From assembly GCA_002118135.1 (NCBI GenBank), contig BDIU01000252.1, positions 1 to 64,000 on the forward strand: a stretch of 64,000 bases of DNA. The letters run 5' to 3'. The notes beneath the pieces were generated by a model, which had not been told where the DNA came from, searched no databases, and was given only the letters and a program-made list of their open reading frames with translations. This document shows positions 1 to 64,000 of the stretch, piece after piece. Each line of letters starts with the position of its first letter. The first letter of the stretch is position 1. This stretch comes from Trebouxia sp. TZW2008. Lineage: Eukaryota; Chlorophyta; Trebouxiophyceae; Trebouxiales; Trebouxiaceae. A program made the position numbers and the translations under genes.

Positions 1-1079
1 GCTGTAATTTTTGTCTCCTATCCGTACATGATACAATGTTGCTTCATGCAAATCATGCACTTGATATCCACTGCGCCCCATGCGTACGCCACACGCTTCT
101 AACTGCCTCTGATGATACTCAAGAAATCTAGGTGTCCCTTTATCCTCATTTTCGAATTCAGAGTAGTCAAATGGTTCCATGCAAGCCACTCCTGCAACAA
201 CACAGTGTGAGCCGAGTCCATGATGTGTACATCATAAGTGCTGAGAGTGCTGGCAAGAGACTTCACCTAGCTTTGACCAACTCTCACCTGTTGATGCGTC
301 CAAAGGAAACTCTGCAAACCCATCCACCTCAGTCAAGTGCACATCTTGCAACAGCTGGCTTGCCGCTGCCCCTGATATTGATGAGAAGGCGATACTCTTG
401 GCTGAAATGCTTGCCTGGGACGACATTGCTGTAAATACAGCACACAGAGCTTGATGTTGCCAGTAACACTAGTGTAGAGCAAGGCAGAGAAAGTGCATAC
501 ACTCTCAACTCACCCTCTCTTAGCAATCGAAATTCGTCGCGCAGATATTCCTTGAGCTGCGTCAAGGGCTGCTCCAGTCCTACACATCATGCAAAAGCTT
601 AGCGACTTGTCAGGCCATACTCAGGTTCAAGGAGTGTCAAAAACCGACAATAAGATATCCAGTGCAAGATCAAGAAGTCATTGGCACACAGTGCATGACG
701 GCATGAGCGCAAGCCTGAGTCTTTGGCTGAAGAGACCAAGAGCTCCTACTCATCTTGCCAACCCCTATCAGGCAACAATGTGTTCATGCTCAAGATATGC
801 TCCTAGAGGTGCGTGGTGCAAGCCAGCCCTTGCCATAGCGCCAGACTATACCAAAGAGGATTGTGTGGCAGAAGCTGAGACGGTGAATTGAAGCTCACCA
901 GAGGACAGGGCTGTGATTGCGGCCTGGACTCGGTCCAAGTCCTTATTCAGCTCACTCAACAATTCTTTGTCTCGAGCCCCTTTTTCTCTCTTCAGTTCCG
1001 CAGCCTTTTGTTCCTCCAAGCCTCTTAGCTTGTCTTTCAACTCGGCCAACTCACTGCCAGAAGCACTGCTGGAGACCAT
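1..1079 (-). CDS. Unknown protein with N-terminal coiled coil, 5' part of gene
   Basis: Not recognised. Four exons join in phase on the minus strand: 899-1079, 514-579, 288-428, and one from 191 that runs open off the left edge. The ATG at 1077-1079 starts a Lys/Glu-rich heptad region (about residues 10-55; includes LAELKDKLRGLEEQKAAELK), followed by LEQPLTQLKEYLRDEFRLLR. A Ser/Ala-rich stretch and an acidic segment (FDYSEFENEDKGTPRFLEYH) come next. Donors are GTGAGC, GTGAGT and GTGAGA, and each phase matches the next acceptor, which is the main evidence. About 190 residues lie in the window. No catalytic motif was seen. The start sits in a moderately CG-rich stretch, as for other genes here. 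Confidence 0.6.
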
Positions 1080-1256
1080 CCTGATAACAAAAAGACACGG
1101 CTCAAAGGCAGACAAGCGTAACCCGAAGAAACCTTCCAGGATTTCGTACCTCAGAGCAGCGCACTCAGACAGGCCGACCAAGATCTATCAGGTGTAAACC
1201 GTCATTTCAGGCCAAAGCGGAGCTGCAGGTGTGTCGGAGTCTGAGCACTGTCTGTC

Positions 1257-1331
1257 TAAAGTACTGTATGTGCAAGAGTACTGTACGTGCAAGAGTACTG
1301 TACGTGCAAGAGTACTGTACGTGCAAGAGTG
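1257..1331. repeat. 17-bp tandem repeat, about four copies
   Basis: The unit CAAGAGTACTGTACGTG repeats about four times with few changes. Each unit contains the palindrome GTAC twice. It lies in the 0.87-kb spacer (1080-1952) between the start of the first gene and the 3' end of the p32 gene. I see nothing else in that spacer. Confidence 0.85.
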
Positions 1332-1952
1332 CAACGATAGTTCAGCCCGCTATGCGCGACGATCTCGGCAATTTGCTTAGTTGTTAATTTGACCAAAACC
1401 TGCCAATTGTGCAAACCCATCATGACCTAAAAGACCGCCTGACAAATAGCTTGACCTCCAACCCAATTTATGGGAGGGGTCATTTACAGTGTTATGGCAT
1501 ATGCGAGCAGACTTGTAACAGGTCACTAGTCGTCCGGCTGAAGCATTTGGAAGCCACTGCTCGCTACGTCCCTCAGCCATCATGTTGGCAACTGCGTCAA
1601 AGCGCTTCATGCCAAAGCATACCGATATTGATAACGATTGCTGATATTGGATTCCATCGTCAGCCGCTAGCTGGTATAAGAGCAAAGCAGCATGAGTCAC
1701 ACAAGTTCAGTGTATGTAAAGGAGTGTCTTTTGTACTTTGTCCTTGCAAAAAGCACAATGAAGCAACCCCATAGCAATTGCAATGCAGGCAGCTAAGCAA
1801 GGGTGCAACTGATACTGAAAGAGCGTCAAGGTATATCAGTTCTGTGCGACATTGATAATGCATTGACATTCACAAGGGCCCTGGAGATTCTAGTGACCTC
1901 TGCCTGGTACGGCGTACAGTTTTCAACCTATCTGCTGAGGAGCTTTCTGACG

Positions 1953-4375
1953 CTATCGTTTGTTTAGGAATGTCTTGACATTGCCAAGCCATTTGGTGTA
2001 CTCTCGCTGCTCCTTGTCGCTGACTAATGCAAGCAAATAACCAGCGAATTCAGGGGTGATGCCTCTCTTTTCCAGAAAAGCTGGGAACTCCATGAGTAAC
2101 TTCTCATCTAGCTCAGAGTACACCTGTAGAGTCATTTATGTAAAGACACTCAGTACGAAGACACCAAAAACTGGAAATCAGTCACTGCGTTCTGAGTGCA
2201 TTGCTTCCTCTGAGTACAAGTTGCTACCACATAAATTGTGAGGTGGTGCCAGTGCTTACCGGCCCAGTGTAAACAGAGTCTTCCTCTTCTTCATCTGCAT
2301 TCTCCAGAGAGACGTGCAAGATTTCTAGGTATTCGCCGTCACTCTTGCACTCAAACCTGCACGCAAAACAGGAAGCACTCGCATGACAAACAGTGCAGAA
2401 GACAGCTTAACCATGCCATGCAACCGACCGTGTACAGACTAAAAAATAAAAAACAGAGCATCTTAGGACACTTAAATAAGGACTTGGAAACCGCCTCAAG
2501 TATGCTGTATCAAGCAAGAAATCGCCAGCACATGCATGTTGGCAAATCGTTTGAAGCTCAATGTACCAAAGCAGACATGCTCGCAAGCTAGAGTACGGAC
2601 CACAAAGGCAACCAGAACCAAAGGTTTGGTGCCCTAGCTGGCTCTGCCTATGACGCTAGAGCAAGATCTGATCACACAGGTGCATTTGCGGACTCACTGG
2701 AAGTGTTTCAGCTTGTGAACAGACTTGGTTGCCCAAAAACAGTCGCTTGGTGACTATACATACCTAACAAGGCCTTTGAGCCCAACTAATATGCGTTATC
2801 ATCTGCGCACACTGACAAAGCATGCATGCACATAAAGTAGAGGGATTGATAGAATAGCAACCATGACTGAACCTCTGGTGCCCTTTCTGTAATCTGGCAT
2901 TGCCTACTGTTAGGGCAAAACTTGATCACACAGGTGAGTTGGCAGCAAGAAACAACAAAAGGAGATTGCGCTTGGACTTCTGTCGTTGCATTTGTGGAAA
3001 CAGATGAAAAGGCCAAGGCCTTTGGCAACATACAGGGAGCCCCTTTCTAGAGAGCAGCCTCAAAATGCACATGTGTAGTGAATAAATTCCAAATCCAAGT
3101 AACACAACAAAGCAAACCAAGGGAAGTTGCATACTTACACTAAAGCTTGATCCCCTTTGATGACTGTTGCATTGAAGACAATTCCAACATCGACTTCTGG
3201 ATCTTCCTGCTCTGAGGGATCTTCAAACTGACTCTCATCTTCGCCAGGCTGCACAGCCACATCATCATAGTTGTCATAAAAGCATTAATCCGAAATGCAA
3301 TGTCCACATGACGATGCTTGTTGGACTGCAGTCAAGTGCAGATGATCTGACAACATCTGAATACTGACCCTCATCTTCCCTGGCTGCACAGCCACACGCC
3401 GTTGTTGTCAAAACCCTCTTGAGAATGCAGTACATGACCACAGTCATTTGACAACAGTCAGATGTAGGTGAGTTTACAACCAGCAAAACCACCACGACTG
3501 TTCTTTTCAGTGATTGACGTTTCAGAATGCTTGCGCATTGTGTATCATGAGCGTAGGGACCAACATAATGTGTGCTTCACAGTCTGCAATGCATATCAGT
3601 GATGAGGAAAACCCACAGACTGCGTATTACACAGTGCGTATTGAGTACTATGCATGGTGGATGACAGCCGGACTGTCCAGCAACGCACACCTAACATGAC
3701 CAGCAAAATGCATACAGCTATATGCAAAGGAAGTCGACTGGTCGGGCAAGTTCCAATGGGCCAGCAGTGATGTAACATCCGTCGAACCCAATACCAGCCT
3801 TGCATGCTTGATGCAGGCACAGGCATAGGTTGCAGCAGCCTGTGCATCTGTGCAATACTCGATTAATGCGTAGTACCATCAACTGCGTGCCCAGGAAGAC
3901 CAACCTGTTCATTGACCGTAATGTCTACCCGAAGCTCCTCGTTGTTGTAACTCTTGCTCAAAGTCATGTGAGTGTCGTCAGGGGTTTCCGTCAGCTGCCA
4001 GGGAGATGGAGGACCGCCCGCAAGCTCCTGCATTGGCCAGCACTCGGCTCTCTGCGAAGCCGCGGGCACAAGATGCGTCAGTGAGCTATGTACTCAGCAA
4101 TCGACCTCGGGCGGCTGATAGGTCTCGGTCTCGTGGTCGATTTCGCTTTGAAGAAGATCTGTAAGTGAGGTTTTGGTTGCTGCTGATGGCGTAAAATGTC
4201 GCAAACTGAGAAGGGTCGTCGGCTGCCGTTGCCACGCCGTCCGAGAGACTAGGCCTGCTGCATGTCTCTGTCCGACGAAAGCTGGAGCGGGCAGAAGCCT
4301 GGCTGTTGTCTTTGGCAATGTGGCGGTCATCATAGCTGTCGATGACAGCGATCTGCAAAGCATCCTGAAGGCCAT
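1953..4375 (-). CDS. MAM33: p32/MAM33 (mitochondrial glycoprotein) family protein
   Basis: Acidic homotrimeric protein of the mitochondrial matrix (p32/gC1qBP/MAM33), linked in the family to mitochondrial ribosome and respiratory function. Five exons join in phase: 4106-4375, 3905-4027, 3139-3248, 2260-2356 and 1953-2123, giving 256 aa, normal for the family. The N-terminus (MAFRMLCRSLSS) is rich in Arg/Ser and lacks acids, as expected of a mitochondrial presequence. Then come SLTDLLQSEIDHETETYQPP, an acidic insert (GEDESQFEDPSEQEDPEVDV), the core strand EYLEILHVSLENADEEEEDS and the diagnostic C-terminus with YTGP, SELDEKLLMEFPAFLEKRGI and NKR at the end. The start is inferred from the presequence; a second ATG follows four codons later. 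An intron (about 3365-3440) holds a copy of the start of exon 3. Confidence 0.92.
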
Positions 4376-5100
4376 AACGCGCAGATCAGATCCTCTAAGA
4401 CTGTTGGAACATTCAAAGCTGCTCAACTGTGGAACCCTTGCAACTGTGGCAAATTAGTCTAGGGCTGCTGCTTCAATTTCTAGACATGCAGGCATGAGGC
4501 TCGCAGGCCACAAAACTTACAGTGGCATGGCTGAGAGGTGCCATTGATCACGCAGTGCCAATGATGAGCCACACACAACGACCATTTGCATGCACTGCAA
4601 CATGTCAGCGGTGTAAGCATGAAAGAACTGTGCAAATGTTGTTGAATCAGGCTTTGTCCTGCCACACAAGCATGATGCATGCGAGGCAGTGCCACAGCAC
4701 ATCAGCAGCTGTTCATCCCTCACTTCAATGCGTTTTCTGGTCGTTGCAAGCAGAATTTGAGGCAACTGAATGTACATAAATTTTGAAAGCAAGGCAGCTG
4801 TCATGACTCAACTCGCAAACCCGGCTTGGCTCAAAGCAAAGCCATAGCGCATACCGAATTGTGCACTTCTTTGCAACCTGCTGCACTTCGCTCGGCTGAC
4901 GCAGCTAAAAGTTGTCGAGATCGTTCGCCTTGCTGCAGACCGACCTTTGCTTGCTTCCACTGGTAGTGTCCGTTATGCAGCTCAGCTGTTGATGCAGCTG
5001 CTGATAGCAAGATCGTCAACACCTGCCAGCCAGTCCAGAAGATTCGACTCGAACAAACGGTCTGGGAGCCATTGGTAGAGCTGCAGTCATGCTAGCGGGT
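4376..5100. other. Spacer with CG-rich stretch, possible promoter of plus-strand gene
   Basis: No gene was resolved. About 4850-5110 is noticeably CG-rich compared with its surroundings, like the verified 5' ends elsewhere in the window. An ATG at 4992 opens a short Ser/Arg-rich frame (MQLLIARSSTPASQSRRFDS) that could be an organelle-targeted first exon of the downstream C2-PH gene. Joining it to later exons could not be demonstrated. This is inference from base composition and orientation only. Confidence 0.3.
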
Positions 5101-5589
5101 CGACTGGTCCTCATAGGTACTGCAGCAGCAGCCTTTGCACAAGGCAACGGCAAACCTTGGCACCTTGCTTCTGTGCATCACCACTACAGCATCACGAGCG
5201 TGAGTTACGCGGCAACTGAACGAGATCAGTCTCCTGCAGTGCAAAGCGCAAGCAATTTGCAAGGGTTGGACACAACACACGATGAGAACTGTGTGCCAAA
5301 TCTTCATTTTGAGCAGTCTGAGCAGACGCAGGCAGCCAAGTTGATCTGCAAGTGCAGGTGAACATCCACCAAGCTCTCTCATGCATCACACTGTCTCAGT
5401 ACCTGGCTGAACTCAGAGTGAGTCATGGTCTGACCCTTAGCTATGCCATTCCAAATTCCTAGTAATAAAATAATTCTCAAAAGTACATTCAGCTGCATCA
5501 TGAGACCAACAGTGTCTTCATGGCACAAATGCATGAATGTTGCTACGATATGTGATCTCGGCAAATTCCCAAAGCTTGCTCGTCAGTGC

Positions 5590-6690
5590 AGTTTCAGGAA
5601 TTTGCTTCCAGATCACTAACTAAGTAAACTCCTAGTGATAAGTGCTTGCTATGATCAGAGCAAGCATGGCAATGGCCTGAGCTATACACATCATGTGAAG
5701 CAATAGTCCTTCTTGATGCATGATGACAAGGAAGTGTGCATGCATAGTGACAACCATGCGTGAATGGTACAAAGCATATGTGCACGTGCTGTAAACGGGG
5801 CATGACAGCCATTGGACCATCTAACAAAGCAATAATCAGTTTGCATGCATCCCGGCAAGATGTGTGCACATGCTTAGTACAGAAATTTTAGATCACATGC
5901 TGCCTTTACTCACAGAGGCTCCCATCATGGTGCCAAACAATGTACATTTCACAGTCCCTTTCAGCATGTGCTTTGTACAGGATGGGCCAAGACACTCAAT
6001 GGACCAATTCCAATGTAGAAATCTGTTTGTATGCATGGTGACAAGGTTGTATGCATGCATGCTCACAAAATTGTTGGCGTGTGTGCAATTCAGAGTGAGG
6101 CATGACAGTCGGCGGACCAATTTCAAGGCAGCAGGGCGCTTTGACATTCAACAGAATGCCACTGATGTGTGCTTTGCGTGGTGAGAACATGTGTGCATGC
6201 TGACGACAAGGTTGCGTGCATGTTCACAGGGTGGGGGCAAGACAGTCAATGGACCAACTCCAAGGCAGCAGGGCCCTTTGATGCGAACCAAAACGCCCCT
6301 GATGTGTGCCTACGTAATGACAAGGCTGTATGCATGCATGATGACAATGTTGCGTGCAGGTGCATTCTGCAGACTATGGCATGGCAATCAATGGGTTCAC
6401 TCCAAGGCAGCAGGGCATACTGGCGCTCATCAGAATGCCCCTGATGTGTGCTTGCATGGTCTCCAAAGTGCATGTGTCATAGGATTTAGATTTTAGGGTT
6501 TAGGTGCATGACGACAAGCATGTGTGCATGCATGATGACAAAGATGTGTGCATGCATGATGACAAGGATGTGTGTATGTGCACAGGGTGGGCCATGACAG
6601 CCAATGGACCAACTCCAGAGCAGCAGTGCCAATTGAGCCACACCAGAACGCCCCTGATGTGTGCTGGAACTGCCCAATCTCCTTTGACAT
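5590..6690. repeat. Degenerate minisatellite, units of about 130-150 bp
   Basis: Recurring blocks combine a GCATGCATG-type motif with ATGACAAGG, then GTCAATGGACCAACTCCAAG and GCCCCTGATGTGTGC. The last motif recurs near 6165, 6298, 6440 and 6653. Copies vary in length and carry indels. Between 5110 and 7082 I see no coding exon that can be joined in phase to the C2-PH gene, though this stretch probably lies inside its 5' introns. A 21-bp telomere-like tract sits within it at about 6485-6505. Confidence 0.7.
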
Positions 6691-7082
6691 CAACGCAGCG
6701 CCCAAGGCAGTGCATCTTGGGGTGTATTCATTGCAGCCTAGCAAGCAAAGTGAGACGGTGGAAAGGTCATCATCCTTCCTTTCAGTGGTGCGCCATTTGC
6801 CAACTGTGTGAGGTTGTTTGCCACCAGCAGCTTGAATTGGAGGCGCATTGGATGTTCAGCACGGCACAGTGAGCAGAAGCCTCTCAGCATGATGTCTGTA
6901 CTACTGAACATTTCAGAGAGAATGCTCAACAAGTTTGCTGTCAAGAGCAGCGTGCATCAGACCTCAAGGGCCCAGCAAAGTTGCCTCATACCTTTCAGCA
7001 ATCTTTCTTTCAGCAAGCAAGCAGGCAAGCCAATCCTTCTGATTACAGCTCATTACCCACCATTTGGTGAATGTTTGCACAG

Positions 7083-10000
7083 GTCAGCAGAAGCCTGAGC
7101 AGTTTGTCCATCAAGTCGCCAATGCCCAGCGTACTGCAGCGCCTGTCATCCAGAACCCTAAAGGGGCTGCCGGAAGGGGCGGACTTAGACCTGCCCCTGC
7201 GCCAGATAGCCCTACAGGCCCCGCCAGATGTCATGACGCCCTTCACACAGCGCCTGCAGGTACTGCGCTTGGAGGTTTGTCGCATGTTGGGCCACAATGT
7301 TGACACAACACAGAGTTGTGTCATCATGTCGTGCCATGACATGAAACTTCTGTAATCACCTCATGACACAACACTTGATTTGATTGATCCAGGAGTCATG
7401 TCATGGCACAGCAGTTGTATTGCATCATGGCTGAGATTGGTTTCATTGGGTTGACACATGCAAACAGAGCATGATCAGTAAACTCTCTTTGTAAGGACAC
7501 TCGATATAAGGGCAATCTCAATGTATGGACAATGCCATTGGTAACGAATCACTGCATCCTGACTGCAATAATCCCTGCGAGTCAGAACCATTCCATGTAA
7601 GGACTGTTTTCTGGTAACCAAAGCAGTCGTTACCCAAAGAGAATTTACTGTATGAGCCGTTTTATTGTGCAATCTTTGCTTGCTTGGTGGTATTATACAC
7701 CATACATGCTGGCGCTCCTTAATCATGTCCACAGCGATTGCAGAGCCGGGTGTTGCGCTCTGCATTAGCTGGCCTGTTTCTACTATGCTAGCAGAGACAA
7801 GCAGCAGCTGTGTAGCCTGAATGCGTGTTGCGCAGAACACAAGGGATGGGGTTGGCGGCAGCCTGTTGTGAGGGTGTGCGTGCTGTATTGCTCACACATG
7901 GAAATGCATTAACAAGCAAATACTGAGCCTGATTGCTGTCAACTTTGTGTGTGCAGAACACTCAAAAGGTGAACCTGGCAGCAGCATACAGCGAGGTGGG
8001 GGAGTCTCATAGGTGCATACAGAAGCAATCAACTGCCTCCAAATTGCTTGTTGCATCTATTGCAGAACACGCAAGAGGTGAATTTGGCAGCAGCGTACCG
8101 CCAGGGTGGGGAGTCTGCCTGCCTACCCTGATTGCTTCGTCATCAGCGATATTTGCATGCTTGCCAGCGAGGATCTAGAACCCTTAAGTACACACGGAAG
8201 GAAGCAGCAGCTATGTAGTCTGATTGCTGTCATGTTGGTGACTGCAGAACACGCAAGAGGTAAAACTGGCAGCAGCATACAGCGAGGGTGGGGAGTCTGC
8301 TTGCCCTTCCAGCTTTAGAAGCAGCTACACCAGCACTGCACCAGGAGCCAGGTCAGCTGTTTCACTGCAGCCTTGACTCTATATACACAGTCAATCTCCT
8401 TGCAAGGACAATGTACCAAGAAGCGTGTCCTTGTAACAAGCTGTCTCCACTGAAAGTCTGCAGTGTCTGCTTGCCCTTCCAGCAGAGGCAGCCACACCAG
8501 CACTGCACCAGGAGCTAGGTCAACTCGCGTGTTGTCAACCTTGACTTCATGCATTCAATGTCTTGTCTGCACAATGAAAATAACACAGCTGTACATCAGG
8601 AGCCAGGTCAGCTGTTGTACTGCAGCTCTGAGTCTATATATACAGTCAGTCTCTTTATAATGACAGTTTACCAAGAAAGCGTCCTTGTACCAAACAACCT
8701 TCACTTAAAGGGTCGATTCTACTTGCCCTTCCAACAGAAGCAGCTACACCAGCTCTGCACCGGGAGCCAGATCAGTAGGAAGTCCAATCCTGTAAACTTG
8801 CTGCCATTCCCTGGAAACTCTAGCAAGGGTTTGTGTTGCTCTTGGAGAACAAACAAAACAGTAGGTTGCGTGAATTACACGCTGTACGTTTTGCCTCTCT
8901 GCTGACAAACAGAGGCTTTGAGTGCGTTGCATGGCAGGTGGGCGCAACACAGGGCTGATAAGGAGAAAGCGGGGGGCAGCAGATGCAGCAGGATGCTTTG
9001 CCTTCCTGGTAACGAAACAATCATAACAACAAAAGCGCAAAGCATTGCATGGCAGGTGGGGTTGACAAAGGGCTGGTAAGGAAATCACAGAGGACAACAA
9101 TGATGTCTTCTTGGCAGTAAGTTGCATTGCATGGCAGGTGGGCATGGCACAGGGCTGATAAGGAAAACAAAGGGGGCAGCAGACGAAGCAAGCATGATGA
9201 CATTCTCCTGTGTGGCGAGATAACAGCTTGAAAAGCAGAAGATAAAAACAGATGAGAAAACCAGATTGAAAATAACAGCTAACGTTGTTGTCAACAGCAC
9301 ATCATTGTATGACAGGTGGGCGCGACACAGGGCTGATAAGGAAAACGAAGGGGGCGACAGGCACAGCAAGCATGATGACGTTCTCCTGTTTGGCGAGACA
9401 ATAGCTTGAAAAGCAGAAGATCAAAGCAGATGAGAAAACAAAATTGAAAATAGCAGCTAACGTTGTTGTCAACAGCAGATCACTGCATGACAGGTGGGCG
9501 CGGCACAGGGCTGATAAGGAAAACAAAAGGGGCGACAGGCACAGCAAGCATGATGACGTTCTCCTGTTTGGCGAGACAATAACAACAATATCTTGAAAAG
9601 CAGAAGATCAAAGCAGATGAGAGAACAAGATTCAAAATAATAGATGATGGCGTGTTCAACAGCAGATCACTGTATGACAGGTGGGCGCGGCACAGGGCTG
9701 ACAAGGAGAATGAAGGGGGTGGCAGGCGCAGCAAGCATGAGCTAGAAGCCCGCCACAGGCAGAGGCAGACTCACACCCTGCTAGGTAAGCCCCTTTGTCT
9801 TAAGATGTCAAACGTCCCATTTGCTTCTTCACAGTGTGCGGAGTCACAGACATCAACTGCAGCACAGACATCAACTGCAGCACAAGAACGTGATCAGTTA
9901 CAGCATTGGAAGCCGCCGGTCTCCCAAGATGTCATCTGCTGCATGCACATAGGCTGCTAGGTGAGCCCCTAGAGGTTGAGCACTTAGATGTTGTATGTAT

Positions 10001-12777
10001 GCAGTGGACAGAAGCAGCATTACATGCTGCTAGGCAGGTGCCCTGCCTCCAACATCTCAACTGCTTCATGCGTGTTGCGTCAAGCAGAAGCAGATTGCGG
10101 TCTTGTGTGCAACTCAGGTATGTTTTGGTAACATATCGGATTTGAACCCACGACTATGTTACAGTGTCATCATCTGCTTCATGTAAGCGTCAGGTGAAAT
10201 CAAACCCCTGTCCAAGATTGGGACCCTGTGCATACACAGGATTGAGGATCCAGCCTAAGCCAGCTTTCTGTTCCAGGCACTTGCATAATTTTGCATGCTG
10301 TGCAGGTGGCGTGCGTATTCCGCTGGAAGAGCTGCTGCAGCAGCCAAACCAGACGCTGAGCTTTCCTTTGTATGACAACAGCAAGCAGATGGCTGGCAGC
10401 ATTCAGGTCGGTGTCTGTTCCTGTGCAACTCTCGACATGCGCATGGTCATCTTGAATCCACATCTGCCTGACAATACACAGCAACAGTAGATAGTGACTT
10501 TGCAACAGGATGTCGTTAGGCCATAAGCTCTTCCAGCAAGACACGTGTTCTGCCGTTTGGTGTATACATGTCGGCCCCACATACCTAGTACGTGCGCCAC
10601 AAGGAGTCATTCGTTGTGTTGTCACAGTCATGCTTGTTTTGTGTGTGGCTGATTTAAGGACTGGCGTTTGATGTTGCAGGTGAGGTGTGAGTTTGTGGCC
10701 TGTTTGAGGGAGGGCTGGCTACAGTATAGGAAGGAGCCCAAGAGCATGATGAAGGGCTGGAAGGTTGGCTGGTTTGAGCTGTTAGCTGATGGCAAGCTCT
10801 CCTGGTTTCCCTCACCCAGCAAGGTGCCCAGTGAAAGCAGGTATGTTTAACACCATGACATGAGCAAGATTCCAGATGCAAGCAGGTATGAGGCCTGCAA
10901 TGACATACAATTGTTCCAGTGAGAGTACGTGTGAGTAATGTAGCACATAGCAGAGTTCCAGTGAATTCCGGTACGGGTAGTGCAGCTTTGCCATGGCTTT
11001 GGACCCAATCATGTGGAGGCAGTTGATTTCCTACGTATGCATTAGGCAGGGCTGCGCAATCTTATCAGCAAGCATGCAAAAAGTGGTGATGCTGACAATA
11101 ATGCAGTAAACTCTCTTTGTACCAACTGCTTTGGTTCCTAAAACAACTGTCCTTACATCAAATTGTCCTTACTCAGAGGAACTGCTGCAGTCAGAAAGCA
11201 TTGACTGGGCACCAACAGCGTTGTCCTTCCATCAAGATTGTCCTTACGTTGAGTGTCCTTACAAAGAGAGTCTACTGTAACATGAGCAGGTCGATGTCCA
11301 GCTGTAAGCTGTGTGGGTCCCCTTCATGCGCTGTAATGTTGCTTGATTGATTCTTTGACTGATACCTGTGCTCGGGCAAACCCAAAGTTGCTTGGTGGGC
11401 ACTTGGCAAACATTGATGTTGTTTATTGGTGAATATTCGGCCATTCTGCATGTGTGAAATGCAAGACGCAGGCAATATTGAAATTTTAAGCATGCACATG
11501 GCCCTCCCAGATTTGAGCACATCAGGCAGACAAATCATTGTGGCATGTTGGAGGAGATGGCTGCAGTCGTCAGGCCCCACTGCAAGAAGGATGTTGTTTG
11601 CGTGTTGCTTGTTCCTGAGACTCAGGGTCACTGAGATAACAATCAGCAGCCCATCAGACTGCCAATCAACACTACGCCACTTGCTCTGTTGACCCTGAAC
11701 AGCTCCTTTGAGAATGTTGATGCTGGGTGCAAGTAGCATCTGCATTATGGGTCTGACACAACATCAAGCACTTCTGACTAGCATAGCAAAGCTAATGTAG
11801 CCTGTCATCAATATTGTGAGGGCTTGAATTGCTGAAAGGCGTGGCTGACACCCAAAATCTTGAGGCCTTTTCTGGTCAGGGTTTTGTGGGACTGTCATGT
11901 GTCTACAGCCATAAGGACCCTCTTCCAGGGCATGTCGCTATTTGTCATGTGCCCAAAGCTGTCCAAAAGCAAATATGTGATCCCTGGGAAGTTTGTCATG
12001 CTGCATGCACCAGCATACAGACACATTTGCAACATTTGCTGCTTGGGGTGTCCCCTCCGCACAGCAGTGAAGTTTTCAATCTCAAGTCAACTTGCTAATG
12101 CCTTTGCAGAGGGCACACACACTTGAGTTGTATCAAAGCAATTCGATTTGTCTGCATCATCTGCTGCTTTGAGTCTGCACTCACAGCACACATGCACCCT
12201 CTCAACAGTTGGCTAATGCCCTTGCAGACGGCAGATACATTTGAGCTACATTGAAGCAACCGCAATTGTCTGCACTATCTGCTGCGTTCAGTCTGGCCTC
12301 TCAGCACAGGTGGACCTTATGCACCGCAACAATTTGCTAGTGCTAGTTGCAGAGGGCAGACACACCCAAGCTGGATTGAAGCAAATGGGTTGAGTCTGCG
12401 TTCACAGCACAGGTGCACCATCTCAACAGTTGGTTAATGCCCTTGCAGAGGGCAGATACATTTGAGCAGCATTGAAGCGATGGGCCTGGCAACTGCTTAC
12501 AAGCATACTGTGAACGGGCGCAGCCACCTAGAGGTTCACCACAGAGTGGCAGGCAGCAAGTTGCTGCAGATTTTGAGTATTAAGGCCAATCACCCTGATG
12601 ATGCTGCACTGTGGCTCAGAGACATGCAAGCAGGCCAAAAGGTGAATGCAATGCTTGGTGTTTGACAGCCTGATTGTGCGATCTGATGTACATTGTGCAA
12701 GTACGCTGTGCAATGTTGTATCACAGACGGTCATTCCCAGTGATGAGGATGCCAGCATGTATCGCCTTTTTGCCTAA
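7083..12777 (+). CDS. C2 and PH domain protein (5' part unresolved)
   Basis: Likely a phospholipid-binding membrane adaptor. Secure exons with matching phases are 10306-10406, 10680-10840, 12449-12641 and 12727-12777 (stop TAA). They encode the end of a C2 domain (GVRIPLEELLQQPNQ, then GSIQVRCEFV). A PH domain follows directly: EGWLQYRKE, GWKVGWFELLADGKLSWF, then GQIHLSSIEAMGLATAYKHT, and the closing helix HPDDAALWLRDMQAG with its conserved Trp. The protein ends with Ser-Met-Tyr-Arg-Leu-Phe-Ala. Exon 7083-7259 (Ser/Leu-rich, LPLRQIALQAPPDVMTPFTQ) is open in phase and probably belongs here. Exons between 7260 and 10305 remain unresolved among arrays of exon-like copies. Specificity for particular lipids cannot be read from the sequence. 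Confidence 0.78.
7476..7650. mobile_element. MITE with CAGTAAACTCTCTTTGTA terminal inverted repeats
   Basis: The left end CAGTAAACTCTCTTTGTA is matched by the right end read in reverse complement (CAGTAAATTCTCTTTGGGTA). The element is 175 bp and noncoding, flanked by AT and TA. Ends beginning CAGT resemble Tc1/mariner/pogo-type termini, so a TA-targeting superfamily is plausible. No transposase is present in the window. Confidence 0.75.
7955..8330 (+). repeat. Three copies of an exon-like segment (NTQEVNLAAAY type)
   Basis: Copies start at about 7957, 8065 and 8246. Each has a TGCAG acceptor-like edge followed by about 40 bp reading NTQEVNLAAAY or a variant, then a GTGGGG or GGTGGGG edge. 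They lie within the C2-PH gene. One may be a real short exon and the others decayed duplicates; sequence alone does not decide which. Confidence 0.6.
8300..8800 (+). repeat. Copies of a second exon-like segment (EAATPALHQE type)
   Basis: Segments near 8306, 8472, 8585 and 8728 share CCCTTCCAGC, then GCAGCCACACCAGCACTGCA and GGAGC. In one frame they read EAATPALHQE. They are interleaved with degenerate MITE fragments (about 8390-8420 and 8640-8700). At most one is expected to be a true exon of the C2-PH gene. Confidence 0.55.
8925..9780 (+). repeat. Six tandem copies of an exon plus intron block, last copy open
   Basis: Blocks beginning with GCAGGTGGGCGC or a variant start near 8929, 9047, 9134, 9313, 9488 and 9675; the last three spacings are about 175-187 bp. 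Only the last copy continues as a long open, charged segment (ENEGGGRRSKHELEARHRQR) ending at a GTAAGC donor near 9786. This follows the rule that acceptor-side copies lie upstream of the functional exon. The open copy is probably a real exon of the C2-PH gene, but its joins are unproved. Confidence 0.65.
11104..11277. mobile_element. Second MITE of the same family
   Basis: At 174 bp it is almost the same length as the copy at 7476. The left end is CAGTAAACTCTCTTTGTA. The right end in reverse complement is CAGTAGACTCTCTTTGTAAG. The interior keeps repeated GTCCTTAC motifs. It lies in the C2-PH gene intron between the exons ending at 10840 and starting at 12449. Confidence 0.8.
12080..12448 (+). 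repeat. Upstream copies of the PH-domain exon acceptor
   Basis: Blocks containing GCCCTTGCAGAGGGCAGATA or a variant occur near 12100, 12222 and 12350, ahead of the true acceptor at 12447-12448. Each copy carries the polypyrimidine-poor acceptor plus the first 25 or so exon bases and then diverges. Confidence 0.75.
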
Positions 12778-13466
12778 GGTGCTGTACAACTCAAGCACAG
12801 TATTGCCATGTCAGGCTGTGATGAAGCATTATCGAAAATACTCTTTCTGCTGAAAGGATTGCCTGAAGGCCATTTTCCTGCTGCAATGTGTGTCTGGTTG
12901 CTCATCTGTCGTCATCTCCAACCATAGCACAGTGCTGTGCACAACATGTGCGTGTGTGTGTTATATGACTTGCTTGCAATTTTGCAGATTCTGAGGGCCA
13001 AAGCAGAGGCAGGGTAGTTGCGCAGTTGCGGGCTGAACAGCAGCTGTGGGAAGCAGATTTATAATGCGCCATGACATCCTGCTGTACTCAAACAAAGCGT
13101 AAAGTGTGGACAGCTGGCTTGCTGGCTTGAAGCTCTTTGTGTAGACATACTGTTGAACCCTAGGGCTGGGGCTGGCTGTACATTGCTGATGCTGATCCTT
13201 TTTGTGGTTCTGACTTTGATAAATTTTGCGTTCAAAAGAAGTGTTGCCTGGACTGACTACAACTGTAAATTGTTAGAGATCAGCGTTGCTGCACAATAGT
13301 CTCATAGTCAAGTATAAGCAGGTCAGGTTGCTGTAACATCGCAGACATGATTGGAAGCGTAGCAAAGCAGGCAAGAATCAAACAGAGCTATCTAGTTGCA
13401 ATACAGTGACTTTTCTCCAGCGACATATTCACATGCGCATTCCTCAGACGTGTGTCCATTCTCCCC
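12778..13466. other. Intergenic spacer
   Basis: This is the 3' flank of the C2-PH gene. I see no exon, RNA gene or obvious repeat. The stretch is CG-poor and TG/CA-rich like the introns. Confidence 0.5.
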
Positions 13467-13791
13467 TCAACACGTGCAACTCCCACCATTCATGTATGCT
13501 GCAAAACACCAGCCCGGTTGTGGTTTGAGCTGACTGCGGTTGTGCCTTTGACAAGCTCTGTGCAAATTTGCAACAGCTTGGAAGTGACCACCGTCACAAA
13601 TTCTCACCTGAAGTTAAATTCATGATCAACAGAGCGCAGACCACAACTGCTGCATACGCGTCCCCTCCTAAGATCTCTAGTACTGGCTGTGCTTGTGAGG
13701 AGCTTGTGTTGCTGTTCTGCTGCTTGTTTGCTGCACCAGCATTACCATTGCCGTTTCCCAGTGGACCAGGCGGAGGCTGAGGGCTTGCCAT
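13467..13791 (-). CDS. Possible 71-aa protein, two exons
   Basis: Not recognised. Exon 1 (13608-13791) begins at an ATG and encodes a Pro/Gly/Asn/Ser/Gln-rich N-terminus (MASPQPPPGPLGNGNGNAG). A hydrophobic segment follows (GGDAYAAVVVCALLIMNLTS) that could span a membrane. A GTGAGA donor in phase 1 joins an acceptor (TTTTGCAG) to exon 2 (13467-13498), which adds about ten codons and a stop. The start faces a CG-rich stretch on its upstream side (about 13940-14350), as for other genes here. The simple composition and lack of a known family keep confidence low. Confidence 0.35.
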
Positions 13792-15072
13792 ACCAGATCT
13801 CCTGTAGCAAATACCAGCCTGTAGATATTGTCTCTAGTCTGACCGAGTACTGTGGGATTGCTCACGGCCTGGAGCGATTTGAAAGGCAAATGCCTTTTGG
13901 TAGACACCACGTTGTGCAAGAGGGAAACACAAACTGAAGTAGCGTCAGCCAAGGACTGCAGAACCTTTACCTGTTGACCACCTTATGCTCGTCTGCACAC
14001 TATGACTTGCTGTGCTTCCCAGACCGCAAAAGCAACGGCTTGCGTCTGGACCAGTAGTATCCGCAGATAGCGTGATCAAATACAGACGCGATGCACAGGA
14101 GATGCGCTCTTTGCAAGAGGGAATGCAGAATTGGTCATGAAGTTCCACGAAATACAAAGCGGCAGAGCCACGATGAGCGCTACCGAGCCTGCGCTCGTGG
14201 CCTTGATCAGTCGCGTCACGCAAAAGCCTAATTGTGTTCATTCAGAAGCATGAGCATCACCATGACCGTGACCAGTCACCTTGTGCCACAGCAGACAGTG
14301 ATCTCCCCAGCCTTTCCAGCGATTCGGCCAAGGCATCATCAGCGCAGAGCAGCTCTGTCCTCATGCAAGTGCGCATCTATCGGCTTTGCCAGTGTCGGCT
14401 ATAGCTTCATTTACAGAAGTGCTGGACAGCTCACTGTCAAGCAAATGCAGGTCAGGTGGCAAGTGGCTAGAAACAGCGTTGCAAAGCAGTCCTGGCAGAC
14501 CATTGGCAGTGCAGATAGCTTCCGCTTCTAGCTCAGCAGGACCAGCAACCGAGCTATCGACCCAGTCAGGCAACGTGCAGGGCGCCATGCTGGACCCCTC
14601 TGTGGCAAATAAAAATTGGGCAAGTCAGCTGATCAAGATCTGACGCGACACACTTGCATCGCTGATTCCAGGCTTGTCGGTGATTCATTGTACAAATTGC
14701 AATGTATTCTGAAGGCAGCACCTCATGATGTCCTTGACGCTGGTGCGACAGACACAGCATGCTTAAGGATAACATCCATCATTGCATTACAGCATCCAGC
14801 ATGCATGCTTATTGCGCGCTTTTTTTGCGCAAGTGGATGATTTGGGGGTGTTTCACTATGTCATGGACTTATAGCCATTGCCACTGCGTGGCACATACGA
14901 TCAGCTTTGTTGGCTGGCTAAAGCATGTAGAATTGCTCTCTCTCTCTCTTGTATGGCGGACGTCTTCTCATGTTAGGTAGACCTATTCTGACAACATGCA
15001 TGGTCATGCTTGAACAAGATTGGAGTCAATCAAGTCATTTGATAACAGCATAAGCTTGGTTTGTCGCTGCAG
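13792..15072. other. CG-rich divergent promoter region and possible 5' exons of the TMEM205-like gene
   Basis: About 13940-14350 is CG-rich and lies between a leftward candidate start (13791) and the rightward TMEM205-like gene. Two open plus-strand stretches follow. From about 14250, one frame is rich in Ser, Pro, Arg and His (SHLVPQQTVISPAFPAIRPR) and looks like a plastid or mitochondrial targeting sequence. From about 14415 to 14640 another frame reads EVLDSSLSSKCRSGGKWLET onward. Either may be the missing N-terminus; I could not find a phase-consistent join to 15073. Confidence 0.35.
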
Positions 15073-16621
15073 GTGAGATTGCTGGCTGCAAGTGCAGCTG
15101 TATTAGCTGCTGCACGTTTCTCACCCTCATTCCTCTCCAGCAAAGCCCTTGGATTTGTACATTTACTGGCATTTGGGACTTACTTGGGCACCAACATCTG
15201 GACAACCTTCATAGCTGGCTTGACCATGTTCAAGAACTTGCCTAGACAGGTGCACACATGCTTACATGCATGCGTGTGTCATATGCACACTGGATGTGCA
15301 ACTGCAGATGCAGACTTGACTAATGCTGACTGGGCAATGGTCACCTTTCCATTAACTGTAGATGCAGACTTGACTAGTGCTACCTGGGCAATGGTTACCT
15401 TTCCGTCAGCTGTAGATGCAGACTCGACTAATGCTTACTCCGCAACACTGTTGCATTTGGACCTCAGACTGTTTTCACTGCTGTGCTTCATCAAACTTGC
15501 TGCAAAGGCTAAATCTGGACTGAACACTGCATTTGACTTCAGCATGTTTGAGTCAAGATCTCACCAAGCAGCAAGTTTGATGCATAGCGCCAAAGAAACC
15601 TGGGCTACACAAGAAGTGGCAGTCATGCCTGAAACATGCTGCTTGCGATGTTGAGTCATATCATCGCATGTCATCATTCCTCATTGTGCCATGATCTATG
15701 GGTGGCTGAAGCATAGTGTCTGAAAGCTGTCTGTGGTGATCTGCACATATTTGACAAACTAAATCTCCAAGCTGTCCCCACTGTACTTTGCTCTTGTGAT
15801 GATGTTGTATCAGGTCATCACATGTCACATGTTGAATGTACTGTCAACTGACTAGCCAAAATACCGTTGTGCAAGTCTTTACTGCTCTGCAGACGTTCGG
15901 CAAACTGCAGTCCAAGCTTTTCCCACCGTACTTTGCCTTGCTGAGCGCTGCCAATGCAATCTGCCTAAGCACCATTGCATTTGCGCCTGGATCTTCTTTA
16001 CCGAAGGGACAAGCCATCGCGCTGGGTGAGCCATGCCTTAACCCACACAAGATACTGCATTTGTCACCCAAAGCAAGTTGAGTTGCAAGTGTCCTGCGTT
16101 ACATGTGTAGAGCATCACGCATGTACTGCATTACATTTTGCTGCATGACATTTACAAGGATTTACAACTATTTGGGGATTGTGGGCCATTGCAAAATGTC
16201 ACATCTCAAAATAGCAGGGTTTTCAGCTTTGCCATTGCAAAATATCACATTCTCAAAATAGCAGGGTTTTCAGCTTTGTTCAGAGGCATGCATCAAAACT
16301 GCAATGGCTGCATTGGCTGCAAAAACAAGCACACTCTGGACAGGCAGTCAAGGAATGACATGCTGTTCATGTGCAGGCCTAGCATTGGCCACAAGCGTTC
16401 TGAATTGGTTATGGGTTGAGCCCGTCAACACTAAGCTCATTCTGGAAAGATATTCCTTAGAAAATCAGAAAGGCGCTCGAGATGAGGCCAAAATTAAACA
16501 AATGAAAAAGGATTTTGGCAAATGGCATGGGGCTTCATCTGTGCTGAATTTGGCTGGACTTTGCGGGGTGTTAGCACATGGATGGTGGCTTGGCAGTCGT
16601 TTGTCTCTGGCAGCAGTATAA
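15073..16621 (+). CDS. TMEM205-like (DUF4149) membrane protein, N-terminus unresolved
   Basis: Multi-pass membrane protein of the TMEM205/DUF4149 family; its molecular role is poorly defined. Exons 15073-15249, 15893-16025 and 16377-16621 join in phase to give 184 residues and a TAA stop. The family signature is clear: GFVHLLAFGTYLGTNIWTTF, FKNLPRQTFGKLQSKLFPPY, then EPVNTKLILERYSLE, a charged linker and WHGASSVLNLAGL before the last helix. Four hydrophobic segments are visible. The first exon opens with V-R-L-L rather than Met, so at least one upstream exon is missing. Intron 1 holds a tandem 54-bp repeat (15308-15450) around GATGCAGACTTGACTAATGC. Confidence 0.85.
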
Positions 16622-17256
16622 ATTATAAAATTTGACAGGCAACTACATGCAAGATGTGTCTGGGTGATTTGTTGCCGAGAGTTCTCTTGTAGTGGCAGCA
16701 TGGTTTGAGCGCAGCCTGCAGCCAATGTACTGACAATTCTTTTAGGAAATTTGATATGTTGTAGTTCACTCAGGCTGAGCCTTGATGCTGTACATGTACT
16801 GCCTGACTCAGGATTTACATTATAGATTTGCAATGCTGCTTGGTTGTTACTGTTTGCTGTGGCTTTTCATCAGAAGATCATTGTGGATTTCTTTGTCTAC
16901 GTGTGCGTTTGTCAGCAGCTAGGCTGCTTAAGCTAAAGCGGCATGCCTACTCATGTCACAGCATTGGAAAGTTTTGTGCTTGCGTAGTGTTATCTTGCCC
17001 TGTGGTGTCACCGACCCATTTTGTAAGATTTCTCGAGCAAGTGCATAACATTTCCCAGAGCAAGTGCAAGTTGATGTGCTATTTGCACAACCCATTGAAT
17101 ACCACACCAGCAGCTGACAACATGCCTTTAGTGTATACTTAGTAACTGTTGGTGATCTGGAAGCAGACTCCCAAAACTGCACTGACGAACAAGCTTGTGT
17201 TGCAGCTGTTGATGATGCACTTAGTGTTTGTCAGCCTACACTTTCTGTTACCAGGG
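16622..17256. other. Convergent intergenic spacer
   Basis: The 3' ends of the TMEM205-like gene (+) and the MetX-like gene (-) face each other across about 630 bp. I see no gene or repeat here. Confidence 0.5.
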
Positions 17257-20200
17257 TCATGCACTTACTGACAAGTTCGAAAAATTAGTTTTATCCTGGT
17301 CATTGTGAGCAGCATCAACAGGTGAAGCCAAAAACTCTTTCACTGCATTGTCAATGAATTCAGCATCCTCAGGATTAGCACCACCCCCGGCAAAGTGCCC
17401 CCAGACCCCAGGAATGATTTTCAGCTGGGCATTTGGGATGTGCTTCACTTCATACTCTTCATCAGCTACTGGGAAGTACAGATCTCTCTCAGCTGGCATT
17501 ACCAATGTCTTAGCTTTAATGCTTGCAAGAGCCTTCTCGTGATTTCCATTGAAGCCAGGGGTCATTCCAACATTGCCATTCTGCAGCAGAAGAAATCATG
17601 TACACTGCATTTTTACTTGACTTTAATGCTTGCTAGAGCCTTGTCATGCCCTCGATTGAAGCTAAGGTCATTCCAAGATTGCCATTCTGCAGTAGACAAG
17701 TCAACTCAATGTTGTCTGCACTGCCTGTGTGTTTGTATGACAGTCCAACATTGCCATTCTGCAGCAGACAAGATCGTGTACACTGCATGTATACTTGACT
17801 TTAACGCTTGCTAGAGCCTTGTCATGATCTCTATTGAAGCCCGGGGTCAGTCCAACATTGCCGTGTGCAGCAGACAGTCTTGAGTGAAGGTGACATGGAC
17901 TATATTTTTTCAAAATGCAGTCAATCACAGCAGACAGTTGGATGGCATTGCAGGTGGAGCACTGCATGACGTTGCTGCAGAACTGAAAAATTGCAAAAGG
18001 ATATCAAATGCAGTGCTGATACAAGAAAAGTCACGCAGTCTCCACTTTGGCTGCCAAAAAGCTGCTGCCGGCATGTGACAGTCTTGTGATGTCACAGGGA
18101 TGCTGGCCAAAATTACACCTCATGTGCTGCATTTTCATCAATGTCCACTTGCATGACTGCCGTTTCCCTACTTTTCATTGCAACAACAGAAAATCACGCC
18201 TCATGTACTACACAGCCATCTACATGCATTTGCATCAATGTTCACCTGCATAACTGCTGCCCTCCTGCTTTCCATTGCACAACAGTGCAACAACAGAAAC
18301 GCTTTTGGGCAGAGTAGGAGAGTTGCTCAAATTATGTCAACTGTTGTCACAGTATGTATGAAGTACAAATGACAAAGCAGCAAGTGTGCATATGACACAA
18401 CTGTCAAGTCAATACTGTTGCACAGGCAGTGCAGCTATTGTACAACATGCAATTAACTTGCTCAAATTATGTCATCTCTTGTCATAGTATGTATGCATGT
18501 CATCGCACCTGCCAAGTCCACAACATTGCCAGGAGATTATTTGGATCCTTTGGTAGGAACAGGCCCTCCCAGAAGTTCACAAGCACGTCTTCCAGACTTG
18601 TAAAACCTAACTTGCGCCATTCCTGCAAGCAGCGCAGCATGTAACTCTGATTGATTTCCTGAGAGAGAGACTGCTTATGCATTCTGGATCCCACATTAAA
18701 ACCTGCATTTTAGTTCCTGACAGACCAAGACCCTATGCCTTGAGTCAATGATATACAGCAAATAGCAGAGATAATTGCTCCGCGTAATGACAGCACCATT
18801 GACTAAGCACAATGTTGTTATGTTGCTTCGCCTTGACCTATTTTTTTCCTCTTTAAAAATGCAGCCATAGCGTACCTGTCGCCAGTAGAAGGGTTGAGAA
18901 AAGCCCCAGCCAGCATACACTCTGGCAAATGCCGTGATCCCCATGACAGGGGGCTTTTGAGGGTCATACCAGCCCCCTTTGAACTCAACATCTGCTTGCA
19001 TTGCTGCTTTCAGTCCTTCCAGAAACACCTGCACTGCTCAGAATCTGCTTCAGAACATTCACAGGCCTGATTGCAGGTGTTCTTTCAAAAACATGAGCAG
19101 CTTATCATCTGGCAGCTGTGTGTGGGTTTGGTAGCAATACGCGCCCAGCTAGTAAATGATGACAGTTGCATGCTGACTCAGCTTGAGGCAAAATGACACC
19201 ATATTTGAACTTGCATGAACAGCAGACATGGGTAAAATTTGAAACCCTAGCTGTGAATTGCGTTTGAATCTCCTGCAACTAACAACCTGAGACACACCTT
19301 AATGTGGTGATGCAAGAAATATCAAAGAAAGTGACGCTTTTGGCAACAATAAATGAAGCGCACCTTGTTGTGATCACTAGTCCGGGCAGATCCACAGAAA
19401 GGCAGTAGCCGCTCCATCATGTTTGGGTAGCTGCAAGCGTTCAAAACAAATGTTGCACTTGCAGCATGCTCAAGAGCGTGAAAGTCAATGAAACCGTCGA
19501 TCAACTTTTGCGTTGCAATTGAAGCAAACTCAAGAGCTTGAATCAAGCAATGCCGTGCAAACCCCACATGCAAGAAAAGCACTCTGTTCTCCATCCCAGC
19601 GCTGTGCTGTGCAACACTGCATTGCATGTCCTCATGTGAGTACAATGTTTTGTGCGGGCAATTCTCAAACGGCTCAACGGCAATTGTCTGTGCTGATGTG
19701 TTCAGCTTGTACATCGATAGCTAGCCAGGCTTGTGAGAAAGTGTTGTCACTCTCAAGTTGCTTGCATGATTCTTGTGACAACACTTTGCTCAGATGGACG
19801 ATACTGAGCACGTTGAGATCCACCTTCAAAAGGCATTGTTTTCACATGAGGGCATGCAATATAGTGTTGCTAAACAGTGCGCAGCGCAGGAGTAGAGCCC
19901 AGAATGCTTGTCTGATACCCAGGGTCTGCATGAAACAGCACATGGTAATAGCAGCGCACTAGTACCTTACACCCCACTGGAAAGTTTGGCCTGCACCCAT
20001 AGACCAGCCAATCACCATCACCAGCTTTTTGATGCCAAACTTCTCTGAGACCAATCTGTACTGAGCCTTGACATTATCCTGAACCCTAATCTGCACGCCA
20101 TTCAGAGTGTACAGTAAGTTCTTTGACAAGGATGCTTGACATCAGGACATTCTCATTGTAAGGACAAGGCAAGTGCTAAGCAATCATGTAGATTGGATGC

Positions 20201-21000
20201 AACAGGGTCTCTGAGTGATGACAATCATGTTGGTTTTTAAGGCAGTTGCTCTAAAGAAAACATATTGTATGCAAGCTTTTGAACACCATATCTGTGCAGC
20301 CAGACCATATTGTGTTTGGGATCTCTGCCACTCTGCAGCAAGCATGTGCGCTGCAACAAAATTGTGGATACATGCAACAGCTGTGCATTACTCTATACTT
20401 CTGTCTCAAGTATGAGTTCATCATGCATGCATGAAATGGTGGTGTAGTATGCATAGTTAGCGCTCATAGCCAATTCAGGTGTCATAAGTACCTCTGGAAA
20501 TCTTGCTGCGTTGGATGGAGGAGGTGTGTTGCTAGGGGATGATGAAAGGCCATTGCCAAACATGTTTGGCACAATAATGAAATATTTGTTAGGGTCTAAG
20601 GCCATTTCAGGCCCTATAAGCCAATCATTGTCCCAGTGCTTGCCAGAATACCAAGTGGGATACAAGATGGCATTGCTCTTGTCTGGATTTAGCTTGCCCC
20701 AGACTCTGCAATTGCGTTGGCACAGCGTCAGCTTGCGGAAAAGTCGCAGATGCTGCTATGTGATGGGCTCGGATGCATCATATGGCAAGCGACTGAATCC
20801 GACATGCACGGGTGTGACGGACTTGTAGGCTAGCTTGGCGTTGCGCAGAAACTGTCCACTGCGCAAGAGGAAGTTGCCTAGATCATAGACTTCGTGAGCC
20901 TCTCGCTCGCCTGCAGCAGCGCAGGTTGAGGTTGCGATCCTACATCCGATTCGCGCCTTCAACACCGCTGCGCACCTTGCGACATATCGCGAGGATCCAT
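17257..21000 (-). CDS. MetX-like alpha/beta hydrolase (homoserine O-acetyltransferase family)
   Basis: Alpha/beta-hydrolase of the MetX superfamily. The homoserine O-acetyltransferase activity of bacterial and fungal members should not be assumed. Eight exons join in phase: 20976-21000, 20823-20910, 20492-20705, 19966-20090, 19364-19430, 18876-19028, 18509-18658 and 17257-17580, giving 381 aa. Landmarks in order: short start MDPRDMSQ; KLNPDKSNAILYPTWYSG; NMFGNGLSSSPSN; nucleophile elbow GWSMG (catalytic Ser); ERLLPFCGSARTSDHNK; FYWRQ joined to EINQSYM; PAERDLYFP (catalytic Asp); WGHFAGGG (catalytic His). The triad appears complete. The first exon is only 25 bp. No targeting peptide is evident. 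It is divergent from the sugar symporter across a 442-bp CG-rich spacer. Acceptor-side copies of the last exon lie at about 17640-17880. Confidence 0.9.
17581..17885 (-). repeat. Three intronic copies of the last MetX-like exon's start
   Basis: Segments near 17640, 17735 and 17835 repeat the first 50-70 bases of the exon that begins at 17580, including the CTGCAG acceptor and the ...TPGFN... coding portion. They decay with stops and indels. All lie upstream (higher coordinates) of the functional exon. Confidence 0.85.
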
Positions 21001-21442
21001 GATCAGAGATCAAAGACTGATCGTCGTGCAGATACCAAGCTCGGCTGCAGGTCGTGCTGCTGACGTTACCTTGGATTGACACGGCAGCGCAGCGAAGCGG
21101 TCGATGCTAGTAACACGAAGGCGATGACTTTCCGGCAGTCAATTTGTAGCGTTGTGTGGCGACGTGCAGATCAAACCTCTGCAAAATTCTGACTTCTGCA
21201 CCCCTCACGCAAGTATTATGGCAGGCCGGTTGTGAACGCTTACGCATTTGACGCATGCAAAGCATGCGTTATGGAGGCGAGCGTTTTTGTTGTCACGCTC
21301 TGAAATGCTTGAAACGCTATCCTGCACGCATGCAAAGCTTCGCCGAGCACCGTTGTGTGGCTGCTGCATGAAAATACTCTGACATTCTTCGTTGAAGACA
21401 TGCAAGGCATTGAATGCCTTGACGTAGTCGTCTGAACCTGCC
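21001..21442. promoter_or_regulatory. CG-rich bidirectional promoter region
   Basis: The spacer separates two head-to-head genes whose starts are 442 bp apart. It is visibly rich in CG dinucleotides (for example about ten in 21080-21180) whereas the introns on both sides have very few. No TATA box is convincing. The role is inferred from position and composition. Confidence 0.6.
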
Positions 21443-24400
21443 ATGCAGTACAGTCTAGCTCGATCAGTGACTCCGACAAAACCTTGCATACGCGTACAGC
21501 GATCGTGTAATCGAATCAAGTGCACTACTCATGTCCGAGCTTCAGTTCAGACAATAGCTCGGCGAAAAGCATCGTTTTCGAGCCGCTTCAGCACAAGCAT
21601 GCCACATGCAAGTCCAAGCACGCGTCGGGACCTCAGTGCGCGCGCTGAGGAAGGTGAAGGCCTCTTGGTACGTCTGCATAAAACGATAAGTCAACAGCAA
21701 TTTCGCTGATGCGTGTCGATTCGACGGTCGACTTTCGGGCCGTGATCACATAACATCTTTGCTGCACCATACCTGCATATGGAATATATCATAAATACTG
21801 CCGCTACAAAACAAGAACCACTGTGATTGCTGCAGAACAGCATGCCAACGTAGCACTTGCTATTGCGCTGGCGCGTGACTCAAACTCTGGATTCACACGC
21901 ATAGCCTAACACATGGTTACTCATAACATGATATGATCTTCAGGCAGCGTCAGGAGAGCAGACAGCAACAGCGCCATCACCAGCGCGGCAAGTTGACTGG
22001 GTCATGACATCTCTTGTGTTCCTGTTTCCTGCTATTGGTGGGCTGCTGTTCGGTTATGACATAGGCGCCACATCTGGAGCACTGGTATCAATCACTAGTG
22101 AGCAAACATCTGGAACAGACTGGTAGGCATTGCTTACATTTGAAGCATACTTGAGCTGCAGGCACTATACACATCATTAGTTATGTCATTGCGTCACATG
22201 TCAAATGCTTTCAGAGCTCAAGTTTGTTATGTTTGCATGGTGTGTGTATTCCAACATGTGCATAGTCATGGACAGGTTACTCAAATGATTGCAATGAAAA
22301 AACACAACAGTCTGTCCCCATTCAATTCATGCCTGGTGGTGAGCAGCAGCCTGTCTGAAAAATGTGCCTTCTCAAGTGCAGGTACAGCCTATCTCCCTTT
22401 AAGTCAGGCCTGGTGGTAAGCAGCAGCCTGTTTGGGGCCCTGGCTGGCTCAGTGGGGGCCTTCCTCTTTGGAGATAAGCTAGGGCGACGAAAAGAGCTCA
22501 TGCTAGCAGCCTGCCTGTATGGTGTGTAGTAGCAAGACAGGGGCCATAGCAGCACACAGTGATGGGCATGTATGGTGTATGTCTTATGACAAGCCTGCTC
22601 GCATGTCTGCAAAGATATAGTAGCAAGCCTTCCTGTTGCGGGACGAGCTAGGGCTCATGTTGGCAGCCTGCCTGTACGATGTGTGCATGAACAGGCCCTT
22701 GCATTGATCACTATATTACACAGTGACTGTCCCTTCATGCATCTGTGCCTTTCTTTGGACAAGCTTGGGCAAAGGAAGGAGCTCATGCTAGCCCATCTGT
22801 ACGGTGTGTGTGCGTGAACAGGCCCTTGCATTGGTCAGTGTGTTACACAGTGACTGTCCCTTCTTGTATCTGTGCCTTTCTTTGGACAAGCCTGGGCAAA
22901 GGAAGGAGCTCATGCTAGCAGCCTGTCTGAACGGTGTGTGTGCGTCAACAGGCCCTTGCATTGGTCAGTGTGTTACACAGTGACTGTCCCTTCTTGTATC
23001 TGTGCCTGTCTTTGGACAAGCTTGGGCCAAGGAGAGAGCTCAGGCTGGCAGCTTGACTGTACAGTACAGTGTGTATGCAGTACCAGGTCTATGCACTTGT
23101 TATAGCACCGGTCACACTAGCATGCATGTCAGCAGCTCGCAGCACTTAGCCTTTTTGTCTGGAGATACGCTAGGGCAAAACAATCGAGCCTTTGTACCAA
23201 CTTGTGTCACCAATGTATTGTTTGATTGCAGGTGCAGCAGCAGCATCACTGCTGGTAGCGCCCAGCTATCCTCTGCTGTTGGCTGGACGCGTCACCTATG
23301 GGTTGGGCATAGGCTTTGCCATGCATGCAGCCCCTGCCTACATTGCTGAAACGGCCCCTGCCTCAGTGCGAGGCCTCCTAATCAGGCAAGTCCTAGTGGA
23401 TTTGAAAGCATGCTGTTGGCTGGTTGCGTCACCTATGGCTTGGGCTTAGGTTTTGCAATTCATGCAGCCCCTGCATACATGGCTGAAACGGCCCCTGCAT
23501 ACATTGCTGAAACGGCCCCTGCATCAGTGCAAGGCCTCCTGATTAGGCAAGTATCTTAGCCTTCATTAGAATGCTCACTCATGCACGCACTTCTGCTATG
23601 CATGCAGCCCCTGCCTACATTGGGGAAACAGCCCCTGCGTCAGTGCGAGGCCTCCTAGTCAGGCAAGTCCTACTGTATCTGTAAAGCATGCTGTGGAGTG
23701 GTTATGCTATTGGTGTTGAATGCTGTCTTGTGCGTAGTCCCCGCCTACATCGCTGAAACAGTCTCATCAGTGGTTTAATTCTGACCAGGACTGTCTGGGG
23801 TGCAGTCTAAAGGAGGGCTTCATTGTGGATGGGATTTTGCTGGGCTACTAAGCCTCAGCCCACTCATGAATGAGGGTGGGAAGGAGGAGATAATGGGGGG
23901 AGAGCTTCTTGGTCTCCGTGCTTTCATGCTAGTCAGACCTGCACAAGCTGATGAGTTTGTACTGCTTGTGTTACAGTCTTATGGAGGGATTCATTGTGGT
24001 TGGGATTTGCTGGGCTACCTGGCATCGGCTCTGTGGATGGGGGGTGAAGGTGGGGAGCGGGGTGTTGGGCTGGGTGCTTTCATACTTGTCAGGTTTGCAT
24101 GGTGTGTTGATCTGTACTGCTTGTGTTGCAGTCTTAAGGAGGAATTCATTGTGGGTGGGATTTTGCTGGGCTACTTGGCCTCAGCCCTATGGGTGGGGGA
24201 GGAGGGGGGCTGGCGCTACACGTACTGCGTGTTGTCTAAATGCTGGGCTGAGATTGTGGGCACAAGATGTCTGCAGACACTATGACATGCTGAATCGTGC
24301 ACATGAAACTGCTGATGAAATTGCTTGGGGTGCAGTCTGAAGGAGGGATTCATAGTGGGGGGCATCCTACTAGGGTACCTGGCATCAGCCCTGTGGGTGG

Positions 24401-27400
24401 GGGAGGAGGGGGGCTGGCGCTACATGTATGGGGCGGCCCTGCCCCCAGCCCTCCTGCTCCTTGCCGGCATGGTCAGCACTCTTCCTTCTTTTCAATTTTT
24501 GTTCTTCTTCTTCTTTCACTCATTGGGGCTGGTGCTGCTGGTGCTACATGTACAGGGAGGCCCTGCCTCAGGCCTTCCTACTCCTTGTTGCCATGGTCGG
24601 GCCTATTTTTCTCTTCATGTGATCTTTCCTGTGATCTATGTGATCCAGCTTTCCCATTCGTCTCTTGGCAGGCAGGAGGCACGCACCTGTCACCTGCTTG
24701 CATTCACTTGGGCGTTGATGTAGATTGCTGATGTACAAGTCTAGCAAGCCTTCACTACTAATCGCTGATATGACAATTGCACAAGCAGCCAGGCAGTATC
24801 GCAGGGAGGAAAGGCATGCATTTCTCCCATTGCCCTCCCATGGACACTACAGACTACTGAAGCACAAGCCCACTGATCCGTGACTACCTGCTGAAATAGC
24901 GTTCCCAGAGGCAGCCACGCTGTGCAACAAATAATGCGTGACTTTCACCGGCTTGCATTCATCTAGCACTGTGGGTTGTTGCTTTGAAGGCAGCAATCCC
25001 TGGCTGCCTTTAGACAGAGGCTCCCGTTATGACGCCTAACGGCATAGACTTTTCTTTTCTTTCTTTTCTTTTCTTTTCTTTTCTTTTTCTTTTCTTTTCT
25101 TTTCTTTTCTTTTCTTTTCTTTTCTTTTTCTTTTTCTTTTCTTTTCTTTTCTTTTCTTTTCTTTTCTTTTCTTTTCTTTTCTTTTCTTTTCTTTTCTTTT
25201 CTTTTCTTTTCTTTTCTTTTCTTTTCTTTTTCTTTTCTTTTCTTTTCTTTTCTTCTCTTCTCTTTTCTTTTCTTTTCTTTTCTTTTCTTTTCTTTTCTTT
25301 TCTTTTCTTTTCTTTTCTTTTCTTCTCTTTTCTTTTCTTTTCTTCATCTAGGGGCCAAGTGCAGCCTACTGATGTACACTTCACCTGGTTCCTGACCAGC
25401 GACTGCTGATGCAGTCAACTGAGCTGACCAGCAACTGCTGATGTGACGATTCTATAGGCATGGTTGCCAGAATCGCCAAGGTGGCTGCTGCTTTCTGGGG
25501 CATCTCGGGAACAGGCAGAAGGGGCAGTCAGAAGGGCCTGGGGCCGTTCTGCATCAGACAGCCAGGCAGTGCGGCAGGAGGTGTCCAACATGCTTACAGA
25601 CAAACCCTCTTCCTCAGGTGAGCTTTGGGCCTTTTGCACAAGTCCAAGCACTGAACCAGCTGTCAGTTTGCACTGGTGACATTGCCATTGCCTGTCTAGG
25701 CAGGAGGTGTCCAACATGCTTACAGACAAATTATCTTCCTTAGGTAACCTTTGGGCCTTTTGCACAAGTCCAAGCACTGAACCAGCTGTCAGTTTGCACT
25801 GGTGACATTGCCATTGCCTGTCTAGGCAGGAGGTGTCCAACACGCTTACAGACAAATTATCTTCCTTAGGTAACCTTTGGGCCTTTTGCACAAGTCCAAG
25901 CACTGAACCAGCTGTCAGTTTGCACTGGTGACATTGCCATTGCCTGTCTAGGCAGGAGGTATCCAACATGCTTACAGACAAACTATCTTCCTTAGGTAAC
26001 CTTCGGGCCTTTTGCACAAGTCCAAGCACTCAACAGGCTGTCAGTTTGCATTGCTGACATTGACATTGACTGTCCAGGCAGGAGGTGTCCAACATGCTTA
26101 CAGACAAACCATCTTCCTTAGGCACTCAACAGGCTGTCACTTTGCATTGATGACATTGACATTGACTGTCGTGGCAGGAGGTGTCCATCATGCTTACAGA
26201 CAGACCCTTTTCCTCAGGTAAGGTGTGTTGTCCAACATGCTTACAGAGAAACCCTCTTCCTCAGGTGCAGTATATTGGCATCCTGCATGAGTCCAAGCAC
26301 TGACAACCTGTCGTCTGTTGTGCATGACTTGTATAGGCTGTGGCCCAAGATGCTTGCAGACAAACCTTCAGAGCGAAGGTAGCTTTGGGGCTTTTACCTG
26401 AACCGGAAAGCAAGCATGCATGATATGAATATGGATGCTGACAGTCATGGAGTTACTGATCCTTCTCTGCATCTTGGGCTATGCTATGCACATGGTTCAC
26501 ATATACACAGACATAGCTGTGAAGATTGACACACATAGACATGCGAAAACACTTAGTGGCGATGCCTCTGAGGGTGATTTGGGAGCACTTTCAGGGACCG
26601 CAACGTGAAGCCTCCACTGCTTGGTAGCAATTTCATGTCATTCCAACAGATCGGTGGACAGCCATGCATGCTATACTATGCTGCCAAGAATTCCATAGGG
26701 GCACAAATACAGACGTTGATTCATACTGTACCTGCAGGTGGTTTGGGAGCACTTTTCAGGGGCAACAATGTGAGGCCTCTCCTTATTGGCAGCAGCCTCA
26801 TGCTGTTCCAACAGATCACTGGACAGCCAAGCGTGCTGTACTATGCTGCAAAGATCTTCAAGGATGCAGGATTTTCCTCAGACGCTGATGCTACTAGGGT
26901 GTCTGTTGTTCTTGGATTCTTCAAATTGGTCATGACAGGTGAGCTTCATGCCTGTCATGACAACATGTACATATCTGCGTGCTGTCATGATAGCATGTAC
27001 ATGTCTGTGTTCTGTCATGATAACATGTGCATGTTTGTGTGCTGCATCATGCTGCAAAGATCTTGAAGGATGCGGGGTTTTGCCTCAGAGGCTGATGCAA
27101 CCAGAGTGTCTGTTGTTCTCTGCTTCTTCAAACTGGTCATGACAGGTGAGCTGCATGCTTGTCATGGTCAAGATGTCAATTTCAGTCTGTGCATGTCACT
27201 TTCACAGTCAAGACGTCTGTTCCAGTCTGTACATGTCACTTTCATAGTCAAGACGTCTTTTCCAGTCTGTGCATCTCACTTGAGCTATTGCTTTTGTTGC
27301 ATACCTGTCATGGCAAGATGTTCATGCAACATCTCGATTTGCAACATATACATGCAAATGTATGCAAATATTTGCAAACCTATGCCTCCTATCTCAACTC

Positions 27401-30400
27401 ACATACAGATCTATGCATGTGAGCCGAGATGCTGTGCTTTGGAAGTTTTGTGAGCGACAGCATCTGTTCTTTGCTTTTCAGTTCTGTTGATTTCATCTCG
27501 GATCCTCCCTGATTCTCTGCAGGAGTGGCAGTAGCTGCAGTAGACAGTGTAGGGCGGCGGCCTCGGTTACTATGGGGTGTCTCACCCCTGGTCCTGTCTC
27601 TACTGACCCTGAGTGGTGCCTAAGCCTACTCCTTTGTTTTCAATTCCCTTTTTTCCCTTTTCCTGTTCAATCCTGTGTAATTTGTTGTGTATACGTTCTA
27701 CAGGGGCGGCAGTGGCAACAGTAGACAGTCTGGGGTGACGGCCTTTGCTTTTATGGGTCGTATCAGGGCTTGTGCTGTCTCTATCGGCCCTATTCCAAAT
27801 TCTGTCCCTCCACCTTCAACGCGCTCCTGTTCACTTCCCTGCTTCTGTTCTGCTACAGGTGGTACAGTGGCAACAGTGGACAGTGTGGAACGGAGGCCGC
27901 TGCTGCTGTGGGGTGTATCAGGGCTTATGCTGTCTCAACTGGCCCTAGTCCAAATTGTGTCCCTCCACCTTCAACGCGTTTCTGTTAACTTCCCTGCTTC
28001 TGTTCTGCTACAGGTGTTGCAGTGGCAACAGTGGACAGTGTGGGGCGGAGGCCGCTGCTGCTGTGGGGTGTGTCAGGATTGGTGCTGTCGCTACTCGCCC
28101 TGAGCGGAGCTCAAAGCCTAGCCAAAGGCGATGTTGCAACCTGGGTCAGCGTGGCAGGCCTCCTCACTTACACAGCCTCCTATCAGGTAACCACAGCAAC
28201 TGCAGCGTGACAAACCAAATCACACAGCGATAATGACAAAAAGCCAAATCACATACTAGAAATGGCCAAAAGCCTAGCCAAAGCCGATGTTAGCGTGGCA
28301 GGCCTGCTCACTTAGACAGCCTCCCATCAGGTGTTTGTTATGATTACATGCATGCATTTACATGGCGATAGTCCAATAATAAGAGCAGATGGTGACTCTA
28401 TACTGGCCATAAGTATTGCTCAATCCCTTGCCAAAAGCGGTGTGGCGACCTGGGTTAGCGTGGCAGGCCTGCTCATATACACAGCATCCTATCAGGTATG
28501 CATTTTTGATCACATGCATGCGTTTACATGGCCAAAGTTGCATCACAAGTAGATGATGACTCTGTACTGGCCATACTTGTTGCTGAAAGCCTGGCCAAAC
28601 TCAATGTTGCAGCCTGGGTCAGCGTGGCAGGCCTGCTCACTTGAACAGCCTCTTATCATGTGATTATTGTGACAGGACTGAAAGAAACCAACTCACACGG
28701 TGGTAACAACAACATGCCTAGCTACAGGTGATGTGGCAACCTGGGTTGTTGTGGCAGGGCCTGCTCCCTTGCACAGCTTCCTGTCAGGTTTGCGCCGTAA
28801 CTATATGCAAGCCATTACATGGCTACAGTCATGTGGTGGTGACTCATAGGTGTATATCACACAGTTGTTAGCAGGGCAGGCCTGCTCATGTTCATTTCAT
28901 TTCAGTTATCTTTTTCCGCTTCAAAAAGAAATGGAATGGAATGGAATGGAATGGAATGGAATGGAATGGAATGGAATGGAATGGAATGGAATGGAATGGA
29001 ATGGAATGGAACGGAATGGAACGGGATGGGATGGAACGGGATGGGATGGAAAGGGATGGGATGGAACGGAATGGAACGGAATGGAATGGAATGAAATGAA
29101 ATGAAATGGAATGAAATGAATCCTATTGGTTCTGCATTGTGAGTACAGTGGCATCATCAAAGGGACATGCCAATTAGGATACAAGTATTGTCTTGTAAGC
29201 ATCAGCCACCGCGATGAGCAGACTCGCGCAGTGATAGGCACAGCAATCTAGTCACATACCTGGCAGTGAGTTTGGCTGATATGGCGAGTTATATCTGCTT
29301 GTGTGCATAGTGCACAGTTCAAAGTCTGGTTCACATAGCATTACAGGCAAGTGAATGTGCTGATGATGCTTTTGGTCATGTCTCAAGTAATGGACCAAGA
29401 AACAGAGTGAAGAAAACAACCACAGACCAGCAGAAAATGCGGTTGCACAAAAAACCCAAACATCGTAACATTGTGTCATGCCTGCCTGCAGGTCAGTTTT
29501 GGCCCCATCAGCTGGCTATTGGTAGGAGAAATTTTCCCACTTTCTGTCAGGTGGGATAGCCTTCAACATTTGTAATGACTTGGTTGACTTCTACCAGAAC
29601 TCCAATGCAAGAACAAGCTGCATGCATATGGTACAAGCTGGCTGTTTTGCACTCCATACTTGATGTGCTGCAGCCTCACAGGTGTGTATACAGCATGCAA
29701 TCGCTGTCGGTGCATGCTGTGTTGATAGGCCAATACGTATGCTACAATCAAGACTGTTGCTGTGTGATCCATAAGATCTGGCAACACCACTGTGCAGTTG
29801 TGATGCATCCTGTTGCGTCAAGCATGTCCTCTGATGTTGATAGCGTACATGGTATGGCAGGATGACGTGTATCTCGTATGATGTGAGTGATAGGCATCTT
29901 GTCTGCTGAGACAAGTTGGGTTGCAAAATCGCGTGCACCAGTTGTTCACCTTTGCTGACATTGGTGGTGCAGGGGTCAAGCAGCAGCTTTTGCCACCTTC
30001 ACAAATTTTGGATCAAACTTTTTGGTGAGTGTTACGGACATTCTGAGGCAGTGCTCTGCCTCATTCCTGTTGTGCAGCCGCCAAGCGGTTCTTGAGTTCA
30101 AAGCCAAGCCAAGTCTACGGCAATGTCATGAGTCCAATGCATGCCATAAGGCTGGTGCATGATGCTGTGTTTTGTTTGCAATGTACACATCCACTGCTAG
30201 CAGCAGTGGGTTGTACAAGTGTGCATGAGCTCCTGTACAATGCAAGCTCGACCTGGTTGGTGAGATTTGTGTCTTACCTGCAGCATAATTATGGTTCTGC
30301 TTACTGCGGTTGACATCAAGGTCTGGTCCAGCTTCATCATGACGATTCATTGCACAACAAAGTCGCTTGAATACAGTTGATGTGTGAACTTAAAACGTGC

Positions 30401-30689
30401 AACCCCTGAGCCTGCTTCTGCTCACAGAGGCTCCTGTTTAGATGCCTAAAGGTGCACTTCCTTCTAGAAGATCGTCTTTGTTATTCTCAGATTGGCATGT
30501 GCATCTCGACAGGTGAGTCTGGTGCTCCCCACATTGGAAGACAAGGCTGGTTTGGGAGCAACATATCTGATTTTTGCTGGCATTGGGGTTGTCTCTGTGG
30601 CATCAATATGTGCAACAGTGCCTGAGACTAAAGGCAAGACATTGGAAGAAATTGAGGCCTTATGGGTGGAGCAGGATAAGGGGAGCTGA
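21443..30689 (+). CDS. Plastidic sugar/H+ symporter, MFS sugar-porter family
   Basis: Twelve-helix MFS sugar transporter most like the plant chloroplast D-xylose-proton symporter-like 3 group (Arabidopsis At5g59250), so probably in the plastid envelope; the substrate is not certain. Eleven exons join in phase: 21443-21667, 21944-22122, 22382-22521, 23232-23385, 24336-24471, 25458-25617, 26738-26938, 28014-28186, 29492-29550, 29973-30024 and 30513-30689, giving 551 aa. Exon 1 is a Ser/Arg-rich transit peptide. Motifs in order: GGLLFGYDIGATSGA, FLFGDKLGRRKELM, GRVTYGLGIGFAMHAAPAY with YIAETAP, LPESPRWLL, LFQQITGQPSVLYYA, VDSVGRRPLLLWGVS, FGPISWLLVGEIFP, TVPETKGKTLEEIE. All sugar-porter signatures are intact. 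The intron at 23386 has a GC donor (GCAAGT). Introns are filled with copies of neighbouring exon edges and two pentanucleotide microsatellites. Confidence 0.95.
22620..23060 (+). repeat. Donor-side copies of symporter exon 3
   Basis: Roughly four copies of the end of exon 3 (the segment encoding GRRKELMLAACLYG and the following GTGTGT donor) begin near 22645, 22750, 22876 and 23000. The last three are 126 bp apart. All are downstream of the true exon. A short acceptor-side copy (GCCTGGTGGTGAGCAGCAGC) lies upstream at about 22332. Confidence 0.85.
23386..23790 (+). repeat. Donor-side copies of symporter exon 4, with GC donors kept
   Basis: Copies of the segment encoding HAAPAYIAETAPASVRGLL recur at about 23408-23550 (with an internal duplication), 23598-23664 and, truncated, 23738-23770. 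The first two retain the AGGCAAGT GC-type donor seen at the real exon end. Confidence 0.88.
23800..24335 (+). repeat. Acceptor-side copies of symporter exon 5
   Basis: Three copies of the segment encoding LKEGFIVGGILLGYLASALW start near 23806, 23970 and 24130, ahead of the true exon at 24336. The first has an in-frame TAA and the second a deletion. The third remains readable through the GGWRY motif, then diverges. A donor-side copy of the same exon lies downstream at about 24538-24600. Confidence 0.9.
24990..25047 (+). mobile_element. Short dispersed element (GAGGCTC...GACGCCTAA family)
   Basis: The core CAGAGGCTCCCGTTATGACG continues with CCTAACGGCATAGAC and a pyrimidine tail. Related copies occur near 30425, 31263, 32215, 44778 and 63950 on this strand and near 50518 in reverse. 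The short conserved 3' end with a simple tail suggests a SINE or a SINE-like retroposon, but no pol III A and B boxes were recognised. Confidence 0.5.
25047..25347. repeat. (TTTTC)n microsatellite, about 300 bp
   Basis: Nearly pure TTTTC repeat with occasional length variants, in the intron between symporter exons 5 and 6. It begins exactly where the dispersed element's pyrimidine tail would be. The long Lys/Arg/Glu and Phe/Ser/Leu frames across it are artefacts of the repeat. Confidence 0.97.
25618..26300 (+). repeat. Six donor-side copies of symporter exon 6
   Basis: CAGGAGGTGTCCAACATGCT-type segments recur at 25701, 25827, 25953 and 26078 (period 125-126 bp), then in shortened form at 26175 and about 26226. 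They match the last 43 bases of exon 6 (25575-25617). All lie downstream of the true exon, and each keeps a GGTAA- or GGTGA-like donor. Confidence 0.93.
26585..27150 (+). repeat. Copies flanking symporter exon 7
   Basis: An acceptor-side copy lies upstream at about 26590-26700 (NVKPPLLGSNFMSFQQIGGQ instead of the true NVRPLLIGSSLMLFQQITGQ). A donor-side copy lies downstream at about 27045-27145 (repeating the end of the exon through LVMT and GTGAGC). The true exon is 26738-26938. Confidence 0.9.
27520..28013 (+). repeat. Three acceptor-side copies of symporter exon 8
   Basis: Copies begin near 27522, 27703 and 27858, each with a CAG acceptor. The first reads VAVAAVDSVGRRPRLLWGVS without interruption to a TAA just after LTLSGA. 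The second has a stop early on. The third reads TVATVDSVERRPLLLWGVSG but lacks a donor. The true exon (28014-28186) is the 3'-most. Confidence 0.92.
28260..28800 (+). repeat. Four donor-side copies of symporter exon 8
   Basis: Copies of the segment encoding SLAKGDVATWVSVAGLLTYT lie near 28265, 28420, 28585 and 28715. The second (about 28420-28497) is uninterrupted and ends in a good GTATGC donor. The others have stops or indels. All are downstream of the real exon. Confidence 0.9.
28930..29120. repeat. (GGAAT)n microsatellite
   Basis: About 190 bp of GGAAT/GGGAT pentamers, purer at the left and degenerating at the right, in the intron between symporter exons 8 and 9. The unit is the same pentamer as vertebrate satellite III, presumably by chance. 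Confidence 0.95.
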
Positions 30690-31889
30690 GACTGCTATTG
30701 CCAGATGGCACCTTTGCTGATATTGACTTTAGCAAGGCTGATTCGCGCAGAAAGCATCATTTTTGACTATATTTCAGCACTTTCAAGCAGCGTCAGCGCA
30801 TTGCGTAAGTCACCAGCTGCGGGTTTTGGTTTATCAGTCAGGTTGGCCCACAGACTAATGTGTGATGCTGCAATGTTTGCATGTGTGTGAGATAGGTACA
30901 TAAAAGTGCTTTGTGTGATGCATCACCCGGGCTAGGCTGTGTGAAGATACAAATTGACTGTCAGATGACAGATGTTTGCTGACTAGAGATGTGAAGTTAC
31001 ACAGAAGGACAAGCTGTCTTATCAAAAAACGATGCTGCAAAAATTACCGTTCTGCTGCAAACATACTGCGTCGCTCTTGATTTACATATTATGTAGGGCA
31101 TGACCAGTACAAATGCAGGAATTTCAAATGCTTCATGCTCACAGATTTATCCAGGTTGTCAGCCAATGACGAAGAGAGGGATGTACAATGAAATCACTCA
31201 ATGCCACATGCCCTACACCAGATTCTACAAGCCACACCACAATCCACGGCTGCTTTCACAGCCAGAGAAGCTCCCATTGCGACGCCTAACAGCAAAGACT
31301 TTTCGTTTCTACAAGCCACAGTGCTGACAATATCATAAACCTGGCGACACATCTAAAGTGTGGAGCAGACAATACTGAACTGGGCAGCAGGTGGTCTGAA
31401 TCACACATGCTGAACCAGCCTTGACGTTTACGCAGCTAGCATGCTGATGAGCTGAACACAAATGAGGCAGCACATGCTGAAGCGGCTTTGACGTTTGCAC
31501 AGCTAGCGCTAGCATACTAATGGACAGAACACAAATGAAGCAGCAAAAATGCTGACCATCTGTACAGAGATATGCCCACCACAAAACAATTGAACAAGGG
31601 ACATAATATGCTTGGCAAAGCTGAGATCAGTGCACCAAGACCAGCAGATTCTATAGTATTCTGAGCAAAGCTGAGATCAATGCTGTGGGGTTGTCAGAAC
31701 AGAGTGACAGACACTGTGGCAGTGCTTTGACGGGTTGAGAGCTTTTTTAGGACCCTTCAGTAGGAATCATTAGCTTTTTGACCCCTCAGAGAGAGTCCAT
31801 AAGCCTTTTTGGCCCATCAGAGAAAGACCATGAGCCCTTTTGAGCCCTCAGAGAAATACCACGAGCTGTTTTGACCCTTGAGAGAACGA
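30690..31889. other. Convergent spacer with minisatellite
   Basis: 3' flanks of the symporter (+) and the GH8 gene (-). It contains a copy of the dispersed element at about 31262-31315, a two-copy repeat of about 60 bp at 31390-31530 (around TTTGACGTTTGCACAGCTAG), and a tandem array of about five 35-40 bp units at 31735-31925 (around GACCCCTCAGAGAGAGTCCA). No gene was seen. Confidence 0.6.
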
Positions 31890-34800
31890 TCAAGAGATTT
31901 TTTGACCCTTCAAGGATTGACCAGGAAAAGGTGAGGCAGGATCGCACAGCTGTGTAAGCTGCAGGTCAGATACAAGCTCCAATGATTCACCAAAGTAAGT
32001 TGCTCGGCCCTCCTTTCGCTCTGTGTTAATCGCCCTCTCTATGTCTTTACACTTCTTGCTGTCCATCACCTGCAACTCACAAACATGCACTGCAGCGTTA
32101 GCTGTGCAATACAGATCAGAGGCACGTCAGGAAATGCCAGAAGTATTATTTGAATGACAGCCAGGTCTGTGCTTGTTTTGTATGGTATGAGGTCACAGCC
32201 AGGCTGCTTCTACTCACACAAGCTTCTGTGATGATGCCTGACAGTGCCGATTGTTCTTTTCTGTTTCTAGCAAGCGTGCTGACCTTGAAAAGAATCCAGA
32301 TGGGTGCCAAGAAGCAGATGTTGGCATACGTATTGTGAGGCTTGCCATCTAAGCTGTAGCCTGCAGATATGAATTTCTGCCCCTCAAAGAACTTCTGCAG
32401 GGCTCGCAGAAGCGGCAGCACTCGCTCATCACCAGTCTGCTTGTACCAGTTAGCTACCCGCCAAGGCAGTCTGCACAGCACCCATCAGTCAATAAGTCAG
32501 ACTCAACAGTCAAGACCAGCAGTCAATGCATCAGCGCATGACCGTGCAAACAATCAGAGGTTTGCGGAAGCGGCAGCACATGCTTGTCACCAGTCTGCTT
32601 GTACCAGTCAGCTACCCCGCCACAGCAGTCTGCACAGCACAGACATGTATGCAGTCAAACATAGCAGTCCACGGAATAGTAAATAGGAGTGCAAACAGTT
32701 CACGACAACAATGCGTTTGCGGAAGCAGCATCACTTGCTTGTCACCAGTCTGCTTGTAGCAGTCAGCTACCCGCTACTGGAGTCTACACAGCATTGAAAT
32801 CAGTAGTCAATGTAGCAATGCACACCAGTCGATGCAGACACACTCAGAGATCAGGGCTTTTAAATTGACCAGTGGGTAGAGCGTTGCACAGCAGTGCAAA
32901 TAGTTGGAAACAATGACATGCTTGCAGAAACAGCAGCACATGCTCATCACCATTTTGCATGTACCAGTTTGCTGCCCGCCCGGGGACACACCAGCAAAGA
33001 CTGCTGACGATGCAGTGCCATTCAGCAATGCAGGCAGTTGTGCTCGAGGACAGCGATACTGTTTGCACTCGGTGCAGCAGCTGCAACGCTGCCACTGTGA
33101 GCCCAAGCGCCTAGAACAAGCTGCTATGCAAATGTTGGTGCAGCAAAGCACACCTGTATGAGAACAATGCTGAGCTAGTGAAAAGTGAGGGCACCTGATG
33201 CTATAAAATCCACACATTGCAGCACAGCACAGCACTGCTCAGCAAGCTGAACTGATGCTTGCATGGCACAATTGCAGATGCTGCGCAAGCATGCTGCCAA
33301 CAAGGCTAAAACGGCTTGAACACACATACAACCAGGGTGAGGATCTTCACCACACTCAAAGCATAGTAGCATGATGCAGACTCACTGCCCAACATATTGT
33401 GTTGACATCATTTGTCACAAAAGCAAGTCACGCTGTACCTGCAGGCGTTATAGCCAAATTCGCCATCAGTTTCACGCTCTAGCACTTTCCCCTTGGCAGG
33501 CTTGTACTGCTTCTCAGCTTTATTGTACACTAGGAAGTCTGCCACGAGGCCTGTGTCCGGGTGCAGTTTCAATTGTTGCTGCAGCACTTCAATTGTTGCA
33601 TTGACCACACCGCTCCACTGAGCTGACCGCTCTTTGTCTTCCTGCGGTACAGCAGGCAGGTGCAGTCTCACTGTTTTGGCTTACCTGCAGAATTTGAGAG
33701 TGCACAGCAGATAATGGGCACTGTTGAAAAGGAATGCTGTTCTTGGCTTTGCTGCAGAGAATTGAGACTGCATGGGAGCAAATAAGCTTTCTTGATAAAC
33801 AATGCTTGTGCAGAAATGACAACGCCAGAGATGCAATGCATACCGCTAATGCTTTGCAAGGACTCGTGGTCTTGCCACAATGCAATGCTAGCTGTTCTGA
33901 GTGAATCTTTTGCTTGTCAGGGTGATGCTGAGTATGTCAATGTCAGCAGTACTGTTTGTGTCAAGATGGTCCTTGTGTGGGCAACACATGCTGCTTCAGG
34001 AGCCTTACCTCACTGAAGAGTTGAAAGTGACACAGCATATAGTCAGATGTGCGTGACACCCAGTATACGTGGTCAGCAGCTGAACCATCAGTGGTCTTGC
34101 ACCAGTCCCCAAGGTTTGTGATCATGGTATCGTGGGTGATTGACCACTCCCAGATGGCTGCACAAACCTGTCGAGCAGGATTCATCAGTCAGTTAGCCAT
34201 TCCAAAAATTTTGCTGCCTTTGTGATCACATGCATAGTTCACAAATGTGATCACACATCTTCCAAAGTCCTCCTGGGATGGTCCCAGCTGAAAATGCTAA
34301 AACACTTGCAAATCAATAATATGATTGACCCAACAGGGTGCCCACACAATCAATGTACAAAGGGTCGGATGTTGGGCATGTGTCATCAGTTTGATAGAAC
34401 AGGCAAAAGACATGTCCTTGCTGGAGATCTGCAAATCTGATTTCAGACATGGATAGAAATGGTTTATGGTTTGTAAGACCAGCGACTCCCATCCACTCGT
34501 CGCCGATGGTTTCTATCTTCATGATTCCATGCTTTCAAGGTGTACCATCGAATTTGCAGCCATGAAAGCATGCTTGCCAAACAAGAACAAGAGGTGCATG
34601 CTATTACCGCATGATGCATGCTGGTGCATGCATGCATGTGCATGTTTGCGTTGCTTGGCAGCAGGAACTGCATGCTGCAGTTTGAAACATGACAAATGAC
34701 ATGTACATGAAATATGACATACATGAGCATCAGAGACAGAGACAAGCAGACGCTCTACTGCTGTTACTGCCCGAAAGCGCACAGCCAGCAGCACTAATCA

Positions 34801-35385
34801 ACTCGTGTTTACAAGTTATGTACCTTGATGCCTCGCTCTGTGTATGATGGGTCCTTCCATTTCTTGCCAGCTAGCAACAGGGCATATGCTGCATCCATGT
34901 CACCGTCTGTGGCAGAGCTTCTGCCGTTGCCACCAGGATTGGTGAAGATCTTGTTGCCGCGCAAAACCTGAGGCCAAGAATACTGCTTTATGAAATGTTA
35001 GCATCTGCCAAGATGTGACATACATTCCAACACAAACAGCACGACGCTGCTTCGCAATGTAAATGACTGCTTGAAGTCGCACCTGCTGCCAGCAGGCAAG
35101 GCCCTGGTGGTTTATTGTGCTATTATAGTAGGTAAGGAACTTGTCAAAGTCGCTCCTCTCGTCCGACAACATGCTCGCCAGTAGACCATACCTATGACAT
35201 GCCATATGCAGGCTCAGAAGATACTACGATTGTAGCCTGATCACAGTGCAGAGGGCAGATGGACACAGCATCACCCGCTGGCTTCTGACACAGTCACGGC
35301 GTCAGCGGGCTCGAGCTTGCCGTCAACGTTGTAGGCCACGTACAGCCCGTCTTCGTAAGGTCTAACGTAGCGTGTTCGCCACTCA
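31890..35385 (-). CDS. Glycoside hydrolase family 8 enzyme, 5' end unresolved
   Basis: GH8 inverting glycosidase; family members cut cellulose, chitosan, xylan or lichenan, and the substrate here is not decidable. Seven exons join in phase: 35275-35385, 35083-35191, 34824-34967, 34009-34167, 33439-33641, 32284-32470 and 31890-32069, giving about 364 residues, close to family size. Landmarks: DGLYVAYNVDGKLEPADAVT then SEASGYGLLASMLSDERSDF (the SE Glu sits at the general-acid position); TDGDMDAAYALLLAGKKW (the GH8 ATDGD signature, with the likely catalytic Asp); LGDW and SRTSDYMLCHFQLF; GLVADFLVYN; YNACRLPWRVANWYKQTGDE. Catalytic motifs are intact. The protein start is missing. An ATG at 35457-35459 could supply 16 codons, but only across a 29-bp intron. 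Acceptor-side copies of exon 32284-32470 lie upstream. Confidence 0.9.
32545..33000 (-). repeat. Three intronic copies of a GH8 exon's start
   Basis: Segments near 32560-32645, 32715-32790 and 32925-32990 repeat the start of exon 32284-32470, the part encoding LPWRVANWYKQTGDERVLPL with its CTGTGCAG acceptor. All lie upstream of the functional exon on the minus strand and are progressively more diverged. Confidence 0.9.
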
Positions 35386-37047
35386 CTATATGTTATCATA
35401 TAAAGCAGGCACACCCCTCAGAGGTTGTCGGCTTAACAGACACAGACAGAATAGGCACCATGGAAGCAGCGATCTGGCTCTATCTCAGAGCGTACACAGG
35501 TTCAGGCAATCAAGTCATCGCAAGCACCGTGCGATTTGTCGCCATGTGGCTGACCAAGTTACTGAACCTGCACTGCAGCAAGGCGGTCACATGTCGATGT
35601 CTGCGAACGTAAGCCACGCTCTGGCAGTTTTGCATCTTCTTCTTTTGCAAAGCACAGACGTTTCGCAAAAGAAGAAGATGCAAACTATTTTGCACACTAT
35701 CATGTAGCAGATTGGTGTTCCTGAATGACTGCTGGCACCCTCGTGCCCAAAACCATGACAGGCTCAGGCTTTCTGAACACCACCCAGATAATCAGTCGAG
35801 AGCTTCGTGAGCATTCATTACATGCCTGGGCACAATTGCAAGCTTCAAGGTTCACGTGGTTGCCTTACAATTGTGGCAAGCATCTCAAGCTAGATGTGAT
35901 TACCCCATGTGATCATCCAGTCCATGTTGATGCAGCAGCCTCTCTGCATTCATCGTGTAGCATGGGACCAGCCACAGGCATTACGACTGCAAGGCAGAGA
36001 CTTTCTGATCATAGTCCGGGTCCACCTGAAGGTTGTGCTGCATATCATCACAAACTCGGTGTTGCATGGGTGGCTGCCTTTAGCTTGAGGATGACTTGTC
36101 TGCATGCACTCAGATCCCACGCAATTACCTCCCATGTCCTTGAGGATCCTGCTTGGTGCTGCATCCCCTCACCTGAAGGTTGTGCTGCATGCCATCGCAA
36201 GCTCAGTGCTGCATGCATGGCTGCCTTAGCTCGAAGAAGACTTGTCTTCATGCACTTAGCTCCCATGTGCATATTGATTCAGCAACATCTTCTCACTGCA
36301 TGACATCTTGTATGCAAAGGCCTCAGGAGCATCTCTACCAGTGTTAGCATGCTTGCAAGAGACTGGACTTGCAGTGATTGAGTCGCACAAAACAGCATGA
36401 GCAGATGCCAACACAGCAAGTTGGAATCACAACCGCACTTCAAAAGCTGATGGGAATCTGTGCTAGCTTGTGCCTAGGTGAATCACAACTGCAGCTGTCT
36501 GAATTGCAATGAACTATTTATTTAACAGCTGCAACTGCTGTAATGCTACCCGCAACCAAACGCAATTTAGGCCCTTGAAATCAAGTCAGGCAGCACAAGC
36601 TCGTGGGGTTGTATTGTCCGCCGTTGCAGCGACTGCCATCAAGTCAGCAGCACAGAGCAGAATTTGCTTTCATCAAAGACATGCTACTAGAAAAGGAACC
36701 CAAATGTGTACCAGCTGTCTGCAGAGAAAGAAGAAAGGAGGAGCATCAGAACAGAAATGAGTGTGTCCAAAAACCGGGCAAGACATGCTTGCTGTGGCAT
36801 GAAAAACTGTGCTGGCTATAGCTAAATCTAAAGCGTACAAGCCAAAGTGATGGCAGAGTCCGTGCAGCTCTATCTGAGGGCGAAAGCAGTATGTCAAGAA
36901 ATCAGTACAAGTCACAATCATTGACCAGAGACATCGGTGTGAGCCATTTGCTCTGGAGTTATACATATATGATCAAGGACGATGCTCGTGTCCTTATGCT
37001 GCTGCAGTTGTACAAGCTTATGTGATCGCATGGTAGTAGCCTAACTG
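35386..37047. other. Spacer upstream of GH8 with tandem repeat
   Basis: The stretch from about 35280 to 35620 is CG-rich and is the likely GH8 promoter and first exon. A two-copy repeat of about 148 bp lies at 36020-36290 (GGTTGTGCTGCAT in each copy). No other exon could be supported; some of this may be a long first intron of GH8. Confidence 0.45.
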
Positions 37048-37894
37048 TCAATTCAATGGCCGTTTGCTTCTGTAAACATATACATCATGGGGCTCAGTAG
37101 ACCAGCTCATCTGTAGCAGAAGCACTTTGTATTGTCGGTCTTCCAATACTTTCATTGGTCTAGTTGAAACAACAAAGACATCTTTGTCCATCATGCTGTC
37201 CATCAGTTGCCGGAATGTTATGCTTGACCTACAAGCAGCAAGCGCGAGCTGTTATGCTTTGCATTCCATCCAGCAGCAATGACTTGCGAACGCAATAACA
37301 AGCGCAAGCTGTGATCTCTTGCTTTGCATTTCAGCTAGCAGCAATGAGTTGCAAAAGCAGTAAGAAGTGCAAGCTGGCATGTTGTTTGCTTGAAGGATTT
37401 GCTGGTCGTGGTCAGCGCAGATTGCCTCCGACAACTAATGCCTCAACAGCTGTTTGCAGCAACAAGCACAACCAACCATACGCACAGAGCAAATATAATA
37501 TCAAAATATTGGTGATAGGAGCCCCGTGAGGGAGTCACCTGTGTACGGTTCCCTCGTGGAAGGCTAGATTGTTGCAAAACAAAATCAGCGTGTCGTAAGC
37601 AATGCCTTCGAGCTGACTAGGGATGTCGGTGTCGTTCATGTCCTCAAGCAGAAAGCGCATCTTGGCCTGGAGGGCGCTGTCGCAGCTCAAGAATAGCTTC
37701 TCTGCTATCGCAGCAGGTTCCTTGTATTTCTCGATGCCCAGCGCAAAAGTGCAGCCGAAATTCTCTACGGCTGCTTTCACGAAGACACCGTGACCAGAGC
37801 CGCAGTCCACTAGCACCTTGCGGGTGCCGCTCCCGCCGAGATTCAACACAGCTGCGAACGAGGATGTGCACACTTCGCCGTACGTTCGCGGCAT
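37048..37894 (-). CDS. DOT1-like SAM-dependent methyltransferase
   Basis: Class I methyltransferase fold resembling the DOT1 catalytic domain, so a protein (possibly histone) lysine methyltransferase or relative; the target is unknown. Two exons, 37539-37894 and 37048-37228, join in phase at Arg (AG|G) to give 178 aa. Motifs: TYGEV near the start, the SAM-binding loop LVDCGSGHGVFVKAA, the acidic post-strand residue in GIEKYKEPAAIAEKL, and FCNNLAFHE corresponding to the DOT1 NNFAF-type motif. The C-terminus continues with DVFVVSTRPMKVLEDRQYKV and ends KRPLN. It is far smaller than full DOT1L, which carries long extensions. The start is the first in-frame ATG and lies in a CG-rich stretch. A longer open frame extends to 38017 without an ATG. 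Confidence 0.82.
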
Positions 37895-38442
37895 TGCGTG
37901 ATGCGCCGTCGCGCTAGAGCGAACGGCAACAGCAAGGAACGACGTGGGGCTAGGCAACAGCTGTCTTTGACAGAAACGGAACACGCAGTATTGTCTTAAA
38001 GTACTGCATGAGTTCAAAGATGCTCAGCATGATGCGAATCACACTGCTTGCAATAGACAACTGCTGCGCGCGTTTTCCACAGGAGAAAAGCTTTTAGCAA
38101 TCCAGGTCCAGGTAGCAGCAGGCAAAGCCGAATACACGCATCTGAGCCCCAATCGTCGTTGGGGCAAGAGAGCGTCAGTGACACAAGTCACCCTAAAGCT
38201 GATGTATGCATTTTCTGCATTAATGAGCCTTGCTGCCCTTTTGTACCAGCCTTGCAATAACAAGCACATGAACAACATGCCATTTTGCGCTTGATGCATT
38301 TCACAAGCAGCACACTGCACCCGTCTGTGACCTCCGCCTGAGCAGCATACTGCGCAGTGCACTATGTTTACCGTCATTTGCAACCACACTGTTGACTTAA
38401 AATTACGTCTGCCATCTGGTCATCATGCATCAATGCAGTGCT
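37895..38442. other. Spacer between EFHB 3' end and methyltransferase start
   Basis: CG-rich near 37895-37960 next to the methyltransferase start, then ordinary. No gene or repeat was seen. Confidence 0.45.
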
Positions 38443-41400
38443 CTACCTGTAGACAGATTGCAAGCAAGAGCACTCTATTTGTAGCTGTTGCGCCAGCCAC
38501 AGCTGTCTAGACTTCATGAATGTACTCAGGCAGCAGCTGTCGCTTGAATGATCTGCCTCAGCAGCATGCTGGAAGATAGCCTCAAAGACTGCTGGCTCCA
38601 TCATAATGCCTGAGACTTCCACCAGTTCCCTGCCAGAAGCACAGTCATCTGACATTGGTCACACCAGCATTCAAAGACTTAGGACAATGTGACCGCACTG
38701 TACCTCTGCAAGCAAAGCTCTGAAGCACGAGCAGTGCTTGTGTAGCTAGGTATAAGCTATTAAGGCAACATTGGCAAGCAAGCCCTCACAAATGCTTGGT
38801 CGTCAGGTTGGCATCAAGCATGCCCACTCTGGATGCAGAAAAAGCCCTTCAAATGCACATATCTAGGCTCAGCATTATTATTATTATTAGGCTCAGCATG
38901 TGCATCATCACAGCAGCAGCAGCGGAGGAACCTTGGCACAGGCACAAAATTGCAGCAGGTACCTCATGACATGGACAAAGATGCAAAACGTGATTCATGG
39001 CATGAACAGATACGCATGCAGCACATGCACTGTGGCATGAACAGACACAAATGCAGCATGTACCTCATGGCATGCATGGACATCTGCTCCTGATACTGCT
39101 GCTCAGCAACTCCCCGGTCTGCATTTGCTGCAGGATTGATGAGCTGCCTAGAGTTTGGCTCATTGCCGTAGTTCTGGGCATTTGCAATGGACTGCTTCTG
39201 AGGCCGCTTGATGTCATGACGTACTGTGGGCACCCCATAGATCTGCATGCGTAAACAAGCTGTTTGGGAAACCATACTTCTGAAGTAGCAATTGCAAATA
39301 AGCTGCTGAGAGTTGGGCTCATTGCTGTAGTTCTGGGTATTTGCAGTGGACTGCTTATTGAGGGCGCTTGATGTCATATCATACTGTGGGCACCCCATAG
39401 ATCTGCAGGCGTAGACCAGCTGTTTGAAGAAATACACTCCTGAAGCAGAAAATCTAAATTAGCTGCACGAAATTGGTCTCATTGCCGTAGTTCTAGGCAA
39501 TTGCAATGGACTGCTTCTGAGCACGCTTGATGTCAGCCTGTGGGCACCTCATAGATCTGCATGCGTAAACAAGCTGTTTGGGGAAACATGCTTTTGAAGC
39601 AGAAATTGCAAATAAGCTGCTGAGAGTTGGGCTCATTGCCATAGTTCTGGGCAATTACAATGGACTGCTTCTGAGGGCGCTTGATGTCATGTCGTACTGT
39701 GGGCACCCCATAAATCTGCAGGCATATCAAACCTGTTGAGGACAGGCTTGGCAGAAGCAAAAATTGTAAAGCTGATGAAGCACTGTTGCAATGAGTATGG
39801 GCTGTAGCAAAGCTGTGAACAACACCACTGGGCATCAGTGCTGATGTTACGCAATTGCAACGAGTGCAAATGTCAAGCAATAACTTGGCAAGAGCATTCC
39901 AGGCACCGACAGCAAGGCATTTGCTGTGCGCACAAGAATCCAAAAAGTTATCGACTGAAGTGGGACACGCACAATGCACTGGGCAGCTCTTGCAGTGTGC
40001 AGGGCTGACGGCAGTGTGCGGGGCTAAATGCAGTGAGGCAAGGCTGAATGCAGAGGTGCAGGGCTGAATGCAGCAGGGAAGGGGCTGAAGATAATGAGGC
40101 AGGGCTGTATGCAGCTGGACAGGGCTGAATGCAGCAGGGCAAAATGCACCGTTTCAGGGCTGAATGCAGTGTCTTATGCAGTGGATTGAGGGGAAGGGGG
40201 GTGGGGGAAGGGTCTGACCCTGCCAGCAGGTCCCAGATTCCTCCAGCCCTCCTTGACACTCTTGCCCAGGTCAGCGTCATCTTGAAGCTGTTCTGGAGAA
40301 TAGTCACCCTTCAACAATACGCTTGCACCGCCAGCCTCGTGCTTTGAGGGTACGCCAAACACATGACTGGCTGGCAGCTCCCTGCATGCGAAACACAGGA
40401 GTGAGATGAGGCAGGCTGGCAACATAGCACAGCAGGTCTTCTGCTGCAACAGCTTTCCTGCAGGCCTGGCTATTTGGCCAGCATTCGTCAATGCGGGCAG
40501 CCCCAGGCTTGGAGAGCATGCCCTTTCGCTTTTTGCGCTTCAGACTCAAAGGTCACTTGTGCACGAGAGTATCTGCAACACCACTCACACCTAAGCTGAT
40601 GCATATGCTGCAAAATTTCGCACAGAGTGTAGTGGTCACAGTCGATGCTGCTGAGGCTTTTTGTGCTTGCTGATTGGTAATTGCATTTAGCATACGTGTA
40701 GACTCAGCCTGATGTCCCTTTTTGCATGTCATCTGTAGGCTGTCATATTGAGACATTTGCACTTTGCATATCTGCAGCACTGCCAGAGATGCCTTCATGA
40801 ATCAGACTGCTGTGATGAAGAGATTTTGTTGCAGTTGTCCTGCTGCAACACAGGTGCAATTAGGTGGTGTGATGATGGTGGTCACAGAACAATGCAATGC
40901 AACCTTGAAGCAATGCAAGCTTGAACAATGCAATGCAAAAGCAAGACGCAAGAAAAGGCGTTCCGCTCACATGAACCCGTGCATCAAACAACTAACTGAA
41001 TGTGGCTGACCTGCCAGCCATGCCAAGACGTTTGACTTGACCCAGCTCATCCCTAGTGGCCTCCTGAAAGTCCTGCCACTGTTTGCCGCACAGCACGGCA
41101 CTACTAGCCTCTGCCTGTTGTCCTGGCTGGAGCGCCTGCCTAAGCCCGTCATGCTGATCACTCCCAGACTCCAATCCTGCAATGGCAGCAAGATTGACTG
41201 ACCCATTTCCAAAAGCTGAACTGTGAAAATAAGCCATGCACATCTGATGTTTGGGCTACAAAGCTGCTGGACTCTGGAAATCTTGGACTGCTTGCCGCAC
41301 AGTATTGTGCTACTAGCCTCTGCTTGCTGTCCTGGCTGCAGCGCTTGCCTCAGCCCATCATGTTGATCGCTCCCACACGCCAGACCTGTAGCGCTAACAA

Positions 41401-43194
41401 AACTGAGAGAGCAGCTTCCAGATCTTATGTTGTGGACACAGCTGTGCAATCCAGCATCATGATTGCAGCATGCACAGCTGACTTTGCATGACAGTACTGC
41501 TACTGCTTGCCGCAAAGGTATTGCGCTACTAGCCCCTGCTTGCTGTCCTAACTGCAGCACCTGCTTTAGCCCATCATGCTGATTGCTCCCAGACTGCAAA
41601 CTTGGAACATGAATATGACATGATAAAAACGTTTGCAGGACTGTAGCATGCGCAGCTGGTGTTGATTGCAGTACCCTTGTCCTGGCTGCAGCGCCTGCTT
41701 GGCCCATCATGTTGATTGATCCCTGGCTCCGAAACTTTGATGTGCAAACAAGTGAGTCACCCCACAAATCAAGTTACAGCCTGCAGCGCTGACTTGATCT
41801 TCAGTTAATGAAACTACTGAAGTGCGTGCTGTTGTCAAGCTAGCATGGCTCACCAAATGAGCGGCATGATCAAGACCTGTTCTGTTACAGTCATCATACG
41901 ATGCGCACGCCATAAGTCCCCAGCTGCATACACCCCAAGGGATGTCACACACAGGTAGAAAGTGTCAAGCAAGGATGGTTCAGCAAACAAATGTTGGGTA
42001 GGATTGGGTCCTGCTTCGACCCAGTCGTAGTGTCTATGCCGTTACAGAGCGTCAACCCAGTAATCTAGCAAGATAGTCCAGAAACGCGATCAGTGGGTTG
42101 CTACGCTAAGATGGCTCACCAAGTGATTGGGTGGTGGGGTCAAAGTCCTGCTCTGTCCCAATCATAGCGCCTATGCTGATGTCGAATCACAAATTTGTCA
42201 AGGCAGGATGGCTCACCAAATGAATGGGTGGTGGGGTCAAGTCCTGCTCTGTCCCAGTCATAATGCCTATGCCGCTGTTCCCCAGCTGCATATGCCCCAT
42301 GTGATGTTACATACAGGTGATGGGTGGGGTCAGTGGGGTCACGGCTGGACCCTATGGGGTGCTCTGCAGGGAACATAATCTTCCTTGCCTGACCAGCCCT
42401 ATCCAGCTCCTGCAAAACATCAACACATCAAAGCTTTCTGAAAACGTTGGAACATGCTGGCCAGCAGTTTGTCAAAGGACAGATAGATGCTGAGCATGCT
42501 GCTTGCGTGATGCAATGGACTTCTATTGAGTGGAGATTGAGTATAAAACATCAACAGTGTTGAGGAACTTTTGCAAAAGTGGTGCAGCTAACCTTAGCAT
42601 GTATTGCTGCACCAAAAGGGGTCTGTGTGCCAAGACCATCAGGGATCTTGTGTCCACGCACATAGCCTTTCCCAAGGGGTTCTCGCTTAGAACTGCGTCC
42701 ACACAAATTTGCGTCGAATAAGAACGTCATCGGAAGGGTGTTGCAGTTGCTGATGAAGGCTTCCTTGCAGCAGAGCTTGCAGCAACAAGGATGCACTGCA
42801 CACACCTTGCATACACGTCCTCAGCTCGTTGAAGAGCCCACTGAGCAAGCCCGGACTGCGGATAGCTTTTAATGTACTCAGCAACTGACTCCCCAGGCCT
42901 TGCAATGGTTGCTCGACCGAAACTGCCTTCCGGCAAAGGGTCCTCTGCTACTCCGAAATGCCGAACTATCTTCCCAGGCTCGTGCAGCACTGACTGGCGG
43001 TACTTTTTCTGGTGATCTGGAGTCTGTGGTCGCTGTCCAAACTGCAAACAGCTCGCTGTGCACTCTGCGCTGCCCAGGGATGCGTCGCCAGCAGGTTGAA
43101 CATGCGGCAGAACAGGTTTTCTCGGTTGAAGGTACTCATCGGGGCTTAGCAAGACGCTAGTGTGCAAAGCCTGTGAGGGAATCAGTAGTGCCAT
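38443..43194 (-). CDS. CFAP21: EFHB/CFAP21, ciliary doublet microtubule protein
   Basis: Homologue of EFHB/CFAP21, an inner protein of axonemal doublet microtubules. Seven exons join in phase: 42806-43194, 42593-42692, 42217-42409, 41011-41176, 40219-40381, 39064-39242 and 38443-38629, giving 458 aa. Family blocks in order: PAGDASLGSAECTASCLQFG and HEPGKIVRHFG; SSKREPLGKGYVRGHKIP; VTSHGAYAAGEQRHRHYDWD; SDQHDGLRQAL; ASHVFGVPSKHEAGGASVLL; IYGVPTVRHDIKRPQKQSIA then QNYGNEPNS; VEVSGIMMEPAVFEAIF. The start is the ATG before ALLIPSQALHTSV. Vertebrate EFHB has EF-hands between the FGVPS and YGVPT blocks; here those blocks are joined directly and no EF-hand loop is visible in the intervening intron. 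The end assumes the in-frame TAG after SVYR; a further splice there is possible. Copies of exon edges fill the introns. Confidence 0.9.
39243..39735 (-). repeat. Three acceptor-side copies of the YGVPT exon of EFHB
   Basis: Copies of the segment encoding YGVPTVRHDIKRPQKQSI occupy about 39300-39405, 39465-39560 and 39605-39725, upstream of the true exon 39064-39242. Each retains CTGCAGATCTATGG or a variant at the acceptor. One reads through the QNYGNEPNSQQLI motif without a stop. Confidence 0.92.
40000..40195. repeat. Minisatellite of about 20-24 bp units
   Basis: About eight units of the type GGGCTGAATGCAGCAGGGC lie in the intron between EFHB exons 5 and 6. It is imperfect and not exon-derived as far as I can see. 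Confidence 0.8.
41177..41720 (-). repeat. Three acceptor-side copies of the EFHB exon at 41011-41176
   Basis: Copies near 41290-41380, 41500-41605 and 41680-41730 repeat the first half of the exon (SDQHDGLRQALQPGQQAEAS). They are read in mixed frames and account for a spurious 266-codon open frame. All lie upstream of the functional exon. Confidence 0.9.
41840..42190 (-). repeat. Donor-side copies of the EFHB exon at 42217-42409
   Basis: Three degenerate copies near 41845-41955, 41978-42055 and 42105-42175 repeat the end of the exon encoding HYDWDRAGLDPTTHSFG together with its GTGAGCC donor. All are downstream of the true exon. Confidence 0.88.
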
Positions 43195-45050
43195 CTGCGC
43201 CGGTCCCGTCGAGCCCCTATCACAAACCTGCGACACCCAGTTCAGCCTGGAACACTGCGAAATGTGTAGGGTCGCTCGATAGGGTTGTGACTTTGCCACA
43301 TTGCATAATGCCAGCCAATTTGACATCAAAATTATTCTCTCTCTCTCAAAAGACTTGCAACCTATGAGCAGGAAAAGCTGATATGTTCACTACTTGTGGC
43401 TGTAAGCACTGGCCTTGTGCTGCTCAAGTCATGCTGCATTGATCATGCCAAGTTGCCCTTTCAGCTTAACACAACAGACCTGCTTTATGCATCCCACATT
43501 TACTTGCTGCTGTGTTCACCAGTTGCAACCATGAGCCCTCCAAAAGAGTGGTTGTCTGACAACACACTACAAGCTGGCCTGCACACTGCAATTGTGTGCT
43601 GAGCAGATGCTGTCAAGGGTGCCACCAATCTGACAACTCAGCAAGACATTCGACGCTCATGAAGGCGCTGTCCACAAAAAGACTGCCAATTGAAAATCAC
43701 TTCTAGTAGTCTGTGCTCAACAGGCATGTACCAGCCTGAACACAAGTGTGGAATTGCCAGCAAATGGCACCGTGTGCGGGCTGGGATGACAAGAAACTTA
43801 GCTTCAGTCTAAGGCTATGTGTTGCTTGTACCTTACTATACACCCATTTACACCTGAATACTGTTATCGGGCTTGAACATCAGCCAGTGACCAATGCTGT
43901 GCCTGTTTCAAGGAGCACTACAAGCTGTCCATGATATCTTGCTTTAGACGGTGGCGCGCTGAATTTCAACACAGCCAATAACAAGATCTCTCTGTTCAGT
44001 CTGTCTCCATGCTGAAAGACATGTTGGATAATTTCAGCGTTCATCTTGGAGCATATGTAGCCTATCGTGTGTCCTCATACAGTCTAATGACCGCACTAGT
44101 GGATCTCTCATCATGCAGTACCAGCTCTCAAATCCTGTGCACTCAGCCTCCAAGGTTACACACGAGCCAGAATCAGAATCAACATGCCTTCCTACGCAGG
44201 CACACAGGAGACGCACATTTCAGACAGAAGTTCTGCTTTCAAAAAGAGGCATTCAGTGCTCCTCTCTTATTGCTGGACAGGGTACAATGCAATAGGCACA
44301 GTGTAGTCTGAAACCCAACGTATGGTCTGCACCCCTGCAGGAGCAACAGTTTAAGACATGACATACCCAACTTCGAATGCTATCAGTTGACCACAACTTT
44401 GCCCCTTTCCCAATGCTGGACAAGGTGACATGTAACAAGCAGAGTAAAGAACGAAGCCCAAATGGAGTCCCTGGCACCCCTGCAGGGGCAAGTGTTGACA
44501 AATGATACAACGAATCTCAATGTTGTCAGCTACAATTCCATTGCTGTAACAGTCTAAAGCAGCTACTGGTCGATGCTGATTCGCATGCCTCAGCACGGTT
44601 CATGCAGGGAAGAGGAGTGCTGCTGGCGGCAGCTTTGCTTACAAGTGAACACTCCAACAACGTCGTTGTCCTCCTAACTTCCTGGACTAGCTCGTCAGCA
44701 AGACCGGGACGATTCGCACTCTATAGCCTGCTCATCTGCAGCCTGCATTGGCCTTTGGTGTCAAATCCGGGCTGCTGTTGCTCACAGAGGCCAGTATGAC
44801 ACCTGATGGCATACATTTGGGTTTGCTTGTTTGTTTTCTGTGCAGATTTCATTAGCCTTGGAGTTGCATAGCTGATGCATCTCAGTTGACTGTACTTGCT
44901 GAGCAGCAATGAGCCCTGCACCATTGTTGCTGACCAGCTTGTCTCTGGGCTGCTGCACTGGAAAGCAGTCAACAAATGGCGTCCCCAGCATGTCAAAAGA
45001 ACTCTGGGCCTGGAGATTGATCCCTTGTGTGTCTGTCTGAATGACTGAGG
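43195..45050. other. Spacer upstream of EFHB
   Basis: About 43010-43290 is CG-rich and covers the EFHB start. Further up, two related blocks on the minus strand (about 44310-44360 and 44455-44510) share CCCCTGCAGG and GTACCAGGG-like motifs, and the dispersed element occurs at 44778-44840. Short minus-strand stretches at 44640-44720 and 44865-45000 look exon-like but could not be joined. No gene is called. Confidence 0.4.
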
Positions 45051-45247
45051 TTAACAGAGCAAATGCTGCTGCAAACCGTTTAGCAAGTCTTCTGGAAGGC
45101 TAGCCAAATACGCGAACTTGCTCACAATCAAGACTGTTATCAGGCTCAGGGCATGGGCTGTCAGAGCCTTTCCTGCCATGCTGTTCAGGGAGCAGCCAAC
45201 ATATGCTTGTGTCAGCGTTTCAAAGACATCAAGGCTTGGAGACTCGA
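45051..45247 (-). CDS. Possible terminal exon of an unknown gene
   Basis: Not recognised. After an AG acceptor at 45248-45249 the frame is open to a TAA at 45051. It contains VESPSLDVFETLTQAYVGCS and a hydrophobic stretch (TAHALSLITVLIVSKFAYLA) ending in LPEDLL. Two diverged copies lie upstream at about 45285-45490 and 45505-45645, the pattern seen beside real exons in this window. Upstream exons were not found, and the region lacks a CG-rich start, so it may be a decayed gene. Confidence 0.35.
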
Positions 45248-46731
45248 CCTTTGTGCGCATGTGTGAATCATGAAGGTGGACACAGTATTTGCTGTTATGT
45301 TTACTATTTAGCAAGCCTTGTGGAAGGCTTGCCCAAAAGGTCAGCTCACTCACAATCAACACTGCTGTCGGGCTCAGAGCAAGGACTATCAGAGCTTTCC
45401 TGCAATGTTGTTCAGGGAGCAGCCAACATATGCTTTTGTCAGCGTTTCAAAGAGCTCAAGGCTTGGAGACTTGCGAGCTTGTGTAAGTGCTGAAGGTGGA
45501 CAAAATTGCTGTTCCAAACTGTTTAGCAAACCTTGTGGAAGGCTTGCCCAAAAAGTCAATTTCCTGACAAACAATACTGTCTGCAGGCTCAGGACAACAG
45601 CAATCAAAGCTTTTCTGCCATGCTGTCAAGAACTGGTCACAGCAACCTGACATCTTCCCCTCATATCAGCTGTCACCAATTTTGCAACACACTGCATCTT
45701 TGTGACATGCAACAGAAAGTTGATAGATTCTCCTAGCTGCAAATGGCCTGGGCCACTGCTGATGCTGTGGCTGCAGTTTTAGCAATACTGGCATAGATTA
45801 TACAGTGCCAAATGTTCCTCAGTCTGCAGAAGGTGTGCTTGCATACTGCACAGATGCAGCGCTTCTTCATAGATTGCGCATCGAAAGCTACGCACTGCAT
45901 CTCTGTCACATTTAGGCTGACTGAGGACCTGTCAAGGCTCTAAAATTCATGCTTTGGAATCAGGCTGAAGGTGCACAACTTTCAGACAAGCATGATCATG
46001 AGCACACAGAAAACGCTTGGGCTTTGAGGCCTGTTAGGGATCATGCAACTGTGAATGCATGCCATGCAAAGTCAGTAGCATCGTTCTGTTCCTTTGCAGC
46101 TACTGTATGAGACACGAGATCTGACAGGGTACGCATGTGACTGAAGAAGCTTTGTTGACGAGGCCGAAAGTCCTCAGCCTGCGTTTGGATGAATGCAACA
46201 GCTTAAGAGATAGCTCTAACTGGCAGCAATGACATCGTTCGACATGAGAGAGTTCAAAGCAAATCAGAGCAGCAGTGACTGTTGTGACAGCAGTGCGGCA
46301 GGCTGGATGACATCATACACCTGTCACAAAACGATTTTGCAGAGTGCTTTCTGCAATGCACGTGCACCTCAAGGCAGAACGCATCACATGCATATCATAT
46401 GATCTTACATTGTAGATGGCTCTTCATAACACCGTTGTTTTCAGAACTCATGCCAAACACAAAAATAACACCTTACAGACTTAAAGTTTGCTGCTCAAAT
46501 CATCAAGTCTGTTCTGCAATGATGCTACTAGTGTCAGGCAGTTTCGGCCATGACATCTGCAAGTGATAGTGTCAGCGATGGCATCGCTGACAGCCTGTGA
46601 GTAAGGCATGTCACATGTCACGGTATGCACAGAAACAATCACACGGGCATTTGCGAAATGAACCTCTGCTTTTGGAATCAGTGACCTCCATCCAAAGCAG
46701 GGCAGGCATGTTAAGTCATGTGAAGCGACTG
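45248..46731. other. Spacer with duplicated exon-like blocks
   Basis: Contains the two copies of the 45051-45247 segment. From about 45650 to 46480 I see nothing. A minus-strand open stretch at 46488-46600 (SQAVSDAIADTITCRCHG) follows an acceptor-like CTCACAG and ends at a stop, but no partner exon was found. Confidence 0.4.
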
Positions 46732-48004
46732 TCAATTTTCCACCTCTTCTTCAGCATCTTCCGGCTGATAGTCTGAGTCGTTGGAATAAGAACTGGTTGC
46801 CGTTGAGTTGCTGCTGTGTTGTGGTGCAAGTTCAAAGTCTGGTTCACCACCTGCATTTGCAATAGAGGCTTGCTGACATGGGTCAGAAACACTGCAGCGA
46901 CTGCAGCACTTGAGTGAAAAAAGTGGCTTTGATCGAAAATTTGATGGGGTTGGTCAACACAAGTACCACAAACAAGTATATGAACAGTATGCCATGCTGT
47001 GCCGCATGCAGTAAATAAAGCATGCAATCTTGTAGACCTGGGCAACAATCTTGCTGCTCCTCAAATGTACTTGGCATCAAGAACCTACCTTCTGGTGCAG
47101 CATGGCTCGCAATCAAGTTTGGTGAGCTATTGTTCGTCCTGATCTGATGAATTTCCCACATTGAATAGGCCATTCTGGCTGACATGGGCCGGTTGGGCAA
47201 GGCATCTTCATCTGCACTGCTGGCTGCCAAACCCTGGGACAAAAGGCATGAGGTCAACTTAAAGCTATTCAACAGCATGTGCCTGACTGAGGTGAGATAG
47301 CATGTATGACACAGCGACCTGTGCAAGCTGAAGGTAGTGCAGTCAATGCTTATGCCACAATCGACTGACTTGTTGATGCAACATGCACAATAAGGCACAA
47401 TATGTGCAGCTCAGTAAGGCATTGACATCAGCAGACATGAGGGTGTATTGGACTGCATACCTGAGATGAAGACTGGGCACTCCCTGCTGAGGATGATTCA
47501 CAAGGGGGCAGGGAAGTTGATGGGAGTCGGAAAATGTCCACCACTTTGCCAAGTGGTGAAAAATGGTACTGAAAGGATGTTCCGTGGGCTGCAGCCTGGC
47601 TCAACACATCTGAGATGCCCCTTGACATGAACGCAGGGAGTTTGCCAACGCCTGCACCAAGCCAGGGATAAATGTCAGGTGAGGTTGCACGGTCACGAGG
47701 TTGCACCAAGACTTTCATTGCAGGTACAAGCGATCAAGCTTGTTTTTCCACCAGAGAGTCGTGCACGGGCAAGTGGCAGCTCAATAGGCGACAGTTTTCG
47801 GTCGAGAGCGAAGCAGCTTGCGAGTTTGATGGCATCTTGCTTGTTGCTAATTGATGCCAAGAACAACGTACCTGAGCTGCTGCTGTGGCCCAAGGATTGC
47901 TGCTGTGGACTCGACGGTTCATCAGATGATGCCAGGGACAGCAGGCTCCTGACAGTGTCACTCTCCACCTCAGCGTCGCTCTGAACCTCATTAGGTCGAG
48001 GCAT
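46732..48004 (-). CDS. Unknown Ser-rich acidic-tailed protein
   Basis: Not recognised. Four exons join in phase: 47872-48004, 47461-47651, 47089-47233 and 46732-46850, giving 195 aa from the first in-frame ATG. The N-terminus is Ser/Gln/Glu-rich (SDAEVESDTVRSLLSLASSD). A more ordered central part follows (VGKLPAFMSRGISDVLSQAA, then FHFSPLGKV-like YHFSPLGKVVDIFRLP), then PMSARMAYSMWEIHQIRTNN and a Ser/Glu tail ending in EDAEEEVEN. The reading frame is open upstream of the ATG to about 48128. In that extension, an acceptor could join the gene immediately upstream in phase 1, so the two may be one gene. The CG-rich stretch at 48150-48300 argues for a separate start here. Confidence 0.6.
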
Positions 48005-48450
48005 TTTTGGTGGGGGTGGCGACGCTGAAGGCTGCTCCTCAGGCGCCCTTTTGTAAACCCTGGCAGTCGAGCCGATAGCCCCCAAGTCTGTGGCAAGGAC
48101 AATACCATCAAACGACTGCTCGTGGCGGGCAACACTGAGAAACTGTTCTCAATACTGATCCGCTCTCAAGAGCCGAACTGTGCAATCTTATGCAACGTTG
48201 ACGCTGACGCGTCGCTCAAACGTGCGTGCGCAGCTGGAAACAATGAAGGCGACAGTGCAGTTGAACCAGTTTAGTGAATGATTGATCGTGTACATGCCAT
48301 CTCTCATGGTTGAGACTGAAGGTCACTTGGGCATCCTGGTCTCTCATGTTTGAGGGACCAGGACAACACAGCAGATCAATGCAGTCTGAGAGGAGGAACA
48401 GAGGCAGAAGGCATCAGACATGCAGTGATAGCATGCAAAAGATGGATGAA

Positions 48451-48454
<4 letters not shown>

Positions 48455-48500
<46 letters not shown>
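48455..48500. repeat. (TG)n microsatellite
   Basis: About 23 TG dinucleotides lie just downstream (minus sense) of the exon ending at 48543. Frames through it are artefacts. Confidence 0.97.
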
Positions 48501-48501
<1 letters not shown>

Positions 48502-48542
48502 ACACCGAAGGCAATTTGGCAACCAGCAAGGCATGCGCTCAC

Positions 48543-49709
48543 CTCTGTGTGAGAAGTTCACTGGAATTTGCATCTGAGGCGCATCACGGAAAGCCTGCCA
48601 CCTCCACCAGTCCTTCTTCAAAACCCACACATCTGTTGGGCTCTTGTTATGATTCCAAGCACTAAAATCCGTGGGATGACCACGCCACAGCAAGCGCGAC
48701 TTCACATAAACTTTCCTGGGAACATCCACACCTGGAACAAACGTGATTAGATTAGAAGTGCTTCTTGAGAAGATGTGCAGAAAAGATGTGCACAGAATCT
48801 CCCTATGCGAACACACATGGCTGAGTAAGACACAACTCTTGAGAAGATGTGATCAGTGTCTTTGAATGCACATATGTCAGGCAGCCAACCTGTGGCGCAG
48901 GGAGCATTGTATGATTGTGACTCAGTAGCTGCATTTGTAATTGTTGTTGGGGGTTAGGGTCACAGCAGACCTCTGATGCTGAGTTGCTTGCAGTTTTTTG
49001 CAATGACTGGCATGTAAATTTGGTGCTGGTAGGCTACAGGCTCTTGATTTGCACAGTACTGTCAGCTGAGAACGTCGGAGGTCTACAGCAATTGCCTCTT
49101 CATGAGCAGATGCTACGTCTGAAGTATGAAGGCCCTCTGATGCAGAGTTCACAGCATGACACAGAAAGGGAACATACCATGAAAATTGATGTTCAACCAG
49201 TCCAGCTCCAGGCCAGTCACCTCTCCACGCAGCCATCCTTCTCTACTAGGGTGGTAGACCCACACCTCGCTGCCTACCGCACACTTGAACTCATGTTGGT
49301 GCAGCACCAGGAATGGGTCCTCTATCCGCAGGAGCGGCTGTTTGCACAGTTCCTCAGTGTCAGCAACCAATTTTGCCACCTAAAGAGCAGCATCTGAATG
49401 AGTGGACTGAAGGAGCAAGGCTTCTCCACATGTGGACAATGTTCTTTGCCTGGCTCAGAGTTGAGTGCTTCACCCAGGCTTTAGTTGTCATCAGCTTGAA
49501 AAGCTGCTTGCTCTGAGTGAAAATGCTACGAAGCTCTTCAGCAATGCTGCAGAATATGACTACATATACTTGAGGTACTTCGCATACCTTCTCGCGCAAC
49601 TCGTCTTAAGAAGCGTCCGCTTTGGCTGCTCCGTAACGCTCAATGTGGTCTGTGAAGCAGATTTGACGGTCAGCCAAACAACCACGAACGACACAGCACA
49701 TAATTCCAT
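48543..49709 (-). CDS. Unknown protein with possible signal peptide and Trp-rich module
   Basis: Not recognised. Exons 49588-49709, 49474-49546, 49178-49379 and 48543-48731 join in phase (phases 2, 0 and 1). The first in-frame start considered (ATG at 49709) gives MELCAVSFVVVWLTVKSASQ, a possible signal or anchor sequence; an ATG at 49784 would add 25 codons. The body has LRSIFTQSKQLFKLMTTKAW, an SH3- or Tudor-like stretch (GSEVWVYHPSREGWLRGEVT) and VDVPRKVYVKSRLLWRGHPT followed by VWVLKKDWWRWQAF. The module resembles plant Agenet/Tudor-type repeats only loosely, and that is a guess. The 3' end is unresolved: the last donor (GTGAGC, phase 1) could join 48128 of the next gene. Confidence 0.55.
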
Positions 49710-50657
49710 ATGGTTGACCGACGCAACAGGTAACAAGGAGTAGTCAGTCGTACTCCCACCTGCGGGGTTGTCGTCCAGCAACATCCTCGGCAAAACTGCA
49801 AGGCTCAACTGCACACACAGCACGACCGTCGATTGAGTCGATTATCGGTACATAGGCATATATCAGACATGTCTGAAGGCAGCAGAGAACGAGCACGCCT
49901 CCCAGCGCAAGACGACAAAGACGGTTCAGCAAGCAAAACCAGATAGTCCAAAGGCCTTTAATGCTGACCTTTGAATATGATGCAGCCCCTTCTGTAGTTG
50001 TCCGTCCTCACTCTGGAAGGGGGAGCAGAGTGCTTGCCTGCGGACTCGACGAGGCCGATGTGAATTGCCGAACTAGTGACTGCAGTGCAGACGTGAAAGG
50101 AAGGCCCGCAATTTTGTCAGAGCACGCAGCACGTGTTCGGCATGCTTGACATGGTGTGCGTGATGCTTTTGCGTACACGTCATGCGTGAAGCGGCCTTGT
50201 GTGAATACTCGCTGATGAGAATCAGTGCCATCTTGTGTTTGCATGGTCCGGTTATACTCGGGCACGAACGTGCGCTGAATGTCAGTCAGCTATGCTACAA
50301 GACACCTGCCACTTGAAGCTCTTGCGATCACTCTTTAGGTGCAAAATTTGCAGTCACTGTGGTTGTTCCTGCAGGTAAGTCATTACAGCTGTGATCATTG
50401 TCCTGGGTGCCTGTTGAACGCATGAGTTGTAAATCATGTAGCAAAGCACGTGCCTGAGTCAGTCTCGAAAACATAAACTCAGTTTTGCACCTTCTGACAG
50501 TAGAAAGATAGAATAGCAAAGTCTATGCCTTCAGGCGTCATAGCAGAAACAACAATCTACATGCACAACTTGCATGTCCGGCGCACAGGGCCAAAACTCC
50601 AAAATTCACTACCCTGACATGATGGGCATAACCAAGCGCGCACAGCAAGAATCAGTC
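49710..50657. promoter_or_regulatory. CG-rich spacer, likely promoter of the 48543-49709 gene
   Basis: About 49590-50280 is CG-rich, spanning the start of the minus-strand gene and running left to right into noncoding DNA. A minus-strand frame at 50008-50265 has no supported exon partners. A reverse-oriented copy of the dispersed element lies near 50518-50556. Confidence 0.45.
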
Positions 50658-53600
50658 CTAAGCGCTAGAGCCTGCAGCTTGCCCACTGTCGTCCATTCCT
50701 GCATGAACCTGTCCAGATGCATTACCCTGTGGCCCTGCACCTTCTCTGGCTTGCTTTGCAGGCCTGGCTTCATCCTTCTCGACATCGGCCCTCATGAGAT
50801 AGGCAAGATCATCCATTTTGTCTTCCACATCCTCCATCTGACGTCTCTTGTTGCGAGCTGCTCCAGTGTCAGGCTTGGACACAAGCCCAAAATGCTGCTC
50901 CATTTGAGCGACAATGTTGTCTACTGTCAGGGCTTCGCTTGGCCCTGCCTTGGCCCCCTGATCCTGTGCTTCCAGCTGTGCCAGCTCTGCATTGACAAAC
51001 AGACCTTTCAGCAAAGCATAAATGACATAGCTCGGAAAGCTTGTATAAAGCTTCTATCTATCTCACCCAAGAACATGCTAGTCAAGCTCAGAGGCCTTGC
51101 TAAGTGTGTATAGTCACCAAGGAGCTATCATTGAGATTCCCAGTCTGTGCACATTGCTGATTCACTACAAACACATTCATCAAGAGTGTCATAACTTCAA
51201 AACACACTGTATGGAAGCTTGCATAATCTATGGCACATCTCATGGTTACACCCTTAGTGTGCCATAGATTATGCCGCAAGCAGATGAAGCAAGCATGGCA
51301 AGAGTAGCAAGCTTTCTGAGCACGCTTGCATAACAAAGCTGCAGTGACCTTTCAAGACAAGGACACTCAATGTCAAGACATTCTTGTTGTCAGGACAATG
51401 CAGTCAACCAAGCAATGTGTTCCAACTGCAATAGCATCCCTCACTAGCAACAACTTTCCTGGTGACCAAAGCAGTCATTACAAGCAGAAATCACTGTGAC
51501 AGAGCCTGTCTGAAACTGGCTTACCCTCAGCCAGAAACAGCTTCAACTGCTCAACAATGCTCTTCTGGAGAGCCACCTCCTTCTCCCGCTTCTCCAGCGC
51601 ACGCTCCCACTTCTTTGCATTCTTCAGCATGGCCTTTGCGGCTTGACTCTGGTCAACAGATGCATCACCTGCCTGCACCTGCATTGCACAGCAGACAGTC
51701 AGCACAGGAAGCATTGCCACAGGATGACACGAATCAGGCACCTAGTCTCATGGCTATGCAAACCAGCATGATATGTGGCTGCTCTGCATTGCTTAGGCCT
51801 TCACTGCAGCTGATGAGACCAAACATTGCCACGTGCTTGCACTCTGCACCCCAGGCTCAGCTTTGAAGTTGCCACTACGACACAAAAGAACACAGTGGGA
51901 AAAGTGACTCCTAACCCCCCAGCTGAAATGCAGAAGCTGGGCATTGACAGTTTTTGAGCAAGGCAGTGAGCAGGTGATCAAGTGAGCAAGCGAGCGAATC
52001 AATGAATTAAGCAAGTGGGGCTGGAGCTACCTGCTGTGGCTGCTGTTGTAGGGAACTCAGCTGAGCCTGGACCGTCATGAACTTTGTTTCCACTTCCGCT
52101 TTGCTGTGCTGCTCAGCCTGCAGCTGCTGCATCGCCTTCTCTCCCTCCTCCTTCAAGTTTGTCACCTGCTGCGCCAACTCAGCCAGCTTCTGCATTGCAC
52201 AACATGCAGTCAATACAACAGGCTGCACTGCAAGAATTGACAGAAACAGGATCATCATCTTCATGACATGTTACGCCGCAGTGAATGATAGATGATGGAC
52301 TGTGAACATTACCAAAGGTTGCCACCATGATACACAAAGCACACAATGGCAAGTTGCAGTCAAAAAGTCTGCAGCTGTGCATCAGCAACAATCGAGCAAG
52401 TGAATGAGCAAAAGAATGAGTGAGTGCGCGAGTGAGTGCGATGATAACTGAGTGAGTAAGTGAGTGCGTTAGTGCAAGAGTGAGTGAGTGAGTGAGTGAG
52501 TGAGTGAGTGAGTGAGTGAGTGAGTGCGCGAGTGATTGAGTCAGATAATTGATTGAGTAAGTGAGCAAGCGAGAAAGTCAGCACGCGAATGGAGTGAATC
52601 TAGTGGTTCAAGATTCTATGTTTTTGATTGAGTGAGTGCGTGGCAGAGTGAGTGCTATGAGGCGATACCTGCTGTGGCTGCTGCTGCGCCTCATGCAGCT
52701 CAGCCTTGACCTGCCTTAACTCTTCCTCCAGTGCTGCCTTGCTGTGCTGTTCATTTTGCAGCTGCTGCCACACCTTCTCTCCTGCCTCCTTGGTGGCCGT
52801 CACCTGCTGCTGCAACTGATCCAGCTTCTGCTTTACACCTTCAGCCGTTGTTGCTGCACAAGCCGTGGCATCATCACTAGCCTGCTTCAACTGCTGCACT
52901 TCCTGAGTGGCCTTAGCAGTGGCCTGCTGCTGCTGCACTAACTCGTTCTGCAACTTGGCTACTTCTGCAGTGTGCTTGGTGTTAGCCTTTCCCAACTCAG
53001 CATCAAAAGTCTTCTGAAATTGGGCCTTAAGCTTTTCCACATCTGCAGTGTGCTCAGTGTTAGCTGCAACTGTTTCAGCTGATGCGCCCTTCAGCAAATC
53101 GGCTCTGACTTTCTCCAACACTGCATCATGCTGGGCTGTTGCTGCAGCCAGAGCAGCCTTAGACTCCTTCTGCATCATGGTCTTCAGCTTCTCTAGAGCT
53201 GCAGTGTGCTTAGTATCCGCTGCAGCTGTCTCAGCAGTTGCTCCCTTCTGCAGCTGATTCTTCGTCTTCTCTAGAGCTGCAGCGTGCTCAGTGTCGGTCT
53301 GTGCAGCTGCTGACTTTGCCTGCTGCTGCAATTTGTTCTGCAGCTCTGTCAAAGCCGCAGCGTGCTTGCTGCTTGCCTCTGTCAAAGCTGCAGCGTGCTT
53401 GCTGCTGGCAGCTGTCAGGGCTGTCTGAGCCTGCTGGAGCATCTGGCCCTCCCTAGCATCAGCACTGCAGCAACGCAATGACATGTAGTGATTCATGTGT
53501 TGTTCTTATCACCAACAAGGTGTTTGCTGCTTGCATCTGTCAGGGCTGCCTGATCTGACAGCAATCACATTGTCGGTGATTGATAATGTGATTGCTGTCA

Positions 53601-56600
53601 GACAATGAGCAACCAAGTGTCATTGCATTGCTGCAGTGCTGATGCTAGGGAGGGTCAGATTATCCTGAGCCTGCTGGATGATCTGACCCTCCCTAGCATC
53701 AGCACTGCGACACTGCAATGACATGTAGTGATTCATGTGTTGTTGTTATCACCAACAAGGTGTTTGCTGCTTGCATCTGTCAGGGCTGCCTGGGCCTGAC
53801 AGCAATCACGCTGTCGGTAATTGACAAGCTGATTGCTGTCAAAACAGTGAGCAATGAAATGTCATTGCATTGCAGCAGTGCTGATGCTATGGAGGGTCAG
53901 ATGATCCAACAGGCTCAGGCAGTCCTGACAGATGCTGGATGATCTGACCCTCCCTAGCATCAGCACATCAGCAATGAAACAACTCGTAGTTGCTCATGTA
54001 TTGTTACTACAAACACATGTCAGGGCTGCCTGAGCCTGCTGCTTGCTTTGACCCTCTTGAGCATTGGCAACGCAGCAAGGCAATGATACGTACTTGATGA
54101 ACACAATCATCATTGAGAAGAAAAGGAAAGACTTGACAACTGATTTTGCTGCTTGACCTGACCCTCCCTAGCATCAGCACTGCAGCAAGGCAACGGTATC
54201 TAGTTGATGGTTCAGCATCATCAATGATGTGACAGTTGAAATAAGTATAATCACCACCATCAAAACCATTACCATTGTTATCACCAGCATCAACGGTCAC
54301 TGATGATTAAACATGGTACACTTTGACATGGGTTTTTTAGCATGACTACTGATTGATGTGCTGAAGGCACTTCACACGTCACAGCATGAAGGCACTCAGT
54401 GCAATAGAGTGCACCTGGTCTTGACAGTTGTAGCAACAGCCACAGCTGTATCACACTCACAGTGCAGCTACCTCACACCCTTTCACACATAGCTACATCA
54501 AGGCACTGTGCACAGGAAAGAGTACCTAGTCTTGACATTTGCAGCAGCAGCATGTCACGTGTAGACTGCAGCTATGGCACAAACTATTCACGCACACACA
54601 AATACACAGAGATACTCAGTGCATTAAAGTATACCTGGTCTTGGCAGTCGTAGCAGCAGCCACCCCTGTGTCACGCTCAGACACCTCTTGTGTGACAGGC
54701 ATTTCTGATACAATTGCATGAAGGCACTCAATGCTGTAAAATGTACCTGGTCTTGGTAATTTCAGCAGCAGCCACAGCTGCGTCACGCTCAGACACCTGT
54801 TGTGTGACAGGCATTTCTCACACAATTGCATGAAGGCACTCAATGCTGTAAAATGTACCTGGTCTTGGCAGTTGTAGCAGCAGCCACCGCTGTGTCACGC
54901 TCAGACACCAGTTGTGTGACAGCCTGCTGCAGTTGCAGAACTTGGTTGCGCGCCGCACTCAGCTGCTGAGACTGTGCTGTAGCCAGCTCCTGCTTGAAAG
55001 CATGGTCGGCATGACAAGCCATGGCCTTGGCATCCTGTATGACAGCAAACACATTTGACTGCTGCTGTGACGGCCACAAAGGCATGCTGTGGCCAGGTCA
55101 TGCAGGATTGCGCCTTCCACAAAAATTTCCCATGGCCTTTGCATCCTGTACATGCTGCATCTGTAATGTGATGTGCCATTGCTTTAGCACCTGCATCACG
55201 CACATTCCAATGCCGTTGTGAAGACTACAAACATGCTCATGACAAAGGTGAGATTGTGCTGTAGCCAACTCCTGCTTGAGTGCATCGGTTGCATGCTGAG
55301 CCATCGCCTTGCACCCTGCAATACATGAAACACAATTCTATGCTGTTGTCAAGACTACACAGACATGCTGTAGCCAGGGTGTGCTGGTTGCATCGTTCAC
55401 ATGATGAGAGCCATGTCCTTGGCGTCCTGCATGACATCACATAATTTCCACGGTGTTGTGAAGTCCTCACAGGCATGCTGCAGCCAAGTGCTGTGCCATG
55501 GCCTCTGCGTCCTGCATGACATGACACGCACCTCCATGCTGTTGTGAGTCCTACACGCAGCATGCTGTAGCCATGTCAGGCTAGATCACAGCTTCCACAT
55601 GCAGCTTCCGCATGATGAGCCATAGCCCTTGCATCCTGCATGACATGACACACAGCTCCAAGCTGTGGGTATGACGACTTCACAGGCTTGCTGCAAGACA
55701 TCTTTGACATGATATCCCATGGCCTTTGGCCCAGAAGACTTCGGACATCACATGGAGAAGGTGCACCCGGGCATGATTTGGCTGCGCCATGCCCATGTAG
55801 TCTTTGTATAGCATGGAGTTGATGTCAACATCAGGCTCATTCTAATGCTTCTGGTGTGATGTGCATTGTTCCTTCTTCTCTCTGTGACGACGCAGATACG
55901 CCCATGGCAGGCTGAGAGATGCTAAGTTCCCCAGCAAGGACAAGTGAAGACCACTGCAGTGGCATAAAGCATACATGATTTGGATCACACCATGGACTAG
56001 CTTCAGCAAATGCTGTGAAAATGGCGCACTGTGCAGGACTCTGGCAGAAAGCCCATTGGGGCAACATGCATTCACAGACTACTTGACAGGGGCACATGGC
56101 ATTCAACAAGTGCAACAATACTAGCATAGGCTTTGACGGCAGAGCATTGCAGACAACAGACCAGCATGAGCATGCGATTTGAAGCGTGACATCATAGAGT
56201 TGCAGATAACAAACCAACATCAGCATGCACTTTACAGAGACGTGCAGTTCTCACCTGCTCAGGAATGCCTCTGTCAGTGAGCCACTTTGCAAAGCTGTCA
56301 AAGCTCAGGGTCGCTTGCTGTGGCGCTGCCTGCTGAGCTTTCAAGCCCTGCAGATCTGCACAACAAAAACATGAATTTAGTACAGCATGGGATGAAGATC
56401 AGTGCAGCACTCAAACAGGTACAAGTGCCTCTGAATGTGTTGTAATGCCACCCAAAGCTGTCAAAGCCCAGGGTTGCTCACTGTGGCGCTTGGTGCTTTG
56501 CTTTCAGATCCTGCAGGTCTCCACAACAAAGACACAAACTTGTTTTGGCATTGATTTTCTCAAACAAACATGATTGCCTTGATGAATATATTGTGATGCT

Positions 56601-59600
56601 TTACAAGGCTGTTGAAGCCCACAGTCGCTTGCTTTGGTGCCGCACGCTGCGCTTGCAGACTTGCAAGACAAAGACATGAACTGAGTGCATCTCTGTGGTG
56701 CATATCGCGCTCTGAGATCCTGCTGGTCTGTCCAACAAAGACATGAACACAGTGGATCATCAAATCTCTTAACAATGTATGATGGCTATAAATGTAAGAT
56801 GTTGTGGTGTGTCACAGGTTGTCTTGAGGTCTTGCGATTGCAGTATGCTCTGTGTGTCCGGCGTATAGCAGGACATCTGTTCCAGCTCAGACCTGCCATA
56901 TGCAGCATGTATAACAGACCAAATTGTGACAACCCAGACCTGCCTTACGCAGCTTATGTAACAGGTCAAACTGTGACAGCTCAGACCTGCCATATGCAGC
57001 TTATATAACAGGCCAAACTGTGACACTGCAGACCTGCCACATGCAGCATGTACAACATGACAGTGTGTTTGAGCCCAGAGCTGCCATATGCAGCATGTAC
57101 ACCAGGCCACGAGAACACAGCCACAAGTTTCATATGCAGCAGGATGCCGAAGCTGAGATACCTAACTGCCCACACTGCCAAAGCCGAGATACTTGACTGC
57201 CGACTACACACTTTGCACTGAATGTCAACACTGGCTACAAGCATGTAGTCCCATGCACAAATGACATGGGCATAAAAACCAGCAGACTATCATTTTTCGC
57301 ATGATTGTCCGACAATCAGACTGCTGACAAGCACATAGCATGGCTTCTCAAGCATATATCAGGCCAACAGACAGCATGGCTTCCCAAGTATATATGCTCG
57401 ATGCCAACAGGCAAATCGACTGACAGGAATACATGTTACACACAAGATAAAGGCAATCCAGTGGCGTACTTTTCTCTGCGGTCTGCTTGGCAGCCTCAGC
57501 AGTCTTCTGGGCACTCTCGGCTTCAGTCACCTGCTCCTTCAAGTTCTCAACCTCTTCCCTCAACATCGCTGCACAGCAGGCTCCCATTCATCAATTGCCT
57601 TGTTGTAAACAATGTGTTGATGCTTTACATGAGGTACCTCATCAAGGAGGCATGGAGCATCTGCAATATATCATGACAACATGACGAATGTTTTGATGCT
57701 TTACATGAGGTACCACATCAAGGAGGCATGAAGCAGCTGCAGTATGTCATGACAACATGATGAATGTTTTCATGCTTTACATGAGGTACCTCATTGAGGA
57801 GGCATGGAGCAGGTGCAGTATATAATGAAAATGACATGAATCAGGCATATGCAGATAATGAAATGTGGGGCCGAGTGCTGGGTGCTCTGATTGCGATAAG
57901 CGGCCAGATGAATTTTGCTGCCCACAACTTGAATATGACTTCAAGCTTTGCAGTTGTGCCAGAAAAGGATTTGCTCCACATTGGTGTATGGAGAGTTTGA
58001 GAGAAATCACTGAATTGCAACATGAAATCATTTGTCCTCAGGACTTCTGATGCTGTGAGCAAATGCTGATGTTACCTCTTCAGTATGAAACAGGAGCATG
58101 TTATGCAGGATTGGTATCTACACAATCATGCAGGCACTACACACTGTCTTGAACATGCGGCATTATGATAGTGATTGATCGACATCTGTGCCCATGCATT
58201 CGCATGGTAGGTAACAGGCATGCCTCAGTCTGTTTCTGTAAGCAATACGGTACTGTGATACAATGACAGAGATCTACTTTGCTTACCACGCTCATCAGCC
58301 ATAGCAAAGCTCTTCAGCTCCCATTTTCCCCTGTCTGCCTTCAACTGCAGAACAGATTGAATGTAAAGCCAACAAAGACTTGAGGATGCTAAATGGCAAC
58401 GTTGCATCATTGAAATAAGGCAAGTCACCCGGGTGCAGGGCAGATGCTGTCTGAAGACAGACTGAATTTGAAGCCAATAAAGACTTGAAATACATACATA
58501 CATAGGGCTGTCTGACGCAATGACTGTCAAGAAAGGCAGGATGTGCATTGAGGGACAACCGACTCAAAATCAAGGTTGACTATTCAAGAACTGGTGCATG
58601 CACTTGTCAAGGGGACCGTGTCTCACCTTAGCAGCGGCTTCGGCATTGCTCTTCTTCTCAGCCAAGTACTTGGCATTCCACCACTCTTGCCTGGCAGTCA
58701 AGTCCCTCAGGCCTTTGTGGCCATCATCTACGTCAAACAAAGCCAAAAGATGCTCAGTTGCAGCATGTTCAACCTGTGTGTTGACAGCCATGAAAAGATG
58801 CTCAGTCGCAGCATGTTTTGCAGCCATCAACTGCATCAGATCAACCCAAGTAGCCTTAAGTTCTGGCATCTGCAATTTGTGCCAGTGACAGCTGTCATTT
58901 GCCTTGAACCAAACAAAAGGACTGCAACATGCAGCATATATAAGCTGGGTGTTTGGTAGCGATCAACTGCATCAGATAAGCCCAAAAGGCATGCATTTCC
59001 CAGCGGCTAACATCTGTGTGAGTACTGGTGTTCAACGAAGCAGCACTCTGGCCCAAATGGCATGCATTTCCCAGCATATATAATCTGGATGAACACTAGT
59101 GTGTAGCAAAGCAGGACAGTGCAATGGCCATTGCAAGAACTTGATGCTGGATTGTGAAGACCTCGCACAGGCAGCCAAATGAAAGCATCACGTCAATGTG
59201 CGACCTTTAAAAAGGCATATAGGAATAGGAGAGGGCACAAGATGCACGAAGCGATGACGCATAGTTCTGTTTTGTCACAATGTGGCATGTCATGTACAGC
59301 AGATGACAGTGTCTACAATTGCACTTGAGTCCATAAACTGTTGAGCAAACCCAGATGACTATGCCAGGTGGCTCAATCAGCAGACAGACAGATGTAACAT
59401 AGCGCAAGGAAGTCATGCAAGTCCCTCCGTTTACATATAGGAAGGAAGCTATATGCTCAAACTTCCAGAGGCTTCTGAGAATCAAACTCTGACGCGGTGG
59501 CAGACTGCAGGCCAACTGCACAGCAGGATACAGGAGGAACTTCAGTAGGCGGTATCAGATACACTGCAGGCCAACTGCAAAGCAGGATACAGGAGGAACT

Positions 59601-62418
59601 TCAGTAGGCGGTATCAGATACACTGCAGGCCAACTGAGAAGGAGGATACAGGAGAATTTATGTAGGCTGCATTAGATCAAACTGACCTGCCAGCTTCTTC
59701 AGCCTTGCGTCTTTCTCACAAAGCTGCTTCTCCATCCTCTGGTTGGCTGCCAAGACCATTTCGTGCTGCAGACAACACAGAACTGAGCATGATTCTAAGT
59801 TTGATGCTGCACTCGGAGTCAAGTCAGGCAGAACAGCAGCAGCACGTCAGTGCCCTGACCCAGACGGTCCAGCAAGTTGTCAACAGTAGATGAAAATGAT
59901 CTTGTGTGTAGTGCGCCAAAGACATATCATTAAGTCTGGCACATATTGACAATACTGTTTGCTGTATGGTGCATAAGGCAGCTCTCGATGTCAGCATCCC
60001 TTGACAAGACCCTCCACGTCACACCAGGCAACTGCATTCACACCAGTTGGTGTTTGGTGTCGGAACACATTCAAGCTGCCTGTGCAACAAGCCAAGTCTT
60101 CCTTTGTCATCATGCAGCTCACAATTTTGCACTTGATAAGCCTTGACTCACCCTTTTCTGGACTTTGAGAGCATCTGCCAGCACCTCCGCAGCCTCCTTC
60201 CTGTCCTTCTCAAGTTGGCGCAACTCCCGCTTGATGGCACCCTCCTGCTCAGCCTGCAACAGAACACAATCTGATACACACATCATATCAACTTGAGCCA
60301 CATTTTCACTTATGCCTTAGCTTGCACTGTTTGCATGGCAAAGTGGCATGCACATATGCGTTGACGAAGTTGCTGAGCTTCAAGACACTGCTGTTGAAGA
60401 GATGCAAGTGCAGTGGCTGAGCAATTGCAGTTGTGAAAGCACCGATTGTAGACTCTGCAAGGACTGCATCAATATAGTGATGGCTGAGAATTGCAGGCAT
60501 GCTCTGCAGCAGCAAGACATTGCATCAAAACCACTTAGGAAAGATGATGTGCACACTGCCTGCTTGTGCTGCTTCTGCAAGCACACAAACCGCGCATGAC
60601 CAGCAGCAGCACAGCACATTGCATGAAACAATTTGACAGGTTGTGTCTTAAGGCATACCGCAGTTGTCTCCATGGCTTTGATGGTGGCCTGGTCACGCTC
60701 GTAAGCATCAGACAGTCTTTCCATTGTCGTGGCAAAGTTGGTCTCCAAGGTGGCAACTCGCTGCAGCGCCTGTTCTTCTTTTGCCTTTGAAGCCTTCAAG
60801 ACGTCCTCACTTTCTTGTGCAAAGACACGCAGTCTGTCACGCTGGGCCTGCAGACCCAAGCTGTCCTGCTTCACGCACCTGCAACACAAAAGTAAGGCTT
60901 AAACATATACTACAATGTCTGGTCACTGTTACCACTATGGCAAATCAAGCAGTACGAACGCTGTAGGCTCAACCTGTCCTGCTTCAGATCCCTGCAACAT
61001 ACAGCCAACCATTGTAATGATACTGCTATGTCACGCACCTAGTGTCTGTTGGACTGACCATACGGTTGACTCCTGGTCTTGGCAGCCAGTTCTGTCTCAG
61101 TACTGATTGGAACGTAGCCTTCCAAAAGGGGCGAACAGGCAAGAGAAGACAGGGACAACACAGGCGAGGGTTCTGTAGCATGTTGCCTGTGGGCCAAGCA
61201 AGTCCTCGAACTTTGAGTTGATGCCTGTTGGTTCAGAATGTCAAATCCCCACCTGTCCTGATGTCCAACAGAACGGGCTGCATCTTGCATTTTCAGCCAC
61301 AGTGACGTAGAGCATGCAATGTAGAGTATGCTGTAAAGCATGAGCAGCATGAATGCTGCCGCTGCCTCTTGCATGCATTATTGCATACAAAGGAACTTTG
61401 CTACTGCAAGCCTCACCCGCTCAGCTGCCCAGATGACATAGCATTTAAAGTGGAGGATGTGCAAGGATGTAAGTCCTTGCACATCCTTACTAGACCAAGC
61501 TGTATGGTCGCTCTCAGCATTTATGTCAGATTGTAGAGGGTCAAACTTCACCATACCTTTCAGCAGTTTTATAAGTTTGTACCAGGCCAATGACTACCCA
61601 AGCTTCAGCAGTTACAGTTCACGCACACTACAACACAGTTGAATGTAAAGCACACTGACCTCTGTGCTTTGTCAGCTGCCTCCCTAGCACATATGTACTG
61701 CGTCTTATGGTGAACCAACTCACACCGGGCGTCTGAAAGCTTGGACTGAGCCGCATCCCTCTCACTCAAAACCTGCAAGCCTCACTCAAGTTCAATGCTG
61801 TTGTTGCAACAAGCATATGGGAAATTTAAAGCCTGGCCTTTGAGAAAACAGGCTTCAGCAGAGTGCGCCAGAAGTTCCGCAGCAGACGGTTGTATTCAGA
61901 CTGGAGTCACGAATACAGCATGGCACTGTCTCTAGCATCTTTTGCCCGCAAGTACATAAAACTATATTTAGCCTAACCCTAAACCCTAAACCCTAACCAC
62001 ACTCAAGTCCTGTCAGGTGTCTATCACCAGTGGCAATGCATGCAGGCATCATACAGATGCAAAAGCCATGTCAGGCAGCACTTGCACTTCAGGCAGTCAC
62101 ACATGATTGTACGCAGGACTCAATCAACATTTGTGCAAGTCACTGAACAAGGTGAAATAGGAAAGATCTTGATCAGCAGCACAACATGTACATATGCATA
62201 CCTGAGATTCGCGCTTTGTGAAGAAGGTCTGGCGCTTTGAAGAGACAGAGCGCTCATGCTCAATCTGCCCTGTCAGCTGATGCACTTTGGTGTTCAACAG
62301 GGACTCTCTGGCCTTGGCTTTGACCTCCAAAGACTGACCTTCGCTCCTTGCCTTCCTGAGACGTCTTTCCAGTATGCGAATTTGCCGCTGCAAACCTGTG
62401 GTCTTATCACTGTCGCAC
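50658..62418 (-). CDS. Large coiled-coil protein, C-terminal 900 residues (5' part missing)
   Basis: Not recognised; long heptad-rich coiled coil, possibly a cytoskeletal or scaffold protein. Fourteen exons join in phase: 62202-62418, 61660-61772, 60659-60878, 60152-60253, 59687-59765, 58627-58727, 58287-58344, 57470-57568, 56255-56355, 54859-55034, 52669-53464, 52031-52189, 51525-51678 and 50658-50986. Examples are LQRQIRILERRLRKARSEGQ, LEKDRKEAAEVLADALKVQK and REEVENLKEQVTEAESAQKT. Exon 52669-53464 is unusually long (265 codons) and built of about 11- and 30-residue Ala/Lys repeats around KHTAALEKLK. Exon 56255-56355 has a non-coil motif (FDSFAKWLTDRGIPEQ). The C-terminus is globular or acidic (VEDKMDDLAYLMRADVEKDE) and ends GSSA. 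The phase-2 entry at 62418 shows more exons to the right. Confidence 0.8.
51348..51500. mobile_element. Degenerate third copy of the MITE
   Basis: It shares with the 7476 element GGACACTCAATGTCAAGACA (variant), then GCATCCCTC and CCTGGTGACCAAAGCAGTCA. The termini are decayed. It lies in the intron between the last two exons of the coiled-coil gene. Confidence 0.6.
52395..52540. repeat. (GAGT)n tetranucleotide array
   Basis: Tetranucleotide GAGT/GTGC repeats with interruptions, purest at about 52480-52525, in an intron of the coiled-coil gene. A looser version occurs at 51960-52000 and 52625-52660. Confidence 0.92.
53465..54200. repeat. Direct and inverted copies of the long exon's start
   Basis: Copies of the acceptor edge of exon 52669-53464 (GACCCTCCCTAGCATCAGCA) recur near 53685, 53945 and 54165 in the same orientation. 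Inverted copies sit at about 53625-53660 and 53875-53910. A 240-bp direct repeat pairs 53465-53570 with 53705-53810. The result is several hairpins, described among the findings. Confidence 0.85.
54425..54858 (-). repeat. Four donor-side copies of a coiled-coil exon end
   Basis: TACCTGGTCTTGGCAGTTGT-type segments near 54410-54445, 54525-54560, 54632-54690 and 54745-54805 repeat the end of exon 54859-55034 (VSERDTAVAAATTAKT plus donor). All are downstream of the true exon on the minus strand. They lie 100-110 bp apart. Confidence 0.9.
55035..55720 (-). repeat. Acceptor-side copies of the same coiled-coil exon
   Basis: About six degenerate copies of the exon start (the part encoding DAKAMA, with GCATCCTG reading as the CAGGATGC acceptor edge) lie near 55140, 55310, 55425, 55510, 55630 and 55720, upstream of the true exon. 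Confidence 0.85.
56880..57100. repeat. Minisatellite of about 48-bp units
   Basis: About five units of the type CAGACCTGCCATATGCAGC followed by a variable TATAACAGGCCAAACTGTGA segment, in an intron of the coiled-coil gene. Confidence 0.85.
57605..57815. repeat. Three-copy repeat with palindromic core
   Basis: Units near 57618, 57693 and 57770 share TGCTTTACATGAGGTACC then TCATCAAGGAGGCAT or a variant; each holds the palindrome TGAGGTACCTCA or a near match. Spacing is about 75 bp. Confidence 0.85.
59505..59690. repeat. Three copies of a 59-bp unit
   Basis: Units start near 59506, 59563 and 59622 with CAGGCCAACTG and contain GGATACAGGAGGAACTTCAG. They lie directly beside the exon 59687-59765 on its downstream side but do not obviously copy its coding sequence. 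Confidence 0.85.
61972..61998. repeat. Interstitial plant-type telomere repeat
   Basis: About three and a half units of CCCTAAA (TTTAGGG on the other strand), intronic in the coiled-coil gene. A shorter tract of the opposite orientation is at 6485-6505. Confidence 0.95.
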
Positions 62419-64000
62419 CTGCACACAAACACAGTCATGTTCAAGTCATGTCCAAGTGCCTGGCAGTCACTAGCTTTGGAAGGACTGGTGTTTACTCCTT
62501 GCCTCCCTGACAATCTTCTCCAGCCTGTGCACCTGTTGCTCCAACTAAGTGACCAGGGTGTTTTCACATCTGCACACAACACCCGCGATCTTCAGGCGTT
62601 TTGCAGTCAGCAGCCACTAGCACAGTTGCCTAGCCTCTTGAGTTTGGCCTGCAAGGACTGGCCTGTTTGCAGGTGTGACAGTACTGACAGTGACAGCATT
62701 AACAATATTGCTGACTTGGAACAGCATGTTCACAGGCTGACGAACACTGTCAGGGACGCAAGGACTGGCCTTCTCTCCTGACACTCTATGCCAGCCTGTA
62801 AACTTGCTTTTCCAGGTAAGCGATCTGTTCATTGTCACACCTGTGAACAATCACAGCTGTTTTTGAATGCCTTGCAGTCAGTAGGGCACAGGACATTTGC
62901 GCAGCATGCCTGCAAACAAGTGCAGATCAAGGGCGGGGTGCTTACACCATGCCTTGGCTGACAATCTTCTAGCACATGGAACGGAGAATTTTTGGCGTTA
63001 GTGGATTCTCAAAGCTGACGATCAGCAGCCTTTTCTGGGTTCTGTTTGTCTCTTCAGGTCTGGAACAGTTGCCAGGCCATATCCCAGCTTGTATTCAGAT
63101 GTGTCAAGCGACTTGCAAGTGCAAAGGGTTGCAGGCCGAGCACAAATGCAGACAGTTCTTGCAGTCAGAAGTGTCAAGTGAATAGCAAATGCAGGTGGAT
63201 GCAGGCAAGGCACAAATGCAGACAGTGCTTGCAGTCTGAGGTGATAATGCAGGTGATTGAAGGCAGAGCGCAAATGCAAACCTGACAACATGGCGGCTGG
63301 ATGGAAGCAATACCGGGCGGGATGTGCCAAACTGTGCCAACAGGGAGTGGAGGTTCCAATTTGCAGGGCCTCTGAATCCTGCCACCTGCATTATCAGCCA
63401 CATGTCAGGATGAATGCCTTTCATATGTATCTGTTGGTAGCTGCATGATGGAAGAGATGCAGGGCGTGATGTGTGCAATCGTACCCTCATGGTGTTCAGT
63501 TCCCACAGTGCAGGGCCACCAACTCCTGCCACCTGCATTGCCAGCCACATAACATGATGAATGCTTGTTGCACGGGCTGGAAGCAATGCAGGAGGTGATG
63601 ACACACGCAGGTGGCAGGAGTTGATAGCCTTGCTCCACAGAACATGAACCTGACAGCTGTGTCAACAGTGGTTCAGGTTCTGTCAAGCAGGGCCTCTAAG
63701 TCCTACCACCTGCATTGCCAGGCACGTATTACCATGAACGCGTTTTGTATGCATTTGTCAAGAGCTGGATAGGGGAAGCAATGTAGGGCATGATGCGCCC
63801 AGCTGTGCCAAAAAAGTGGTCAGGTTCAATGTCGTGTGGCCACAAGCTCTAGTGAACCAGACTACCTGTTTGGCACACCTGGCTTCATCTTGCCCTGCGT
63901 CGCTTTCACCATCCAGCTCCCAACAAATGCATACAAAAGGGATTTATCTTGACACAAGGCTCATGCTATGACGCCTGGTGGTAGGGACTGTTCTTTTTGT
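62419..64000. other. Upstream introns of the coiled-coil gene, exon copies
   Basis: Acceptor-side copies of exon 62202-62418 occur near 62495-62575 and 62770-62842. From 63170 to 63730, three or more copies of a block containing CCACCTGCATTG and GTGCAGGGCC alternate with CAAATGCAGACAGT blocks. On the minus strand one frame reads VAGVGGPALWELNTM before a GTACGA donor near 63485, possibly a true upstream exon. Another dispersed element lies at about 63945-64000. Confidence 0.5.

Follow-up and report, generated by a model that had tools for sequence, protein, structure and literature searches.

The long introns of a XylE-like sugar symporter gene of Trebouxia hold decayed copies of the edges of the adjoining exons, and every copy found in the gene lies on the side of its exon where a tandem duplication across one splice junction would leave it. 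Local tandem duplication, together with selection for an intact protein, very probably explains both the copies and this side rule, with no need for a process that targets exon-intron junctions.

Exon-edge copies in the symporter gene

The gene model, built by hand, joins 11 exons into 1656 nt including the stop codon, with a single open frame that encodes 551 aa. The encoded protein matches Pfam Sugar_tr (E 7e-104), and among proteins of solved structure the D-xylose-proton symporter XylE is the closest in sequence (E 1.5e-65). The nearest named protein is P0001 (Trebouxia sp. C0009), with 84% identity over 90%, and P0003 shows 78% identity at 100% query cover. Alignment of five algal homologs to the spliced model revealed no gap of more than 4 residues, which, together with the open frame, bears out the original prediction that the protein stays intact. 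Among the five, P0003 is the sole homolog to reach the first 50 residues of the model, so that the start of exon 1 is supported by this one protein. The genome comprises 68.5 Mb in 527 contigs, and published Trebouxia genomes span 63-74 Mb with a GC content of ~50% (PMC11523091 and PMC12712428, excerpts). For Trebouxia sp. A48, annotation is stated to have drawn on transcriptomic data.

The 11 exons were searched by self-BLAST (E 0.01) against the window, that is, the whole 64-kb stretch of DNA analysed, with the reversed window as control. The search returned 30 non-self matches, and the reversed window returned none at this threshold. Twenty-eight matches lie in the gene, each in the intron adjoining its own exon; the remaining two are 21-22 bp long, fall outside the gene and have E values of 0.003 and 0.007. 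All eight start-type copies (those of an exon's start) are upstream of their exon, and all 16 end-type and all four mid-exon copies are downstream. The copies are direct, one-sided and 72-98% identical to the exon, and they represent ten edges: the starts of exons 3, 5, 7 and 8 and the ends of exons 3, 4, 5, 6, 7 and 8. The introns of at least 700 bp are introns 3-8, and all six hold copies, as had been predicted for every large intron; copies also occur in the 259-bp intron 2, and the search detected none in introns 1, 9 and 10 (276-488 bp). End-type copies had likewise been expected downstream in every case, and were. For start-type copies, the predicted upstream position was correct in all eight, but the predicted acceptor was not: AG is retained in six, whereas the exon 3 copy has lost it and the exon 7 copy has it at a shifted position.

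All features lie on the + strand, and their positions are those of the window; exons are those of the gene model. Exon 1 (21443..21667) and exon 2 (21944..22122) precede intron 2, in which a start-type copy of exon 3 without its acceptor AG occupies 22307..22357 (82% over 51 bp). Exon 3 (22382..22521) is followed in intron 3 by four copies of its end, joined to intron sequence in ~130-bp units (22650..23062; array search and self-BLAST). Exon 4 (23232..23385) is followed by a GC donor (GCAAGT), and its end copies in intron 4 (23411..23759; self-BLAST and splice-site check) keep the GC in both donor-bearing ones. The same intron contains three start-type copies of exon 5 (23806..24224), with identities of 73, 79 and 85% and an acceptor AG in each. 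Downstream of exon 5 (24336..24471), intron 5 holds one end-type copy with donor (24537..24617; self-BLAST and splice-site check) and a CTTTT microsatellite that is not exon-derived (25049..25344; array search).

Exon 6 (25458..25617) is the source of six end-type copies and one mid-exon copy in intron 6 (25699..26385), where a 126-bp array begins within the exon at 25573; a start-type copy of exon 7 follows at 26574..26689 (79% over 117 bp). Exon 7 (26738..26938) has one end-type copy with donor in intron 7 (27039..27176; self-BLAST and splice-site check), beyond which exon 8 is represented by three start-type copies (27525..27946), all with an acceptor AG, and a 155-bp array continues into exon 8 itself (28014..28186). 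Intron 8 contains four end-type copies with GT (28269..28787; self-BLAST and splice-site check) and an AATGG microsatellite, again not exon-derived (28930..29118; array search). Exon 9 (29492..29550), exon 10 (29973..30024) and exon 11 (30513..30689, including the stop codon) complete the gene. Introns 3-8 total 6,146 bp, with 3,485 bp in local direct repeats and 3,372 bp (55%) in repeat families that include exon sequence. Intron 5 has merely 104 repeat bases, and the CTTTT microsatellite supplies part of its length.

Tandem duplication and the side rule

The original prediction was that short segments straddling a splice junction are repeatedly duplicated in tandem, and the structure of the gene agrees with it. 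The copies are direct and local, and two head-to-tail arrays cross junctions, one of 126-bp units that starts at 25573 within exon 6 and extends into intron 6, and one of 155-bp units that runs from intron 7 into exon 8; in these, a direct tandem unit spans the intron-exon boundary. The run matching the nearest copy exceeds one shift at two of the ten gene edges and covers 0.2-0.72 of the unit at the other eight. At the 18 edges of the sample of other genes described below, this run is 0.83-0.98 of the shift at five, more than one shift (several copies) at five and 0.26-0.78 at six, and two edges have no value of their own. Where the matching run is short, at eight gene and six sample edges, decay or deletion must have erased the remainder. 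Nearest-copy shifts at the 28 edges, listed by hand, range from 77 to 227 bp with a median of 143; no nucleosome argument is drawn from this range, because exon size and the detection limit shape it.

We propose that segments of ~75-230 bp are frequently duplicated in tandem across the genome. A duplication crossing one junction would not alter the mRNA as long as the splice site chosen is that of the copy that remains continuous with the rest of the exon. The spare copy, a partial exon with its intron flank, would be stranded on the outer side within the intron, because head-to-tail duplication leaves one copy joined, the downstream one for an acceptor and the upstream one for a donor. There it would drift neutrally, and the intron would have gained one unit. 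Repeated events, and later duplications inside the array, would yield long introns built of exon edges. The mutational mechanism of the duplication is one that we infer.

Any one-junction tandem duplication in which the protein is kept gives the side rule, and therefore the rule falls short of a signature of a new process. It tests tandemness and protein retention, both of which pass; a process aimed at junctions is not shown by it. The suggestion that the rule marks growth by junction duplication thus stands in part, since the rule holds, but the rule follows from geometry, and junctions are not enriched.

The side rule was also checked in other genes of the same genome. Pfam searches for three families (sugar transporter, chaperonin and kinase) yielded a list of 207 matches, and the 99 of these that lie inside 187 kb of fetched sequence were tested; 24 further matches were left out. 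The sample is not random, as loci were cut around the top-scoring matches, with a maximum of 30 for each family, and ~1.5 kb was visible on either side of a cut locus. Since Pfam ends are inexact exon ends, copies were sorted by the half of the matched segment, start or end. Six of 41 rows were dropped: one inverted match at zero shift, one overlapping another Pfam match and four with the query C73:132270-132422. With the C73 segment left out, 98 other Pfam-matched coding segments remain. Fifteen of them, on 12 contigs, have edge copies, at 18 edges, and all 35 counted copies obey the rule (17 start-half copies upstream, 18 end-half copies downstream); the reversed control gave one match. Wrong-side copies therefore number 0 of 28 in the gene and 0 of 35 counted in the sample.

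The segment C73:132270-132422 matches positions 118-168 only of the kinase profile, and its neighbor, 131817-132080, matches positions 118-204 with a far better E value. We took the former to be a truncated copy of the latter because of its shorter profile match and far worse E value. One of the dropped C73 rows is a start-type copy that lies downstream, and it would breach the side rule if C73:132270-132422 were a real exon.

Junction targeting, order of copies and coding constraint

A special process, such as R-loop breaks or splice-linked recombination, might duplicate exon edges preferentially. Such a process would fit the ten copy-bearing exon edges of a single gene, the 3,372 of 3,485 repeat bases of introns 3-8 that belong to families including exon sequence, and the share of arrays with a period of at least 20, which is 22.8% in the gene versus 7.2% in the rest of the window and 4.0% in the sample. 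The symporter gene is an extreme and not a typical case, because it was chosen for its copies. Among the arrays of the window, that at 39142-39723 was viewed by reading frames only, and reading-frame inspection of that at 54614-54922 gave nothing.

Against preferential duplication, local direct copies are no commoner near Pfam-matched segments (16/99) than near random segments outside Pfam matches (29/124), where the random segments may include unseen exons; exon edges are duplicated no more often than other DNA. Moreover, in a simulation of random placement with the observed unit lengths, one-junction events made up 73, 59 and 43% of all events at introns of 150, 250 and 400 bp, respectively, and were already the largest class at 150 and 250 bp. 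Preferential duplication of exon edges is thus very unlikely. The same simulation gave 7.3, 5.6 and 4.1% whole-exon events at these intron lengths, so that about one whole-exon copy is expected per ten one-junction events, whereas none was counted among the rows of the gene and the sample (28 edges). Together with the short matching runs, the possible C73 breach, and the copies of copies and slight synonymous excess described below, this result counts against local tandem duplication under selection for an intact protein, which nevertheless remains the best explanation.

The original prediction further held that introns grow outward, a picture that implies older copies farther out. Strict outward growth, in which the innermost junction copy is duplicated each time and age rises with distance, accords with the start copies of exon 5, whose identity falls with distance (85, 79 and 73%), and nearly so with those of exon 8 (86, 76 and 76%). 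By hand count, four of ten families have the innermost copy as the one most similar to the exon, versus ~2.7 by chance. However, the end copies of exon 6 show the opposite trend, with 91, 89, 91, 96, 93 and 97% identity from inner to outer, and the spacing in C73 alternates between ~151 and 191-194 bp, as in a two-unit array. In a small order test of ten families with at least three copies, summed by hand and using six of the seven exon 6 copies, shared states were confined to outer copies at 11 of 46 informative sites, versus ~10.2 under random order. There was no age gradient outward in this test, and the claim was not upheld: strict outward growth is very unlikely, and the arrays seem to turn over as minisatellites do.

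Another reading is that selection maintains the copies as alternative or mutually exclusive exons. A usable-looking splice dinucleotide is present in 15 donor and six acceptor copies, and raw mismatches between copy and exon are biased to the third codon position (9.9/9.8/26.5%), with 59% synonymous versus 28% expected. Coding constraint on the copies, first read from this raw excess, was rejected after polarising the changes across several copies into those seen in one copy only and those separating the exon from all copies, each counted by codon position 1/2/3. One-copy-only changes are spread almost evenly among the three codon positions (35/35/44 in the gene, of which 74 are nonsynonymous and 40 synonymous; 46/41/54 in the sample), and their synonymous share of 35% slightly exceeds the 28.5% expected over all codons of the gene. 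In contrast, changes of the exon against all copies number 4/1/17 in the gene (20 of 22 synonymous, two not) and 3/0/10 in the sample; the third-position excess sits on the exon lineage. These counts agree with the predicted drift of outer copies: the copies change near-neutrally, and the exon is constrained.

States shared by some copies against the exon are rich in third positions (6/12/42 in the gene, 26/21/59 in the sample), a pattern to be expected when copies branch off from a constrained exon lineage at various times. The units of the exon 6 array share derived states, and therefore copies of copies also occur; part of the shared states is of this kind. Moreover, the copies are truncated, and among the 21 copied splice sites tested, use of 20 puts a stop in the extended exon and use of the other one shifts the frame. 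Neither the whole-exon duplication nor the coding constraint that characterize mutually exclusive exons was seen, and maintenance of the copies as alternative exons is highly improbable. Splicing presumably uses the innermost sites, and outer copies may be used at a low level.

Dispersed insertion, whether of introners (reported chiefly in lineages that evolve fast, green algae among them; PMC9860276, excerpt) or of retroposed exon pieces, and assembly artefact have practically no chance of being the source. Nothing in this analysis supported them, the copies found sit only beside their own exon, direct and one-sided, and misassembly would not give 72-98% identity. When four DNA sequences, exons or units, were searched against the 68.5-Mb genome, they matched the symporter gene alone among the best candidates scored and gave no sign of near-identical introns dispersed over many genes.

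Intron growth in Trebouxia and in known systems

We tentatively raise the possibility that, in Trebouxia, recurrent junction-crossing tandem duplication is a leading source of intron length genome-wide, and that introns archive earlier states of the adjoining exons in neutrally decaying form, so that past synonymous substitutions could be recovered from a single genome. Transposons are generally held responsible for the lengthening of introns. Here, a transposon-free route supplies more than half of the sequence in six long introns of one gene and touches 15 of 98 sampled coding segments. Constrained and several drifting copies of one coding sequence stand side by side and form a built-in neutral control for estimating constraint, the rate of duplication and how splice sites are chosen when near-identical ones compete. 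Edge copies may also mislead gene prediction; the Pfam kinase match C73:132270-132422 looks like a truncated copy of the adjoining exon.

Minisatellite or VNTR arrays consist of head-to-tail units. The arrays of the symporter gene, with unit lengths of 130, 126, 155 and 164 bp, are likewise head-to-tail and in the range of tens to hundreds of bp, and the C73 array has a two-unit pattern; they differ from minisatellites in that the Trebouxia units start within coding sequence and include splice sites. Introns from tandem arrays are reportedly the subject of Zhuo 2007, and ubiquitous internal gene duplication is said to be that of Gao and Lynch 2009. To judge from their titles, both would resemble our case in deriving intron sequence from internal tandem duplication, and they may describe more of this phenomenon.

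Intron gain by exonic AGGT tandem duplication (Rogers 1989 and Hellsten 2011, as told in PMC4974935, excerpt) is a well-known route, and Drosophila cases of intron gain by exonic tandem duplication have been described (PMC2891723, excerpt). As in the Trebouxia gene, the tandem duplication is neutralised by splicing, and premature stops are found in the spliced-out copy. However, the AGGT-type unit is wholly exonic and creates a new intron inside a former exon, whereas the Trebouxia units of 126 and 155 bp contain flanking intron sequence, and the copies are intronic and lengthen existing introns.

In the potato RdRp gene, tandem genomic duplication across an intron-exon boundary yielded a new intron (PMC4974935, excerpt). 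As in the Trebouxia gene, the tandem duplicate comprises the 3' side of an intron and the 5' side of the next exon, with branch site and acceptor. It differs in that a new intron arose, with a donor taken from the exon-derived portion of its upstream copy, whereas in Trebouxia the outer copy appears to be absorbed into the old intron and many edges of one gene are involved. Relative to the five aligned homologs, the spliced Trebouxia model shows no unit-sized insert, which makes the gain of a new intron there less likely. A term search of two Trebouxia genome papers (PMC11523091, PMC12712428) gave neither "exon" nor "tandem", and "intron" occurs once in one and not in the other. Searches of the open-licence PMC literature showed no report of gene-wide junction-copy arrays or of comparable density. 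The view that gene-wide growth by junction duplication had not been described thus appears to hold for such density but must be qualified by the potato case: single boundary-crossing duplications are already in print, and what seems new is how dense the copies are and how drift and constraint contrast within one genome.

GC donor and microsatellites in the symporter gene

Exon 4 of the sugar symporter gene is directly followed by a GC donor, GCAAGT (window 23386-23391). GC is retained in both donor-bearing exon 4 copies within the intron (2/2), and therefore this donor is probably older than the duplications that made these copies. Intron 5 contains a long CTTTT pentanucleotide microsatellite (window 25049-25344), and a long AATGG pentanucleotide microsatellite lies inside intron 8 (window 28930-29118).

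Tandem arrays in the rest of the window

Of the window outside the symporter gene, 7.2% is taken up by arrays whose period is at least 20. Tandem arrays with units within 76-178 bp are located at 9131-9740, 12094-12308, 54614-54922 and 57611-57835. The array at 39142-39723 comprises ~3.7 units of 154-160 bp, and a single segment, GVPTVRHDIKRPQKQS...NYGNEPNSQQL, recurs in its minus-strand frames. This array may be a further exon-edge array, belonging to a second gene.

Exon copies elsewhere in the genome

On contig C525 of the searched genome G000, the segment at 10456-10722 (locus L012) has six end-type copies (duplicates from the end half of the segment), all downstream and spanning 1.2 kb; their identity did not drop with growing distance. 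On contig C73 (locus L056), where copies show an alternating spacing of 151 and 191-194 bp, the exon at 131817-132080 has what appears to be a truncated copy upstream of it, the Pfam kinase match at 132270-132422. Annotation could mistake copies of this kind for exons.
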